Origin: Sinohyriopsis cumingii
Lineage: Eukaryota; Mollusca; Bivalvia; Unionida; Unionidae
Direction of reading: 5' to 3'
NCBI GenBank assembly: GCA_028554795.2
Contig: CM068842.1
Span: 55,883,360-55,947,359 of the forward strand
Length of the DNA: 64,000 nucleotides
The notes under the pieces are model-generated. The model was not told the DNA's origin, made no database searches, and saw only the letters and a list, made by a program, of their open reading frames with translations. Positions within the stretch are counted from its first letter, which is position 1. Each line of letters starts with the position of its first letter. The translations under genes were made by a program, and so were the position numbers. Below are positions 1 to 64,000 of this stretch, one piece after another.

Positions 1-1059
1 CATGAAACACGTGTTATTGATTCTGCACCAAATGAATCAGGTGCTACTTTCAGTATTGAGTACTCCTGAGTCAAGCCTGTAAAAATGCTAAAGTTGCATC
101 AGTAGAAATTTGTCAATATTTTTTTTACATTACATATAGGATAAGCTCTCAAAAGATATTTTTCCTAAAATTTTAATTTTCATTATTAACCAATTATGGA
201 CCACCAAACCTGTAAATACTCTATCATTTCTTCACCCATTTCTAGACTGGTTCACAGTTCTTCCGTATAATTAGTACCGTGTGTCCTGAATAACATACAA
301 AAGGTAGGTATACTTCTTCCAAGGGAAAAGAATATAGTTCCAAAAAGTGATACAAATGCTGTGGTGATAATAGTGGTTTTGCTCCTGCAGTGATATCAAT
401 TTTCACACACACAACCATATGTACACATATGCCATAATGGGGAATAAAATACACAAAATAATAAAAAAGAACATTTTCTTTCTATGATACCAAAGCTGAA
501 GTGCTTTAAAAAGTTGAAAAATTTCCAGATATTACTATTATTATTTGTCAAAATCTCGTTGTTCTTTAAATCTGCTTCAGATCTATTCTCAGTGTCAATA
601 ATAGATGCCCAATTTTAAGGCTGAATTTGACAGAATGTGAGTAACCTTGGAGTGACATCCTGAACTGCCATACAAAATGCACAGTTGATCTTGAGTAGCT
701 ACTGCAGATGGGGACATATGTGAAAAGTATAATCACTCATCTAATTTCTATATTCATTTAAAAGTACAATACACATTAGTTAACCTTTTCTGGGAAACCT
801 ATCGCAAGTTGATTACCAAATAAACTTTTTGTTTTCTTTCAGCTGCACACTGGTCTGAAGGATTGTATGTGTGTGTGTGTGTGTGAAAGTGATAACCTCA
901 ACACAAATATTTAACCTACGTTAGTAAAGTATGGAAAGCATTTCACAAAATCCTTCTTTGCTTTTTGAAGGTATAATACTAACAAAGATGCATCCAATTA
1001 TCAAGTTTCATCATTCTAACATTAACAGCATCCAATAAATGAACTTTAAATACAAACTG

Positions 1060-1720
1060 TCAACAAAATCAATGAAGCATGAAATATAGGTCACTGATAC
1101 CTCCTTCTGCAATAAGGGTTTTTACTTGTCAGGATGTATCCCCTCACCAATAGCATCTTTTGCAATACTTTCTGTTCCTGAACTAAGTACAAAACTCTAA
1201 CCAAAGCCAGTAAAATGTGAAATGTAGATCACAGTGACCTTTTCTTGTATGGGTGTGGTATGAATACAGAGATCAATACAGTCATAGTTAATGATTCTAG
1301 TACGAACAGTGAGAACATAATTTAACCAAACTCAGTGATGCCTGAAATATCAGTCACAGGCAGCCTACATTTATGGTGTGGGTCAATACTCATCAAGATG
1401 TGTCCATTCACCAAGTGTCACGATTCAAGCTATAACATTACATGTACAAACACTCATATGTGGTCAAGGCTAGATGCCAGTAAAATGTGAAATATAGGTC
1501 AATGTAATCTTCTTTTGTTGTAAGCTTGTTATTAATATGGATGTACACAATCATCTAGTTTGATGATTCTAGGAGAACTAAAGAAAACAGCTTAACCTTT
1601 AACCTAAGTCAGTCAAGCATGAAATGTCAGTGATGACAGTATAGTATCCATCAAAATGAATCCATTTACCACCCAGTTTCATCACTCTAGGGATAACATT
1701 ATGCAAAGCAGGGTACAAAA
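1060..1720. repeat. Degenerate ~135-bp tandem array, about five units
   Basis: Anchors of the form GAAATRTAGGTCA recur near 1081, 1219, 1345, 1490 and 1622, each followed by similar text ending in descriptions like TTCATCATTCTAG. Units differ strongly, so the array is old. The anchors resemble half of an oestrogen-type response palindrome (GGTCAcagTGACC), best at 1225-1237. Confidence 0.6.
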
Positions 1721-1929
1721 AAAACGTCAAGCCAAACACAAAAACTTGACCAAGAATGCACAAATAATTTACATGTAGAAACCAAGTCAGCCACAGGGTA
1801 GGGGCTTTGAAACAGACTCCAAATGGTTGTCAAGGGAGAAGGCATTGTTGACATGCAGTGCAACTGTACATATTCACGTTTTGATAAGTGTTGACACAGG
1901 GGCTGATGGTAGTACATTAAATCTAATCT

Positions 1930-1948
1930 ATCTCACTGAAGTGAGCTA
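1930..1948. repeat. Short terminal hairpin (CTCACT/AGTGAG) after array
   Basis: CTCACTGAAGTGAG followed by CTAAA is a perfect 6-bp stem. Related ends (GTGAGCTAAA or GTAAGCTAAA) close other degenerate arrays at 45150-45180, 61190-61230 and 32310-32345. This resembles the 3' hairpin of Helitron/Helentron-like non-autonomous elements, by inference. Confidence 0.4.
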
Positions 1949-2030
1949 AACAGTAGTGCAAATAAAATATTGTTGTGATTGGTGAAAGGCCCAAACAAAA
2001 AATGTAAACATGTGGATCATTCCTTCTTAC

Positions 2031-2088
2031 CATCAATGGTCTTTTGTATTTTTCCATATTTTACAGCATTTGACTTCATTTCCTCCTC
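2031..2088 (-). CDS. CLIP1: CLIP exon K: last coiled-coil exon in window
   Basis: Fifty-eight bases between acceptor TTTTAATTTTAG and strong donor G|GTAAGA. It reads [19 protein letters not shown] plus one base of a split codon. It starts in the required phase 0 and would continue into an exon before position 1. Support is splice signals, frame and charge pattern rather than recognisable homology. Confidence 0.68.
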
Positions 2089-3039
2089 CTAAAATTAAAA
2101 GTGAAAAATGCATTGGGTAACAGTTGTGATCTTTACTAGATCTGAAAGCCTTAAAATTCATTATCACTAGGCCTATCATATGACTCGTACAAGGATGGAC
2201 TTTGTTCAAATATCAGCTATCCAATGATGTAAAAATCCAGCCTGACATTTATGTTGTCTGGGTCGAAGGCTAACCCACAAATTAAACCGCTTGGTGTAGT
2301 GTGTTCCCTAGTCAACTGATCGGAACTCGAGGGGCCAAATTTTCAGGAATAATTCAAATATTTGGCAGCCCATATTGACACTTTTCCGCATATTGATGTC
2401 TAATTGGAATGCCAAATTTGGTTGCAGTTGGAGTATATTTCTTTAACAAAATAAAGAAAAACATAAAAATGTTGATGAAAGCAATTGGATTGCTTCTTTT
2501 TGTCAAGGAAAACTTATCCCTAATAATAACAGACTTCAGCATTCCTACACTTCCATCACATTTTTACCAAATGAAATCTATGTCAATGAAACTTGAAAAT
2601 GTGTCCATTTGCTCAAGTCAGACTTTCATTCCATCAGGAAAGAGACATTCGAGTAAGTATAGTTTGACTAAAGCAATCTGACTTTAATCTGTGGAATTTA
2701 CTCAAGTTTTATGTTAATCCAAAACTGTGGACTAGTTGCACTAATGAAATTGTGCTAGCCAGCCACCTGCCAGTTATTACTATATACCTCCACCATTAGC
2801 TTTGCCCCACTGCAAGTTCAAAATGTTTAAAAGTTGAGAAAAGCCTAAAATAGTACTATAATGATCTTACAATCTACTGAGGCTATCTATATATGCATTA
2901 AAGCAGATTTCTAAAATTTAATCTATTTATTCAAGACTTGTTTAGTCAAACTGATGGATTTCAAAAATCTAAGACCAAAAAGTTTTTAAGAAAAGCAACC
3001 AAAAAAAGAAGAAAATTGAATATTTTTAATAATCTAAAA

Positions 3040-3129
<90 letters not shown>

Positions 3130-6100
3130 CAATTCTAAAATGGTTTTTGTTTAAATTATTCAAGTTCAAAAATGTGTTTTTAACAAACATAAATGCTGTA
3201 ATAGTCCTAAAATTCTTAGCAGATCAGCTATACATTGATACACATATGCTGGCTAACTTTTATTAGTCTACAAACAGTTGCATTGGAACACTCTTGCAAA
3301 GAAACCTCTCAGGATGTATGGATGGATGAATGGACATGACAGAATCCAGATAAAGAACCAGTACAAGTTCTGGTCCTTTCATCTGACAGTAGACTTGGTG
3401 ACTTTTCACTCGACCATAACATCTAATATTTGGTGCAACTCTGGACGTTTGGAAAACAAATGAATCCAGAAGGCACATTACCATATCAGCTAGCCTGGTT
3501 TGTAGATGCTTTATTTCTTTATCTCGAACTGCCAACAGATCCTCCAACTCATTCACCCTTGCTGACTTCTCTGCAAGTTCCAGACTAACTTGACTGGCCT
3601 GAAACCATTTAGGTAAAAAAATAATGAACAAGATACAGAGACTGCTGCACTACAATATATGGACAAACTTAAAAACGAAAAATGAATTCACAATTAAAGC
3701 AGCCAATGTTGGTACCATAGATGTTATTGTCACATAATAAATTAAAGCAACAAAAGAATTTTACCATTGTATACTCACACTGCTACCCAGGCCAGTTCAA
3801 TATTCCAGGGTTGGCATATACATACCATAATGACTGTAAGTCTTGGGACACCTTAAATTATTTTCAAAAGTTTTTTGTATGACCTATAAATGTTGGGACA
3901 CAAAATTCAAGCAATTTTTTCATGTACTATAGGTCTTGGGACACCTCCAACATTTTTTTCTACTAATTGATCAATGTATTTTCTTGACTGTAACGACATT
4001 AAAAAAAGTGACTATGTTTGTTAAGGGACTATCATCAAAAATTATTCAACGGAAACATAAATTGATTATTGATATCCTCTGTAAGCAAGAGACCCTCAAA
4101 GGGACTGATGCTCTACCAGTTGAAAAGAATTCCATGAATGCAAGATAAGACCATTTCTCCTTTTTTTACTGCTGAGTATTGAAACCATGTTAGATATTCT
4201 TGGGATACTCCAACATATAAAATTTAATGAAACAAAAATATTTTTTTACATGTCTGAGTTCACATGTTCACAAGACAATTTTGAAAGTAGGACAAAATTC
4301 TTTGTCCTGGTTATTGATTCTGAATCTGATATCATGGCCAGAAAATTATTCAAGTTGTCTCAGACAATGTCATGCTACACCCATGTGTTAAGTTTGGTGA
4401 AATTTGTAATATTTGTTTAAAGTTTCTAATGGGTTCATTCAAGGAATTTGTCAGACATGTCCACAAACTGAATTTGATAAAAATACATTGATACCTATGA
4501 CCTTCAAATCAAGGTCAGTATGCTGACTCTCAACTTGTTCATTGGAAGGCATCTAAATACAATGTCTGGTCAAAATCACTTATATATGCACAAGTCACTG
4601 TGGTTGTCAGTCAAAAAAGTAAAAATATGTAAGCAATAACCTCTGACATGACCTTTAAGATAGTCAGGTCTGGTTTTCAAAACTCCTTTACAAAAGTACA
4701 GACCTGTCTGCCCCATTTTTATTTAGAACCAATTAAATATAGCAAGCAGTGCTTTATATAAAACTCCATATCAGTGCCATCATTTATATAAGACTCCATA
4801 TCAGTGCCATCATTCAAGCAAGAGGAGCAGTGACAAGATTTTCAAGATGGCCACTAAACCCCCATGTAAATATGACTTTTTGTTCTACACTAATATCAAA
4901 ATTTTCAAGATGGCCACTAAAACCCCATGTCAATATGACTGTTTGTTCTAGAGTAATGATAAGATTTTCAAGATGGCCACTAAACCCCCACGTCAATATG
5001 ACTTTTTGTTCTACAGTAATGATAAGATTTCCAAGATAGCCACTAAACCCCCATCTCAATATGACATTTTGTTCTACAGTAATGATAAGATTTTCAAGAT
5101 GGCCACTAAACCCCCATGTCAATAAGACATTTTGTTCTGCAGTAATGATGCGATTTTCAAGATGGCCACTAAACCCCATGTCAATATGACTTTTTGTTCT
5201 AGAGTAATGATACGATTTTCAAGATGGCCACTAAACCCCCCATGTCAATATGACTTTTTGTTCTAGAGTAATGACAAGATTTTCAAGATGGCCACTAAAC
5301 CCCATGTAAATATGACTTTTTGTTCTAGAGTAATGATAAGATTTTCAAGATGGCCACTAAACCCCCACGTCAATATGACTTTTTGTTCTACAGTAATGAT
5401 AAGATTTTCAAGATGGCCACTAAACCCCATGTCAATATGACTTTTTGTTCTAGAGTAATGATAAGATTTTCAAGATGGCCACTAAACCCCCACGTCAATA
5501 TGACTTTTTGTTCTACAGTAATGATAAGATTTTCAAGATGGCCACTAAACCCCATGTAAATATGACTTTTTGTTCTACAGTAATAAGATTTTCAAGACGT
5601 CCACTAAACCCCCATGTCAATATGACTTTTTGTTCTACAGTAATAAGATTTTCAAGACGTCCACTAAACCCCATGTAAATATGACTTTTTGTTCTAGAGT
5701 AATGATAAGATTTTCAAGATGGCCACTAAACCCCCATGTCAATATGACTTTTTGTTCTAGAGTAATAATAAGATTTTCAAGATGGCTGCTGTGGTGGCCA
5801 AAATGAACATCAGATTAAAACCATTCTCATTTGGAACAAATTAGACATCACCAGAAATCTTTCAGTGAAAATCCTATGCTGGTATGACCATCCATTCAGG
5901 AGGAGTAGCAATAATAAAATATTCAAGATGGCAACTTTTGTGGCCACATCAGTTATCAAATATGCACCATTGGAAAAGAGAAAATCTTTAAGAAATATCT
6001 ACATGTAGCAAGCACTTTAATTGGCATCCAATTATGTGCAAGGGATGCTTAACTATGCTGGTTACAAGCCAGATTCATTGTGAAGATATATAGTTAATTG

Positions 6101-9100
6101 TCAAGCGCCTCAAGTCTATCCAAACGGAGTTAATGAGACAAACCCATAATGGTTGCATCGCTGTCATCTGAAAATGTACACACCAAAACTGTCCAGGACC
6201 ATAACTTGATCCAAAATGGCACTGTTGAGAAAACCCATAAAATCTACAACTATGCATGTGTGACAAGGCAGAGACAAAACTGAATCAAAATATGTGGAAC
6301 AGTTCCTCAGAGATGCTCCCAGAATTTTATCATAAGGGGGACTTGCCCACCCCCATGTCACACAAAAAGGGGAGAATAGAACAAAAAGGAGGAGGAAGAG
6401 GAAAAGGCCATAGTTCAATATTTACCTAATACTTCAATATCCATCTCTCTTTTTACCTGCTCACTCTGTAAAAGCCCTATTGAAATCAAAATCATTAAAA
6501 GATGTTGCCTCAAGTTGTATACGCAATAGTCTGCTGATTGTTTCTGAGCGTAATCTGTTCCTATTCTGTGTATGAAAATTGTTCTGTACTAAGAACCCAC
6601 TTTCAGTCTGCTGTCTGAAGGGGCATATACACAACTAGTTCAGCCTGCTAGTTCAAAGAAACCAGATGCGAAAACAATTACAATAAAAGATGTCGCTTTA
6701 AGTGCTATGATATTTCAACCAGCTTGACTTGTGTCGTGACATGCACTTTAAGGGTGAATGGCTGAATAAAACTGTATACTGCAAAAAAGTACATGTCCAG
6801 ATCCATGACTTGGAACTAATTTGTGGGAGTTCTCATGCATCACTGCTTTCCAAGTGTAAATTCCATAAAATCTTTGCACGAATCACATGACTGCACACCC
6901 TGGAGCTGGTTCCTGAGATATGCTGGTTACAAGAATCAGCCCGAGTGAAAATGCAATACTGATGGTTATTGTTGTTGTTGTTGTGGGGTTTAACGCCATT
7001 TTTCAGCAAACGATAGGCTATGCATGGCGGCCAGTATTAATGGTGGAGGAAGAACCCGGGAAAACCCCAGGAAGAACCACCGACCCATGAGAAGCTACTG
7101 GCAAGCTTTCTCACATACCCACATTAGCCAAATCCTAGACTCGAACCCACGCAGACAGAGGTGAGATGGCAGTGATCCATAACGGAGAGCGCTTTAGACC
7201 ACTCGGCCACTCGGGGCCCCTTCAATACTGATGGAACAAGTGCATTGTTATCCAGGTGCTGAAGTAATGTTATTGTATGAAAACTACTATTCTTCTTTCT
7301 GTCAAAGCAAACTTATTCTCCAAAATTTATAAGCTTTTTCCTTACCAAAAGTACAAGTCACCCACAAAGTTTGGTCTAGGCATGTGATGCAGAACCATTG
7401 CAGACAAACCATTTGTATTATTTCAGTCAGTGAATCTGAACTTTTACCTTTTAACCCCAACATAAACAGGGTTGTTCCTTATGCCAAATGCAGCCACCAT
7501 AAAGTTTCAAAACCAAGGATATTCGAGAATTTAATTCATTGTAAGAAAGTCATTTTTCATTTCTTCAGTCACAATGACCCTGACCTTTTTATGCAGGAAT
7601 TGATATGGTTCTTCCTGATGTTAAGTGAATGCATCATCCACAAAGTTTAGTAACTATAGTAACTATAGATGGTGGAGAACTCAAATTATTATGCAGAAAT
7701 GAAATTGATAAAAGACAGTGGTTTTGACAGATGGACAACATTTCCACATAACATGCTCCGACGTATTGAGTGTACAAAATGGGTAACAATTTCATAAAAA
7801 TTAAATCTTATGAGACAAAAACCTTTAAAAGGTACATCTACAGTAATACGCAGTTCACTTACAAAATGGCATCCAATTTTGTGTAGGGTTTGCAGCATTA
7901 CGCCGAAATGTGAATGGATGGACAGACAGAACAATGGATGAATGGAACAGGTATTACAGAGCTCTACACCTTGTAGGTGGTTCTAACCATTTCCAAAAAT
8001 TTCATTTTTCACAGATATTCACTAATTTCATATGCAAAAAATTAAAGATGAAAGGGATTCAGCTTCACCTTGGCTCCTTCTTCTAGTCTACTGGAGTCAT
8101 GGCCTTTGATTTTATTCTCAGCCTGCGACAACTTGTGTGTGAGTTCCTCTATCTGGTCAAGATACATGTTTTGCAGTTCCTCTGTTCCTTTCAACTCCTT
8201 TGTCTGTTTCTCTACTAAGGCCTACAAGTGAAGGAAAAAATAATCAAGCAATTTTTCCTTAAAAAAAGATGGTGATCGAAATGGGTGCAGCATTATTAAT
8301 CTGGCCAAAAATTGAACTTTATATGCATACATATATAGTGGGTTTAAAGGCAACATAATACTGGCTATATGGTGTCAGTTGAAAGTGAAATCAGTTGGAT
8401 AATCTGGATTGAAAACCTGATACCAGGATGATCCCCATAAAATCTGATTTTAGCTGATAAAATGATGATTTCAAAAGAGTTGCTCTCTTATTTGTTAGTA
8501 ATGGCAGCTATGTATTACAGACAATGAACAATTTTTATGAAGTTCTGAAAAGTTTCTGATTTTAGATATGTTTCAATAGTGGATCTGAATTGTTTAAAGG
8601 GCTTTAACCCTTTGAGGACACCTTCAACACCAACTCCTTTACTAAACAATTATGCCATTTAAAATCAAACTCTTTACTGAATGACACCTTTCAACACCAA
8701 CACCTTTACTCTGCAATAGCACTTTTTGAGACCAACCCCATAATGATGTCTTTTGATGTAACCTTTTTACTGTGCAATGACACCTTTACACATCAACACC
8801 TATACCGCACAATAATGCCTTTTGATGCAAACCCCTTTACTGCACAATGATACCTTTTGATGCTAACCCTTGTACTACATAATGATACCTTTTGATGCCA
8901 ACCCCTTTACTGCACAATGACACTTTTGCACATCAACCCCTTCACTGCACAATGATACCTTTTGATGCCAACCCTTTTACTGCATAATGACACCTTTTCA
9001 CATCAACACCTTTACAGCAAAATGATGCCTTCTGATGTTAACCCTTTTACTGTGCAATGACACCTTTTCACATCAACCCCTTAACTGTGCAATGATGCCT

Positions 9101-12100
9101 TTTGATAATAACCACTTTGCTGTGCAATGACACCTTTTCACATGAATCCCTTTACTGTGCAATGGCACCTTTTCACAACCACCCTTTAACTGTGCAATGA
9201 CACTTTTTCACATCAACCCTTTAGCTGTGCAATGACACCTTTTGACATCAACCCTTTTACTGTGAAATGACACCTTTTGACATCAACCCTTTAACTGTGC
9301 AATGGCACCTTTTCAAATCAACCCTTTAACTGTGCAATGACACCTTTTCACGTCAACCCTTTTACTGTGCAATGACACCTTTTCACATCAACCCTTTCAC
9401 TGTGCAATGACACCTTTTCACATCAACCCTTTAACTGTGCAATGGCACCTTTTCACATCAACCCTTTAACTGTGCAATGACACCTTTTCATGTCAACCCT
9501 TTTGCTGTACAATGACACCTTTCCACATCAACCCTTTTACTGTACAATGACACCTTTTCACATTACCCTTTTACTGTACAATGACACTTTCTGATGGCTG
9601 TCATGATAAGCCCAATTAGGATACCCCAAAATACCAAATACTATCACTTATACGGCTGAGAAAATGAAGTCGGAATCTAAATATGAAGTAAATCATTAAT
9701 TTAATCTTTGGATTAAAGCAAATGTTCTGTTCAGTCTAAACTACTTACTTAATATCTATCCTGTGTCAACAACAAATTACCCACTTAAAATAAATTTATC
9801 ACTTAGTACAAGAACCAAACTCAAATAGGATGTAAAGTGACTGATTTAATGGATAAATCCTGTGCAAATCAGGTAGTTCAATCTCCCAAGTGCAGTGCAG
9901 GGTTAAAAAATAAAAGTTTCAAGGTTACTCAATTTACTAAAACTGCAGCCATACTTATCATTCACTTACCATAATTTGTAACAGAAGTTATAAAAAATGC
10001 AAAAAGTTGTTTTGGGGCATACTTAAATGATACAAGATTTAAAGAAGCAGATTTTATTTGAAAAGTTTCAAAATGAAGAAAACCCCAATAAATGCAAAGT
10101 ATTAGAATCTTATCTTGTAACGAAAAAGTTTAACCCTGAATTTGTGTATGCCAATAAAATCTCAAACAAGATCTTTCAACCAACCTAAACTCCTTAAGAC
10201 GATTGGTTAAAAATTCCATTATTTAAAGACATTTACAAAAGGGTTGATTTAAATTTTGACAAAAGACTTTCAAAATTGTACGTTGTTGTATAAACAAGGG
10301 CTGAACTTTCTGTAAAATTTGTCTTCATGTAGTTCAATAAACCAGTCCCCAGACCTTTTTTCTGATACATGGGCTCTTATCGTTTCTTAATATATAATAT
10401 TAGGGACGACAATTTCCCATTTCTCCTGCGGTCCATTTAAGATCAGAAACCAATGCTTCAAGCTACAAGTCACTGTGTAATAATTTCGCTCAGAGATTCG
10501 ACATTTTTCTAATCTGCTTTTCCTCCGAATATTCCAACCCCATTTTTCACATATGGACATTTAGGATGGAATGTGGGTGCTTGACAGTACACAGAGCAGT
10601 GTAGATGGAAGTGTGAAGTTAGGATTATGACCAATGTACAAGGCAGTCTGACACCTATCATATTCTCCATTCCATGCTTGTTTTGATAAATAAGAAGTTT
10701 GAAATTATTAGAAATTACAGTTGTGATGTTTTAAATAAGAAAAATAATTAGATTTATGCTCGTAACTACAAAATTTCTATGTAAGTAAACCACGCCAATA
10801 AAAATTCAATATGCCTGTGGAGAGAAAAAATAATGTACAGATGTATAAATTCCCCAAAAGTTGACAAATCAAAAGTAAAAAAAATCCTTAAAAATACAAA
10901 GTAAAAATAATCACACTCATTTAAAAGACTAAAACCTTTCAGTTGAAATGCATTGCAAGATCCATCTGCAGCATACAGGTTTCCTGGTTTCCTTCATTAG
11001 TCTCCTATTATGACACATGCAGCTTCTCTTACCAGGTCTAATCAACATCCCTACAAACAAAGGGACTTCAATTTCTGACTGCGTGCGCTAATATAAGAGA
11101 GTAAAATGCTGATCTTGAAAAAAAAATGGTAATGAAAAAGGTGGGGCATTAATCTGTCAAATGAAATTGGAACATTTTTTAAAAAATTGCAACTGTGTGG
11201 GACTAAGCCCTTGCTGTACAACAGAAAGATGTACTAGTCTGGTGTGTCAGGGTTATCCAATTAGTACAGTCCTGAATCTTGAATTAATCCCATATATGAT
11301 TAACAGGATATCAGTTTGCTTGTTCCTTATTTTCTGAGATATTATTGCCATCTCATTGTCCAGTGCATCTGCATGTTCCCATTTGTTGTAGTTCTAAAAG
11401 CTCATGTATATTTTTGGAGAAAAATTAAATTTGTTGCAAACTGTTACACAATCAAAACTGTTATACAATCAGCACTCACCTTCAGAGATATCACCTCCTC
11501 CTTAAATCTGTCAGCTTGTTCTTTCTCCTTCTTTAGTGCTTTCTCCAGCTCTCTCATTCTGACTTCTTCTTCTTCTGTCCGACTCTATGCAAAAGTACAG
11601 CACGAATATCAGGTTACATCAATCAATAATTTCTCCATTCTTCCAAACCAAATTTATATTTATCCACTCAATACTTTAATAAAATCAACGGAAAGTGTTT
11701 ATATGATAAATAAACTTAATATATTTATGTCATAATGTCTGATGTTAGGAAATGACCACAGTTTGAATTAAGGTAGCCCTCAAACTAAAAGTGTACATCC
11801 TACATTGGGCCAGAAGCAACATTACCAATCTCCATAAAGCCAAATCCCACTGATGTGGCCTATATCTGAATAAAACAAAAGAAAGTCAAATTATTTCTTG
11901 GCTGGTCATAAAGCAATTGCTCAGCCTATCTCATTGCAACATCATATCAACCGTAAACTATTTTGCTCCTTTTCCCTACTTTAAGAAATTTACTTTTCTA
12001 ACGTGAATTGACCATACATTAAAAATTATACCAGATTAAACTTTTAAAAATTCTTATTTCAAATTTCTATTTTCCTTTTATCTATTCTAGTACACATCTA

Positions 12101-12570
12101 TTCTTTTACACATCTACATATTCACTTATCTAAAGAAAATGTTTAATATTCATTCAAATTTTAAGCAAATATTCCTTGAAGCATTTTTAAAACTATGTGC
12201 TTTGAAACCAGTATAAATGAATACAATTTCATCAAGTAACCTTCCACTGGATTCAGGGGTCATCGAGTGGCTGAGTGGCCTAAGGTGCTAACCTTTACTG
12301 ATCACTCACATCTCACTTCTATCCAAATGGGTTCTTGTTTTTGCTTGTCAATGTGGGGATGTGAGAAATCTTCCCAGTAACTTCCCATGAGTCTGTGGTT
12401 CTTCCTCCACCAAATATAGTAGCCACCATTTATAGCATATTATGTGCTAAAAAAATGGCAATAAACCCACAGTACCAAACAAAGCCATTCCTTACAAACA
12501 TGTTGTTATGTGCCAGAGTGCATCATTAATGAATTTCACATGTGCTTTCAGATAAAAATCACAATCTGCT

Positions 12571-12634
<64 letters not shown>

Positions 12635-15600
12635 ACAGTCTGTTTCACATGTTAGTAATATGTATATGATTCCTGCCCCTTTGAAGCATTTTTAAGTTCA
12701 CCCTGATTAACAAGAAAAATGTGCATAGTTGAAAATATATATAATAGTAATAACAATGAAAATAAATATATAACAATGTAATAGAAAGAAAAATATATCT
12801 CTAAAAGCCTGAACTCCAAGAAAGCCAGTTTGAGAATATGATGCTTAAAAATGCAAAATGTTTCATAAAGTTTTGGCATATTAATCAAATAACTTCATGG
12901 CACTCTGAATTACAGCACAAACAATATAAGCATATTTATATTTCTGAAAAGCTCTTTTTACATACAAACATGTTTTCAAAATATCAGATGTACATCTTTG
13001 TTGTTAAGTGAAATATGTATTACACCATTTATCAGTACTCGCTTAAAAGATGGGTCCAACTGCAACCCTCCCCCAAACAACAGATCCTGATCCGTAGTTA
13101 CGTAATGTTCTGGCAGATCAGGGTATTTTTTGTTAGTTGTAGTTATATCCTAACAAACACCCAGATCTGATGGAACATTGTGTAACAGATCTGTTTCTAT
13201 GCAGTTAACATTGGACCATACTTATAAGCAGGTGTATAAGGTATAATGAACCAAAATACTGAAATTCATTAACAACTTTACACTTTCTCATCTACTTTAA
13301 TATATAATAAATGTTTAAATAGACAATCTAAATAAATTCTAAATCAACATCTTTGAATCTTTTACGGTGAGATAACTGCATAATTTCTTGACCTACTGCA
13401 AGATGGGATTTGAGAGGGATCAAGTTAAAAAAAATGTATTTTACCACTATAATACCATCTGTATCCATGTTGTACCTGAGTTATCTCCCTTAGAACATGT
13501 ACAAGCTGAGATCAATAAAAGAGTACAAATGAGAAGATCAGCTCCTGCGAATCTGAACCAAGAAAGAATACTCACAATATAGCCAACAACTCCCTGGCTT
13601 GTTTACTCAAACTCAATGTGGTGTCATGCCAGATTAACCCATGCGGTAAGCACATGCTGTATTAGGGTGGTTAAATGCTTTTTTTAATATAAATAATCTA
13701 ATCTCACGACTCCAAAGTAGGCCAGGCTACTTACAACACCACAGATAACAATACCCTGACTTGTTTATGCCAAGTTAAAATGGTGTCTGGCCATGATCAA
13801 CCTGTGCAGTGAGCACATGCATTATTAGAGTCGTAAAATACAGTTTTTGAGCCCATCTCATGTAATCCAAGCCCCATGCTATAGTTGACCAAAATTATAT
13901 GACAAGCCCCATTATACAATGGTCCCCCCTTGCTTCAACACGTTCAGCTGGAAAACTTGGAGAAAACAAAAAGGGATGCAACCAACAATTATGGACCAAA
14001 AGTCTACACAAGATTCCCATATTTTTATCCTGCCTTTTATTGTTGCAAAGTCAAACACTAAAACACTGAGGTAAATCTAAACTTTAACATCAATGTTAAT
14101 TTGAACTTTACCAATGAGATTGTTCTGTGTGGACAGCAGAACGGACACACACAGATGATAAAGTGGTGCTATTTTGAGATTCCACCAAGGCAAGCTTGCC
14201 ATAAATGATGGATAAATTGTAGCAGCTCATAAAACAGCTCAGTAATGGTAAGCTCCACATAAAATTAGATTGAAATCATGGTGATCCTGCGCAAAACCAA
14301 ACGCTGGAATATGTGCTTGAACTCCACTAATTAAAGATAATGTAACCATACTATGAATCTCACCAGAAGAAAAATAATGAAACTTAAACTCATTATAGAT
14401 CTCATCAAAGACAAATTTAGCTTAAATCTGAAAATAACTGGTGAAGTCATGTTGCAGAAAAAAAGTCAGGCCTCGGGAACCATAACTCTTGTACATGCTA
14501 GCGTGGATTACTGGAAATTAAACACAAAGTGTTTTAAACATCAAACTGCATATCAAATTTATAGTTAAAATCAAGCAATACTTAGCAAAGTTACATGTTC
14601 AAAAAGCGAAGTTAGACAAATGTGCAAGCTGCATGACAGATTTGGTATAACAATCCCTTGTACAGTGATACTGCATGAAAGATCTGGTACAAAAATCCAA
14701 AGTATAGTCAAGCTGCAAGACAGATTTTGGTATAATAGCTATGCTGCAGGACCATTTTTGTTATGACAATCCATAGTACAGCTACACTCCATGACAAATT
14801 TGGTACAGCAAACCATAATACAGCTTAGCTGCATGATAGATTTGGTATGATAATCCAAAGTACAGATATGCTGCATGACAGGTCCGACCACAGTATGGCC
14901 AAGCTACAGAAACCAAAGTCATGACAATGAGCAATCTGGAGCCATAACTGATATACAAGTTTCACAAGTTCTTGTAACCAGAGTTTTATTCAACAGCATA
15001 TTTCTCCTTTATAACCTCATGTCTGATGTGAGATGTCTTCATACCTGTAAGTGAAGTACAAATAATGGTATCCCACTATTAAATTCCTGAAATATTTGGC
15101 TCCATTTCATTTTTGAGGGCAATAATCACGTTGAGACTGCTTCAAGCAGTTTTGAAGGAAAATATGGACTATCTTTCAGACTTTCAGAGTAAAGATAATA
15201 TCAATAATGTATATTCTTCTAGTGACACATTCTACTGTCAGCGACTGACCAACTCCACCAAGTCTTTTAAGAAAACCAGGCGTCTGTGTGTTGCAAATCA
15301 CCTGCTTATCTCACCAATGTTCACATGAGTTTTAATCTTGGTTTGTCCAATGTGGATATGCGAGAAAACATGGCATGGGTCAGTGGTTCCTCCTGGGATT
15401 TTTCTGGGTTATTTCCCACTTTATATAGTGTCCACCATGTCCTGTTATGTGCTGAAAAATGGCATTAAACCCCACAAAAATTAATACGAAAACCCAGATC
15501 CAGACCAAACCCAAACAAACCAATTTGCAGACTTCACCACAATAATCAAAGTTTTGTCTCTTCACTATAGAGCCATAAATTAATAATTTAAGGGTCACTT

Positions 15601-18600
15601 TAGTGAGCCTTGAGATTTGCAGGTTCGGACTAGATGAGATAAAACCCACATAAGAAAATATACAAGTTGATATGACAATGTTCATACCCCAAATTGCATC
15701 AGAACATACTGAATAGTTCTTGAACTATGCTGGTTTACAAGGAACATCCCACACAAAGCTATTAAGTTAACCATTAACAGTCCTAACTCTATCCAAAATA
15801 AAGTTGATGAGACAAGACCTTTAAAAGACATATCCATGTCTTCGAGACAATATATGTACTAAGACTGCATTAGAATACATTGAATGGTTTTTGAGATGTG
15901 CTGGTTAATGCAACATCCCTTTATCCAAATTTGAGCTGACAAGACAATACCAATAATAGGTACATATAGGTCTATGAAACAGTGTACACAGCAAACTACA
16001 TTAGAAAATGCTGAATGGTTACAAATAACATCCAATGTGTTTTGCTGACTTGATCCAAAACAGAGGTGATGAGACAAACCACATAATAGGTACATCTACT
16101 AGGTCCATGAGTCAATGCACACAACACACTGCATGAGAGCAATACTGAATGGTTCTTGAGCTTAACCACATGTGGTTACTTGGAACTACTGTAACAGATT
16201 TAAATATCATGAAAAAATGTCATAACTGTTTTAAACATACCTGAAAAGACAACACTTTTAAAATGCACATACATTTACAAATTTGTCTACCAAATGGTAT
16301 CTAATTATGTGCAAGGGTTGCAGAGTGTTGGTGGTTACAAGGGTGAACAGACAGACAGATGGACATGTGGAAAAGGTGGTCTCCTACATCTCACAACAGG
16401 TCCATAATCATTAAAAGAAAGATATTCAATATTAGGACCTAAAACATAAAATGAACTGTTGTGGCATTACAAAAATCATCCATAAAGTTTTATCAACTTG
16501 AAAAATGGATAAAGCACACAAATGAAAAAAATCAAGTGATAGGAAGTCCAACTAAAGGACCTGAAATTCAAATCAAATTTCTCAAGCAAAATGGGATATA
16601 ATGAAATGAATGCTCTGAAGAATATGATATGGCAATGTAAAGTTATATTCATGTGCATTTGTTAGAAAATGTTACTTTTTACTTCATATAAGACAGCAAA
16701 TTGGATCACTCAGTGAATATCATGATATCCTTCAAAGAATTTTAGAATTTAAGCAACTTTATTCTGTTTTCAGTGTTTTCTCCAAGATATGCACAGCATA
16801 ATTTGATGTGTTTTTTTAAAAACCGTATCCCATGTTTTGGGCAAGTTCAAAAACCAGTTCATTGCAAATCTTTGTTTCCTTAGCTGATCAAGATTACATC
16901 CTTAATACAGCTCTAAGTGAGAAAATATAAATAATCCAAGCATTAAAATTTAAACTGCTTATGTTTCTTATGCAATTATATCTAATTTTTATTAATGCAG
17001 CCAGCTGAAGGAAGAAAACAAACCCAACTGATATCAAGAATTGTTGTAAACAGCTTTATGCCAAATTTGACTCAATCATTTATCAGACTTCATTTGTTCT
17101 GCATTCATATTTTCCTCTGATCAGTAAATGTAAATATTTGTGATATTTAATAAAAAAGAATTCACATTTTAAGTCAAAAACTGCATTTAAACATGGTGAT
17201 TGTTCGATGATAAATAAATTACCTACACAGCTTACAAACTAAACACAACTAAAATATTGTGTATTGACCAATTGTCAGGTAATATAATTTACTTAGTTTG
17301 CTCTGACACCCCCCGCCCACTTAACTGTCAAAATATCTAAAGCACAGTGGGAAAGGTTTGAGTTTACTCTGATTCCCACCCACGCATACCTGTCAAAACA
17401 TCTAAAATGAGGTGGGAAAAGTCTGAGTTTGCTTTGACACCTACCCCCACTTAACTGTCAAAATATCTAAAGCATGGTGGGAAAGGTCAGAGTTTGCTCT
17501 GATTCCCACCCCTACATAACTGTCAAAACATCTAAAATGAGGTGGGAAAAGTATGAGTTTACTTTGACATCCACCCCCAAGATGGGTGCTGTATCGATCA
17601 TATTGGATGTCAGAATGCCACCACTTTCATTTAAGACCAACTAGACATCATAAAAAGTCTTGCAACAAAAACACCATTCTTAAATAACCATTCATTCTGG
17701 TGGAGGAGCAATAACAAGATTTTCAAGATGGTCATTTTGCTGGCCATACTGGATATCTTGGCAGCACTATTTTCATTTAAGACCAACCACATATCACAGG
17801 AAGTCTTACAGATAAAGTCCCATGTCAATATGACTCCATTCAGAAGGAGTAGCAATAAAAAGATTTTCAAGATGCCTGCCATGGTGGCTCTATTAGATGT
17901 CAGGGCAGCACCATTTACATTAGGGACCAAGAAGATCTTAGGATGAATGTGTGAGTTGTAGCAATCCTAAAAATAGTTTAGGGCAATACAAAACTTGTGT
18001 TAATGGACAGCTGGACAACGGATGGACAACAGGCCATCCTAATAAGTTCTTCTGGTCTATGACCAGTACAGATAATTATGCACAATCACTTACATGCATA
18101 ATTGCCTTACATAAGTGCCTCAAACCCTTTTTAAGTTACATATACTTTGTGAAATGATTGCCTGATACCTTAAGGTGGGCTAGATCCAGTTTGCTGCCTT
18201 AGAAAACCCCATATCCAGTGTAATAGTTTAAGAACATAACTTACTGCATGGTCAACAGGCTTTCAATAAAACAAACATGAGTATTTACACTGAGTATACA
18301 AAAGACAAAAAACATATATATCATAAAAATACTTGGTGCTTTTGGGTCAGTTCAAATGTATGCATTCAGCAACTAAAAATTTTTTACCATATATACTCGC
18401 TTGCAAGATGATCCCAAGTGCAAATTGCACATACCTAGATCTGCCTTCGCAAAATGCACCAGCAGATCTGGGTCTGTGCAGTTTGTTAGGAGTAAACAGT
18501 AGAAAAAACAAGACAGACCATAATCTGCAGGTGCATATTGATATAGTGTATCAGGATCTTTGTTGTTTGCAGTATGACTCAACGTATAAGAGAGTATATA

Positions 18601-21600
18601 TGGTATTTAACTTTGTCATATGCATACAAATTGACAGAAATCTCAAATGGATAGTGCTGTGAGATCTATGATGACAGATTGTGTTTGTCAAGCTTTCTCT
18701 CTGTTATGAGCTTCCATGAGACAATTGGACAGCAATGAAAAAAATACTTTAAGACTGATACAGCAACACTTAGCTAAGAGTTATAGAAAAAGCAGGATAC
18801 AAATGTAATAGGAATAAATATACATACACTGCAAAAGAAATATGAGACATTTAGTTAGGAAGTCTGAGAGTGTGCATTGTTTGAGGAAATCAAATATTTA
18901 TAAGCCTGACAAAAATAACCACTGAATCTTTTATGCATATCTTCTACATAAACTGCTTGCAAGCAACACAACAATGTTGCATATTATCTTAAACATTCAC
19001 ATCAAATAAAAGGCCTACTGAGATGTGTTATTCTGTACATGATGTATGCATTAGATGCCTGATACAAAAGCCAAGTTGCTTTCTGGTTCCATGATACTAG
19101 GAAGCAGAAAATCTATCACTCAGCAAATGAGTACAATAGTGTAATTAGCCCTCCCAATGGAGCTGTTCTTCTGTTTAAAGCTTTATCTATTTTATGTCAC
19201 TTGTACAATAATTGTTGTAAAGAAAATTACTTAATGGTTCTAATGACAGCCTGATGTGGATTTTGTGGTGAAAGAAATGGAGAACCTGGAGAAGCAATAA
19301 CACACTTGCTTATGCTGGAAATGAGTGCTGAAGTGGAAAAGTGACAGAAAACCCCATCCAAGACCTGCAATGGTGTCTACTTGAATGGCCAAGCATCACT
19401 GATAACAACAATACAACTGAGTAGTTCCCTGGCAAATATGCAAAAATCTATAGTTCGTCACAAGTTGCTTGTCATGCTTGAAGTGCTTTTTTTTTTAGTA
19501 CGTCAATGCCATGCCAGTTTTCATTAGTGCTTTGGTCTCTGTTAAAGCATTCCCTCATTTTAGTCTGCCTACATCATTTTCTTCTTTTGGTCAGTGACCT
19601 TTGACCCCAAAATTTATCAGGTTGTGCCTTATTGTGTGTGCAAGCAAGCCAACAAAGGTCTGGTAACTGAAAATGGTAGACATCTCAAATTATTATGCAG
19701 AAACAGAAACAAACAGGTAACTGCCAGACAGACAAAATCAAAACATAATACACTCTGACTTATGGCAGGTGTATAAAAATGGACAAAGTTTAGACCCTAT
19801 GCAACCAAATCCGGTCTATTCTCTAAATATCAAACTCATATAAAAAGTATCCATTCATTGTTTTAAAAAATAATACCTAATATAAAATACAAAGGGCACA
19901 CTCACAAAATGCAAGTTAACTGGAAAATGAAAGCAGATATTTCAAGCTCTCCTATCTTTTGGCAAGTACTAAGTTACCTAGTTTTATATAACAAATGCAT
20001 AATCCTCTTGAAATGCAAAACAATGGTGGCTATATTGGATAAACTGTGACACAATTTTCCTTTAGGACTAACTAGACACCATAAAAAGCCTTCTTGTGAA
20101 AACCCCTTGTCAATATCACTATCCATTCAGGTGAAGTAGCAATAACAAGATATTAAAGACAACCACCAGAGTGGACATACTGGATGTCAGACTGGCACCA
20201 ATTTCATTTAGACATCATGAGAAGTCTTTTGGTGAAAACTTTATGTCAATATGGCAATCACTTGAAGGAGCAGTGGTAACAAGGTAGTCAAGATAGCCAC
20301 CATATTGGATGTGAGATTCTCATTTGTAACAAGTAGCAATAGCAACTTTTTCAAGATGGGTGCCATGGTAGCTATATTGGATTGTCAGACTGGTACCATT
20401 TTCATTTAGGACAAAGTAGACGAAAGAATTACTTTTTGTGAAAACAATTTTCAAAAGCAGATATAAAGTAGTCTGCACTCAAGCACAGCTGGAAGCTGAA
20501 AATGTTTTAAGTTTAATTTCTAAATGATGTAAATATCTGCAAGCTAGTCAAGGGGTTGAATAACCTGCTAGTCTGTTGGTTCTGAGGAGAGCTAGCTGGT
20601 ACAGCTAAAAGCCCATGATGCCAGTTAAATTTTCTGAAGTCATAGTTAAGTAAATTCTATTAAATCATGAAGTTTTATATGTCAAAATTTTGTGATGCTA
20701 AATATATACCATTGTTTTGTCAAATGGTTGAATGCAAATATCACATCTTGTATAGTCAGGTTCTCTGGTCTCTTATAATAAATAATTGTTGGTAGTGTAA
20801 TGAGCCAGTGTACCTGACTATATCTGCCAATAAGTTTTTAACCAGTTAAAATATATGATAATTTATGTCTGGTTCATGAAAGAAAATGAGTGCCTCCATA
20901 ATGAAGTGGGTACAAGAACTATGTCTACAACACTTTGAAGTATGAACTGTTTAAGACCGCAGACTAATGTATCTCTTGTTTGAGCCCATGAAACAGTGCA
21001 GAGGTGATATGTCTGAAGGGCATGCCTTCCCTTTAAGAGCATTGCGGTTTCCTCTGGGTACTCCAGTTTCTCCACTTAATAAAGGCAGCCTACTGCCACT
21101 GCCCTATTTAGTTTAGGGTATGAGGTGGGTTGCAAATATAGAAATCCCTACAGACTATGGAGTGTCAGACTGATCACGCTACCTCACCAGTTGAGGGTAC
21201 TCTGATAAACTAGTGGAGGAATCTACAAAACATACATATGCTGGCAGGTGCTTTAAACCACTAACCACAAACTGGTCAGTGAAAATAAAAATCTGTCTAG
21301 TCAACCCCCACAGTCCATATTTTGTTCATTACAATTATTGTGATCTAAAACTGTTAAATAAATGTGTCTAAAATGGTATTCTGAATGACCTGTTACAAAC
21401 AAATCAGGTTAAGTAGACCTGTACAGATCTAAAAAGTCTATCTCATTCATTTTTACTCTCTGATAATATTTATTTAAATCACAAATTGTGCCAGAGGTCT
21501 ATACTCAAGCAAACTAAAGCTCACCTCTAGGTCATCTTTGCTGATAACTTCCTCTTCAATCTGAAACTGTAGATCTTCTACCTTCCTGGATTGGAAAAAA

Positions 21601-24600
21601 ACATTAAATTTGTTATTCATAGTGCTCATCAAAATGGTCTCATAAACTGATGATCAGTGTGTGTGTGTGTGTGTGTCTGTGTGTGTGTGTCTGTGTCTGT
21701 GTGTGTGAATAAAACTAATTTTTATTAATAAATTATTCCTTCCAGCAATCAGTCACTGTAGTGCCAGATTTTTTTTAAACTCATGATCACAGTTGAATAT
21801 CTTCTCTTTTGACTTGGACCAAGACTTACAGTATATTGGGGCATGGTGGGAAGAGGAATCATTTTAATAGTAGCAAGTATTACATTATTCAAATTAGCTT
21901 TAACGCACCTCCAAGCATTACATTTTAACATCAGGAATACATTGCCTATTACAACTGCATTACTGAATTTACCAATTAGGAAGAGGCTGATGGCCTAAAA
22001 CAATATAAAAAAAAGTCCAGAAATCACATGTTGTGCTGTCACAACTAGGTCCAGCCAGAAAATTCTATCAATATGGTGCACAAATGGGAGTGATTTAAAA
22101 GGCTCAAGATGCAGCAATATCCCTAACATCATGGGCTTTAATTCTCATGAGAGCAGATCCCTCTCTGAAAGGGTGTAATAAGCTCTCTTGATAGTAAGGA
22201 CAATCCAACTGTAAACAGTGGACACTGAATTATATCAGAGGAACTCTTGATAAGGAGAAAGAGACAATTCCAAACTTCCTTTCTCCTTTTAGAGAAAGCC
22301 AAATCAATCACAAATTGGACAAAAGGGTCTATCCAGCAAAGATAGGACTGACATTATGAATTACAATAGAGAGAGAGAGAGAGAGAGGGGCTGTTGAAAG
22401 CAGATGAGTCTTAGCCAGAAACTTCTGGCTGGCAAAGAGAAGCTGAATCATAGTTACTGATGAACTGTAAACAACTCTTTTCCACACAAAAGGCATCAAT
22501 CCTCATTGGTGACAAAATGGAGGAGGAGGAAGAGGAAGACTGTCTTAAAGGCAATGTTCTTGAAGGACATGAAAGTTCATTCCATCTAGGCATTAATCAG
22601 TCTAAAATTCAATGGCAGAACCCTCACAGAACTTACGAGTATTATCAAGTTCTGCCCTATTGCCATTAACGATAGATACACAATATTCTCATTCTTCAAG
22701 AAAATCTACAACTGCAGTTAATGGGAGACATGTGTAAGAGCATTATAACAATTCATTAAGTGTCTTGACACATGCATAAGAATATTATAACAATTCATTA
22801 AGTGTCTTGACACATGCGTAAGAGCATTATAACAATTCATTAAGTGTTTTGACACATGGGTAAGAGCATTATAACAATTCATTAACTCATTCGGCCCCAG
22901 CACTGTTTTCAGTATCTCTGCTGATAAGCCTCAAAAGCACAAAGCTGTGTCTAGCTGCTTGTGCCCCATAGTTTTTACCTGCCTGAAAACATCGTGCACA
23001 TGCATTCACTCTTACGTTAATTTCTCTTCTTATATCCAAACAAAATCCATGAAAATTTCACCATTTATTTCAAAAGAATTTGTCAACACATTGATGTAAT
23101 TATTTCCCTATTTGTAGAAGTCTTTCACGACTTATTTATACAGTATTTACAAACTTATGTGCAACGTTTATCCGCAAGAACTCCGTCATCATCGCTGTCA
23201 GCATCATCACCTTCGGACGATTCAATCTCAGAAACTTATATGTCCAAATCTAAATCTCACAAAATATTCAACTGCTGAACATATCTTTCCTCAGCTTGCT
23301 CAATAATTTCACGATCAAACCTGAGAAACTCCACATTTTTGCTCTCATCAAAAATCACTCTTCCGTCCGCCATCATTTACGATTTTTCATGAACAGAACA
23401 CGTGTAGTTAAACCGCTCTCAAACTTTAGCCTTTTGCTTCTGAACAATTAAAATTTCCACAAATGAAAGTAAAATCATTTCTGATTGGTTTAATAGTTGT
23501 TTAGTTCTTGGAATAAACCACTTCTAACCAATCAGAGACATTGTATCTAACACACATTCATCACGCCTGGAGACGGGATCGGCCAATGAATGCAGTAAAC
23601 AATTCACGACTACAGGCGGGATCAGCCAATGAATGCAGAAACCGGATCACGCCTACAGACGGGATCGGGGCCGAATGAGTTAAGTGTCTTGACACATGTG
23701 TAAGAGCATTATAACAATTCATTAAGTGTCTTGACACATGTGTAAGAGCATTATAACAATTAAGTGTCTTGACACATGTGTAAGAGCATTATAACAATTC
23801 ATTAAGTGTCTTGACACATGTGTAAGAGCATTATAGACAATAGAAAATGAAGAAGATGTCCTATATGTTGGATATGACAAAAAATCAAACAGGAATTCTG
23901 TTCTTTTCTTTTCACCTTCTGAGTACTGAGTGGAACAGTGAATATTTTATGATTTATTTGGTCCTGATTAAATGACAAGCATGACTATTTCTCCATTTAC
24001 AGTACCCCGTTCTAGTGCTGCATTTTCCTAGTTAACTCTCCTCCCCTGGACCAATCATACACTGTATATGATATAGTATAAAATCTGACTATAATTATCA
24101 AATCTGTACTAATATTTATACCTCAGTCAAACTTGTCCCAACAGTCATATTGATATAGTAATCACCTGGTTTGCAACAAATATTCCAATTATTCCCAGGC
24201 AAATTTTTTATATAATTTTTTTTAGCTATCTCTGATGAAAAAGGTAAATTTTTGAAGAGAGAGATCAGTTACCCCACATTTCACTGCGTTCAGAGGATTA
24301 TTCAATATTTACAAAAATGGTCTGCAAGTTTTACACGTTACTAACAAAAGCCACAGCAAGCTTTTTTTCATTCCCTATTATCATGAGCCTTTCACGTAAG
24401 CCAACTGCTTTTTGGTCTTTGGGATCTAAGCATCTGGTTAATCCAGACACTGTTTTAAGTTTGAATGGCTGTTAATAGGCCTAATTCTAAAAGTCGGCCA
24501 ACAAAGAGCCTGTCCTCTGTTTCACAGTCACAGGTAAGCTTTCTATTAGTAGCTAAATAGTGCTTTGTTGTGGTGGATGAAACAATTCTAAACTCAATAA

Positions 24601-24729
24601 TTGTTTTTTTTTTAAGAGCTGAGTCAGTGATGGCTTAATTTATAGGAATCTTGTTTTGAACATTACTTTTGAAGAGAACATTATGGGTATTTTGTGATTT
24701 GCTGAACAGTGTATTATCATGAATCTGTT

Positions 24730-24771
<42 letters not shown>

Positions 24772-27700
24772 GCTGCTAGTACCTGGTGCATGGTATTTGT
24801 TGAAAAACAAAGTATGAAAGGTGAACCTGCATAAAGTGGTCACCTGTGTACAAAGACTAGTTTGGCTTATTCCCATAGGTGATTGCTATTGACAGATTTG
24901 ACATCAGTTAATGCATTTCACTGTCACTAAGCATAAAAGAAAAAGAATCACAACCCTTCAATACTTTTAACAAGTCCCTCAAAGCACTGATGCTCTACTG
25001 CCTGAAAAGGATTTCCAGTAATCCAAGATTATTCTTTTCTTTATAACTGCCGAGTGTTGATATTATTAGTGAAGATTTTCAAATCAACCACTGTGGAAGC
25101 AATACTAGGTAAAAGATTGGCAACAGTTTCAGCTAGGACAAACTGGACACCATGAGAAGACCTGGTAAAAAGCCTAAGTTGATAAGACTGTTCATTCAGG
25201 AAAATTAGTGAAAAGATTTTCCATGTGTTAGCAATATTTTAGGTCAAAACAATACTAATTTTATTCAGGACTAACAGGATGTCATACTGAGTTTTCTGGA
25301 GAAAACTCCATGTTGGTATGACATTCCTTTAGGAGGAGCAGTAATAAACAAGATTTTTAGCCACCATGTGGATCTCAGACCACCACCAATTTTATTAAAA
25401 CCAACCATATACTGTTGATATGCCTTTTCATCCAAGAGAAGTAGTAGTTATACAATTTTCAAAATAGCTGCTATGGAGGCTATATTGGATATCAGATGGG
25501 CACAACTTTAATTTAAGACCAACTAGATACCATCAGAAGAAACCCTGATATGCCAGCACATTATGAGTGTAAGATCAGGATCAATGTTATTTGCATTTAC
25601 ACTTGATTTATCAGTGAGTACATACGGTATATAAATAGATAAATGCCAGCTTCCCCAGCAAGTCATGTTTTTCCTTCTTCTTTACAGATCTGATGTTTAT
25701 GCAGTTTATTTTTGAAGTAATTACTAGAACAAACAAAATAGACCCTAATCTGCCAGCACAGTATGTTATTTGCATTTGGACTTGACCTATAAGTGGCTAT
25801 ATATGAACATAAAGTTGATATAGAAAAACCTTTTCTCATCCTCCAGCTTCCCCAACAGGTCATGCTTTTCCTTTTCCAGCTCCTGTATGATACCCTTCAA
25901 ACGAACAACAGTCTCATCACTGTCTTCGCGCAAACGCTCCTGCTCAACACGAAGATGAGTTATCTGGTTTTCTGCCTATAAAAAAAATGTCAGTAAAATG
26001 TGTTACTAGCATATGTTACACTACTTTCTTGTAATTTCTGCAGAGATTTTTTTTACAATTCAGGTGCTATAGCCTTTGTATCAGAATCATTACTGAAAGT
26101 TTTAAGACATGGATAGCATTTACCAGGACATTGTTATCTTGTTTTCTTACAAGATATACAGAGTTTTCAGTTACTCAGTAGGAACTAATGGCAAAGGAAG
26201 GTCACAAAGACTTTTTGTAGACAGGTCTCAAGAAGAATAACAGCTCTCCATCTATTACAATGCAAAACTAAGTTTTGGTCAAATTAGCAGGTAGGACATT
26301 GTTAATGCACAGTAGAGCATCCATTCAACTTGCAGACTATTCACTTCTCCAGACTAATGGAAGCATACAAATGTCTCAATACAGAGTGGAGAGGTTTTTC
26401 CAGGTTCTTAATTGAAAGGTGTTTTGTTTAAGAACTTACAAAAGTTCTCAAGGCTTTTTATTTTACAGAAAGGTATCCAAGTTCCCAGTTTGATTTTAAA
26501 TTTACTTGTTGAGTTACATTCTAAATTTTTCATCCATTTACAAACGTAATTAGTGTACCACTACAACAATGGGATGCTATTACATCTGGTAGCAACTATT
26601 GCTGTGTGATCCATCCAATTTTATCCCATTTTTATAATTTTTTTTTTCTTCAAAACATGCAAATAACAAATATGAATAATATAGTTCTAACATTTCACAT
26701 TTCCTCCAATAAAAAAGGAGATTTTGAAAATTCAAAGCCTTTTTAAAAAGATTCACTGACTTTCGAAAGATAAAACCAAGGACACTCCTCAAATTCAATG
26801 ATTTCTCAAGGAGTCCAATATCAAAGCAGATATTTCACTTCTGTTGACTACATAAGTCATATGAACCTAATGTTTACCATCTTTACTAGCTTATAATTTG
26901 GGTCTAAATGCATAGAAAAACATCTCTTGGCACATAATTCATCGGCAAATCTTGGTCTAAATAGTTTGTTAGGAGTATCAGTAGAACAAACAAAACAGAC
27001 CTTGATATGCCAGCACATAATGCAATGGCAGAGCAAGGTCTACGTATCTGCAGTTGGACCAGACTTACAAGCCAGCATACAGTACCCCTTCAAACACCAC
27101 TGTGTTAACATTAAGCTCACAGGACAAGTTCAACATTTTAAATGATTCTGGATGATTCAAATTTGATTTAATAATTTCAGATAATTAAATTTTAATATAT
27201 CTGAAAATCTTTCATCGGGGGCAAGCCTTATGATGGCAACAGATCTGCTCACCTCATCAACCTGGGCTGCAGCCCGCGCTACCTCTGCCCTTTCTAAGTC
27301 CCTCTCCCGAAGTAACTGTTCTATGTGCTCCTCCTTCTCCTTCAGTGCTTTCTATTCACCACAGACACACAAACAAAAACACAGTATTAGTGCATATGGT
27401 TAGTCAACTGTGACACAGTCTGCATAAACAAGTGCAAATAAACCATCTAAACACTATTCCAATAGCACACACAAAAATGGAATCATTTCCATTGAGGGGT
27501 TATACATTTTCAAAGACTTTCTGCTTACTAAAATGATAAAATTTTAAAGACCTAATGTAAAATGTCCCACCTGTGATGAAACAAAGACCTATTCTTTGGA
27601 CTGGCATATTTGAGAATTCAAATACAAAATAACAGTTTTATAAAACCTTGTAAAAATATAATGACCAAAAATACATTAAACACAGATAGTTTCCCTTATC

Positions 27701-30700
27701 TGCAGTAATCTCTCTTGCAAAGTTCTATCAGCCAGCAATATCATTTTTGTTCTGCATTTCTTTTTTCTTAGTATCTACATTTCTGCCCATATGCAGCATT
27801 ATTCTTGCACTATTCTCATTTTCCACATTCACCTCACTTTAACATGAAACCTCTGGCTTCAGTTATGTAGGAGTTACATGATATAACACACATACCATGG
27901 CAAAACATGAACGAGGGAAAATATCACAATGTTTCTTAAAAAACACAGAGGCCCAACTGGGGCTGGCATCACTCATGCAGACAATAAATTCAGATATAAG
28001 TGATCTTGACAGTGAAATGTTAGGTAATGTGATGGAGCATAAAAGACAAACAACATTTAAAAAAGAACATTACTTTCTATAATATTATGTAGAGGTTATA
28101 TGATGAGCTGACACCAAGAAGCCCAAGTAGGCCTGATATCACTCATCTGACTTACATAACTGCTGTCCATTTCACTAAGCTGTCTTAAGTATTGTAATTA
28201 ACACCCTAAATTATCTCTCAAATTTTATATCATGTCAATTTTACCTATTTCACAAGTCTGATCAAAATAAAAGCACAAATAATATGCTGTCTCTTGCTCA
28301 AAATCGAAGTCACCCAAGAACTTTAAATGTTAAGATCACAGATCAAACTTTAATTTGTGCTCTCCAGATTAACATGGCTCTCACACATATTAAATTTATA
28401 TAACTATGGATGAAAACTTGTCATAAGACAACATAATGGGGTATTTATTCATTTTTACTTTTTATTAAAGCTCAAATGACAATATAAATGTCAAATACTT
28501 TGTGAGTAATGGCAATGAATATATTAAATGACATAAAATAATGCACAATATAAGTGATAATATATAAATACAAAATGTTCATGGCAATATTGGAAAATGT
28601 TAAACATATCAAACTTGCTTACAGATATAGTATAATGTTTATAATTATCCATAAACACATTTGTAAACATAGCCATGGGTTTTACAAGAAAGATTTTCAA
28701 ACTGGAACAAAATCAGTATTAAAAAAACAAGGGCATACTGCCCACTGGGGGAAATGACACATGTAAGCTTGTGAAGCAAAAACATACATTATGAAAATAT
28801 GGAGTGGAAAGAAAAGTCTGAAGCACTTAGTTGCCTAATGGTCTATAACACATTGAAGAAAGAAAAAATATCCATTGAAAGGACATTTATTCTAATGTTC
28901 AAAGAGACTTTCTAGGAACTTAAGATGAGACAATTTTCAAATTAGCCACCATGGTGCTCATATTGGATTTATAACTGGCACCATTTTCATTATGGACCAA
29001 GTCTGTCAGTGAGAACACCATGTTGATATGACCAACAATACTAGAGAAGTAACAATAACAAGATGTTCCAAGTTGGCTGTTTGGGTTAATTTTTCTTATG
29101 TCAAATCTGCATCATTCTCATACAGAATATCACATTTTGAAAAGGGCCCCCAAGTGGACGAGTGGTCTAAAGAGCTCTCTGTTACGGATCACTGCTATCT
29201 CACCTCTGTCTGCGTGGGTTCGAGTCTCGGATTCAGCCCATGTGGGTATGTGAGAAAGCTTGCCAGTAGCTTTTCGTGGGTTGGTGGTTCTTTCCGGGGT
29301 TTTCCTGGGTTCTTCCTCCACCATTAATACTGGCAGCCATGTATAGCCTATTGTGTGCTGAAAAATGGTGTTAAACCATAAAAAAACAACAACAACATCT
29401 TGAAAAGTGGCATTAAACCCACACAACCAACCAAAATGGCAGCCACTCTGGCTGTGTGTGAAGCACCATTTTCATTTAGGCCAGTCTAGACATCATAAGA
29501 AGTCTTCTAGTGAACTAGATATTATAAGTCTTCTGGTGAACTAGACATCATAAGAAGTCTTCTGGTGAAAAACCAATCTCAATATGACTTTCTGTTCATT
29601 TGGAGTAGCAATAACAACATTTTCATGATGGCTGCTTTGGTGGCCATTTTGGTCATCAGATTAGCACTATTTCCATTTGGGATCAACTAGAGACCATAAA
29701 AAGACTTTCAGGGAAAACCTTATTTGTTATGACCATCCATTCAGGAGTAGTAATAACAAGATTTTCATGATGGCTGCTGTCTTGACCATATTGCACATCA
29801 GATAGGCACCAATTTTCCAAGCAGACATCCCACGAAGTCTTCTGGTGAAAACCATATGCTAATATAATTTTTCATTCCTGAAGTGTAGTATAGAAAGATT
29901 TTCAAAAACTCATCTTGATACGACTAACTATTCAGACGTAGCAGCATTAACAAATTTCAAGATGGCTGCTATGATAGCCATATCAGACATCTGATTGGTA
30001 ACACTTTCATTTAGGACCAACCATACACCAAAAACCACCTTCAGTGAAAACCTTATGTTGATATGACCATCCTTTCAGGATGATAAGCAATAACAAAATT
30101 TACAAGACGGTCACTTTGGTAGCCATATTAAGAATCATATCAGTACCATTTTTTCATTATGGGGTCCCAAGTGGACGAGTGGTCTAAAGTGCTCACTGTT
30201 ATGGATCACTGACATCCCACCTCTGATTGCGTAAGTTCGAGTCTCAGCCTCGGTTAACGTTGGTACGTGAGAAAGCCTGCCAGTAGCTTCTCATGGGTCA
30301 GTGGTTCTTCCTGGGCTTTTCCAGGGTTCTTCCTCCACCAATTATACTGGCCGCCATGTATAGCCTATCTTGTGCTAAAAAATGGCGTTAAACCCTACAA
30401 CAACAACAACAACAATCATTTTCATTAACGACCAGCAAGGCATCAAAACAAGTCTTCTGGTGATGAGCAACAATATCAATATTTTCAAAATGGATGCTAT
30501 GGTAGCTATATTCTATTTCAAACTGCCATCACTTGTACTTGGTATCAACTAGACTGCATAAGAAGACTTTTGGTCACAGCACAATGTTGAGATATATCGA
30601 GGATAAACAGTAACAAGATTTTCAAGATAGCCATTGTGTCAGTCATAATATTAGTTGGATCAGCTCCATTTTCATTTATGATCAACTAGAAGTATTTCAT

Positions 30701-33700
30701 TTTTATTATCTGAGAGTGTATCAATATTTCAGTGAGCTTCATGCCTGGATGCTTTATTATCAAATTATACAATTCTGATGGACTGTTCTTGGCAAGAAGA
30801 AGGTTCAAGTTCTTTTCATCAACAGAAACTCACAATAACACAATTACCTGCAAGTAATTATCTTTACTTGTGTAAGGAAATTCTGTTATTTAATTAAATT
30901 ACTGACATAATTTATGCTAGCCACCAATAATATATAGCCTCTAATGGCCACGAATTTAATCAAAAATGTTTACTCAGTTATTATCTCTTCATCCACTCAC
31001 AAATCATTTTTAGTCTGGCTGAGCCAAACACACTATGGAATCTTGCCAAGCAACATGGTAGCTGACAATGCCTGGTCTGTATATCATACCTGTACTCCTG
31101 GATAAGAGTCTAGGATGGTAACTACTGACCTACTGCACCTCTTAGTTTTGTCCACTTAAAATGTATAGGGATTAAAGATTGATTTATTGGCTTTGCAAGC
31201 TATCTTATAGCCATTTATTTATCTACTTAGAGTGTTACTTATTATACTTTATTTGATAAATTTTCTTCTGTTATAAATTAAATATCATTTACTAAAATCA
31301 TTAGGTGTATAATCTGGTTTGCATAATTTCTGCTACGGGAAGGTCTCTTTAACAACCTGTAATATTCTCAATAGTCATTCCAGTGGGAAAAGAAAATGTT
31401 TCATTAATATGTGGGGCCCCGAGTGGCCGAGTGGTCTAAAGCGCTCTCTGTTACGGATCACTGCCATCTCACCTCTGTCTGCACTGGTTCGAGTCTCTGA
31501 TTCCATCAGTGTGGGTATGTGAGAAAGCTTGCTGGTAGCTTCTCGTTGGTCAGTGGTTCTTTCCAGGGTTTTCACAGATTCTTCCTCCAACATTAATACT
31601 GGCCGCCATGTATAGCCTATCGTGTGCTGAAAAATGGCGTTAAACCCCACAACAACATTAACATGCACAGACCTTGCTCATAATAAAATCACTGGACATC
31701 TTGATGATTTCAGTCTATTTACCAAGTAACTCAAAATCAAATTGTAAAAAATATGGTCTCTACAGTGATGCCAAGCTGAGTCAATCACATGTAGCATCAT
31801 GTCACAGATATGTGTGGATCTCACATAAACATATAATCCAAGTCTGACTAAATTTTTATCAGAAATTCTGGAATGAATATTGTTACCTGCTACATCCATT
31901 TATAATTAATGAAATAAGAATAGATACCTTTCTGTTGCAAACAAGTTCATGACCCCTTAGCTTCTGATCCTATCTCAAGGACTTCATCAGAGAAATGAGT
32001 CTATAATGGTGATCAACTCATTAATATGCACAGATCTTGATAATATAAGCAAAAATTCCAAGTCTGATCAAACTTGGATCAGAAATACATATATAGCCTC
32101 CAGAGTGGTTACAAGCTCAGTCAATCTGATGCAAGATAGCCTATTAATATGCATAGATCTCACTCGTAACTGAAATTGTCCCAGATACTTTTTATACAAA
32201 CCTATATTCCAGTTAAAAAACATGGCCTCCCGAGTAGTTACAAACAAATGTTGACAGATTAAAAAAAATGGAAAATGGACAACAGATATCAGACACATGG
32301 CCATACAATGAACTCAAATGCCCTTATGGTCAGGTGAGATGAAATATGACGTTCCTCAAAGTAGACTAATACTCTACTGGCAGAAAAGAATTGTCAGGAA
32401 CTCACAATAGATCAGTATCTTCCCATTTAATTCTTGCTAAGCTTTAATCTTGAAATCAATGTCATATTACTTACCATTCCTTCTTTGTTGAAGTGCAGCT
32501 AAATACAAAGCCTGGACAAAATCCATTAGCATATGCATCATTTTATCATTGCCAATTAAACAACTTCGTGTTTAAGAAGTCTTTCAATGAAACTTCCATG
32601 GGGTGCTGTTTATCATACCTGATACTGCATAACAGAGATACACAAATAAGCCAAGTTGGATCAAAATCAGCTGCTATTTCTTCATGTTATATGTACTGTG
32701 TTCACAAACCATAATGGTTCCAAAACCTATACCATGATATTTGACCCTGAACCCATTATCAAATAACGGTGATCAATCTCATCCATTCAGTTATCAAACA
32801 TACCAATATACCCAATTTGGTCAGAATCCACTTGTATTTCTTCAAGTTATTAAATTCAAAAGCAATATAAGCACACAATCTGGGTTTGTTTTAAATCTCA
32901 GACTTGAACCAAAGGACATAGCGAAGCTGCTAATCAAACAGATGCTGAGATATACCATCATCTCACATTTTATTCAAATTTGTTTATCTGTATGAGATCT
33001 CCTGTTGACATGCATGTGCTAGCAGATCAATGACAAGTGACAGATGATTGATGGACAGAAGACAAAAGAACATTACATGAACCTGACTGGTCTTAAACTC
33101 AATACAGCTAAACTCGGAGTTGGAGAAATGAAACCCTAAAAGGTAAATATGTGTATGGCAGTTCATCTTTTATATGACAATGAAATAAATCAAAGAGGTT
33201 TGTGAGCTATTCTGCACACAAAAAGCTGAATGGAAAGACTGATCTTACATTTAGGGCCATAATAAAATATGTAAGAGACCTGTAAAGTCAATCTTAGTTT
33301 TATAAACCCTAATCATCAACTACATCCAATGGTACAAGTCAATAGACTGATCAAGATACAGACTATGAACAGCAATGAGACATACTGGACAAATTTAAAT
33401 GTTACTTCTTAATATGTAATTTACTGACAGCAAAGAACAAACATATGACAGTAAGAAACTCTTCCGTAATGTGTTGATACTGTTTCTATGATCTGAACTA
33501 AGGCATCTTTCTGTGATCCAGGTGCACTCTGAGGTTTAATAATGGTAACCATAATGTAATGATGATAACAAACATATTGTATACAAGAATCCTATTTTCT
33601 GTGCCTTTTATAAAAGTGTCTCCATGCAATTATTGTGAAAAATAAAGAAAAAAAGAATTAAAAACCGGTGCTGACAGATGGATGAATGATGAAGAACAGA

Positions 33701-36700
33701 CCATCCCATAAGCTCCTTTGGTCTATGACCAGTCGAGTTAAAAATATATATTCTCTGTTCCTTGCTCTTCACCACTGACTATACATGAATCAATCAATCT
33801 ATACAAGTCCCAGAAATCAATTTAAAATATACAGAAAACAAATTGTTTACTTTCAAAAAATTTCTGTTTAGTTTTCAAATTTCTCTGAAAAATTCATTAT
33901 AATAGCATTACCAAGCCATACGCCAACCTCCAGGGACTTCTATTCCAGGTAAGATATATTTTTTAAACATGTCTATCTTACTGAAAAGCCATGTGTAGCA
34001 TTATACACTGTACTCAAAATGATGACCATTTTCAGTTCCCATGCATTTGATAAGATACAAGTTCTATGCCCCAAATTTACAAATATCTTCAGTTCACTGT
34101 GGTCCCATGCAATTGGTATGATACTGGTTCTATGCCCCCAAATTTACAAATATCTTCAGCAAAAAATTTGCACTCAGACTCTAAATTGAAACAATTTTAT
34201 TTTAAGGACAAAGTTCAATTTATCAACATTTTATATTTAGCCTACATTTTCCTTTAAATGTCATCATTATTTCTTGGAGTATGCCAGCCTGTTAAACTCC
34301 CTGTACAGATTACTTGTGAAAAGGCTGTCAAAAAAATTTCTGACTCTTACTTATCCATCATTTTAATATCCATGCATAAGCATGATAAGTACAGTGTGAC
34401 CCCATTATACCACATTCCATTATAACATGAATTTGGATATAACATGGTCGTGGTGTGGCTCCCGAAATTTCATATACATGTATTTTTCTCATACACGAAA
34501 AAAAAATCTTTCTTAAAAGTATGCAAAAAATGTAAAAAGTTTATTATCATTTTGGGGAAGAGATTGTGTATGAATAATACATGACAATTGTGGCATGGCT
34601 CCTGAAATTTTATATGTATTTTTCTTGTACACGAAAAAGTAGTTTTTTTCTTCTTAAAAGTACAAAAATAATGTGTAAAAAGTTTATTCTGGGATCAGAT
34701 AGGGCTTCTCCAAAGTTGCACACTTGGATTTTTTTCTTCTTATTGGCGGCAAAATATACCATCTGGCAATTTTTTTTTTACTGGCTATATTGTTAGCTGT
34801 TTAAACTTGTATATACAACCATTGGTCTGGAGTGGAGAAATTCAGAGGCCCCACGAAAGGAAGCCGCAAACTGGATATAAAATGCACTGACATTTATCTA
34901 TTGGAGCATAACCAAATTCTGTGTCCATATTGCCAAACCATCTTAACAGTGATTTGTTATATCATAATCCGCTTATGTTGACAGTGAGCACGAGTACTGT
35001 ATGTTGTGAGATATCCGCTTTTTGGTTGTTGACATTTCTGGTAATGGAGATCAACCGGACGAGGCATTATCTCGTAATCTATCTTTTGTCAGATTTTTGG
35101 ACGCTCTTTAGTAATTAATATATTTACATAGACTGACATTTGTATGTGGATGGTAAGTAAAATTCCTCTTCTTTTCACTCAGAATTAATTCTATCAGAAC
35201 ACTCACATTTTTTGTAATAATCCCTGTCATCAAACCATAACATCTGTGTCTCTATCGTCCGTTGACCCTTTGTTAAATTTCTGATGCATGCGTGGAAGGC
35301 AGCATCACGCTGCTACCACAAATGTGAAGAAAAAAAAAAAACACATCTTACTTATTGGTTTATTCAACAGGCACTGAGGAACAGTAACCAGAATAGACCA
35401 AATGACGGCCAATTCCTTTTTAAAAATTTACCCAGATAAAATAGTTTGCTGAAATTTAAAAACAAATTTTTTATCTTTGAAGTACCGACTGTTAGGAAAA
35501 AGTACTCAGCAAATGGAGAAAAAAAATCAGTCTCAAACATGCAATACAATTATTTGATGTTGCTGCCACAATAAGAAATGGGCATTTGTCTGCTTCTCCA
35601 AAGCTGTCCTTTAGCAGTGACTTCAATAATGCATGCACCCTTCATCAAAGAAAGCCGATTACAATCTTCAATAAAAACAAAGAACTTTTCTTCAAAGGAA
35701 GTCAGTACCAAACTTAAATAAAAGTAATGGAATCTGATATATTTTTATATTTTCCAATGTGACTGGAACATGTTAACTGTGCCGTGAAAGTCTCCTTTTT
35801 GCAGGGAAAAAGTTTAAGCTTACAGAAGCTACCAACGGCGGCTTTAAGCGCAAACTAACTTTTACTGACTTGGGACGTAATGAAAAGTAAATGTGCTTCA
35901 TCATTCGTTGTGTGACTGTGCTATGTTTTTCCACAGAATTCAGACCATTATAACCTTTTACAAAATTATTGGATATTTTAAATCTGTGTGCATATTTTCG
36001 ATGGAATCACTTGTATTGTGGATTCAATGTATATGATGAGATTCGCGAGTGAGTACACGGTGTTGATATTCTATTCATGCTATACTTTAGACGTGTATAT
36101 ATAAACAGTATTCACATATATGTACCAATTTGTGGTTCTCTAAATCAAGTAAACTATTATATATGCCTTCTCTGTTTTCACTACAGGTGTATTTCTCATT
36201 TGATATGCATCAATTTAAGATGGTAACTGTACTGGTGAAGCACGTATTTTACCGCCTGCATTTATTACCTACCCCCCTGCAAATATTTTGGGGTACATGC
36301 ATCATTTTCTTCAGCTAACCGACCTGGTTGCTTATAACACAGTTCGGTCTATAACATGGTTGGGTTCTATGGCTCCCAACTACCGTCTTATAGCGGAGTC
36401 ACACTGTAATTATCAAAACATTTTCTTTTGGATAAAGTTTCAATGATAAAACAGAGATATTTCATATCCAGAAAATGTAAAGTATTATGCCTGAGAGTGG
36501 AAGCTACCTAACAAATCTGATTTCATCTTTTCCAAATGATAATCTACATCATGATATTTACTTGGTGGTGTAAAGAGTCACTAGCCCTGGGCAATGGCCC
36601 ATGAAAATTCTGAACACCTAGTATGGCTGTTAACCATGTTATTTTGCAATCCTTAGTCTGAGTTCATCTTTTATGTCAAGACAGCAATGTGACAATGGGG

Positions 36701-39700
36701 CCATATTCCAGCAGTATCAAAATCAACTCCACCCACTCACCTGTAATGCTGAAGTAGTGGCTGACAGATTGAGAGAACTTGGCCTCTGGCTGGTTTTAGC
36801 CTGTGTGTTAACATTAAAAAAGGAAAAGCCAACTATAAGTACATGAAAGTGTTAGATGCATTCACTGTTAGTAAAATTGGGCCAAAAAAAATCTGTGGTT
36901 CTGCTAATCCAACCTACCCTATATTTAAATGGCAAGGACCCTATAACTTTTTAACAAATATGTACACAAAAAATCAGTACAGACTGTATCCCATTTTTCA
37001 CCTCCAAACTGGTAATGTTACATTGGGAACTGACATGGGCTAGATTTAAAAAGTGTAATAAAGAAATATTAATACCGACCTCCATACAGTATTTTTTCCC
37101 CCACAATATTAGCAGAAACACACATTCATTTTGGGGGGCCCGTAGCCAAGGTTTACTACATGTACTTTCGTCAGTACCATAACCCAACTTTATTTAGCAT
37201 TATTTATACCTGATCTGCCATCATATGTAAGGTAAACTGATCAATGTTAATGCAATATGTTGTGTAACTAAAAAATGTGGATCTAGCTGCATTAATGCCT
37301 ACTCAAGCTATCAGATGAAAATAATCTGGCAGTGCAAACACAATTTAAAGCCCCAAAGAAACAAATCTACCTATTCTTGCCATTAAAACATAGTTGTGGA
37401 AAATTAGATGGTGTCCTTTAAACATGCATCTACAGTAAATAAAAAAATCTAAGGCGTGAACTGCAGGACACAGAAGCCTACAAAGAGGGCAATTTACTCA
37501 TTAGGGTGTGCATCTGATCTAGTTTCACTTTCATCGTACAATAAATGGTAATGAATATCTAAAACCCAAACCACTGAAACATCAAATAGGTCCCAGTGAC
37601 CCAGAGGAGAGTCAAGGCTGCTTTTCTTACTGGTATTCTCACCATCTTTCTCCCAGTGAATTCAACACTAATGGAGATAAAACTAAAATGCCTTAAAGAA
37701 GCTAATGATGTTTAATATACACTTACATGGTGATACAAGCTAATGCATACAAAGTACAAACCCAACAAATATCAATGTCTGCCCTGCATGTTCTGAATGG
37801 GGGTGAAGTGAGGTGGGGTAGTACACTGCAAAATATCTCAAGACTAACTTTATGATTACGGCAAAAAATGCCAATCTCTGATGCAAATTTTTGCTATGAA
37901 TGCATGACAAAAAACTAAAACAACACTGCTCAAGATAAAGATATCATTTAATCAGATTTCCATAGTCTGATGTGGAGATTGATCAATAACTAAACAGTAA
38001 ACCACATGTATTAAGCCAGACCCAAGTATCAAGACATGCCATATTTTTATGTTTTTGTACATAATTACACTTTCTTTAATGTACTACACTAAAATATTAT
38101 TTCCAATGTATTACGCTAAAATATATTTGCTTGAACTTCTGATACAGAGAGAATGGGCACCCTGGTTTGCAGCTATAATTTTGATCCCAATTATAACAGC
38201 AGAGATGTTACCCTTGTGCATGCTCATTAGGAATCGTAGTATCAATTTTTGAGAATATGGGCAGTCTGTCCAGAATGGATAGTATGCTCGTTGAAAGTAA
38301 TAATTTCTACGTGGTCATAATGCATCTTTCTATGTTACATTATTTGTAAATTTATGCAGCTCATCTGGAAAAGTAAATGGTAATTTAGCCTGTGGCCAGT
38401 TGATAAATTTGTAAGTCTGCCTGTACACTGACAGTAACAATTAAGGTCCAAGGAGGCTAATTGGTTTATCTCTTCCTCCCATTTCAAAACCTTGAATTCC
38501 TTCAACATTATCAGACAAACAATAACCATAAACAACAGGGTTTTTTTCTTCTTCAGATCATCTCTGCTGCCATTTTTCAACTATTTTCAGTGTAATCAAC
38601 TGGTTTCTTGATGTGTATATCCTGTATTTTTACAAAAGAAACTAAATTCTATCTACCAGTCTAGTGCATTGGTACTGACTGAGAAGCACTTTTCTTCCTA
38701 CCTGTTTCCACATCAGAAACTTAACATTTAAAATTCTGCATCCCATACATTAATCTAAATCAAAATGTGGAATGTTCAATAAAAATTCATAATAATATTG
38801 TAAAATTTGGAATGGATGGCATCTCAATATCAATATATTTGCTACCCACAAACATTTTGGGTTCATGGTACATAAAAAGTAAATGGTAAGTTAAAGTTAT
38901 GATCTTGTAAACTATTTAGGTTGCTTCCTTTCTGTGAATCTGAAACTTTCTGCTTACCTTATCCAGGACAGTATTCTTTATCAAACATCTATGGATTTAC
39001 AGAATTTACAACAACAAAAATGTTATTATTATAAATGTAAAAATTTGGTAAATCCTTGAAGATCTAAATACTAACTTTTTGAAACTAAACTAATATTTAA
39101 GACTCAATTGTATTTATGAATTAAACAACTCCAAAAGTTCAAAGCACCTGAATAGTATTAATTGCTAAGGTTGTATTATGAAGCCTTAAGTAGTATAGTA
39201 GTCATTGGTAAATCCTGCACTTTGCATCTCTTCAGGCCTGAGTTCAATCACCAGTTTGTGATCATACAGAGGTTAGTGATTGCCTATCCAGAGTCTAAAG
39301 CTTTTGTTTTAGTTATACAGCATCCTCCACTTCAAAGACAACCTTGTGCCCACACATAAGCTGTAAAAAGTATGTTGCTTATGGGTACAATAAATGTCAA
39401 ACTAGCACGTTAAAATGAAATCAATCAAGAATTTTACTTCCTGTGTGTGACTGTCAAACATTTGTCTATATAATAACCACAGAAAGGAAGCAATAAAATA
39501 TTATAAAATCCTTTGTCTGGGATGTTCAATTGATTTTGGAAAACAATATGATATCAGACTGTGTATTTAATGCTATTTAGTGTTTATAATAATACACTGT
39601 AGAGTATTCTTGTTTGAAAAGGTCAGATTTCAACACAAAAACCCCCAGATCCAATCATGATTGCTGTATTACAAAAAGTCACACACTCTACAAGTTGCTC

Positions 39701-42700
39701 AGCATGAACTTGTACAGAAGAACATCTGCTGGAAAACCATAGTTTGGAGAAGATAATCTGGTTTAATTTTAATCCATTATTGGCTACACCATGCCAAGGA
39801 AATGGGAGTTAAGTACCTTTTCCAAGAACACACTAAGGTAGGTGACCAGGGCTAGTCTGGGTGTGCACTGAAACCAATGACATTTGGATCATGAGTCCCA
39901 TGCACAACAAACTGAGCTACTGCAGCTCCCAGGAAAAGCTGGGCATTTAGCTCATTAAAGATTGCCATTCTGGGATCCTAACTTTTCCAAATGAAAGTCG
40001 AGTACAATGATGGAAATCCAACACATTTCTAGTCTTTTGAATATAAAGCTGCGTAATAACTCTGGATGAAATGCAATGTTCCTTAGCAAAATTATGCTGT
40101 GGAAAGCAAAGTCTGAAGGAAGGGGCAAATCAGAGGACATAACTATTTTAAATGAAAATGATGAACATTTCATTCACGGTCACATTAATACAAGCTACAT
40201 ACCAAATCTGGTTGATTTCCAACAAAACCTAGTCAACTTATACTGCAGGAACCAAAAGCTGGAGAAATGGAAATCATGGGACATACCTCATGTATACGAC
40301 ATTATAGAACACTGTAAATCAAATTCACTTAAGATCTCATCAATCTGAAGTCAAATTTTATGCAAATCTGATTGAAATCCAGCAAATTGTGGTAAAGTTA
40401 TACTCAGGTAAATAAAGCCAGAAGGACAAGCAATCATGGGGCAACAGTTCTTCCAAATTAAACTAAAATCATGTAAGGCACTTCAAAATCTGTGAAATAA
40501 TGATCACATCTGATTGTAAAGACTATACTGATTGGTTCTTGAGCTATACCAATTACAAGCACAGAACTAACTGCCAGGGGCAATTGACTATATCCCTAGG
40601 GGGTCCATAAGACAAACCCCAAGAAGGTACAGCAAGGTCTTCAGACAATGTACATACCAAACTGTATCAGACTATGCTGAATGGTTCCTGATCATTGCTT
40701 GTTTCAAGGATCTCTTGCAGTGGCAACACAATATTGATGGAAAACAATCAATAACTCTCTCAAAATTTGACCTGGCAGGATGAAACCTTTATAAGGCATG
40801 GCTATATGTAAACGGTAAGCTACTTATCAAAATGGCATCTGATTATATGTATGGGCTGCAAGACTGTCCTGGTTACAGAAAGTGTTACAATAATGGACAG
40901 ATGGACTGACAGAAATGGTTATTACTATAGGACTTAAGCATCTCTAAAAACAATTCTCAGAAGAGCTGATGGAGATCTTGAACATCCCAGTTATAATATA
41001 GTTAGAAGCAGTGAGTTCCACTTTAATTATACTAAACCTTGAAAATACAGCGAAGAGCAGAATTTTTTAATTATTTAAGTGAGTGAAATAATTTTCTAAT
41101 AATAGTATTGTTATGAACAATGATACTTTTGGTGCAGTGCATTGTTTTTAGATTTCTGTTCACCACTTCATATTTAAAAAGCATCATACATAAAACTAAT
41201 GCAAGATCTAAAATAAGATACCTGAGAATACTATACACAGAAAAAGTGATGTGACATAAAAAAATAGACTAAGGTAATTTAAAATTATGATACATGTTCA
41301 GGTATGTCAATTCAATGATGGACACGCCTTTCTGTCTAAAGATGTACATTTTTAAGCATCCAATTCTGGGCAGTTTTATGTCAAGACACATCTGCAAGTA
41401 TTATTCCCTCTAATTTAACATCATTAATGTTCTGTATATACTCGCTTATAAGTTGAGTTCAACTGCAAACAACCTAAATCCTGATGTGTCATAGCATAAT
41501 ATGCTGGGAGATCAAGGTCTACCATTGTTTGTTCCATTGATTACTCCCAACAAACTGCATACACCTAGACTATGTGATGGCAGACCTAGATCTGTGCAAT
41601 TTGCAGTTGGATTTGACTTGTAAGCAAGTATATGTGGCTCTCTTGATCAAGTTAATGTATATGAAGTAAAAGTTATCATTTTTTCCAGGAATACCCTGTC
41701 CTGAAAATGAATATCTTTTTTCAAGATTGTGTACTGATGTGTCTCACTTGAAAAGGGCTAATAAAATAGGCTGCATTATGTACTTGCTTGCCAAATATAT
41801 TTTGGTAATTATTTTTCTTTTTCTTTCTAAATTGTAGATGATGCATATAAATACCTGTAATACCCCAAAAATTGATGTCAACTCAAGGCAAGTTCATGAA
41901 CTTTGGCAAAATCATAAAGTGATGTTAATATGAAGAAATATGCTACTGAATAAAACTGCAATGATAAGAACTTGTGAAACGTATGAGTCATCCATCGTGA
42001 CCACTTTGTTTTGGAAATGAGTTATCACAAGTTGCGGAGCATGCCAACGTTTTATTGCTACTCTCTGACATCTTCAGTTAATCCATGTGATGAATATAGC
42101 AATCAACACCTTCTTATAATCTGATAATCATCTCTTCAGTAATTTTTTGTACAGTTGTCCTATGGGTAAAATAATCCTTAGTTTACATTTCAGCCAGAAT
42201 TTCTTATTTTCTTCAGCTTGAAAAAAATGTACCTGATATCTGAAACTTGTATCTATGGTGTATTACAAAAATTCTTAAAATTTGGAAAATACTGTGCCTG
42301 GAAGAAATAAAAATCTGGACATTTACATTAATGGCAGTATTTGTGACATAATATACTTATAATTTCATTACACATATTTGGAAATGTGCATCTGATTGTC
42401 CATCGCAAATGAACACACATCCCCACCCCACCCCACTCTATCCCAAAAATATCAGTGAGGACAGCAGGATAGAAATGGCAACTCGAATTAGAAAAGATCA
42501 ACACAATCTTTAGTACAACTAGCTAAAACAAGATGAAGTCAATATGAATGGACCAATAAGACTGATACAAAGAAAAAAACAGAACTGATTTATCCTCAGC
42601 ACCTATTATCAAACATGCCAACCCCCTCCTAGAGATATAAGTGTAATTATTTCTATTATAAGTTGAAAAAAAAAAGCATAATTTGGGCATAAAAATACTA

Positions 42701-43394
42701 CTCTCTATATTACATGCATGAATTACAGCAACAATGAATAATATACTTTTTTTATACTACTAACCTGGTTCTGCAGCTGGTCAAAATTCTTGTCACAAAG
42801 GACAAATCCAAATGGATTAAAAACCAGAATACATGCACAAAATATACTTAACATGTATATTCAACACTCATTAACTATTCTACATGTGTAACCTTCATTG
42901 AATGATCATGAACTGGAAATCTGTAATGAGGTCAGTTGCTCAGAGTGCTGTATTACATCACTGGTAATCTTGAGATTCTCAAATTTTGTTTGTTCAATCT
43001 TTTCAGTGCACAAGAAATTCATTAAAGACCCCCCATCCAGATCAGAAAGATCTTGTAATCAAGTTGCGCTACCCAATTTTTTCTTTCCAATTTAAAACTT
43101 ATGTATGTAGTAGCATTTAATGGCATGTAGGCATAACAGTGTATATATGGTGCCAGCTAAAGGTAAATTTGCTAATATGCACACATACTTCCAATGATTC
43201 ATGCATGCAATGCAAGGTTCAAATATTCCATTTTCACCAATAAGCACATGGATACTATCTATGCTTTTCGCTAAAAGACTCAGGCACATAGGTCTTACAC
43301 CGCTCTTAACAGCTATTTAGGCATAAAAAAAATAAAAAATGAGGAAACTACTGGTTGTTATGATTCTAATGATTTGTGACAATAATAACAATAA

Positions 43395-43448
<54 letters not shown>

Positions 43449-46400
43449 TACAGACCAAGGGACAAAAATATTTCAAGATAGAATAATTTTACTGTTTAAG
43501 ATATTGAATCTGATTACAAAAATAACTGGCATTTATGAAAGTGTTCATACTGTTCAATTATTATATTTAATTACCCAATATTTCATTTGTAAAACCTCAT
43601 TCACTGCAATACTTTAGTTACAATTAAGATGGACACATAAATTGTCAAGATTCACAAGGAAAGATGGAAATGCATCTGTAATAGGTCAACAAATACACCA
43701 CATAACAAGGCTATGCAAAGATTATTTAAATGCACATAAATTAACATCATTGGTTAAACTACACTGTAGGAAGCTTATCACAAAAAAACAAACTACACTG
43801 TAGGAAGCTTATGGCAAGAAACAAACTACACTGTAGGAAGCTTATCACAAGAAACAAACTATATTGTATAAAGTTTATTGCTAGAAATGACAGAAACAAT
43901 GCTGTTTTAGAAAAAACATGTGGCAAAAAGTTAGCATGCACATTTGGACCACCTGAGCTATTTCTGCATGACAAAAATATGCCTTGGATGTATGTAAGCA
44001 TAGTAAGTTACAGAAAAATCATGCAGTCTGTTCACTGGGAATGTCTTCCATAAAAAAGGCAGTCTGTTTTCACTGCCTCCACTATTTCTATGACTGAATT
44101 TACTCAAGAATTTGTGAATGAAAAAGTAGTTCAATAAATCTGCAACTTCTTGTTCAATCCTTGTTTTGTAAATAGTCTAGGTAGTCTGAATTGACATCAG
44201 CATATAATGGAGGTATAATTCATAGGAATTAGCTCAAAGTTATGACTAAAGCATGCAAATCAGCAGTAACATTTGAACATTTAGTCTTCTATAATTTGTC
44301 TTTTCTGAGCCCTCATATGCATAAAGCTACAAGCCTTCCCATTTCCAAATTAATGCCATGGTATGTCCTAAATGGAAAAAACACTCTGATGATAATTTTT
44401 TCTTGTACTGTTTTCATTTTGTTTCTGCTGTTACATACACTATGGCAAAATTTCAAAAGGTGTAATGACAAATGTGGTAAATTCTCTACTAACTTGACAC
44501 CTATCAAATGGTATAAATGTTTAAAAGTACTGTATTTGTTGGACTATAAGTCGATGCAGAATGTACGACAAAGCTAAGATTTTCTGATCAAAGAGTATCG
44601 TTTTATAGGCCGGCAAATACAGTAGTCATATCTACACTCGTTAGTAACACTGATACCATGAACCAACACTAACATTTACATCAGACTATTTATTTTATGA
44701 GCTACAGAGCAAGCTTATGCATCTTCGAATATATTAAGTACATTTAAAAGAATGCTGTTTAATGATCATCTGAAACCAAATACCAGAAGAAGAAGAAATG
44801 AAAATAACTTTTTTATTAAGAAGCCCATGTATCGGTAAATTGTATACAATAATTGGTTTGAACCTAAACCCAAAAATTTTTATACCACAAACTATTCAGA
44901 TATATTAAAATTAGAGTGAATTTCAAGGTACCATCCAGATTACTACTAAAATTCAATGTCAATGTTCTCAAATGTTGAAGAAATACTCCAAGACTTTAAG
45001 ATGGCTGCCATTGGAGAAAAGTTTAAATTCGCCAAAACTACGCTGTGTTGGCACAGTCTAGCAGACCCTAAATGCATAAAATCAATCAGAAGATGAATTT
45101 ATTTTTCCACAATTACCAACCATATGATAGATCATGGGCCATACCATAAGCTCTCTTAATTGTATGGTCAGGTAAGCTAAAACAATCCACTATGTCCTAT
45201 CAATAATTGCCAGCAGTAAAAGTGAAACTGTTCTCTAAACAGCACTATTTTTTAACCAAGACTAATTTTATTATAGTTTGAGAAATCAAAACAGATGTGG
45301 GCCCAAATATATTACAAGCATTTTCTTTCACGTTTCTTATGGTCTAAGGCAAGGGATGGCTAACAAGCTAGGAATCTGAATGATGCCAGGTATGCAAGTG
45401 ATTAATGTCTGAGTTTTCACAGGTTACTGATTTTCAAGTGTTAAAGTGGTACTGCCTATATGTATAGTGCAAGAAAATACTCGGATGAAACATCCATTTA
45501 GATACCATATATACTCACTTATAACTTAGATTGAACTGCAAATTTTACAGACCCATATCTGCCATTGCATAATGCACTTGCAGATTTGGTTCTATGCAGT
45601 ATGTTAGGAGTAATCATTAGATCAAACACATACCCTGATCTGCAGCCGCATTATGCAATGGCAGATCAGGGTCTATTGTGTTTGCGGATGGGTCTGACTT
45701 ATTAGTGATTTTAAATGGTAATGATCATTTCTATTTACAGCTGGGGTAGGGGGAAATCTTTTGAATAAATTTGGTAAATATGTTAAAAATGTAGACAGAG
45801 CTCAAGGCAGTGTGCATAAGAGCCAGCTACTGAGGCATGCAGCTTACCAATGCAAGAGGAGAAAAATCTGAACAACATGGACAAATAGCTGAGTGAACTG
45901 AAAAAACAACACTTGATTACTGGCTGGTCAAGCTGCCATTGAAATAATGTGCTCCAGGATGTGACAATAAGTAAATGTGTTCAATAACAAATATTGACAA
46001 CATAAACCAATACATATATATAAACAAATATATATATATATATATATATTGTGCAATTGTTATAAGGGGACATAAAAGAGATAAATGCAGATATTTAGTA
46101 TGCATAGGTTTGTAGAAAACACAGTCATCTTCCGATGGTACCTCTGTTCTCAATAATTAATTTATCTATTTACTACTGATTTATTTACTATTGATCTAAT
46201 TGGATTGCCTCAAAAAAAGATGCTACAAAGGAGAATGAGAGAAAAAAAATCATCTTATCTTGCAACCCTATCTGCCCCTAATTACCAGCGAAAGTCCCTT
46301 CAAGGTACTAATGCTCGAGTGGCCAAATTTTTCCCCCAGAAATTCAAGATAAGATCATTTCTACCTTTAAGTGCCGAGTATTGAAACCAACTCTGATATT

Positions 46401-49400
46401 CTTCAGCGATAACAATAATTCCAAATTAGTTGCTGTGGTGGACATATTGGATGTCTGATTAGCATTGTTTTAATAGAAGCTTTCTGGTCAGAAGCCCTTG
46501 TCATAATGATTATACATTTCGGGGGAGAAGTGACAACATTTTCATAACAGCCACCATGGCAGCCATACTAATTGTATGAATGGAACCATTATTATGTAAG
46601 ACCAACTAGGTATCATAATAAGTCTATTGGTGAGAACACATGTTGATATAGCCAACCATTTGGGAGTAGAGATAACAATATTTTCAAAACAGCCCCCATG
46701 ATGTCCATATTGAGGGTTAGTCATTTTCAATTAGGACAATCTAGACACCATAAGATATCTTGTGATGAAAATCCCATGTCAAAATGATTTTACCTTTGAG
46801 GGAAGCTAAAACAAGATTTTCAAGATGGTAACTTGTTGTATGTCTGATCAGCATCATTTTAATTCAGATTTCCAAAACATGATAAGAAGTCTTTTAGTGA
46901 CAAACCCCATGATGATATGACCATTTATTCATGAGAAATAGTGATAAGATTTTCTAGATGACTGCTGTGGTGGCCATATTAGACATCAGACTGGCACCAT
47001 TTTCATTTAGGACCAAATTGACAGTGAAAATCTCACACTGATAAGACCATCCATTCAAAGATTTTCAAGATAGTCGCTCTTTGATGGCCATACTGATCTC
47101 TTGATTGGCACCATATTCAAACAGGACCAACTGAACAACACAAAAAATCTTTTAGTGAAAATCAAAAATCCCATGTCAATGTAACTTTTGTTCAAGAGTT
47201 GCAATACAATTTTTCAAGATGGTATCCATGGCAGCCATTCTGCACTTCAGAGTGGCACAAAGTTTATTCAGGACCAACTAGACATCATAATTAGTTGGGT
47301 TTTTGTAAAAGTGAAAACCCAATGCTGACATGGTCATCAATGGTAGTTATGTAGCAATAACAAGATTTTCAAGATGTCTACTATTATGGCCATATTGGAG
47401 CCAAGATCACCACCATTTAAATTTAGAACTAATCAGACATCATTTAGTGAAAATGATATGACCACCCATTAAGAAGAACCAATAACAAGAAAAATTTAAT
47501 CATTATCATGTATCATTTGTTCCTAAATGAGTGAATCAAGTACTGCACATTTTAAACACCATTAAAACTGTTGTACACAAATTCCGTAACTCATCTGATA
47601 ATTGAGGTTCCATTTGTCCCAGCTTTTCAAAGATCTGTTTTGACTTATTTTTTTATCAGTAGCATGTTTAAACTACTGCTGCCAAGCACACATTTTAAGT
47701 CAGATTCTGCTTTGATTATAAGAGGGTGAGGAGGGTTGACAGGTTATCCAATTTTGAAAGATATAAATAAAAAAATCACAAAAGGACAAAACACAGTTTT
47801 AAAAGTGTATTTTTACATTATTCAAGGGATACAGAGAAGAGTTAATTTTAATTACTGCTCTTTGAATAAATTAATTGCAAACAACAATGATAATACTTCA
47901 TGAAATCATGGTATATAGAAATTAAAGTGGAGATCCAAATTCAACTCCCAATAAAGGAGTAATTAAACAATTCTCTAACCTGCATGATAATATTCTTTCT
48001 CCATAAATAATTTAGCTTCACATTATCACATTCCTCCTGTAGGATTCAGAAATCGCACTTTTTCCCGTCTGATGTATGTCTGCAACTTTTGACAGAGGAG
48101 TCTGGAATGACTGTATTTAGATGAAGTAATTGCTGGGTTGCCATGCATGAGTGTCTGCTATGCACAACTGTTTAACCCCAAACTAGATTCCATCCATTTT
48201 TGGGGATGTGAGCTTATTCAAGATGGTAAGAGGATCAGTACATTCATGCAAGGAGATGGATGCCATAATCCCCAGAGACCCAAGTTTGATTCCTAGTGAG
48301 GAACAAATTAATCTGTACATACATGCCCACATACATATTTTTATATGTATATATTACAGTAAAAAATATTAAAACTAGTTAGTTATATTCTGCAACATAT
48401 GAACAATAAAATTATGTGCTACTGAAAAATTTCTGAAACAGAATTGTTCTAATTATCTTGATACTACTAGAATTATATTACATGTATTACCAATTTACAG
48501 TTCAGTCTTACTGCCAAACATTTATTCCAAGTTTATTCATATGAAACATTTTTTTATTTAAAGATCTTTATTTACATGACTTTAAATTTGTGAAGTACAA
48601 TGATTATATGCTCTGTTAATTATTATATATATTTGCATGTCAGATCCAACAACAAACTTGCATGTTTCTGACAGAAACTTAAAGATTCAGGTAAGTATAT
48701 ACATATGTATACATGTGATAAATATACATGACTGATTATACATGTAATACTCTTCTTCTGTTCATACTTTTTATTAACTTTTTATCAATTTTCAGCTTTC
48801 TTTCAACTTCTTTTGAACCTTAACATAGGCATTCAAATGAACACAGCAGAAAGTTTTGTATTTTGCTATAAAAATTTAAGATCAGCTTCAATACCGTAAT
48901 ATTACTGCTGCATTTTCAAAGTGTTACCAGAGTAACCAAGCTATTTGCTACAAATTTTACAACAAACTGAATCTCTGACCAAAATACTTTTATATTGTAA
49001 ATATTAAGACCATATAAAGTCAAAACTTAATTGCCTTTAATGTGTTAAATTTTGAAATTTTAACACAAAACATCTTTTATGCCTATATCCAGTGGAGAAT
49101 CTTTTAAAATATGTAACTTTCTCATGTTTTTCACAAATTCAATGCTGGATTTGGCTGCCATGGCAAAAAAGTATATTATTCTCCACATGTTCAAATAATA
49201 CACACCCAATACTCATCCTGTGTTCATAACACTTCTTCAACTATAAAGAAAATTCATATTGTACAAAAAATAAACTCGGATGGGATAATTGAATGACTTT
49301 AATGCATCACAGGCAGTTTGACCTCCAAACTGATCTGCAGTCAGGTGTAAAAATCTAATAATTCTCATTCGAGTTACACAGCAGAAATGAAATTATCAAC

Positions 49401-52400
49401 AGATGAACAGACAGCTGGATGGAAAGACAGATACACACATGATTAGTACAGTGCTCTGCCATCATAAACAAGCTATTCCTGCTAACACCATGTAAATTTT
49501 CACATGGTAAAGTGCATATCAAGGTATAAAATGGCAAAATGTGCAAGCATGCAGCATAAGCCTGAAGCTATCAAGGATGATGCAGCCTGATTTCGCTTTT
49601 TTCTGTTACAAAAGTAGTTCAAACTGACCATTATTAAGATATTGTCCAGACTGCTGACAGCTTTGGACCAAAGTATGTTTCAAAAGTATAATTATTTTAT
49701 AATTATGTAGAAACAATTTAGTGATTTCTAATCCCCAATATGTTACGCAGAAAATAAATGACTTCTAATCCTCAAATGTGCTGCAATAAATAGATGTATT
49801 TTCACATTTACGATATTAACAAACTGTCATATACAAACATGGAATTCCAGAATAAATTAAATATTCAGAACAGTCTGCATCTATGAATGCCAACTTAATG
49901 CGCTGAAAAGCTTGCGAAGGCAAAATGGCGAAGCTAACCCTGGAGCACACTATTTTGACTGCCTTCCACCAGATACTGACATATGACCAAAAACAGATTG
50001 CTCTATGTGAGTAACATCTACTAAAACAACACAGAAAAAGTGTATCATGAATGGCACATTATACATCGGCCCAATGTTTAATACTTCTCTATGTTGATCC
50101 CTAAACTTTTTGTGCAGAAGCTATTTTCTTCTTTCAATCACAATGATCATGACCTTTGACCTTTTCATCCCAATATTAAAAATATTTTCCTTACCCAAAG
50201 TGTAAGCTGTCTACAAAACTTGGTCCATGTCCATGGAGTAGAACTGATGTAACTGATGTTATTGTGCTGAAACCATTTTTCTTTGCTCAGTCATAGTAAC
50301 CTTGGCTTTTGACCTTTTGATCCAGAAATAGATAGGCTTCTACCTTATCCCAAGCAAAAGCCATCCACAAAGTTTGGTGCTGATATGTGATGAAGAACTA
50401 TTGTTATTTCATGGTGTTTGTTTTTGTAATCATATCATTATATATGTTTTTTATCTTACAGGTGTTGTCTAACATTGTAAAGCGCTTAGACTTCTAAAGA
50501 TTAGGCGCTATACAAATTCCTCATTATTATTATTATTATTATTATCATTATTATCATTATTGTGTGGAAACCATTATGATTCCTTCAGTTACCATGACCT
50601 TCAGCTTTTATTGCCAAAATCAATATTTTTCTTTCTTAACCAAAGTGCAAGCCATCCAAAAAGTTTGGTAATTATAAATGGAGGGCAACTCAACTCAAAT
50701 TACTCTATGGAAAACATTTTTCTTCTTTCTTTCCCAGTGACCTCCATCTTAAAACGTCAAAAAGTAAAACTGATAAGGTTCTTTCTTATTCCAAGTGCAA
50801 GGAAGCCACAAAGTCTGGTAATGGTAGATGATGGAGAATTCAAGATATTGTGTAGAAAGCATTTTTATTATTTTAGTCACAGTGACCTTGTTTGAGCAAC
50901 TGACCCCAAAATTGATAAAAGGTCTTCCTTACCCCAAGTGCATGCAAACAACGAAGTGTGATGACTCAAGTTACCATATGGAAACAAAACTGGAAACAGA
51001 AAGAAGGACAGATGGATGGAGACCACATCACAGCATAATAAGTTTAGCATAATGAAACTTGTAAGAAACAAATGAGCACATCATTAAACTTGCTGGTCAT
51101 TTTTGACAACAGCTATTATCTCATCAAGAAAAGCTACCAGAGAAGGTCCTCTTTTTCATTTTATTTGCTCTTTTTTCCCATATATAAATTTTCATTTTTT
51201 TCAAGGTAATAAATTTCACGCTGTGCCATTTTTACCTGAATTTCATGACTGGTTCCTTGATTATATCTCTATATCAAAAGGACTACATGAACATGCATTA
51301 GATATTCCTCAAAGAAACAGTCTGTCTGGCCTAGTACTGCCAGTGCACTAGAACCTGAAACAAAACCAGTGTCACCCAAGAATTATGAAACTTTTTGTAC
51401 ACATTAACTGGATACATTTGATCGAAAAATTTAAAGCTTTTTCTTTCTTTTATTCACAATAAATATCAATGGCGCAATAACTGTTCTGATGAAAAAGCAT
51501 TAAGACAAGTTTCATGATCTTGGGGACTTGTAATCTTAAGATTTTGGTTCACTGTGTGGTTAAATGACAAGGTAAGATAAGGGCCAATTTCAGTCCATAA
51601 TGAGATCCAGATGAAACTCGTACAAATAAATGAGGCCCCTCTCTCTTCTTAAATTATTTAAATTATATCCTGGATGTGCTTTAAAAAAAAGATAGCAACC
51701 ATTAAAAAGCCAATGGTTCTCTTCTCCGATGATTACCTCTAATGCCTATTTTCATCTAGTTTCAAATATTTTTGCTTATGTTTAAATTTAGCACGGACTA
51801 AAAGCAAACTAAAACCTTTCACCAGAAAGGAAAACTTTATGTATTAGTTAAAAAAATTCTTCTTAAAAATGTCTTGGAAACATTTTGGGCATTAGTGTAT
51901 GCTAAAGAAATAGAAATGTGAACAAAGCTGTTTGTGTGCATGTATCTGAAAAAATACAGCTTACTTCTGCAACATTAGTGGTATGGCTTTGTTACTGACC
52001 AAATTTAGAATATCACTTTTGATATATTCATTCTCAAGACAATGTGCAAGGAGGTGCGGTTTTTCTTTTATCGCATCAAACTGTTCCCAAGAAATAAGAG
52101 ATGGAAACAAAACAATATAGTCCCTCGAATGGAAAGATCCTCTACTGTTCAAAAAAATAGAATTTACAGGAATTCAAGATGAAACCATTACTTCTGTTTA
52201 ACTGCTAATTATTCAAACAATGTCAGAATTCTTGAGTGATAAAATTTTATGTGACATAAGATCAGCACTATCTTATTCTGAACAAACTAGATAACATAAG
52301 AAGACTTTTGGTGAAATCCCCTTGCTAATATGACCATCCATTTAGAACAACTAAAAATAAGATTTTCATTACATTCATTGTGTGAGCTATATTGGAGGTT

Positions 52401-55400
52401 TGCTGGCTACCATTTTCGTTTAGAACCAACTAGATATCTCAATGGGTACTTTGGTGAAAACCCCATATAGATAGGGAAATCAATTCTGGAGGAACAGCAA
52501 TAACAAGATTTTCAAGATGACCAAACTGGATCTTAGATCAACACCATTTTCCTTTAGAATCAACTAGACAAGATAAGAAGTCTTCTAAAAAAAAAAAATT
52601 CAAATGACTTTCCACCAAAATGGAGTCACTATAAGATTTTCCAGATGGCCACTGTCATCATGAGAAGTGTTCCAGTGAAAACCACATGGTAATGTGAATT
52701 TCCATTCAGAAGGAGTAGCAGTATCAAAATTTTCAAGATGACAACTTGTAGTGGCCATAATGGATGTCAAATCAGTACCATTTTCATTTAGAATCAACTA
52801 GAATCAACCATTGTTGAAAACCATCCATTCAAAAGGCATAGCAATATCAAGATTTTCAAGATGGCCAATGTAGCAGCCATACTGGAGGTCTCAACAGTAC
52901 CATTTTCATTATGGATAAACTAGATAGCATAAGATGTCTTCTGGTGAAGTTGATGTGACTTTTCCCAGGAGGAGAAGTTATAAGAAAGTTTTCAAGATCG
53001 TAGTCATGGTGGACATAAAGGATGGCAGATTGGCACCATTTTCTTTTAGGACCAACTAAATATTACAATAAGTTCTTTAGTGAAAACACCCCGATAATGT
53101 TACCATGTATTCAAGATGGCCAATGTGGCGGCCAAATATTAAGTAATGCCATAAGTAACAGTTTTATTATGCAGGCATTCGGCATGAAAAACATGCAGAA
53201 TAAAGTGTCTTATGTACTCCTGTAAAGTTAGTCAGGTTCACTGACCAAGTCCAGTTGACCTCAAACTCACACAAGTCAATTTCCAGATCTGGGCATTATG
53301 ATCATGTTATTTATGTCGCTTCTTTTCTGTAAGTGAATGTCATTTCAATAATTATACAGTCAAATTGTATTTGCCTCTTACAATTCTATTTTTTATATTT
53401 ATTTACAATTTACTGAACATGCTTTACTGGTCTATGATCTGCTGAGCTAAAAATGAACTAGATAATGACATGTTGAGAACATTAATCATGCAAGCAACCG
53501 GCTGAAACAGCATTATTTTAACTAATAATTATGGGGTTATTTTTAAGCTCTTAATTAAAACCTCTGCATAGATATTGGTTTCAGTTATTCACAAAAAAAA
53601 ATCAGTAAAATGAAAAAGACAGACAGAAATAACGAAAGAAAAATTCCAACCAGATTATTAAAGCATGAATCACTGCACTGAAAAATTAAAGAAATTTCTT
53701 TTATGTGCACTAAAAAAACAAAATGAAAGCTCAAAGTTATTTACCTGCGATAAAAGGAACAACCTTTATACTTATACACCACTGCAATGCAACTGTATTA
53801 CAAATTATGATATACAGATAGCATGTGGCTTTGTGAAGTTATTTCATGGTATAATAAATATATCCAATTTTTTATTTAAAAAAAATTTATTTATACATGT
53901 CACTGCACTAAAACAGACTAAAATTCATAAGTGTAAAATATAATCCCTTTTTTCAATAAATATTTCTTCAAAAAAACTGTTGCTATCAATTTTATTTTTC
54001 CATTTTAAGTGTACATTTTAAGTTTAAGACTAGATCTAGTCTACAATTTTCTCTACTGCTGGAATACGCAGAAGTTGTGTATTAAAACACTTCATCAAAT
54101 GTAAAGAATGATAGTGCTAACAAATACTGCATATTAAATGGACTCAATGCAGATTTCAGAATTTTTGAACATCATCATTTCAATATGTATGATTCATATC
54201 CAGATCTCATATTCTGGTCATGTTTGTCTGGGTTCAAGATCGTGATCTGGAAAATAGTCTACAAAACCAATTAAATTTAAAAATTATGAAGACAACAACA
54301 ATATTACATAGGATCTGTATTTCTTATCATTACTTTTTTTCCAGACCACACTGGTAAAGGTCAACATAATCAGCTGCTTCATGTTGTTGTGGGTCACCTT
54401 CCTTAATGTGACTCTTCAATATTTATCTACACTCATCTTAATATTCCGTTGGATCATGATTTATGCTGAAGAAATCTCCAAAATTTAATTAGAAACAAAA
54501 AACGTCTTACTTATGAAATGGCAATCAAAATTTGAATTTTGAGTTTTGTTTCAAGAAAAAGATGTTATTTTAGAAATATTGTAAAATATACTTCCTAGGC
54601 TCATACAGCAATAATACTCTAAGTGGTGAGCTAACAACAGTGTTCCATTTTCTCTTTGCTAGGAAAGAGTGCAAATGAGAACACATATGACATATATATA
54701 TATATCTGTTAGATGGTTACAAAAAGTGTTTTTTGTAAAAAAAACATCAAATACATTCTTGACTGTACTGGTAGTTTGATGACAGAAGAAGTGGAAATCT
54801 AGCAGCATTTGAGGTTTTGGATGAACAAAATGTTTAGAAACAAAATTAACTGTTTATACCAGTCCTTCATTATATTGATATGTTTGTGTGTGTTTATATG
54901 TATATATTTACTGCAGTGTACATAAAGTGAATATAGCACAGTTCATAACAAATACTCTTACGAAGACTTGACTTTATTGCTTAATTTGGGAGCCAAACTT
55001 GACCCTTACCCAACCTTGTTCTTTTTCCTAATAAAAGTTTTGATTTGTTTTTTTTTTTTTGCTTTTGCACTTCATTTATTTATGAGGAGTGATCCTTCCT
55101 TGGCAAATGTCCTTGATGTGACCATGATCAAAATGAAGTCAGATATTTTGGGAGTAGCATCAGTAGAGCTGCATGTACCTGATTATTGAGCGCCGTTACA
55201 CCCAGTCTTACCCGGCTACGAGACACACTGGATGCTGTTGAACTCAGTGAGCTGACGGACTCCTGGCTGCCACTCTGTTCCCTTGACAAGCGAGAACTTG
55301 TCATTGATGTACGTGCTTGTGGACTGACCCCTGTACTTCCTGTTATTTTGGTCACTTTGTGTACTGGTGCAAACAGACCGTACCTGGGCTTGCATTCAAA

Positions 55401-58400
55401 ATATCTACCAAAAGAGACAAGTAATGCTTTGAAGTACTAATGAAATATGCAGTAACATTACCACAAAGCATAAACATTACCACAATGCAATGACAATACC
55501 ACAAAGCATCCATATTACCATAAAGCACTAACGTTAGCACAAAACACTGACACTATCACAAAGAATTTACATTACCACAAAGATAAAACACTCAAAATAA
55601 TAATGTCACCAAATACTAATATAATCACACCATATCAATTTCCTATGCAATCTAATACTATCCATTAACAGACAACTGTTGTACTGTAAGGACTTTATAG
55701 GTAAATAAAAGAATAGCTGACCTCCTAATAAAACAAAGTTGTTGTCGTTTTTGGAGTTAATGATGTTTTGCAGTACAAGACAGGCTATATATGGAGGTTA
55801 ATAGATAATGGTGGAGTAAGAACCCAGGAGAACCCCGGTAAGAACCAATGAGGAGAATCCTGGTAAGAACCATTGACCCGCAGGAAGCTACTGGCAATCT
55901 TTCTCACATACCCACAATAGCTGAGTCTGAGGCTTCAACTCATGTGGACAGAAGTTCCACAGAACATTGTTTAGTCTCATCTGAAAACCATGATATGGTT
56001 CATGTATGACTTTCAAATGCATGAACAACAGTGAAGGAGCTAGGCTTGCAAAAACCACAGGGACATCCAAATGAAAAGAAAACCATGTACAGCAATATCA
56101 AAACTGGTTCTTAATCGTACAATCAAGTGAAACACAGTATGAAACAACTAACATCAACATAATCCCACAAATGCTTACATTTTTAACATTGGTTATACAA
56201 CAAAACCTGGTAAACAAGATCAGATCAGTATGCCAATAAGCAACATTTGATTGTGATTACATGCCAATATGATAAGCAGTAATCATTTTTAACTATCAGT
56301 CCAATAAGAAATTTTGAAATTGCAACTACCTCTTGTCTTCTAATTACATGATAAAAAGAAAGCAAAATCAACAATGCAGAACTATGCGACTTAGCTTTGC
56401 ATCTGTCTCTAGAACCAATGACAAAAATAAGCACGTTCACATTTTTTCTTTAGTAAAAAGTAAAAACATTCTTTCATCTATGTGCTATTCTTGGTTCTTT
56501 TGAAAAAATGGCTAATCATGCTCCCAATGTCTTAAATCCCGTCTTATGGATGCCATTAATATATGTTGTATATCATTACAGATATTGTGTCTCATTAAGA
56601 TATAAATTGTGTTTCATTAATTCATTAATTCATATTGTATATTTTAAAAAACTGCATATTGGAGTGAGGTGCTCATAATGAAGTGACCTGTTGATATCCA
56701 GCATTAAAAAAAATACAATCACATCATCAAATCTGGAAGGGGAACAATAATGGCAACTAAGTGATACCCTGGTGGACATAAACAGGACTATAAAACAATT
56801 GTCACTCAAAAGGACTGCAAAGAATATCCAGGAATTCAAGAAAAGATCAACTCTTCTTGCATGCTGAAACCATCTTTGAAATTTCTGAGTAGTAAGATTT
56901 TCAAATTATTCACTTTGGCTTTCATACTGGACATTAGATTAAGTCCATTACCATTTCAGACAAAGCAGACACCATTAGAAGGCTAATGATAAAAAACCCA
57001 TTCTAATATGAACATCCATTCCAAAGACTTAGTGACAAAATTTTTAATGTCTGCTGTAGCAGACATACTGCATGTCTTCAGAGCATAATTTTCATTCATG
57101 ACCAACTATATCATATGCATTTTGGTTGGTTGATTGCTATGGTTTAAGAACCATTTTTCAGTGGTATCATCATATAGGTAGCAGATAAAAAGACAGGAAT
57201 TTACATCAGTACTACTAGTGGTTGTATAATATTTCTGCACTTTCTGGTTTATAAATATAAACTGTTACCTTTTCCCTGCCACAGCACCATCATTTTTACC
57301 CATGGAGTCATCAAGCTCAACACCAGCCCAGTCACCTTTTGCAAAATCAGTGACACCAATAAAACGCAGAGTTCCTGGTTTTGTGCCACTGACTAAAACA
57401 CGGTCTCCAACCTTCAAGTTGTATCTAGGTCCAGCAGCTGGGGTGGACATGGACTGAAAGAGATTGCACAATTAGAAAAAACCAAGTTCAAGATAAAAAT
57501 ACAACCCAATTAAAGTAATCTAAAACCAAAGTAGCTGAAGACAACAGATTATCAAAGTAAACATCAGTTATGTTGAGCAACTTATTCACATAATTATAAA
57601 TTCATGTTCACATATAATGGCATTCATATATCTTCTATCTAAATTATGGTCAAGCATGAACACAAATGCAACCCGATTAAACAACATTGTTGCCACAGAG
57701 ATCTGGCTTCAGAATTCACATTCTCCAGACTTTTGCAGTAAATTTTCTTAACGTAAATAACCTTTCCACAAGAGTCATCTCTGGATCAACAGCCACAGGC
57801 TTTGAGCATTATTGGTACTTTTTTTTACACTTTTAATATTCTGTATGACACTCTCAAGGTATTTTTATAATTCTATGCATTTTACCTGTAATTATTAAAA
57901 AATTTCACCTGGTTGTCTTCATGAAAAACATGAGATCAATGATCCATTACAAAACTCATCTCTAATGAGCTTTTAAAGAAGATTTCAGGAGGCATTGCAA
58001 GGACTATTTATCATGCCAGAAACAAATTCTGACTAAAGCAATCTTGATCATGAAATGTTGGCTGCTTTTACAAGTTACAAAAGACAATTTTTAAATAAAA
58101 ACAATAAAGAAAATTATTTTGTATGATATTAAATTAGATGTAGTATAACGAGTAGATAAAAAAGAGATTAAATGTTGCTTGCTTTTTTTATTAAAAAAAA
58201 CTTGTTCTTAAAATCATCATTAGAAACTATTATCACTGTCCACCCTTTAAATCAGAATCTATTATCACTGTCCACCCCTTTAATTAGAATCTATTATCAC
58301 CGTCTACCCCTTTAATTAGAATCTATTATCATTGTCTACCCCTTTAATGATATTGTTGACCCCAGAAACCAGATTTTACTCTGCGAAAGTTACAGGCTTT

Positions 58401-60907
58401 GAGTAAACTTGGAGTGACAGCCAGTATGACCGCTATAAAAACAACACGCATCAATAATTACCCTAATGCCAGTACATGAGGTTTAGATATGAATGGAAAC
58501 TCCAATGCTCATTGAGAATAATCACAATATACAATGTGTAGTCATCAATATTGAAGAAAATGTTCCCTTAATAAACATACAATTTTGGGGGTTTGGTCTA
58601 TATTTAATTATGTAACAGTTACATGTTACTGTTAAACTGTTATATCTTTTTCTGACACCAGTTCCCAGTCCAAGCTGAACACTCCCTCCTCCAAACAGTA
58701 TTTGGAGGCCTAGAACAAAAACAAGAGTCCCCAGATGGAACTAACACTCTACTACATGAAAAGAATTTCCAGTAATTCAAGACAAGGCTATTTCTTCTTT
58801 TACCTACTGAGTTTTGAAACCATCTCAAATAATACTCAGTGATAAGATTTTCAAAAAAGCCACTGTGGCAGCCATACTGGATGTAAGATTGGTACCATTT
58901 TCATTTAAGACAAACCAGACACCATTAGAAGACTTCCGGTGAAAAACCCATGTTGGTGTGACCATCCATCAAGAAGAATTAATGACAAGATTTTCAATAT
59001 ATTCATTGTGACACATGTTTGAGGTCATATCAGCCCTATTTTCATTCAGGACCAACTAGATATCATAATTAGTCTTCTGATGAAACCCATCTTAGCAGTG
59101 ATTTCAGCTTAAGAGGAGTAGCAATAATGAAATTTACAAACTGGTTGCCATGGTGGACATACTAGATGCAAGATGGCATGATTTTTACTTAATAAAAACT
59201 AGACATCATATGAAGTCTTCTGGTAATACCCCAATGCTACTAAGACTTTTCATCTTGGAAGAGTTGCAAAAAGATTTTCAAGATGCTGGCACCTGTATTA
59301 GACATCAATGTAGAACCATTATTTTAACGACCAACTGTATGTTGTAGGAAGGAGCTGCAATAACAAGATTTTCATAATGGCTGTTATTGATGAAGACCTA
59401 CAGCCATGGTCAATGTGTTTGTCTCGCTTTAAATCACTTTCAAGTAATACTTCTAAAAGTTTGACTTACTAAATATTTTCAATGGATTGACCATTTATTG
59501 CCAGATTTACCAGTTGCGCAGGAGCGGAATGCTTCTTAGATGAGGCTATTACCTTATAATTTCTTTTTTGTTGATGGTGAGGACTTGAGAGGTAAGGTCA
59601 AATTTACGGACATTTTCATGATCGTGATTTCGCACTTGGCACAAATTATGCTGTATTTCTTTATTGATTTTTAACAACAATATAAAAAAACTTCTACAAG
59701 CACTACTGTACTTGTTTCAAGTGATTTTAGGTCATTCGTAGCATTCTAAGACTTTTATTTTGTATTTCCATTCATTGTCACATTTCCAGCAACACTGTAA
59801 CTTCAGACAGTCTCATCTACCATTGATCAAAGATCTTTTAATAACACAACAAATTAATGCAACATAAGGTCATCTCAGCTACCAATGTTCAAACGTTTTT
59901 GCTAAAGACAATGTTCTTGCCTGGTATAACTCTTATGGCAATCTTGTTTGAAAATACACTACCAGTCACAGAGCGCCGGAACAAATTTTTCATCAGTCTT
60001 AATGGCCCAGTCAACACAGCATCTATTCTTTTACATCATGAGGCAGTTGAAATTCCAAACAACGCTGAGTACTAAGTAGCACCTAGGCAACCCAACAGTG
60101 TTACTGAATAGACAAGCTGCACAATTAAAGTTCCCAGAGTATCAAGTTTCTTATCTGATTAATAGATCTTATTTCTTGATGTTGCTGTTTTGTGTTTAAT
60201 GCCATTTTTCAGTACACGATAGGCTAAAAATGGTGGCCAGAATAATTCGTGGAGGAAAAACCTTAGAACACCCCGGATAGAACCGTTGACACATGGGAAG
60301 CTACTGACAATCTTTCCTATATACCCACACTGGCCAAGCCTAAGACTTGAACCCACAAGGACAGAGGTGAGATGGCAGTGATTGTTAAAGGCAAGCACTT
60401 TGGACCACTCTGCCTTTTTTTCTTGACATTAATGTTAGTCAAATATTATTTCTTTAATTGTTTTATAAAAAATGATTTTTTTAAATTCAAACTGTTTTTC
60501 AGCTATTTTCCAGTACTTTGTGGATCCATCCTAAAATTTAAGCACTTGTTAAGGCAACCATCAAAGTGCAAGCAATTTTCAAGTTTGTGCACACACTATA
60601 CATTCTAGAATTAGCTTCTTTAAAATTTTTAATTCTCCCAAGGTGAGAATTCTCTTAACAATCCAAACCTGTTTCTCATTTGATATGATAAGTTTCTTTC
60701 ATTGCATTAATATGCAAATTGTCAGTTTGGCATACATATGATGGCCTCATTCGTATGTGTCAATGACTGAAATATATATTCCAAGTTTGATCAAAATCAG
60801 ATAACAAATATGACATTCAAAGTGGTAAAAAGATCGCACAATCTGAGGCAAGATTACATCCTTGATATGGATGGATCGTGCTAGTTTTACAATCATCTGA
60901 TATTTTG

Positions 60908-60953
<46 letters not shown>

Positions 60954-62467
60954 TAATGAGGACTTTGTATAGCACCTAATCTTTAGAAGCTCTAAGCGGT
61001 TTACAACATTAAACAATACCTATAACATAAAAAACAATATATAATGATATTATTATAAAAAACATACACCACGAAATTAAAAAAAACAATTAAAAATATA
61101 TAAACCCATATTCCAAGTTTAGTTGTAATCAGATCAGAAATATGGATTCCAGAGTGGTAACAAGCAACTGCTGACAACAACATACACCTGATGTAAAGCT
61201 ACATTATATCATAAGACCAGGTGAGCTAAAAATCTAAGTAAACTTTGCATACATAATATCAAATAACCTTATGCCATCTGAAAACAAAACTATATCATTG
61301 TACATCCCAAAACAAATGAATGAATGAAAAACCCATGTCATGCAACCAAATCTAAACATACAAAATCAGTCTACCCATTACATCACAAGCAAATAATCAG
61401 ACTTTACGTGTACATTGTTAAATAATACCTTGCCTGGTTTCATCTTAAATTTTACAGTCCACAAGAAAATAAACACGATAGAAATTACAACTTCATACAG
61501 GAGGCACAAAAAATCTACCCCCTTATACCACGATCTACAGTCTATGAAAGTCTGTTAATACAGGCTCAGCTGATATCAGTTTATCAATGGAAAAAAAACA
61601 AATAATGAAAATGAAGTATGATAGGATGAAACTAACTGTAATTTTTCAAATATTTTAAAGACAAAGTGTATCTTAGTAGATGGTGAGACAGTAGAAGGTA
61701 GGTTCTAAGTATTTCAAAGAGAAGCAATAAACTAATACCAGACTGTGTGGTCTGGTGCAAAAGCTTATATAACTCTTAACACAAATTTATTTATCTTCCA
61801 GAACTTTGAAATTCCAACAATATATAAAACACATAAAATAATGGCCTGCTTGATGCAAGGCTATTTTGGAAAAGTTATTATCAAATGAAACTTTTTGTTT
61901 CTTTTTTTTTTCTTTCTCAAAGTACCCAACATGCAATCTATCTTACCATCACTGGTGCTGGAGTTGGTGTACTGGATTGATTCAGGCTAGAGTTTGATCC
62001 TGACAGAGATCTGCTAATACTTGATCTAGTATGAGCTGCTGGAGTTGTCGGTCTCAGTCCTATTGGAGTTATGGGCCTTGGTATGCTAGGAGTAGTTGGC
62101 CTTGGAATACTTGGGGTGGTTGGCCTTTTTAGTGGTAGACTACCATTTCTTTCTAGCCCTGCATCTGATTGGGCATCATCTCCTTTAGATCCTGAACTGT
62201 GGATTATACCTGGAGTCCTTGATAATTTTGAAATTCTACAGAAAACTCCTCTTTTAGGTTCACACTGAAAATAATGAACTCCGCTAACAGATCCATCATT
62301 TTTGCCTACAGGTTCATCTAATACAACACCTGCCCACTCTCCAGGGGCAAACTGTGTCTCTCCTAAATAGGAAATGTACCCTGGCTTAGATCCACTGACA
62401 AACACTCTATCCCCAATAATAAAGTCATCAGATGGTGGAAGAGGGGGAGGGACAGGGGGATCAGGAC
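2031..62467 (-). CDS. CLIP1: CLIP-170/CLIP1-like CAP-Gly linker protein, internal 11 exons (partial gene)
   Basis: CLIP-170 family proteins bind growing microtubule plus ends through two N-terminal CAP-Gly domains, dimerise through a long coiled coil and recruit dynein/dynactin and IQGAP partners in the cytoplasm. Seen here on the minus strand: exons 62467-61947, 57453-57269, 55404-55212, 36800-36741, 27351-27253, 25975-25830, 21585-21525, 11584-11480, 8221-8069, 3598-3482, 2088-2031. All junctions are AG/GT and keep one frame for 566 codons. Both CAP-Gly domains carry the GKNDG tubulin/EEY-binding motif, followed by a Ser-rich stretch and heptad-rich coiled coil whose exons align without gaps to vertebrate CLIP1 as I recall it. 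The N-terminal exon(s) lie past 64000. Most of the coiled coil and the zinc knuckles lie before 1. Vertebrate paralogue CLIP2 is similar at the N-terminus; invertebrates usually have one CLIP gene. Additional small or alternative exons may be missed. Confidence 0.95.
2089..3481 (-). other. CLIP intron between exons J and K
   Basis: Non-coding. Holds a long (TA)n at 3043-3124; the remainder shows no supported feature. Confidence 0.7.
3043..3124. repeat. (TA)n microsatellite, ~41 repeats
   Basis: Uninterrupted alternating AT run of about 82 bases. Confidence 0.97.
3482..3598 (-). CDS. CLIP1: CLIP exon J: coiled coil
   Basis: Thirty-nine codons, phase 0/0, from acceptor ATGGTTTCAG to donor ATG|GTAATG. 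It encodes [20 protein letters not shown] followed by [19 protein letters not shown], a clear leucine-heptad coiled coil. Frame, strand, codon phase and spacing agree with the neighbouring CLIP exons. Confidence 0.87.
3836..3955 (+). repeat. Three short direct repeats (~60 bp)
   Basis: TAAGTCTTGGGACACCT, ATAAATGTTGGGACACA and ATAGGTCTTGGGACACCT recur about 60 bases apart. Confidence 0.55.
4040..4200 (+). repeat. Family-A leader sequence
   Basis: CCCTCAAAGGGACTGATGCTC, a run ending GAATGCAAGATAAGACC, and CTGAGTATTGAAACCAT match leaders preceding other family-A arrays at 24970, 46290, 52150, 56800 and 58730. Confidence 0.6.
4752..4813 (+). repeat. Two-copy 31-bp tandem repeat
   Basis: ACTCCATATCAGTGCCATCAT preceded by TTTATATAA occurs twice in tandem immediately before the 62-bp array. 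Confidence 0.8.
4830..5800 (+). repeat. 62-63-bp tandem array, about 16 copies (family-A derived)
   Basis: Each unit contains TTTTCAAGATGGCCACTAAA, then CCCCATGTCAATATGAC, TTTTTGTTCTAGAGTAATGA. Anchors fall at about 4841, 4903, 4965, 5028, 5092, 5155, 5219, 5281, 5343, 5407, 5468, 5530, 5592, 5652, 5712 and 5775. Two adjacent units (5592, 5652) share the private change AAGACGTCC, showing recent local duplication. As many units are 63 bases (21 codons), spurious frames run through on both strands. Confidence 0.95.
5800..6260 (+). repeat. Degenerate full-length family-A unit and related array sequence
   Basis: The 62-bp array runs into a longer unit (TGGTGGCCAAAATGAACATCAG, AGGAGGAGTAGCAATAATAA, TTCAAGATGGCAAC), then into sequence of the 15650/40480 family (TTGGCATCCAATTATGTGCA, TTAATGAGACAAACCC). 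Confidence 0.55.
6968..7220 (-). mobile_element. tRNA-derived SINE, full length, with target-site duplication
   Basis: Minus-strand copy: GGGGCCCCGAGTGGCCGAGT head with Pol III A box, a B-box region reading GGTTCGAGTC in related copies, conserved body (CCATGCATAGCCTATCG) and a (CAA)n tail. Exact 12-bp flanking duplication CAATACTGATGG lies at 6954-6965 and 7223-7234. The best-defined copy of the family in the window. Confidence 0.93.
7400..7950 (+). repeat. DR1-family degenerate array
   Basis: Contains TCACAATGACCCTGACCTTT, CCTTATGCCAAATGC, CACAAAGTTTAGTAACTATA, and TATAGATGGTGGAGAACTCA, matching units at 19585-19760 and 50110-51060. It ends with GGATGGACAGACAGAACAA, a motif also closing other arrays. 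Confidence 0.55.
8069..8221 (-). CDS. CLIP1: CLIP exon I: coiled coil
   Basis: Fifty-one codons, phase 0/0, acceptor CTTCACTTGTAG, donor AAG|GTGAAG. It begins [20 protein letters not shown] and ends SSRLEEGAK. Charged heptad-rich sequence suits the CLIP rod. Direct homology to vertebrates is weaker here, and an exon between 11480 and 8221 could have been missed, since vertebrate rods carry extra sequence at about this point. Confidence 0.87.
8222..11479 (-). other. CLIP intron between exons H and I
   Basis: Carries the ~36-bp minisatellite at 8612-9592. From 9600 to 11479 I see no repeat family or coding signal; 10380-10600 is of higher sequence complexity than its surroundings but has no recognisable motif. 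Confidence 0.65.
8612..9592 (+). repeat. ~36-bp minisatellite, about 27 units
   Basis: Unit approximately TGCAATGACACCTTTTCACA followed by TCAACCCTTTTACTG. Units vary in the second half (TTTGATGCCAACCCC at the left, TTTTCACATCAACCC at the right), so left and right halves form subfamilies with the most homogeneous copies at 9170-9480. Confidence 0.93.
11480..11584 (-). CDS. CLIP1: CLIP exon H: coiled coil
   Basis: Thirty-five codons, phase 0/0, acceptor TTTTGCATAG, donor AAG|GTGAGT. It encodes [20 protein letters not shown] through FKEEVISLK. It has the same length as the vertebrate CLIP1 segment after GDLE and shares the [18 protein letters not shown] core. The longer plus-strand reading frame across this place is only its antisense shadow. 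Confidence 0.93.
12254..12470 (+). mobile_element. tRNA-derived SINE, degenerate
   Basis: Head TCATCGAGTGGCTGAGTGGC, diverged B box, GGTTCTTCCTCCACCA and AAAAAATGGCAATAAACCCA tail. Older than the 6968 and 31413 copies. Confidence 0.85.
12574..12631. repeat. (TA)n microsatellite
   Basis: Uninterrupted alternating AT, about 29 repeats, just downstream of a SINE. Confidence 0.95.
13034..13240. mobile_element. Palindromic MITE, family M
   Basis: AGTACTCGCTTAAAAGATGG at left and ACCATACTTATAAGCAGGTG at right are inverted relatives; the middle holds GGCAGATCAGGGT and CCCAGATCTG hairpin arms shared with copies at 18387, 26877, 41433 and 45505. Confidence 0.7.
13590..13870 (+). repeat. Two diverged direct repeats, 162-bp offset
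   Basis: TCCCTGGCTTGTTTACTC...GTGCTG-type sequence at 13592 recurs as CCCTGACTTGTTTATGCC at 13754, each followed by a similar GATTAACC/GATCAACC and GAGCACATGC/AAGCACATGC run. Confidence 0.7.
14605..14890 (+). repeat. ~57-bp tandem repeat, about five units
   Basis: GCTGCATGACAGATTTGGTA followed by TAACAATCC and GTACAG recurs at about 57-base spacing with substitutions. Confidence 0.8.
15280..15480 (+). mobile_element. tRNA-derived SINE, 5'-degenerate copy
   Basis: The body CAATGTGGATATGCGAGAAA, TGGTTCCTCCTGGGATTTTT and tail CTGAAAAATGGCATTAAACC are clear; the tRNA-like head is poorly preserved. Confidence 0.8.
15650..16370 (+). repeat. Degenerate array with ~150-180-bp units
   Basis: Recurring text includes TGAATGGTTCTTGAGCT-like, GGTTACAAGGAACATCC-like and GAGACAAACCACATAATAGG-like runs at roughly 15700, 15880, 16010 and 16140. 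It ends with GGGTTGCAGAGTGTTGG and GGACAGACAGATGG-like motifs. Same family as 40480-40930. Confidence 0.65.
17290..17575 (+). repeat. ~73-bp tandem repeat, four units in two alternating types
   Basis: AACTGTCAAAATATCTAAAG and AACTGTCAAAACATCTAAAA units alternate, each with GGTGGGAAAGG/GGTGGGAAAAG and GTTTGCTCTGA, giving a ~146-bp higher-order period. Confidence 0.88.
17575..17945 (+). repeat. Family-A array, about three units
   Basis: GATGGGTGCTGTATCGATCA, ATATTGGATGTCAGAATGCC, ATTCTGGTGGAGGAGCAATA and TTTTCAAGATGGTCATTTTG show the full-length monomer. Confidence 0.8.
18387..18603. mobile_element. Palindromic MITE, family M, TA-flanked
   Basis: Terminal inverted repeats CCATATATACTCGCTT (left) and GAGTATATATGG (right), each flanked by TA. 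Internal inverted pieces GATCTGCC / GCAGATCTGGGTC. About 217 bp, no coding capacity. Confidence 0.82.
19585..19760 (+). repeat. DR1-family unit
   Basis: TGGTCAGTGACCTTTGACCC with a DR1-type direct repeat at 19595-19607, then ATTTATCAGGTTGTGCCTTA, GTGCAAGCAAGCCAACAAAG and CTCAAATTATTATGCAGAAA. Confidence 0.65.
20020..20440 (+). repeat. Family-A array, about three units
   Basis: TATTGGATAAACTGTGACAC, GACTAACTAGACACCATAAA, AGTAGCAATAACAAGATATT, TTTCAAGATGGGTGCCATGG recur. Confidence 0.8.
21525..21585 (-). CDS. CLIP1: CLIP exon G: short coiled-coil exon
   Basis: Sixty-one bases between acceptor TTTCCAATCCAG and donor GAG|GTGAGC. The first base completes the Arg codon from the exon at 25830, then [20 protein letters not shown]. 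This matches vertebrate [20 protein letters not shown] almost residue for residue, so exon and phase are certain. Confidence 0.95.
21656..21708 (+). repeat. (GT)n microsatellite with CT interruptions
   Basis: GTGTGTGTGTGTGTGTCTGT-type run of about 53 bases. Confidence 0.93.
22728..22885 (+). repeat. 42-bp minisatellite, left part
   Basis: Unit TAAGAGCATTATAACAATTC plus ATTAAGTGTCTTGACACATG; about four copies, broken at a TTAA by an inserted element and resuming at 23680. Confidence 0.95.
22886..23679. mobile_element. piggyBac-like MITE (794 bp) with TTAA duplication
   Basis: Perfect 13-bp terminal inverted repeats CTCATTCGGCCCC and GGGGCCGAATGAG, each flanked by TTAA (22882-22885 and 23680-23683). 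TTAA target duplication is the signature of piggyBac transposons. The right end has three subterminal copies of CACGCCT/CACGACT-GACGGGATC (23560-23670), the last running into the repeat; two are joined to GGCCAATGAATGCAG-like text. A remnant transposase N-terminus lies on the minus strand. Joining the flanks exactly restores a minisatellite unit. Confidence 0.93.
23155..23376 (-). pseudogene. Remnant N-terminus of the MITE's parental transposase
   Basis: From ATG ATG at 23376 the minus strand reads [14 protein letters not shown] and an acidic Ser/Asp/Glu-rich stretch ([14 protein letters not shown]), with in-frame TGA and TAA stops partway and a final TAA at 23155. Acidic N-termini are usual in piggyBac transposases; no catalytic domain remains. 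Inference: internal-deletion derivative of an autonomous element. Confidence 0.6.
23680..23835 (+). repeat. 42-bp minisatellite, right part
   Basis: Four further TTAAGTGTCTTGACACATGT-type units, one missing TTCA (short unit at about 23755). More homogeneous than the left part, suggesting later turnover on this side. Confidence 0.95.
24727..24770 (+). repeat. (TAA)n microsatellite
   Basis: About 14 TAA/AAT triplets. Confidence 0.95.
24970..25545 (+). repeat. Family-A leader plus degenerate array
   Basis: The leader (CCTCAAAGCACTGATGCTCT, TGCCTGAAAAGGATTTCCAG, ACTGCCGAGTGTTGA) precedes monomers with GGACACCATGAGAAGACCTG, TAGGAGGAGCAGTAATAAAC, and ATATTGGATATCAGATGGGC. Supports a leader-then-monomers structure. 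Confidence 0.75.
25830..25975 (-). CDS. CLIP1: CLIP exon F: coiled coil
   Basis: The acceptor TTTTTTATAG is good. The 146 bases encode [18 protein letters not shown] through [10 protein letters not shown], 49 residues including the split Arg, the same length as the corresponding vertebrate CLIP1 piece, which ends LLNQLEEEKR. The exon ends AAAAG|GTTTTT with a codon split after two bases. The donor departs from the GTRAGT consensus, but the frame, length and homology on both sides fix this boundary. Confidence 0.91.
25976..27252 (-). other. CLIP intron between exons E and F
   Basis: Unremarkable AT-rich sequence to 26870, then a MITE (26877-27083). Confidence 0.65.
26877..27083. mobile_element. 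Palindromic MITE, family M
   Basis: Starts CCATCTTTACTAGCTTATAA after TA, contains ATAGTTTGTTAGGAGTATCA and CAGACCTTGATATGCCAGC / ATGGCAGAGCAAGGTCT hairpin arms, ends ACTTACAAGCCAGCATACAG before TA. Confidence 0.75.
27253..27351 (-). CDS. CLIP1: CLIP exon E: first coiled-coil exon
   Basis: Thirty-three codons, phase 0/0, from acceptor GTGAATAG to donor GAG|GTGAGC. It begins [20 protein letters not shown] and ends AAAQVDE. It has heptad spacing and high Glu/Lys/Arg, and aligns without gaps to the first coiled-coil segment of vertebrate CLIP1 ([20 protein letters not shown]). Confidence 0.96.
29143..29397 (+). mobile_element. tRNA-derived SINE with duplicated 3' tail
   Basis: Head GGGCCCCCAAGTGGACGAGT, B box GGTTCGAGTCTC at about 29217-29228, body and (CAA)n tail. 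A second copy of the 3' end (TGGCATTAAACCCACACAAC) follows at 29405-29425. Confidence 0.92.
30161..30414 (+). mobile_element. tRNA-derived SINE inside a family-A monomer
   Basis: GGGGTCCCAAGTGGACGAGT head, AGTTCGAGTCTC B box, TGGCGTTAAACCCTACAACA tail. Flanks CATTTTTTCATTA / CATTTTCATTAA look like a diverged target duplication within the monomer text ACCATTTTCATTTAGGACCA. Confidence 0.92.
31413..31658 (+). mobile_element. tRNA-derived SINE, well preserved
   Basis: A box TGGCCGAGTGG at 31424-31434 and B box GGTTCGAGTCTC at 31486-31497 match RNA polymerase III type-2 promoters of Ser/Leu-like tRNAs. Tail TGGCGTTAAACCCCACAACA. Near-exact duplication CATTAATATG / CATTAACATG flanks it (31402-31411, 31656-31665), so insertion was fairly recent. 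Confidence 0.95.
31660..33170 (+). repeat. Degenerate array related to 60730-61230
   Basis: CCAAGTCTGATCAAACTTGG, ATATATAGCCTCCAGAGTGG, TTACAAGCTCAGTCAATCTG, AATATGCATAGATCTCA recur in loosely spaced units; closes near 32310-32345 with ATGGTCAGGTGAGATGAAA, a variant of the array-end hairpin. Quality falls after 32350. Confidence 0.5.
34036..34160 (+). repeat. 67-bp direct duplication
   Basis: CCCATGCATTTGATAAGATA...ATCTTCAG at 34038 repeats from 34105 (CCCATGCAATTGGTATGATA), with the shared end CCAAATTTACAAATATCTTC. Confidence 0.85.
34392..36406 (+). mobile_element. pogo/Tigger-like (Tc1-mariner superfamily) element, copy 1, 2015 bp
   Basis: Terminal inverted repeats CAGTGTGACCCCATTATA and, on the other strand, CAGTGTGACTCCGCTATAAG; TA dinucleotides flank both (34390-34391, 36407-36408). 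This TIR style (CAGTGTGACCCCGYTATAAC) and TA duplication are typical of pogo/Tigger elements. An internal ~140-bp duplication lies at 34448-34690. No intact transposase; a ~65-codon minus-strand frame near 35550-35745 is shared with copy 2. Together with copy 2 it forms a large inverted repeat. Confidence 0.85.
36741..36800 (-). CDS. CLIP1: CLIP exon D: 20-codon exon leading into coiled coil
   Basis: This 60-base exon is flanked by acceptor AACACACAG and strong donor CAG|GTGAGT, phase 0 on both sides. It encodes [20 protein letters not shown]. The ALQ end joins directly to [14 protein letters not shown] of the next exon, reproducing the vertebrate CLIP1 passage [19 protein letters not shown], which is the main reason for accepting so small an exon. 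It is isolated by an 18.4-kb intron upstream and a 9.4-kb intron downstream. Confidence 0.87.
39760..39935. repeat. Possible tRNA-like dispersed repeat fragment
   Basis: GTTAAGTACCTTTTCCAAGA followed by ACACACTAAGG and a region resembling GATCATGAGTCC...GAGCTACTGCAGC is reminiscent of widespread marine-invertebrate repeats ending in a reversed tRNA-like B box. Single degenerate copy here. Confidence 0.35.
40480..40930 (+). repeat. Degenerate array, family of 15650-16370
   Basis: TGATTGGTTCTTGAGCTATA, GGTCCATAAGACAAACCCC, GTACAGCAAGGTCTTCAGAC, TCAGACTATGCTGAATGGTT; ends with GGACAGATGGACTGACAGAA. Confidence 0.65.
41433..41637. mobile_element. Palindromic MITE, family M
   Basis: CTGTATATACTCGCTTATAA at left and TTGTAAGCAAGTATATGTGG at right; CAACTGCAAAC near the left and TTTGCAGTTGG near the right are inverted. 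Internal AGATCAAGGTCTA and CAGACCTAGATCTG arms. Confidence 0.78.
42765..42788 (-). CDS. Candidate 24-base optional CLIP micro-exon
   Basis: Inside the intron between exons C and D, GACAAG precedes 24 bases encoding NFDQLQNQ followed by CAG|GTTAGT. It is phase-compatible (multiple of three, phase 0). The acceptor has only a weak pyrimidine tract and vertebrate CLIP1 lacks this peptide at this place. It may be chance. Confidence 0.25.
43391..43448 (+). repeat. (AAT)n microsatellite
   Basis: About 18 AAT/ATA triplets preceded by ACAATAATAACAATA. Confidence 0.95.
43758..43885 (+). repeat. ~39-bp tandem repeat, four units
   Basis: AACTACACTGTAGGAAGCTT followed by ATCACAAGAAAC recurs; the last unit (TATATTGTATAAAGTTTATT) is diverged. 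Confidence 0.9.
44530..44622. mobile_element. Short 93-bp MITE, TA-flanked
   Basis: CTGTATTTGTTGGACTATAA at left and TTATAGGCCGGCAAATACAG at right are inverted copies flanked by TA on both sides. Different family from M. Confidence 0.75.
45505..45718. mobile_element. Palindromic MITE, family M, TA-flanked
   Basis: Left end CCATATATACTCACTTATAA after TA, right end GTGATTTTAAATGG before TA. Contains a perfect 11-bp hairpin CCCTGATCTGC / GCAGATCAGGG around the centre-right. Confidence 0.82.
46290..47480 (+). repeat. Family-A leader plus about eight monomers
   Basis: The leader at 46290-46400 (TTCAAGGTACTAATGCTCGA, AATTCAAGATAAGATCATTT, GCCGAGTATTGAAACCA) is followed by monomers with anchors near 46426, 46540, 46680, 46815, 46945, 47060, 47213 and 47364. 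Confidence 0.85.
50110..51060 (+). repeat. DR1-family array, about five to six ~165-bp units
   Basis: Each unit holds TCAGT(C/T)A-CAGTGACCTT-like text, CCTTACCCCAAGTGCAAGC-like text, AGTTTGGTAATTATAAATGG and ATTATTGTGCAGAAA-like text. The first unit contains an exact DR1 (TGACCTTTGACCT, 50150-50162). Ends with AGGACAGATGGATGGAGACC and AGCATAATAAGTTTAGCA. Confidence 0.8.
50420..50566 (+). mobile_element. ATT-tailed retroelement 3' end (SINE/RTE-like)
   Basis: TTGTAAAGCGCTTAGACTTC, TAAAGATTAGGCGCTATACA, AATTCCTCATTATTATT ending in a TTA/TCA triplet run. Its inverted homologue lies at 60905-61082. Inserted inside the DR1-family array. Confidence 0.75.
52150..53130 (+). repeat. Family-A leader plus about six monomers
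   Basis: GGAATTCAAGATGAAACCAT leader remnant, then TTTTCAAGATGACC, AGAAGGAGTAGCAGTATCAA, TTTTCAAGATGGCCAATGTA, ACCATTTTCTTTTAGGACCA monomers. Confidence 0.8.
55212..55404 (-). CDS. CLIP1: CLIP exon C: end of CAP-Gly 2 and Ser-rich basic tail
   Basis: The acceptor TTTTGGTAG at 55405 is followed by one base completing Arg, then [20 protein letters not shown], the hallmark end of CLIP CAP-Gly 2. Next comes a Ser/Arg-rich stretch ([29 protein letters not shown]), matching the Ser-rich segment after CAP-Gly 2 in vertebrate CLIP1. The donor is CGG|GTAAGA in phase 0. A second in-frame donor, CAG|GTACAT at 55179, would extend the exon by exactly 33 bases (11 residues, [11 protein letters not shown]). 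Confidence 0.95.
55448..55590 (+). repeat. ~21-bp minisatellite, about seven units
   Basis: ACATTACCACAAAGCATAAA recurs as ACATTACCACAATGCAATGA, ATATTACCATAAAGCACTAA and similar. It lies only ~40 bases inside the intron from the exon C acceptor. Confidence 0.88.
55738..55955 (-). mobile_element. tRNA-derived SINE, degenerate
   Basis: Minus-strand copy: CAACAAC tail at left, AACCCAGGAGAACCCCGGTA with a local duplication of AGAACCAATGAGGAGAATCC-like text, AGGAAGCTACTGGCAATCTT; the tRNA head is mostly lost. Confidence 0.8.
56800..57110 (+). repeat. Family-A leader plus about two monomers
   Basis: AAAGGACTGCAAAGAATATC, CAGGAATTCAAGAAAAGATC leader, then GATTTTCAAATTATTCACTT, ATACTGGACATTAGATTAAG, AAGCAGACACCATTAGAAGG. 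Confidence 0.7.
57269..57453 (-). CDS. CLIP1: CLIP exon B: start and core of CAP-Gly domain 2
   Basis: The acceptor CTCTTTCAG precedes TCC ATG TCC (phase 0). The exon encodes [19 protein letters not shown], then the CAP-Gly core [19 protein letters not shown] and the ligand-binding GKNDGAVAG. It is 185 bases long and ends with two bases (AG) of an Arg codon at donor GTAACA. The split codon and the end of the domain are supplied by the next exon at 55404. The second CAP-Gly of CLIP-170 has the higher affinity for EB1 and tubulin C-terminal EEY/F tails. Spacing from domain 1 (about 90 residues) is somewhat shorter than in vertebrates. Confidence 0.97.
58225..58350 (+). repeat. ~37-bp minisatellite, four units
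   Basis: GAATCTATTATCACTGTCCA followed by CCCCTTTAATTA recurs four times with few changes. Confidence 0.92.
58730..59390 (+). repeat. Family-A leader plus about four monomers
   Basis: Leader ACTAACACTCTACTACATGA, AAGAATTTCCAGTAATTCAA, TACTGAGTTTTGAAACCATC, then TTTTCAAAAAAGCCACTGTG, CAGCCATACTGGATGTAAGA, TTCATTTAAGACAAACCAGA. Confidence 0.82.
60178..60412 (-). mobile_element. tRNA-derived SINE
   Basis: Minus-strand copy: TTTAATGCCATTTTTCAGTA, ACGATAGGCTAAAAATGGTG, ACTTGAACCCACAAGGACAG (reversed B box), AGAGGTGAGATGGCAGTGAT and GGACCACTCTGCC head. Confidence 0.88.
60730..61230. repeat. Degenerate array split by a retroelement end
   Basis: CCAAGTTTGATCAAAATCAG at 60781 and CCAAGTTTAGTTGTAATCAG at 61112 are the same unit start. 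Ends ATATCATAAGACCAGGTGAG followed by CTAAAAA, the array-end motif. Confidence 0.6.
60905..61082 (-). mobile_element. ATT-tailed retroelement 3' end, inverted relative to 50420 copy
   Basis: (AAT)n run at 60907-60950, then AATGAGGACTTTGTATAGCA, CCTAATCTTTAGAAGCTCTA and AGCGGTTTACAACATTAAAC; the reverse complement matches 50420-50566 over more than 100 bases. Confidence 0.78.
61947..62467 (-). CDS. CLIP1: CLIP exon A: Pro-rich lead-in, CAP-Gly domain 1 and TP-repeat linker
   Basis: The acceptor is a T-rich tract ending CTGCAG before 62467. The exon begins with two bases that complete a codon, so an upstream coding exon exists outside the window. It encodes a Pro-rich stretch (PPVPPPLPP), then [17 protein letters not shown], the [14 protein letters not shown] core and GKNDGSVSG, ending the domain at [17 protein letters not shown]. 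About 85 residues of Ser/Pro/Thr linker follow, with repeats [18 protein letters not shown] near 62120-62060 and a Ser-rich [12 protein letters not shown] piece; such linkers in CLIP-170 are phosphorylated and help microtubule binding. The donor is GTAAGA after an ATG codon (phase 0). The GTG at 62405 is an internal Val (GDRVFV), not a start codon. Confidence 0.97.
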
Positions 62468-64000
62468 CTGCAGTAAAAAAAAGTTTTGATGAAATCCAGT
62501 TGAAGATAAATTTGGATAAGCATGCATTTTAACTAAGGGATTCTTAGGATACATGTAAAACAGTTAATTTCTGACATGTGAATGCAATTGTTTGATACGG
62601 TGGGTGGGGAAAAATATAACAAGCCTCCAAATCAATTCCATACATACCATAAATGAAATACAGTGTGACCCCGCTATAACAGGGTAGTTGAGAGCCATAA
62701 AAGCTGACCGTGTTATAGACCAAACCATATTAAAAGCAAACAGGTCAGTTAGATGAAGAACATGATGCATGTACTCCCAAAAATTTGCGGGGGGGGGGCA
62801 ATAAATGCGGGCGGTAAAATACGTGCTTCAGTGGCACAGTTACCATCTTAAATTGATGCATATTAAATGAGAAATACACCTGCAGTGAAAACAGAGAAGA
62901 CATATATAATATTTTACTTTATTTGGAGAACCACAAATTGGTACATATATGTGAATATCGTTTATATATACATGTCTAATATATAGCATGAATAGAGTAT
63001 CAAAACCATGTACTCACCCGTGAATCTCATCATATACACTGAACCCACAAGTGATTCCATTGAAAATATGCACACACAGATTTAAAATATTCAATAATTT
63101 TGTCACAGATCATTTTGGTCTGATTTCAGTGGAAAAACATAGCACAATCATGTAACAAATGATGAAGCACATTTACTTTTCAGGATGTCCCAAGTTGGTA
63201 AAAGTTAGTTTGCGTTTTAAGCCCCCGTTGGTACATTCATAAGAATACATTTGGTCCCTGCAAAAAGGAAACTTTCAAAGCACAGTTACTGTGTTCTAAT
63301 CACATTGGAAAATGCAAAAATCCATCAGATTCCATTACTTTTATTTAAGTCTGGTACTGATGTCCTTTGAAGAAAAGTTCTTTGCTTTTATTGAAGATTG
63401 TAGTAGGCTTTCTTTGATGAAGGGTACATGCATTATTGAAGTCGCCGGTAAAGGACAGCTTTGGAGAACCAAACAAATGCCCATTTCATATTGTGGTGGT
63501 AACATTAAATAATTGTATTCCATGATTGAGACTGAATTTTGTTTCAGTTGCCGAGGATGTTTTCATAACAATCGGTGCTTCAAAGGTAATCTTTTTCATT
63601 TGAAAATTCTGCAAACTATTTTATCTGGGTACATTTTTTAAAAGAAATTGGCTGTCATTTGGTCTATTTAAGTTACTGTTCCTTCCTGCCTATTGAATAA
63701 ACCAATGAATAAGATTGTTTTGTTTGTTTTTTGTTACATTTGTGGTTGCAGCGAGATGCTGTCTTCCACGCATGCATCAAAAATTTAACAATGGGGTGTT
63801 CCGTAGGACTTAATTCTGACTGAAAAGAAGAGGAATTTTACTTATCATCCACATACAAATGTCGGTCTCTGTAAATATATTAATTACTAGAGAGCTGCCA
63901 AAAAATTTGATGAAAGATAGATTGCGAGATAATGCCTCATCCAGTTGATCTCCGCTACCAGAAATGTCAACAACCAAAAAGTGGATATCTCACAACATAC
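62468..64000 (-). other. CLIP intron upstream of exon A (continues past window)
   Basis: Almost wholly occupied by the second pogo-like element from 62661 on. No N-terminal CLIP exon is visible here. Confidence 0.7.
62661..64000 (-). mobile_element. pogo/Tigger-like element, copy 2 (continues past window)
   Basis: Begins with TIR CAGTGTGACCCCGCTATAAC after TA (62659-62660). Its reverse complement matches copy 1 from the right TIR back to about 35015, most bases identical with small indels. The visible part is 1340 bases; the other TIR should lie about 0.6 kb past 64000. The plus strand keeps the short frame 63312-63512 (FEEKFFAFIEDC, CIIEVAGKGQLWR, PISYCGGNIK). Confidence 0.85.

Follow-up and report, generated by a model that had tools for sequence, protein, structure and literature searches.

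The window, by which we mean the whole 64,000-bp stretch of Sinohyriopsis cumingii DNA analyzed here, carries a CAP-Gly domain on its minus strand (61938-62525; Pfam, 1e-25). A second partial CAP-Gly match (55131-55436, E 0.0016) and a candidate exon with a weak coiled-coil match (3266-3649) each lay below the cut-off. A miniature inverted-repeat transposable element (MITE) of 794 bp occupies 22886-23679 and would lie within an intron of the CAP-Gly gene, putatively a CLIP-like gene. The element opens at 22886 with CTCATTCGGCCCC and closes at 23679 with the exact reverse complement, and it is overlapped by no open frame longer than 61 codons. It is embedded in a 42-bp tandem repeat. The window is rich in minisatellites in general (arrays of 63, 35, 65, 42, 33 and 32 bp, e.g. 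4831-5786, 8760-9587 and 17295-17579), and arrays with a period of 6 bp or more make up 3946 of its 64,000 bp. The features at the insertion are as follows.

22721..22885, no strand: host minisatellite to the left of the element, with three complete 42-bp units after a truncated first one; its last bases are the TTAA copy at 22882-22885
22882..22885, no strand: left TTAA target-site copy, read in the sequence and compared across copies
22886..22898, no strand: terminal inverted repeat CTCATTCGGCCCC, counterpart of the 3' (right) end in the full-length relatives
22886..23169, minus strand: homology to the 3' end of the full-length element, covering positions 1-284 of the MITE consensus (~83-85% identity to the full-length copy L049)
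23170..23679, minus strand: homology to the 5' end of the full-length element, taking in its left end, 5' UTR and first codons and covering positions 285-794 of the MITE consensus (86% identity to L049)
23257..23376, minus strand: decayed transposase gene start, 39 codons to the first stop (translation, tblastn, DNA alignment)
23560..23668, minus strand: three subterminal 43-bp units with GATCCCGYCT, a candidate transposase-binding array (repeat finding, comparison with the piggyBat left end)
23657-23666, 23614-23623 and 23571-23580, minus strand: GATCCCGYCT sites (motif positions)
23667..23679, no strand: terminal inverted repeat GGGGCCGAATGAG, counterpart of the left end in the full-length relatives
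23680..23683, no strand: right TTAA target-site copy, read in the sequence and compared across copies
23680..23841, no strand: host minisatellite to the right of the element, with three units followed by a broken fourth and 4 bp missing from one unit (repeat finding, unit comparison)

The initial annotation of this DNA had described a 794-bp element within a 42-bp tandem repeat, bounded by perfect inverted ends of 13 bp and flanked by TTAA at either end, and had proposed that the array keeps the text of the empty site. The coordinates and the text of this description are correct, and the empty site could be rebuilt. Tandem Repeats Finder placed the 42-bp array on each side of the element (22728-22885 and 23680-23841), and when the flanks were joined through one TTAA, they formed a single array of 7.6 units with the unit boundary in register. 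The rejoined 20-mer CAATTCATTAAGTGTCTTGA has four further exact occurrences in the window, every one of them within the same 42-bp array, and the minisatellite serves in this way as an internal control for the empty site. The related idea that the array records the orientation of target choice is not supported, since TTAA is palindromic and a single insertion shows no preference.

To place the element in a family, we searched the genome (2.9 Gb, 1138 contigs) with the window copy and scored the best 40 of 1117 candidates. All 40, the window copy included, were full or nearly full length (782-797 bp) with 94-100% identity, and 38 of them had TTAA on both sides, the right side reading TTAG in L006 and TTAT in L013. 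The exact word TTAACTCATTCGGCCCC (TTAA plus tip) occurred 712 times in the genome, while its reversed control occurred 0 times; this number of matches is far beyond chance. Among the 40 copies, the distance to the consensus was 1.1-3.5% (0.5-2.5% outside CpG) and the mean pairwise distance was 4.9%, an age range that is biased young because the search kept the copies most like the one in the window; the entire family is therefore older than their divergence. A second sample, taken on C2, comprised 20 regions in listing order, which cover 21 of the 22 C2 tip sites at the head of the list (all but L037), and the 794-bp element was present in six of the 20 regions at 84-96% identity to the consensus. 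The element is thus, as MITEs are, short, devoid of a complete gene and present in many similar copies of uniform length. Its insertion in the window is an ordinary one, one of many genome copies of a further piggyBac-type MITE.

The assignment to piggyBac comes from full-length relatives in the same genome. At least 124 genomic matches to the Pfam family DDE_Tnp_1_7 (PF13843) were found, and both MITE ends were matched in five of the 30 loci that were fetched from them, namely L048, L049, L058 and L060, which are 2468 bp each, and L065, which is 2578 bp. These five copies are 0.5-2.2% apart, and four of the five have TTAA on both sides. The open frame of L049 spans 574 codons and matches DDE_Tnp_1_7 at 1.4e-85; against solved structures, just two distinct sequences scored below E 0.01, piggyBat (9c0f, 9.8e-44) and piggyBac (6x67, 9.6e-37). 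Its residues D245, D323 and D430 align with D237, D309 and D413 (the aligned chain is numbered 6 higher), which the available text of PMC11707139 gives as the catalytic triad of piggyBat. The full-length relative with a piggyBac transposase, for which the initial annotation had suggested looking, is therefore present, and its triad is DDD.

Aligned to L049, the right part of the MITE (510 bp) shows 86% identity over the 5' end of the full-length copy, and the left part (284 bp) shows 83-85% over its 3' end. Since the MITE and the full-length element share both ends, the MITE corresponds to the full-length element minus its middle. Read on the minus strand, the MITE contains the decayed start of a gene, including an acidic stretch: the DNA homology of the remnant extends beyond the first stop into this stretch, and the consensus version of the gene start matches L060 (tblastn, E 1e-16). 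A Pfam search with the translated remnant alone returned no family. We are highly confident that the window element is a non-autonomous MITE of the piggyBac superfamily, derived by internal deletion from a transposase-encoding element of ~2.5 kb. A structural difference was seen among the relatives, in that a piece of ~125 bp (MITE consensus ~97-219) is tandemly doubled before the right end in L048, L049, L058 and L060 and is matched once in the MITE and in L065.

An origin from another superfamily that targets TTAA, Kolobok or Sola3, has to be weighed against this assignment. The target of Sola3 is TTAA. The T2-MITE/Kolobok elements of Xenopus also target TTAA, so that TTAA by itself is not discriminating, but they start with purine-purine tips, against CT here, and belong to another transposase superfamily, according to the available text of PMC6004289. 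Elements that encode a piggyBac transposase are matched by both ends of the MITE and by its gene remnant. The CT tips and this homology led us to reject Kolobok, and Sola3 is unlikely because the homology to a piggyBac element extends to both ends, so that we regard an origin outside piggyBac as extremely improbable. The ends agree with the piggyBac assignment in their length: the perfect inverted repeats of 13 bp fall inside the 12-19 bp range given for the superfamily in the available part of PMC2872659. The superfamily tips are described there and in PMC10813416, likewise available in part, as C-rich, e.g. CC[C/T]T or CCCAT. The MITE tip, CTCAT, is one base off CCCAT, and the young full-length relatives have CCCTT.

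The two tips of the five full-length copies are unlike each other, with the CCCTTTAAGCCCC type at the left and CTCATTCAGCCCC at the right. The left tips of L048, L049, L058, L060 and L065 are all of the CCCTTTAAG type, that of L048 reading CCCCTTAAG, and these unlike ends would fit a MITE lineage that made its inverted ends symmetric by copying the right tip onto the left end. A broader sample argues against such a change. We collected 19 left ends (L071-L089) from 92 protein matches; five of them are the same places as the five full-length copies, and for the older copies mostly the left end alone was read. Eight of the 19 have the CCCTTTAAG type (L071-L074, L076-L078, L088), ten have the CTCATTCGG type, in which at most two or three bases are changed (L075, L079-L083, L085-L087, L089), and one, L084, has lost its tip. 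The CTCATTCGG count includes L080 (CCCATTTGG) and L085, which was assigned by eye as it is misaligned in the tree input. In the unrooted tree, all eight ends of the CCCTTTAAG type are confined to one side of a split with a support of 0.999. Symmetrization within the MITE was dropped as very improbable: other transposase-type copies share the tip of the MITE.

Within the transposon family itself, the tip has changed, the young full-length clade having CCCTTTAAG and the more diverged copies CTCATTCGG. The CTCATTCGG type looks older because it is carried by the more diverged copies, although the tree is unrooted. The youngest full-length copies have the other left tip (CCCTTTAAG), and their transposase may be unable to move this MITE. 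A direct parent was not found among the 19 transposase-type left ends, the nearest being L087 with 88.6% identity to the MITE consensus. In the unrooted tree, the MITE consensus and six of the 40 copies group together on a long stem of 0.056, and none of the 19 left ends falls inside this MITE branch.

The minisatellite differs on the two sides of the element. As had been noted before, the units on the right are the more uniform ones: they show 0 substitutions in 152 bp and one 4-bp deletion, while the three full units on the left have 4, 1 and 2 differences, respectively. The deletion lies in the unit at 23726-23763, which is without CATT beside its TTAA, between two ATT words, and replication slippage is a simple explanation of the missing bases. 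The initial annotation had gone further and regarded the turnover of the array as datable relative to the jump. One reading in this direction is that the array grew on the right after the insertion, with the element as a barrier, and that left and right have been evolving apart since. There are 21 differences between the window copy and the consensus, ten of them private to this copy among the 40, and the number of substitutions expected in the right-hand units in the absence of any turnover ranges from 1.9 to 4.0, depending on how many of these 21 differences post-date the insertion. If all of them do, the observed 0 against 4.0 expected (P 0.018) speaks for growth on the right; with only the ten private differences, 1.9 are expected (P 0.15), and a right side that was uniform already before the insertion accounts for the pattern as well. 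The case for expansion after the insertion comes, moreover, from a single allele. We consider such growth possible but somewhat doubtful, and the proposed dating is underpowered, as a second allele would be needed before the array could date its turnover. A genome search with the left flank (886-base query) found no second full copy of it among the best 40 of 395 candidates, and hence, as far as this search goes, the assembly showed neither a second allele nor an empty one. Apart from the right half of the array, the matches to the left flank had 66-81% identity and covered bases 82-566 of the query, a region that looks like an old dispersed repeat.

Of the 40 rejoined sites, five (L001, L012, L024, L036 and L039) fall within arrays, with periods of 30-118 bp. 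In four of the five, the unit identity across the junction was 0.77-0.95; in L024 (118-bp unit), the ungapped identity was 0.27 and the array was called by Tandem Repeats Finder alone. A preference of the family for tandem arrays as targets would make the setting in the window a special one, as the initial annotation implied, and the result turns on the choice of background. In arrays lie 17 of the 525 TTAAs of the window and 51 of 302 at the other loci, which gives 68 of 827 when pooled, a background that is non-random in that the 302 adjoin transposon copies. Against the window's own background, five of 40 is more than expected (P 0.009, or 0.037 when the window copy is left out), but against the pooled background it is not (P 0.23, or P 0.40 for four of 39 without the window copy). 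The C2 sample speaks against a preference as well, because only one of its six copies of the 794-bp type spans an array (L094), and the array at L102 stops 2 bp short of the junction; the array-spanning entry for L093 was not used, as its ends had been wrongly found. A preference for arrays is, on these figures, unlikely. In the literature on insertion of transposons or MITEs into minisatellites at TTAA, the titles and abstract openings yielded nothing on this element or on such use of an array, which does not prove absence.

The C2 regions also revealed a second MITE family of ~610 bp, present in 13 of the 20 (L091-L093, L095, L097-L100, L103, L104, L106, L107 and L109; L101 was left out of both families in this count). 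All that the ~610-bp and 794-bp families have in common is ~31 bp of left end and 15 bp of right end, and because these ends are shared, the same transposases probably moved both. At L110:53-1423, two copies of the 610-bp MITE surround a 131-bp spacer, with TTAA at all four borders. The spacer stands beside a 610-bp MITE at four C2 places (L110, L093, L098 and L109), where it is 92-97% identical to the L093 spacer, and this repeated occurrence suggests that the composite of two 610-bp MITEs and spacer may move as a whole unit. Same-strand tip pairs that lie 750 and 760 bp apart in C1 may be further composites.

Cut-and-paste transposition with duplication of TTAA is established for piggyBac. 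The simplest history of the window element begins with a ~2.5-kb element that lost most of its gene, leaving ~510 bp with the left end and the gene start and ~284 bp of the right end. The transposase of full-length relatives would then bind the ends of the MITE in trans. Its likely contacts would be the three sites at the left end, where GATCCCGYCT is found at 14, 57 and 100 bp from the end in both the MITE and L049, with a 43-bp period and nowhere else in either. These sites are likely candidates for transposase-binding sites. The MITE would have been excised and joined into one TTAA of the pre-existing 42-bp minisatellite, with the TTAA being duplicated in the process.

In piggyBac of Trichoplusia ni, the inverted ends are 13 bp long. 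This element resembles the family described here in its superfamily, its TTAA target, its short inverted ends and its transposase (E 9.6e-37 to 6x67). It differs in that its ends bear identical 19-bp palindromic sequences in an asymmetric arrangement, according to the available text of PMC11707139, a feature that was compared here by a palindrome scan alone. The CMITEs of Acropora corals are likewise TTAA-flanked, piggyBac-linked MITEs with ends of 13-14 bp, and they occur in tandem arrays and an assembled composite; they are only ~100 bp long and have tips such as CCCTTT and CCCCTC (PMC2872659, in its available part, the comparison being one of descriptions).

piggyBat of Myotis lucifugus resembles the family in its TTAA target, its transposase (E 9.8e-44) and its aligned catalytic triad. 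As described in the available text of PMC11707139, the left end of piggyBat carries the motif GCGGGA at 11-16, 55-60 and 99-104 inside a footprint of ~120 bp, each copy being followed by an imperfect palindrome, and its right end has truncated or reversed motif copies only, without such a palindrome. The left-end motif is thus present three times in both systems, 44 bp apart there and 43 bp apart here, and the right ends are without the triple array in both. The differences are that the motif reads GATCCCGYCT here, that a scan of the MITE left end over 140 bp from its tip listed no imperfect palindrome, and that the right end of piggyBat retains truncated and reversed motif copies; the element here is, moreover, a MITE. 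We offer as a speculation, and one that is fairly unlikely to hold in full, that a left end with three sites spaced by 43-44 bp is an ancient architecture common to piggyBat and this lineage and obligatory for the MITEs, and that the youngest lineage switched its tip from CTCATTCGG to CCCTTTAAG, maybe stranding the older MITEs. A genome with two left-tip types and at least two MITE families that share their ends bears on which end features the transposase needs, and the likeness in spacing to the biochemically mapped left end of piggyBat makes this question testable.
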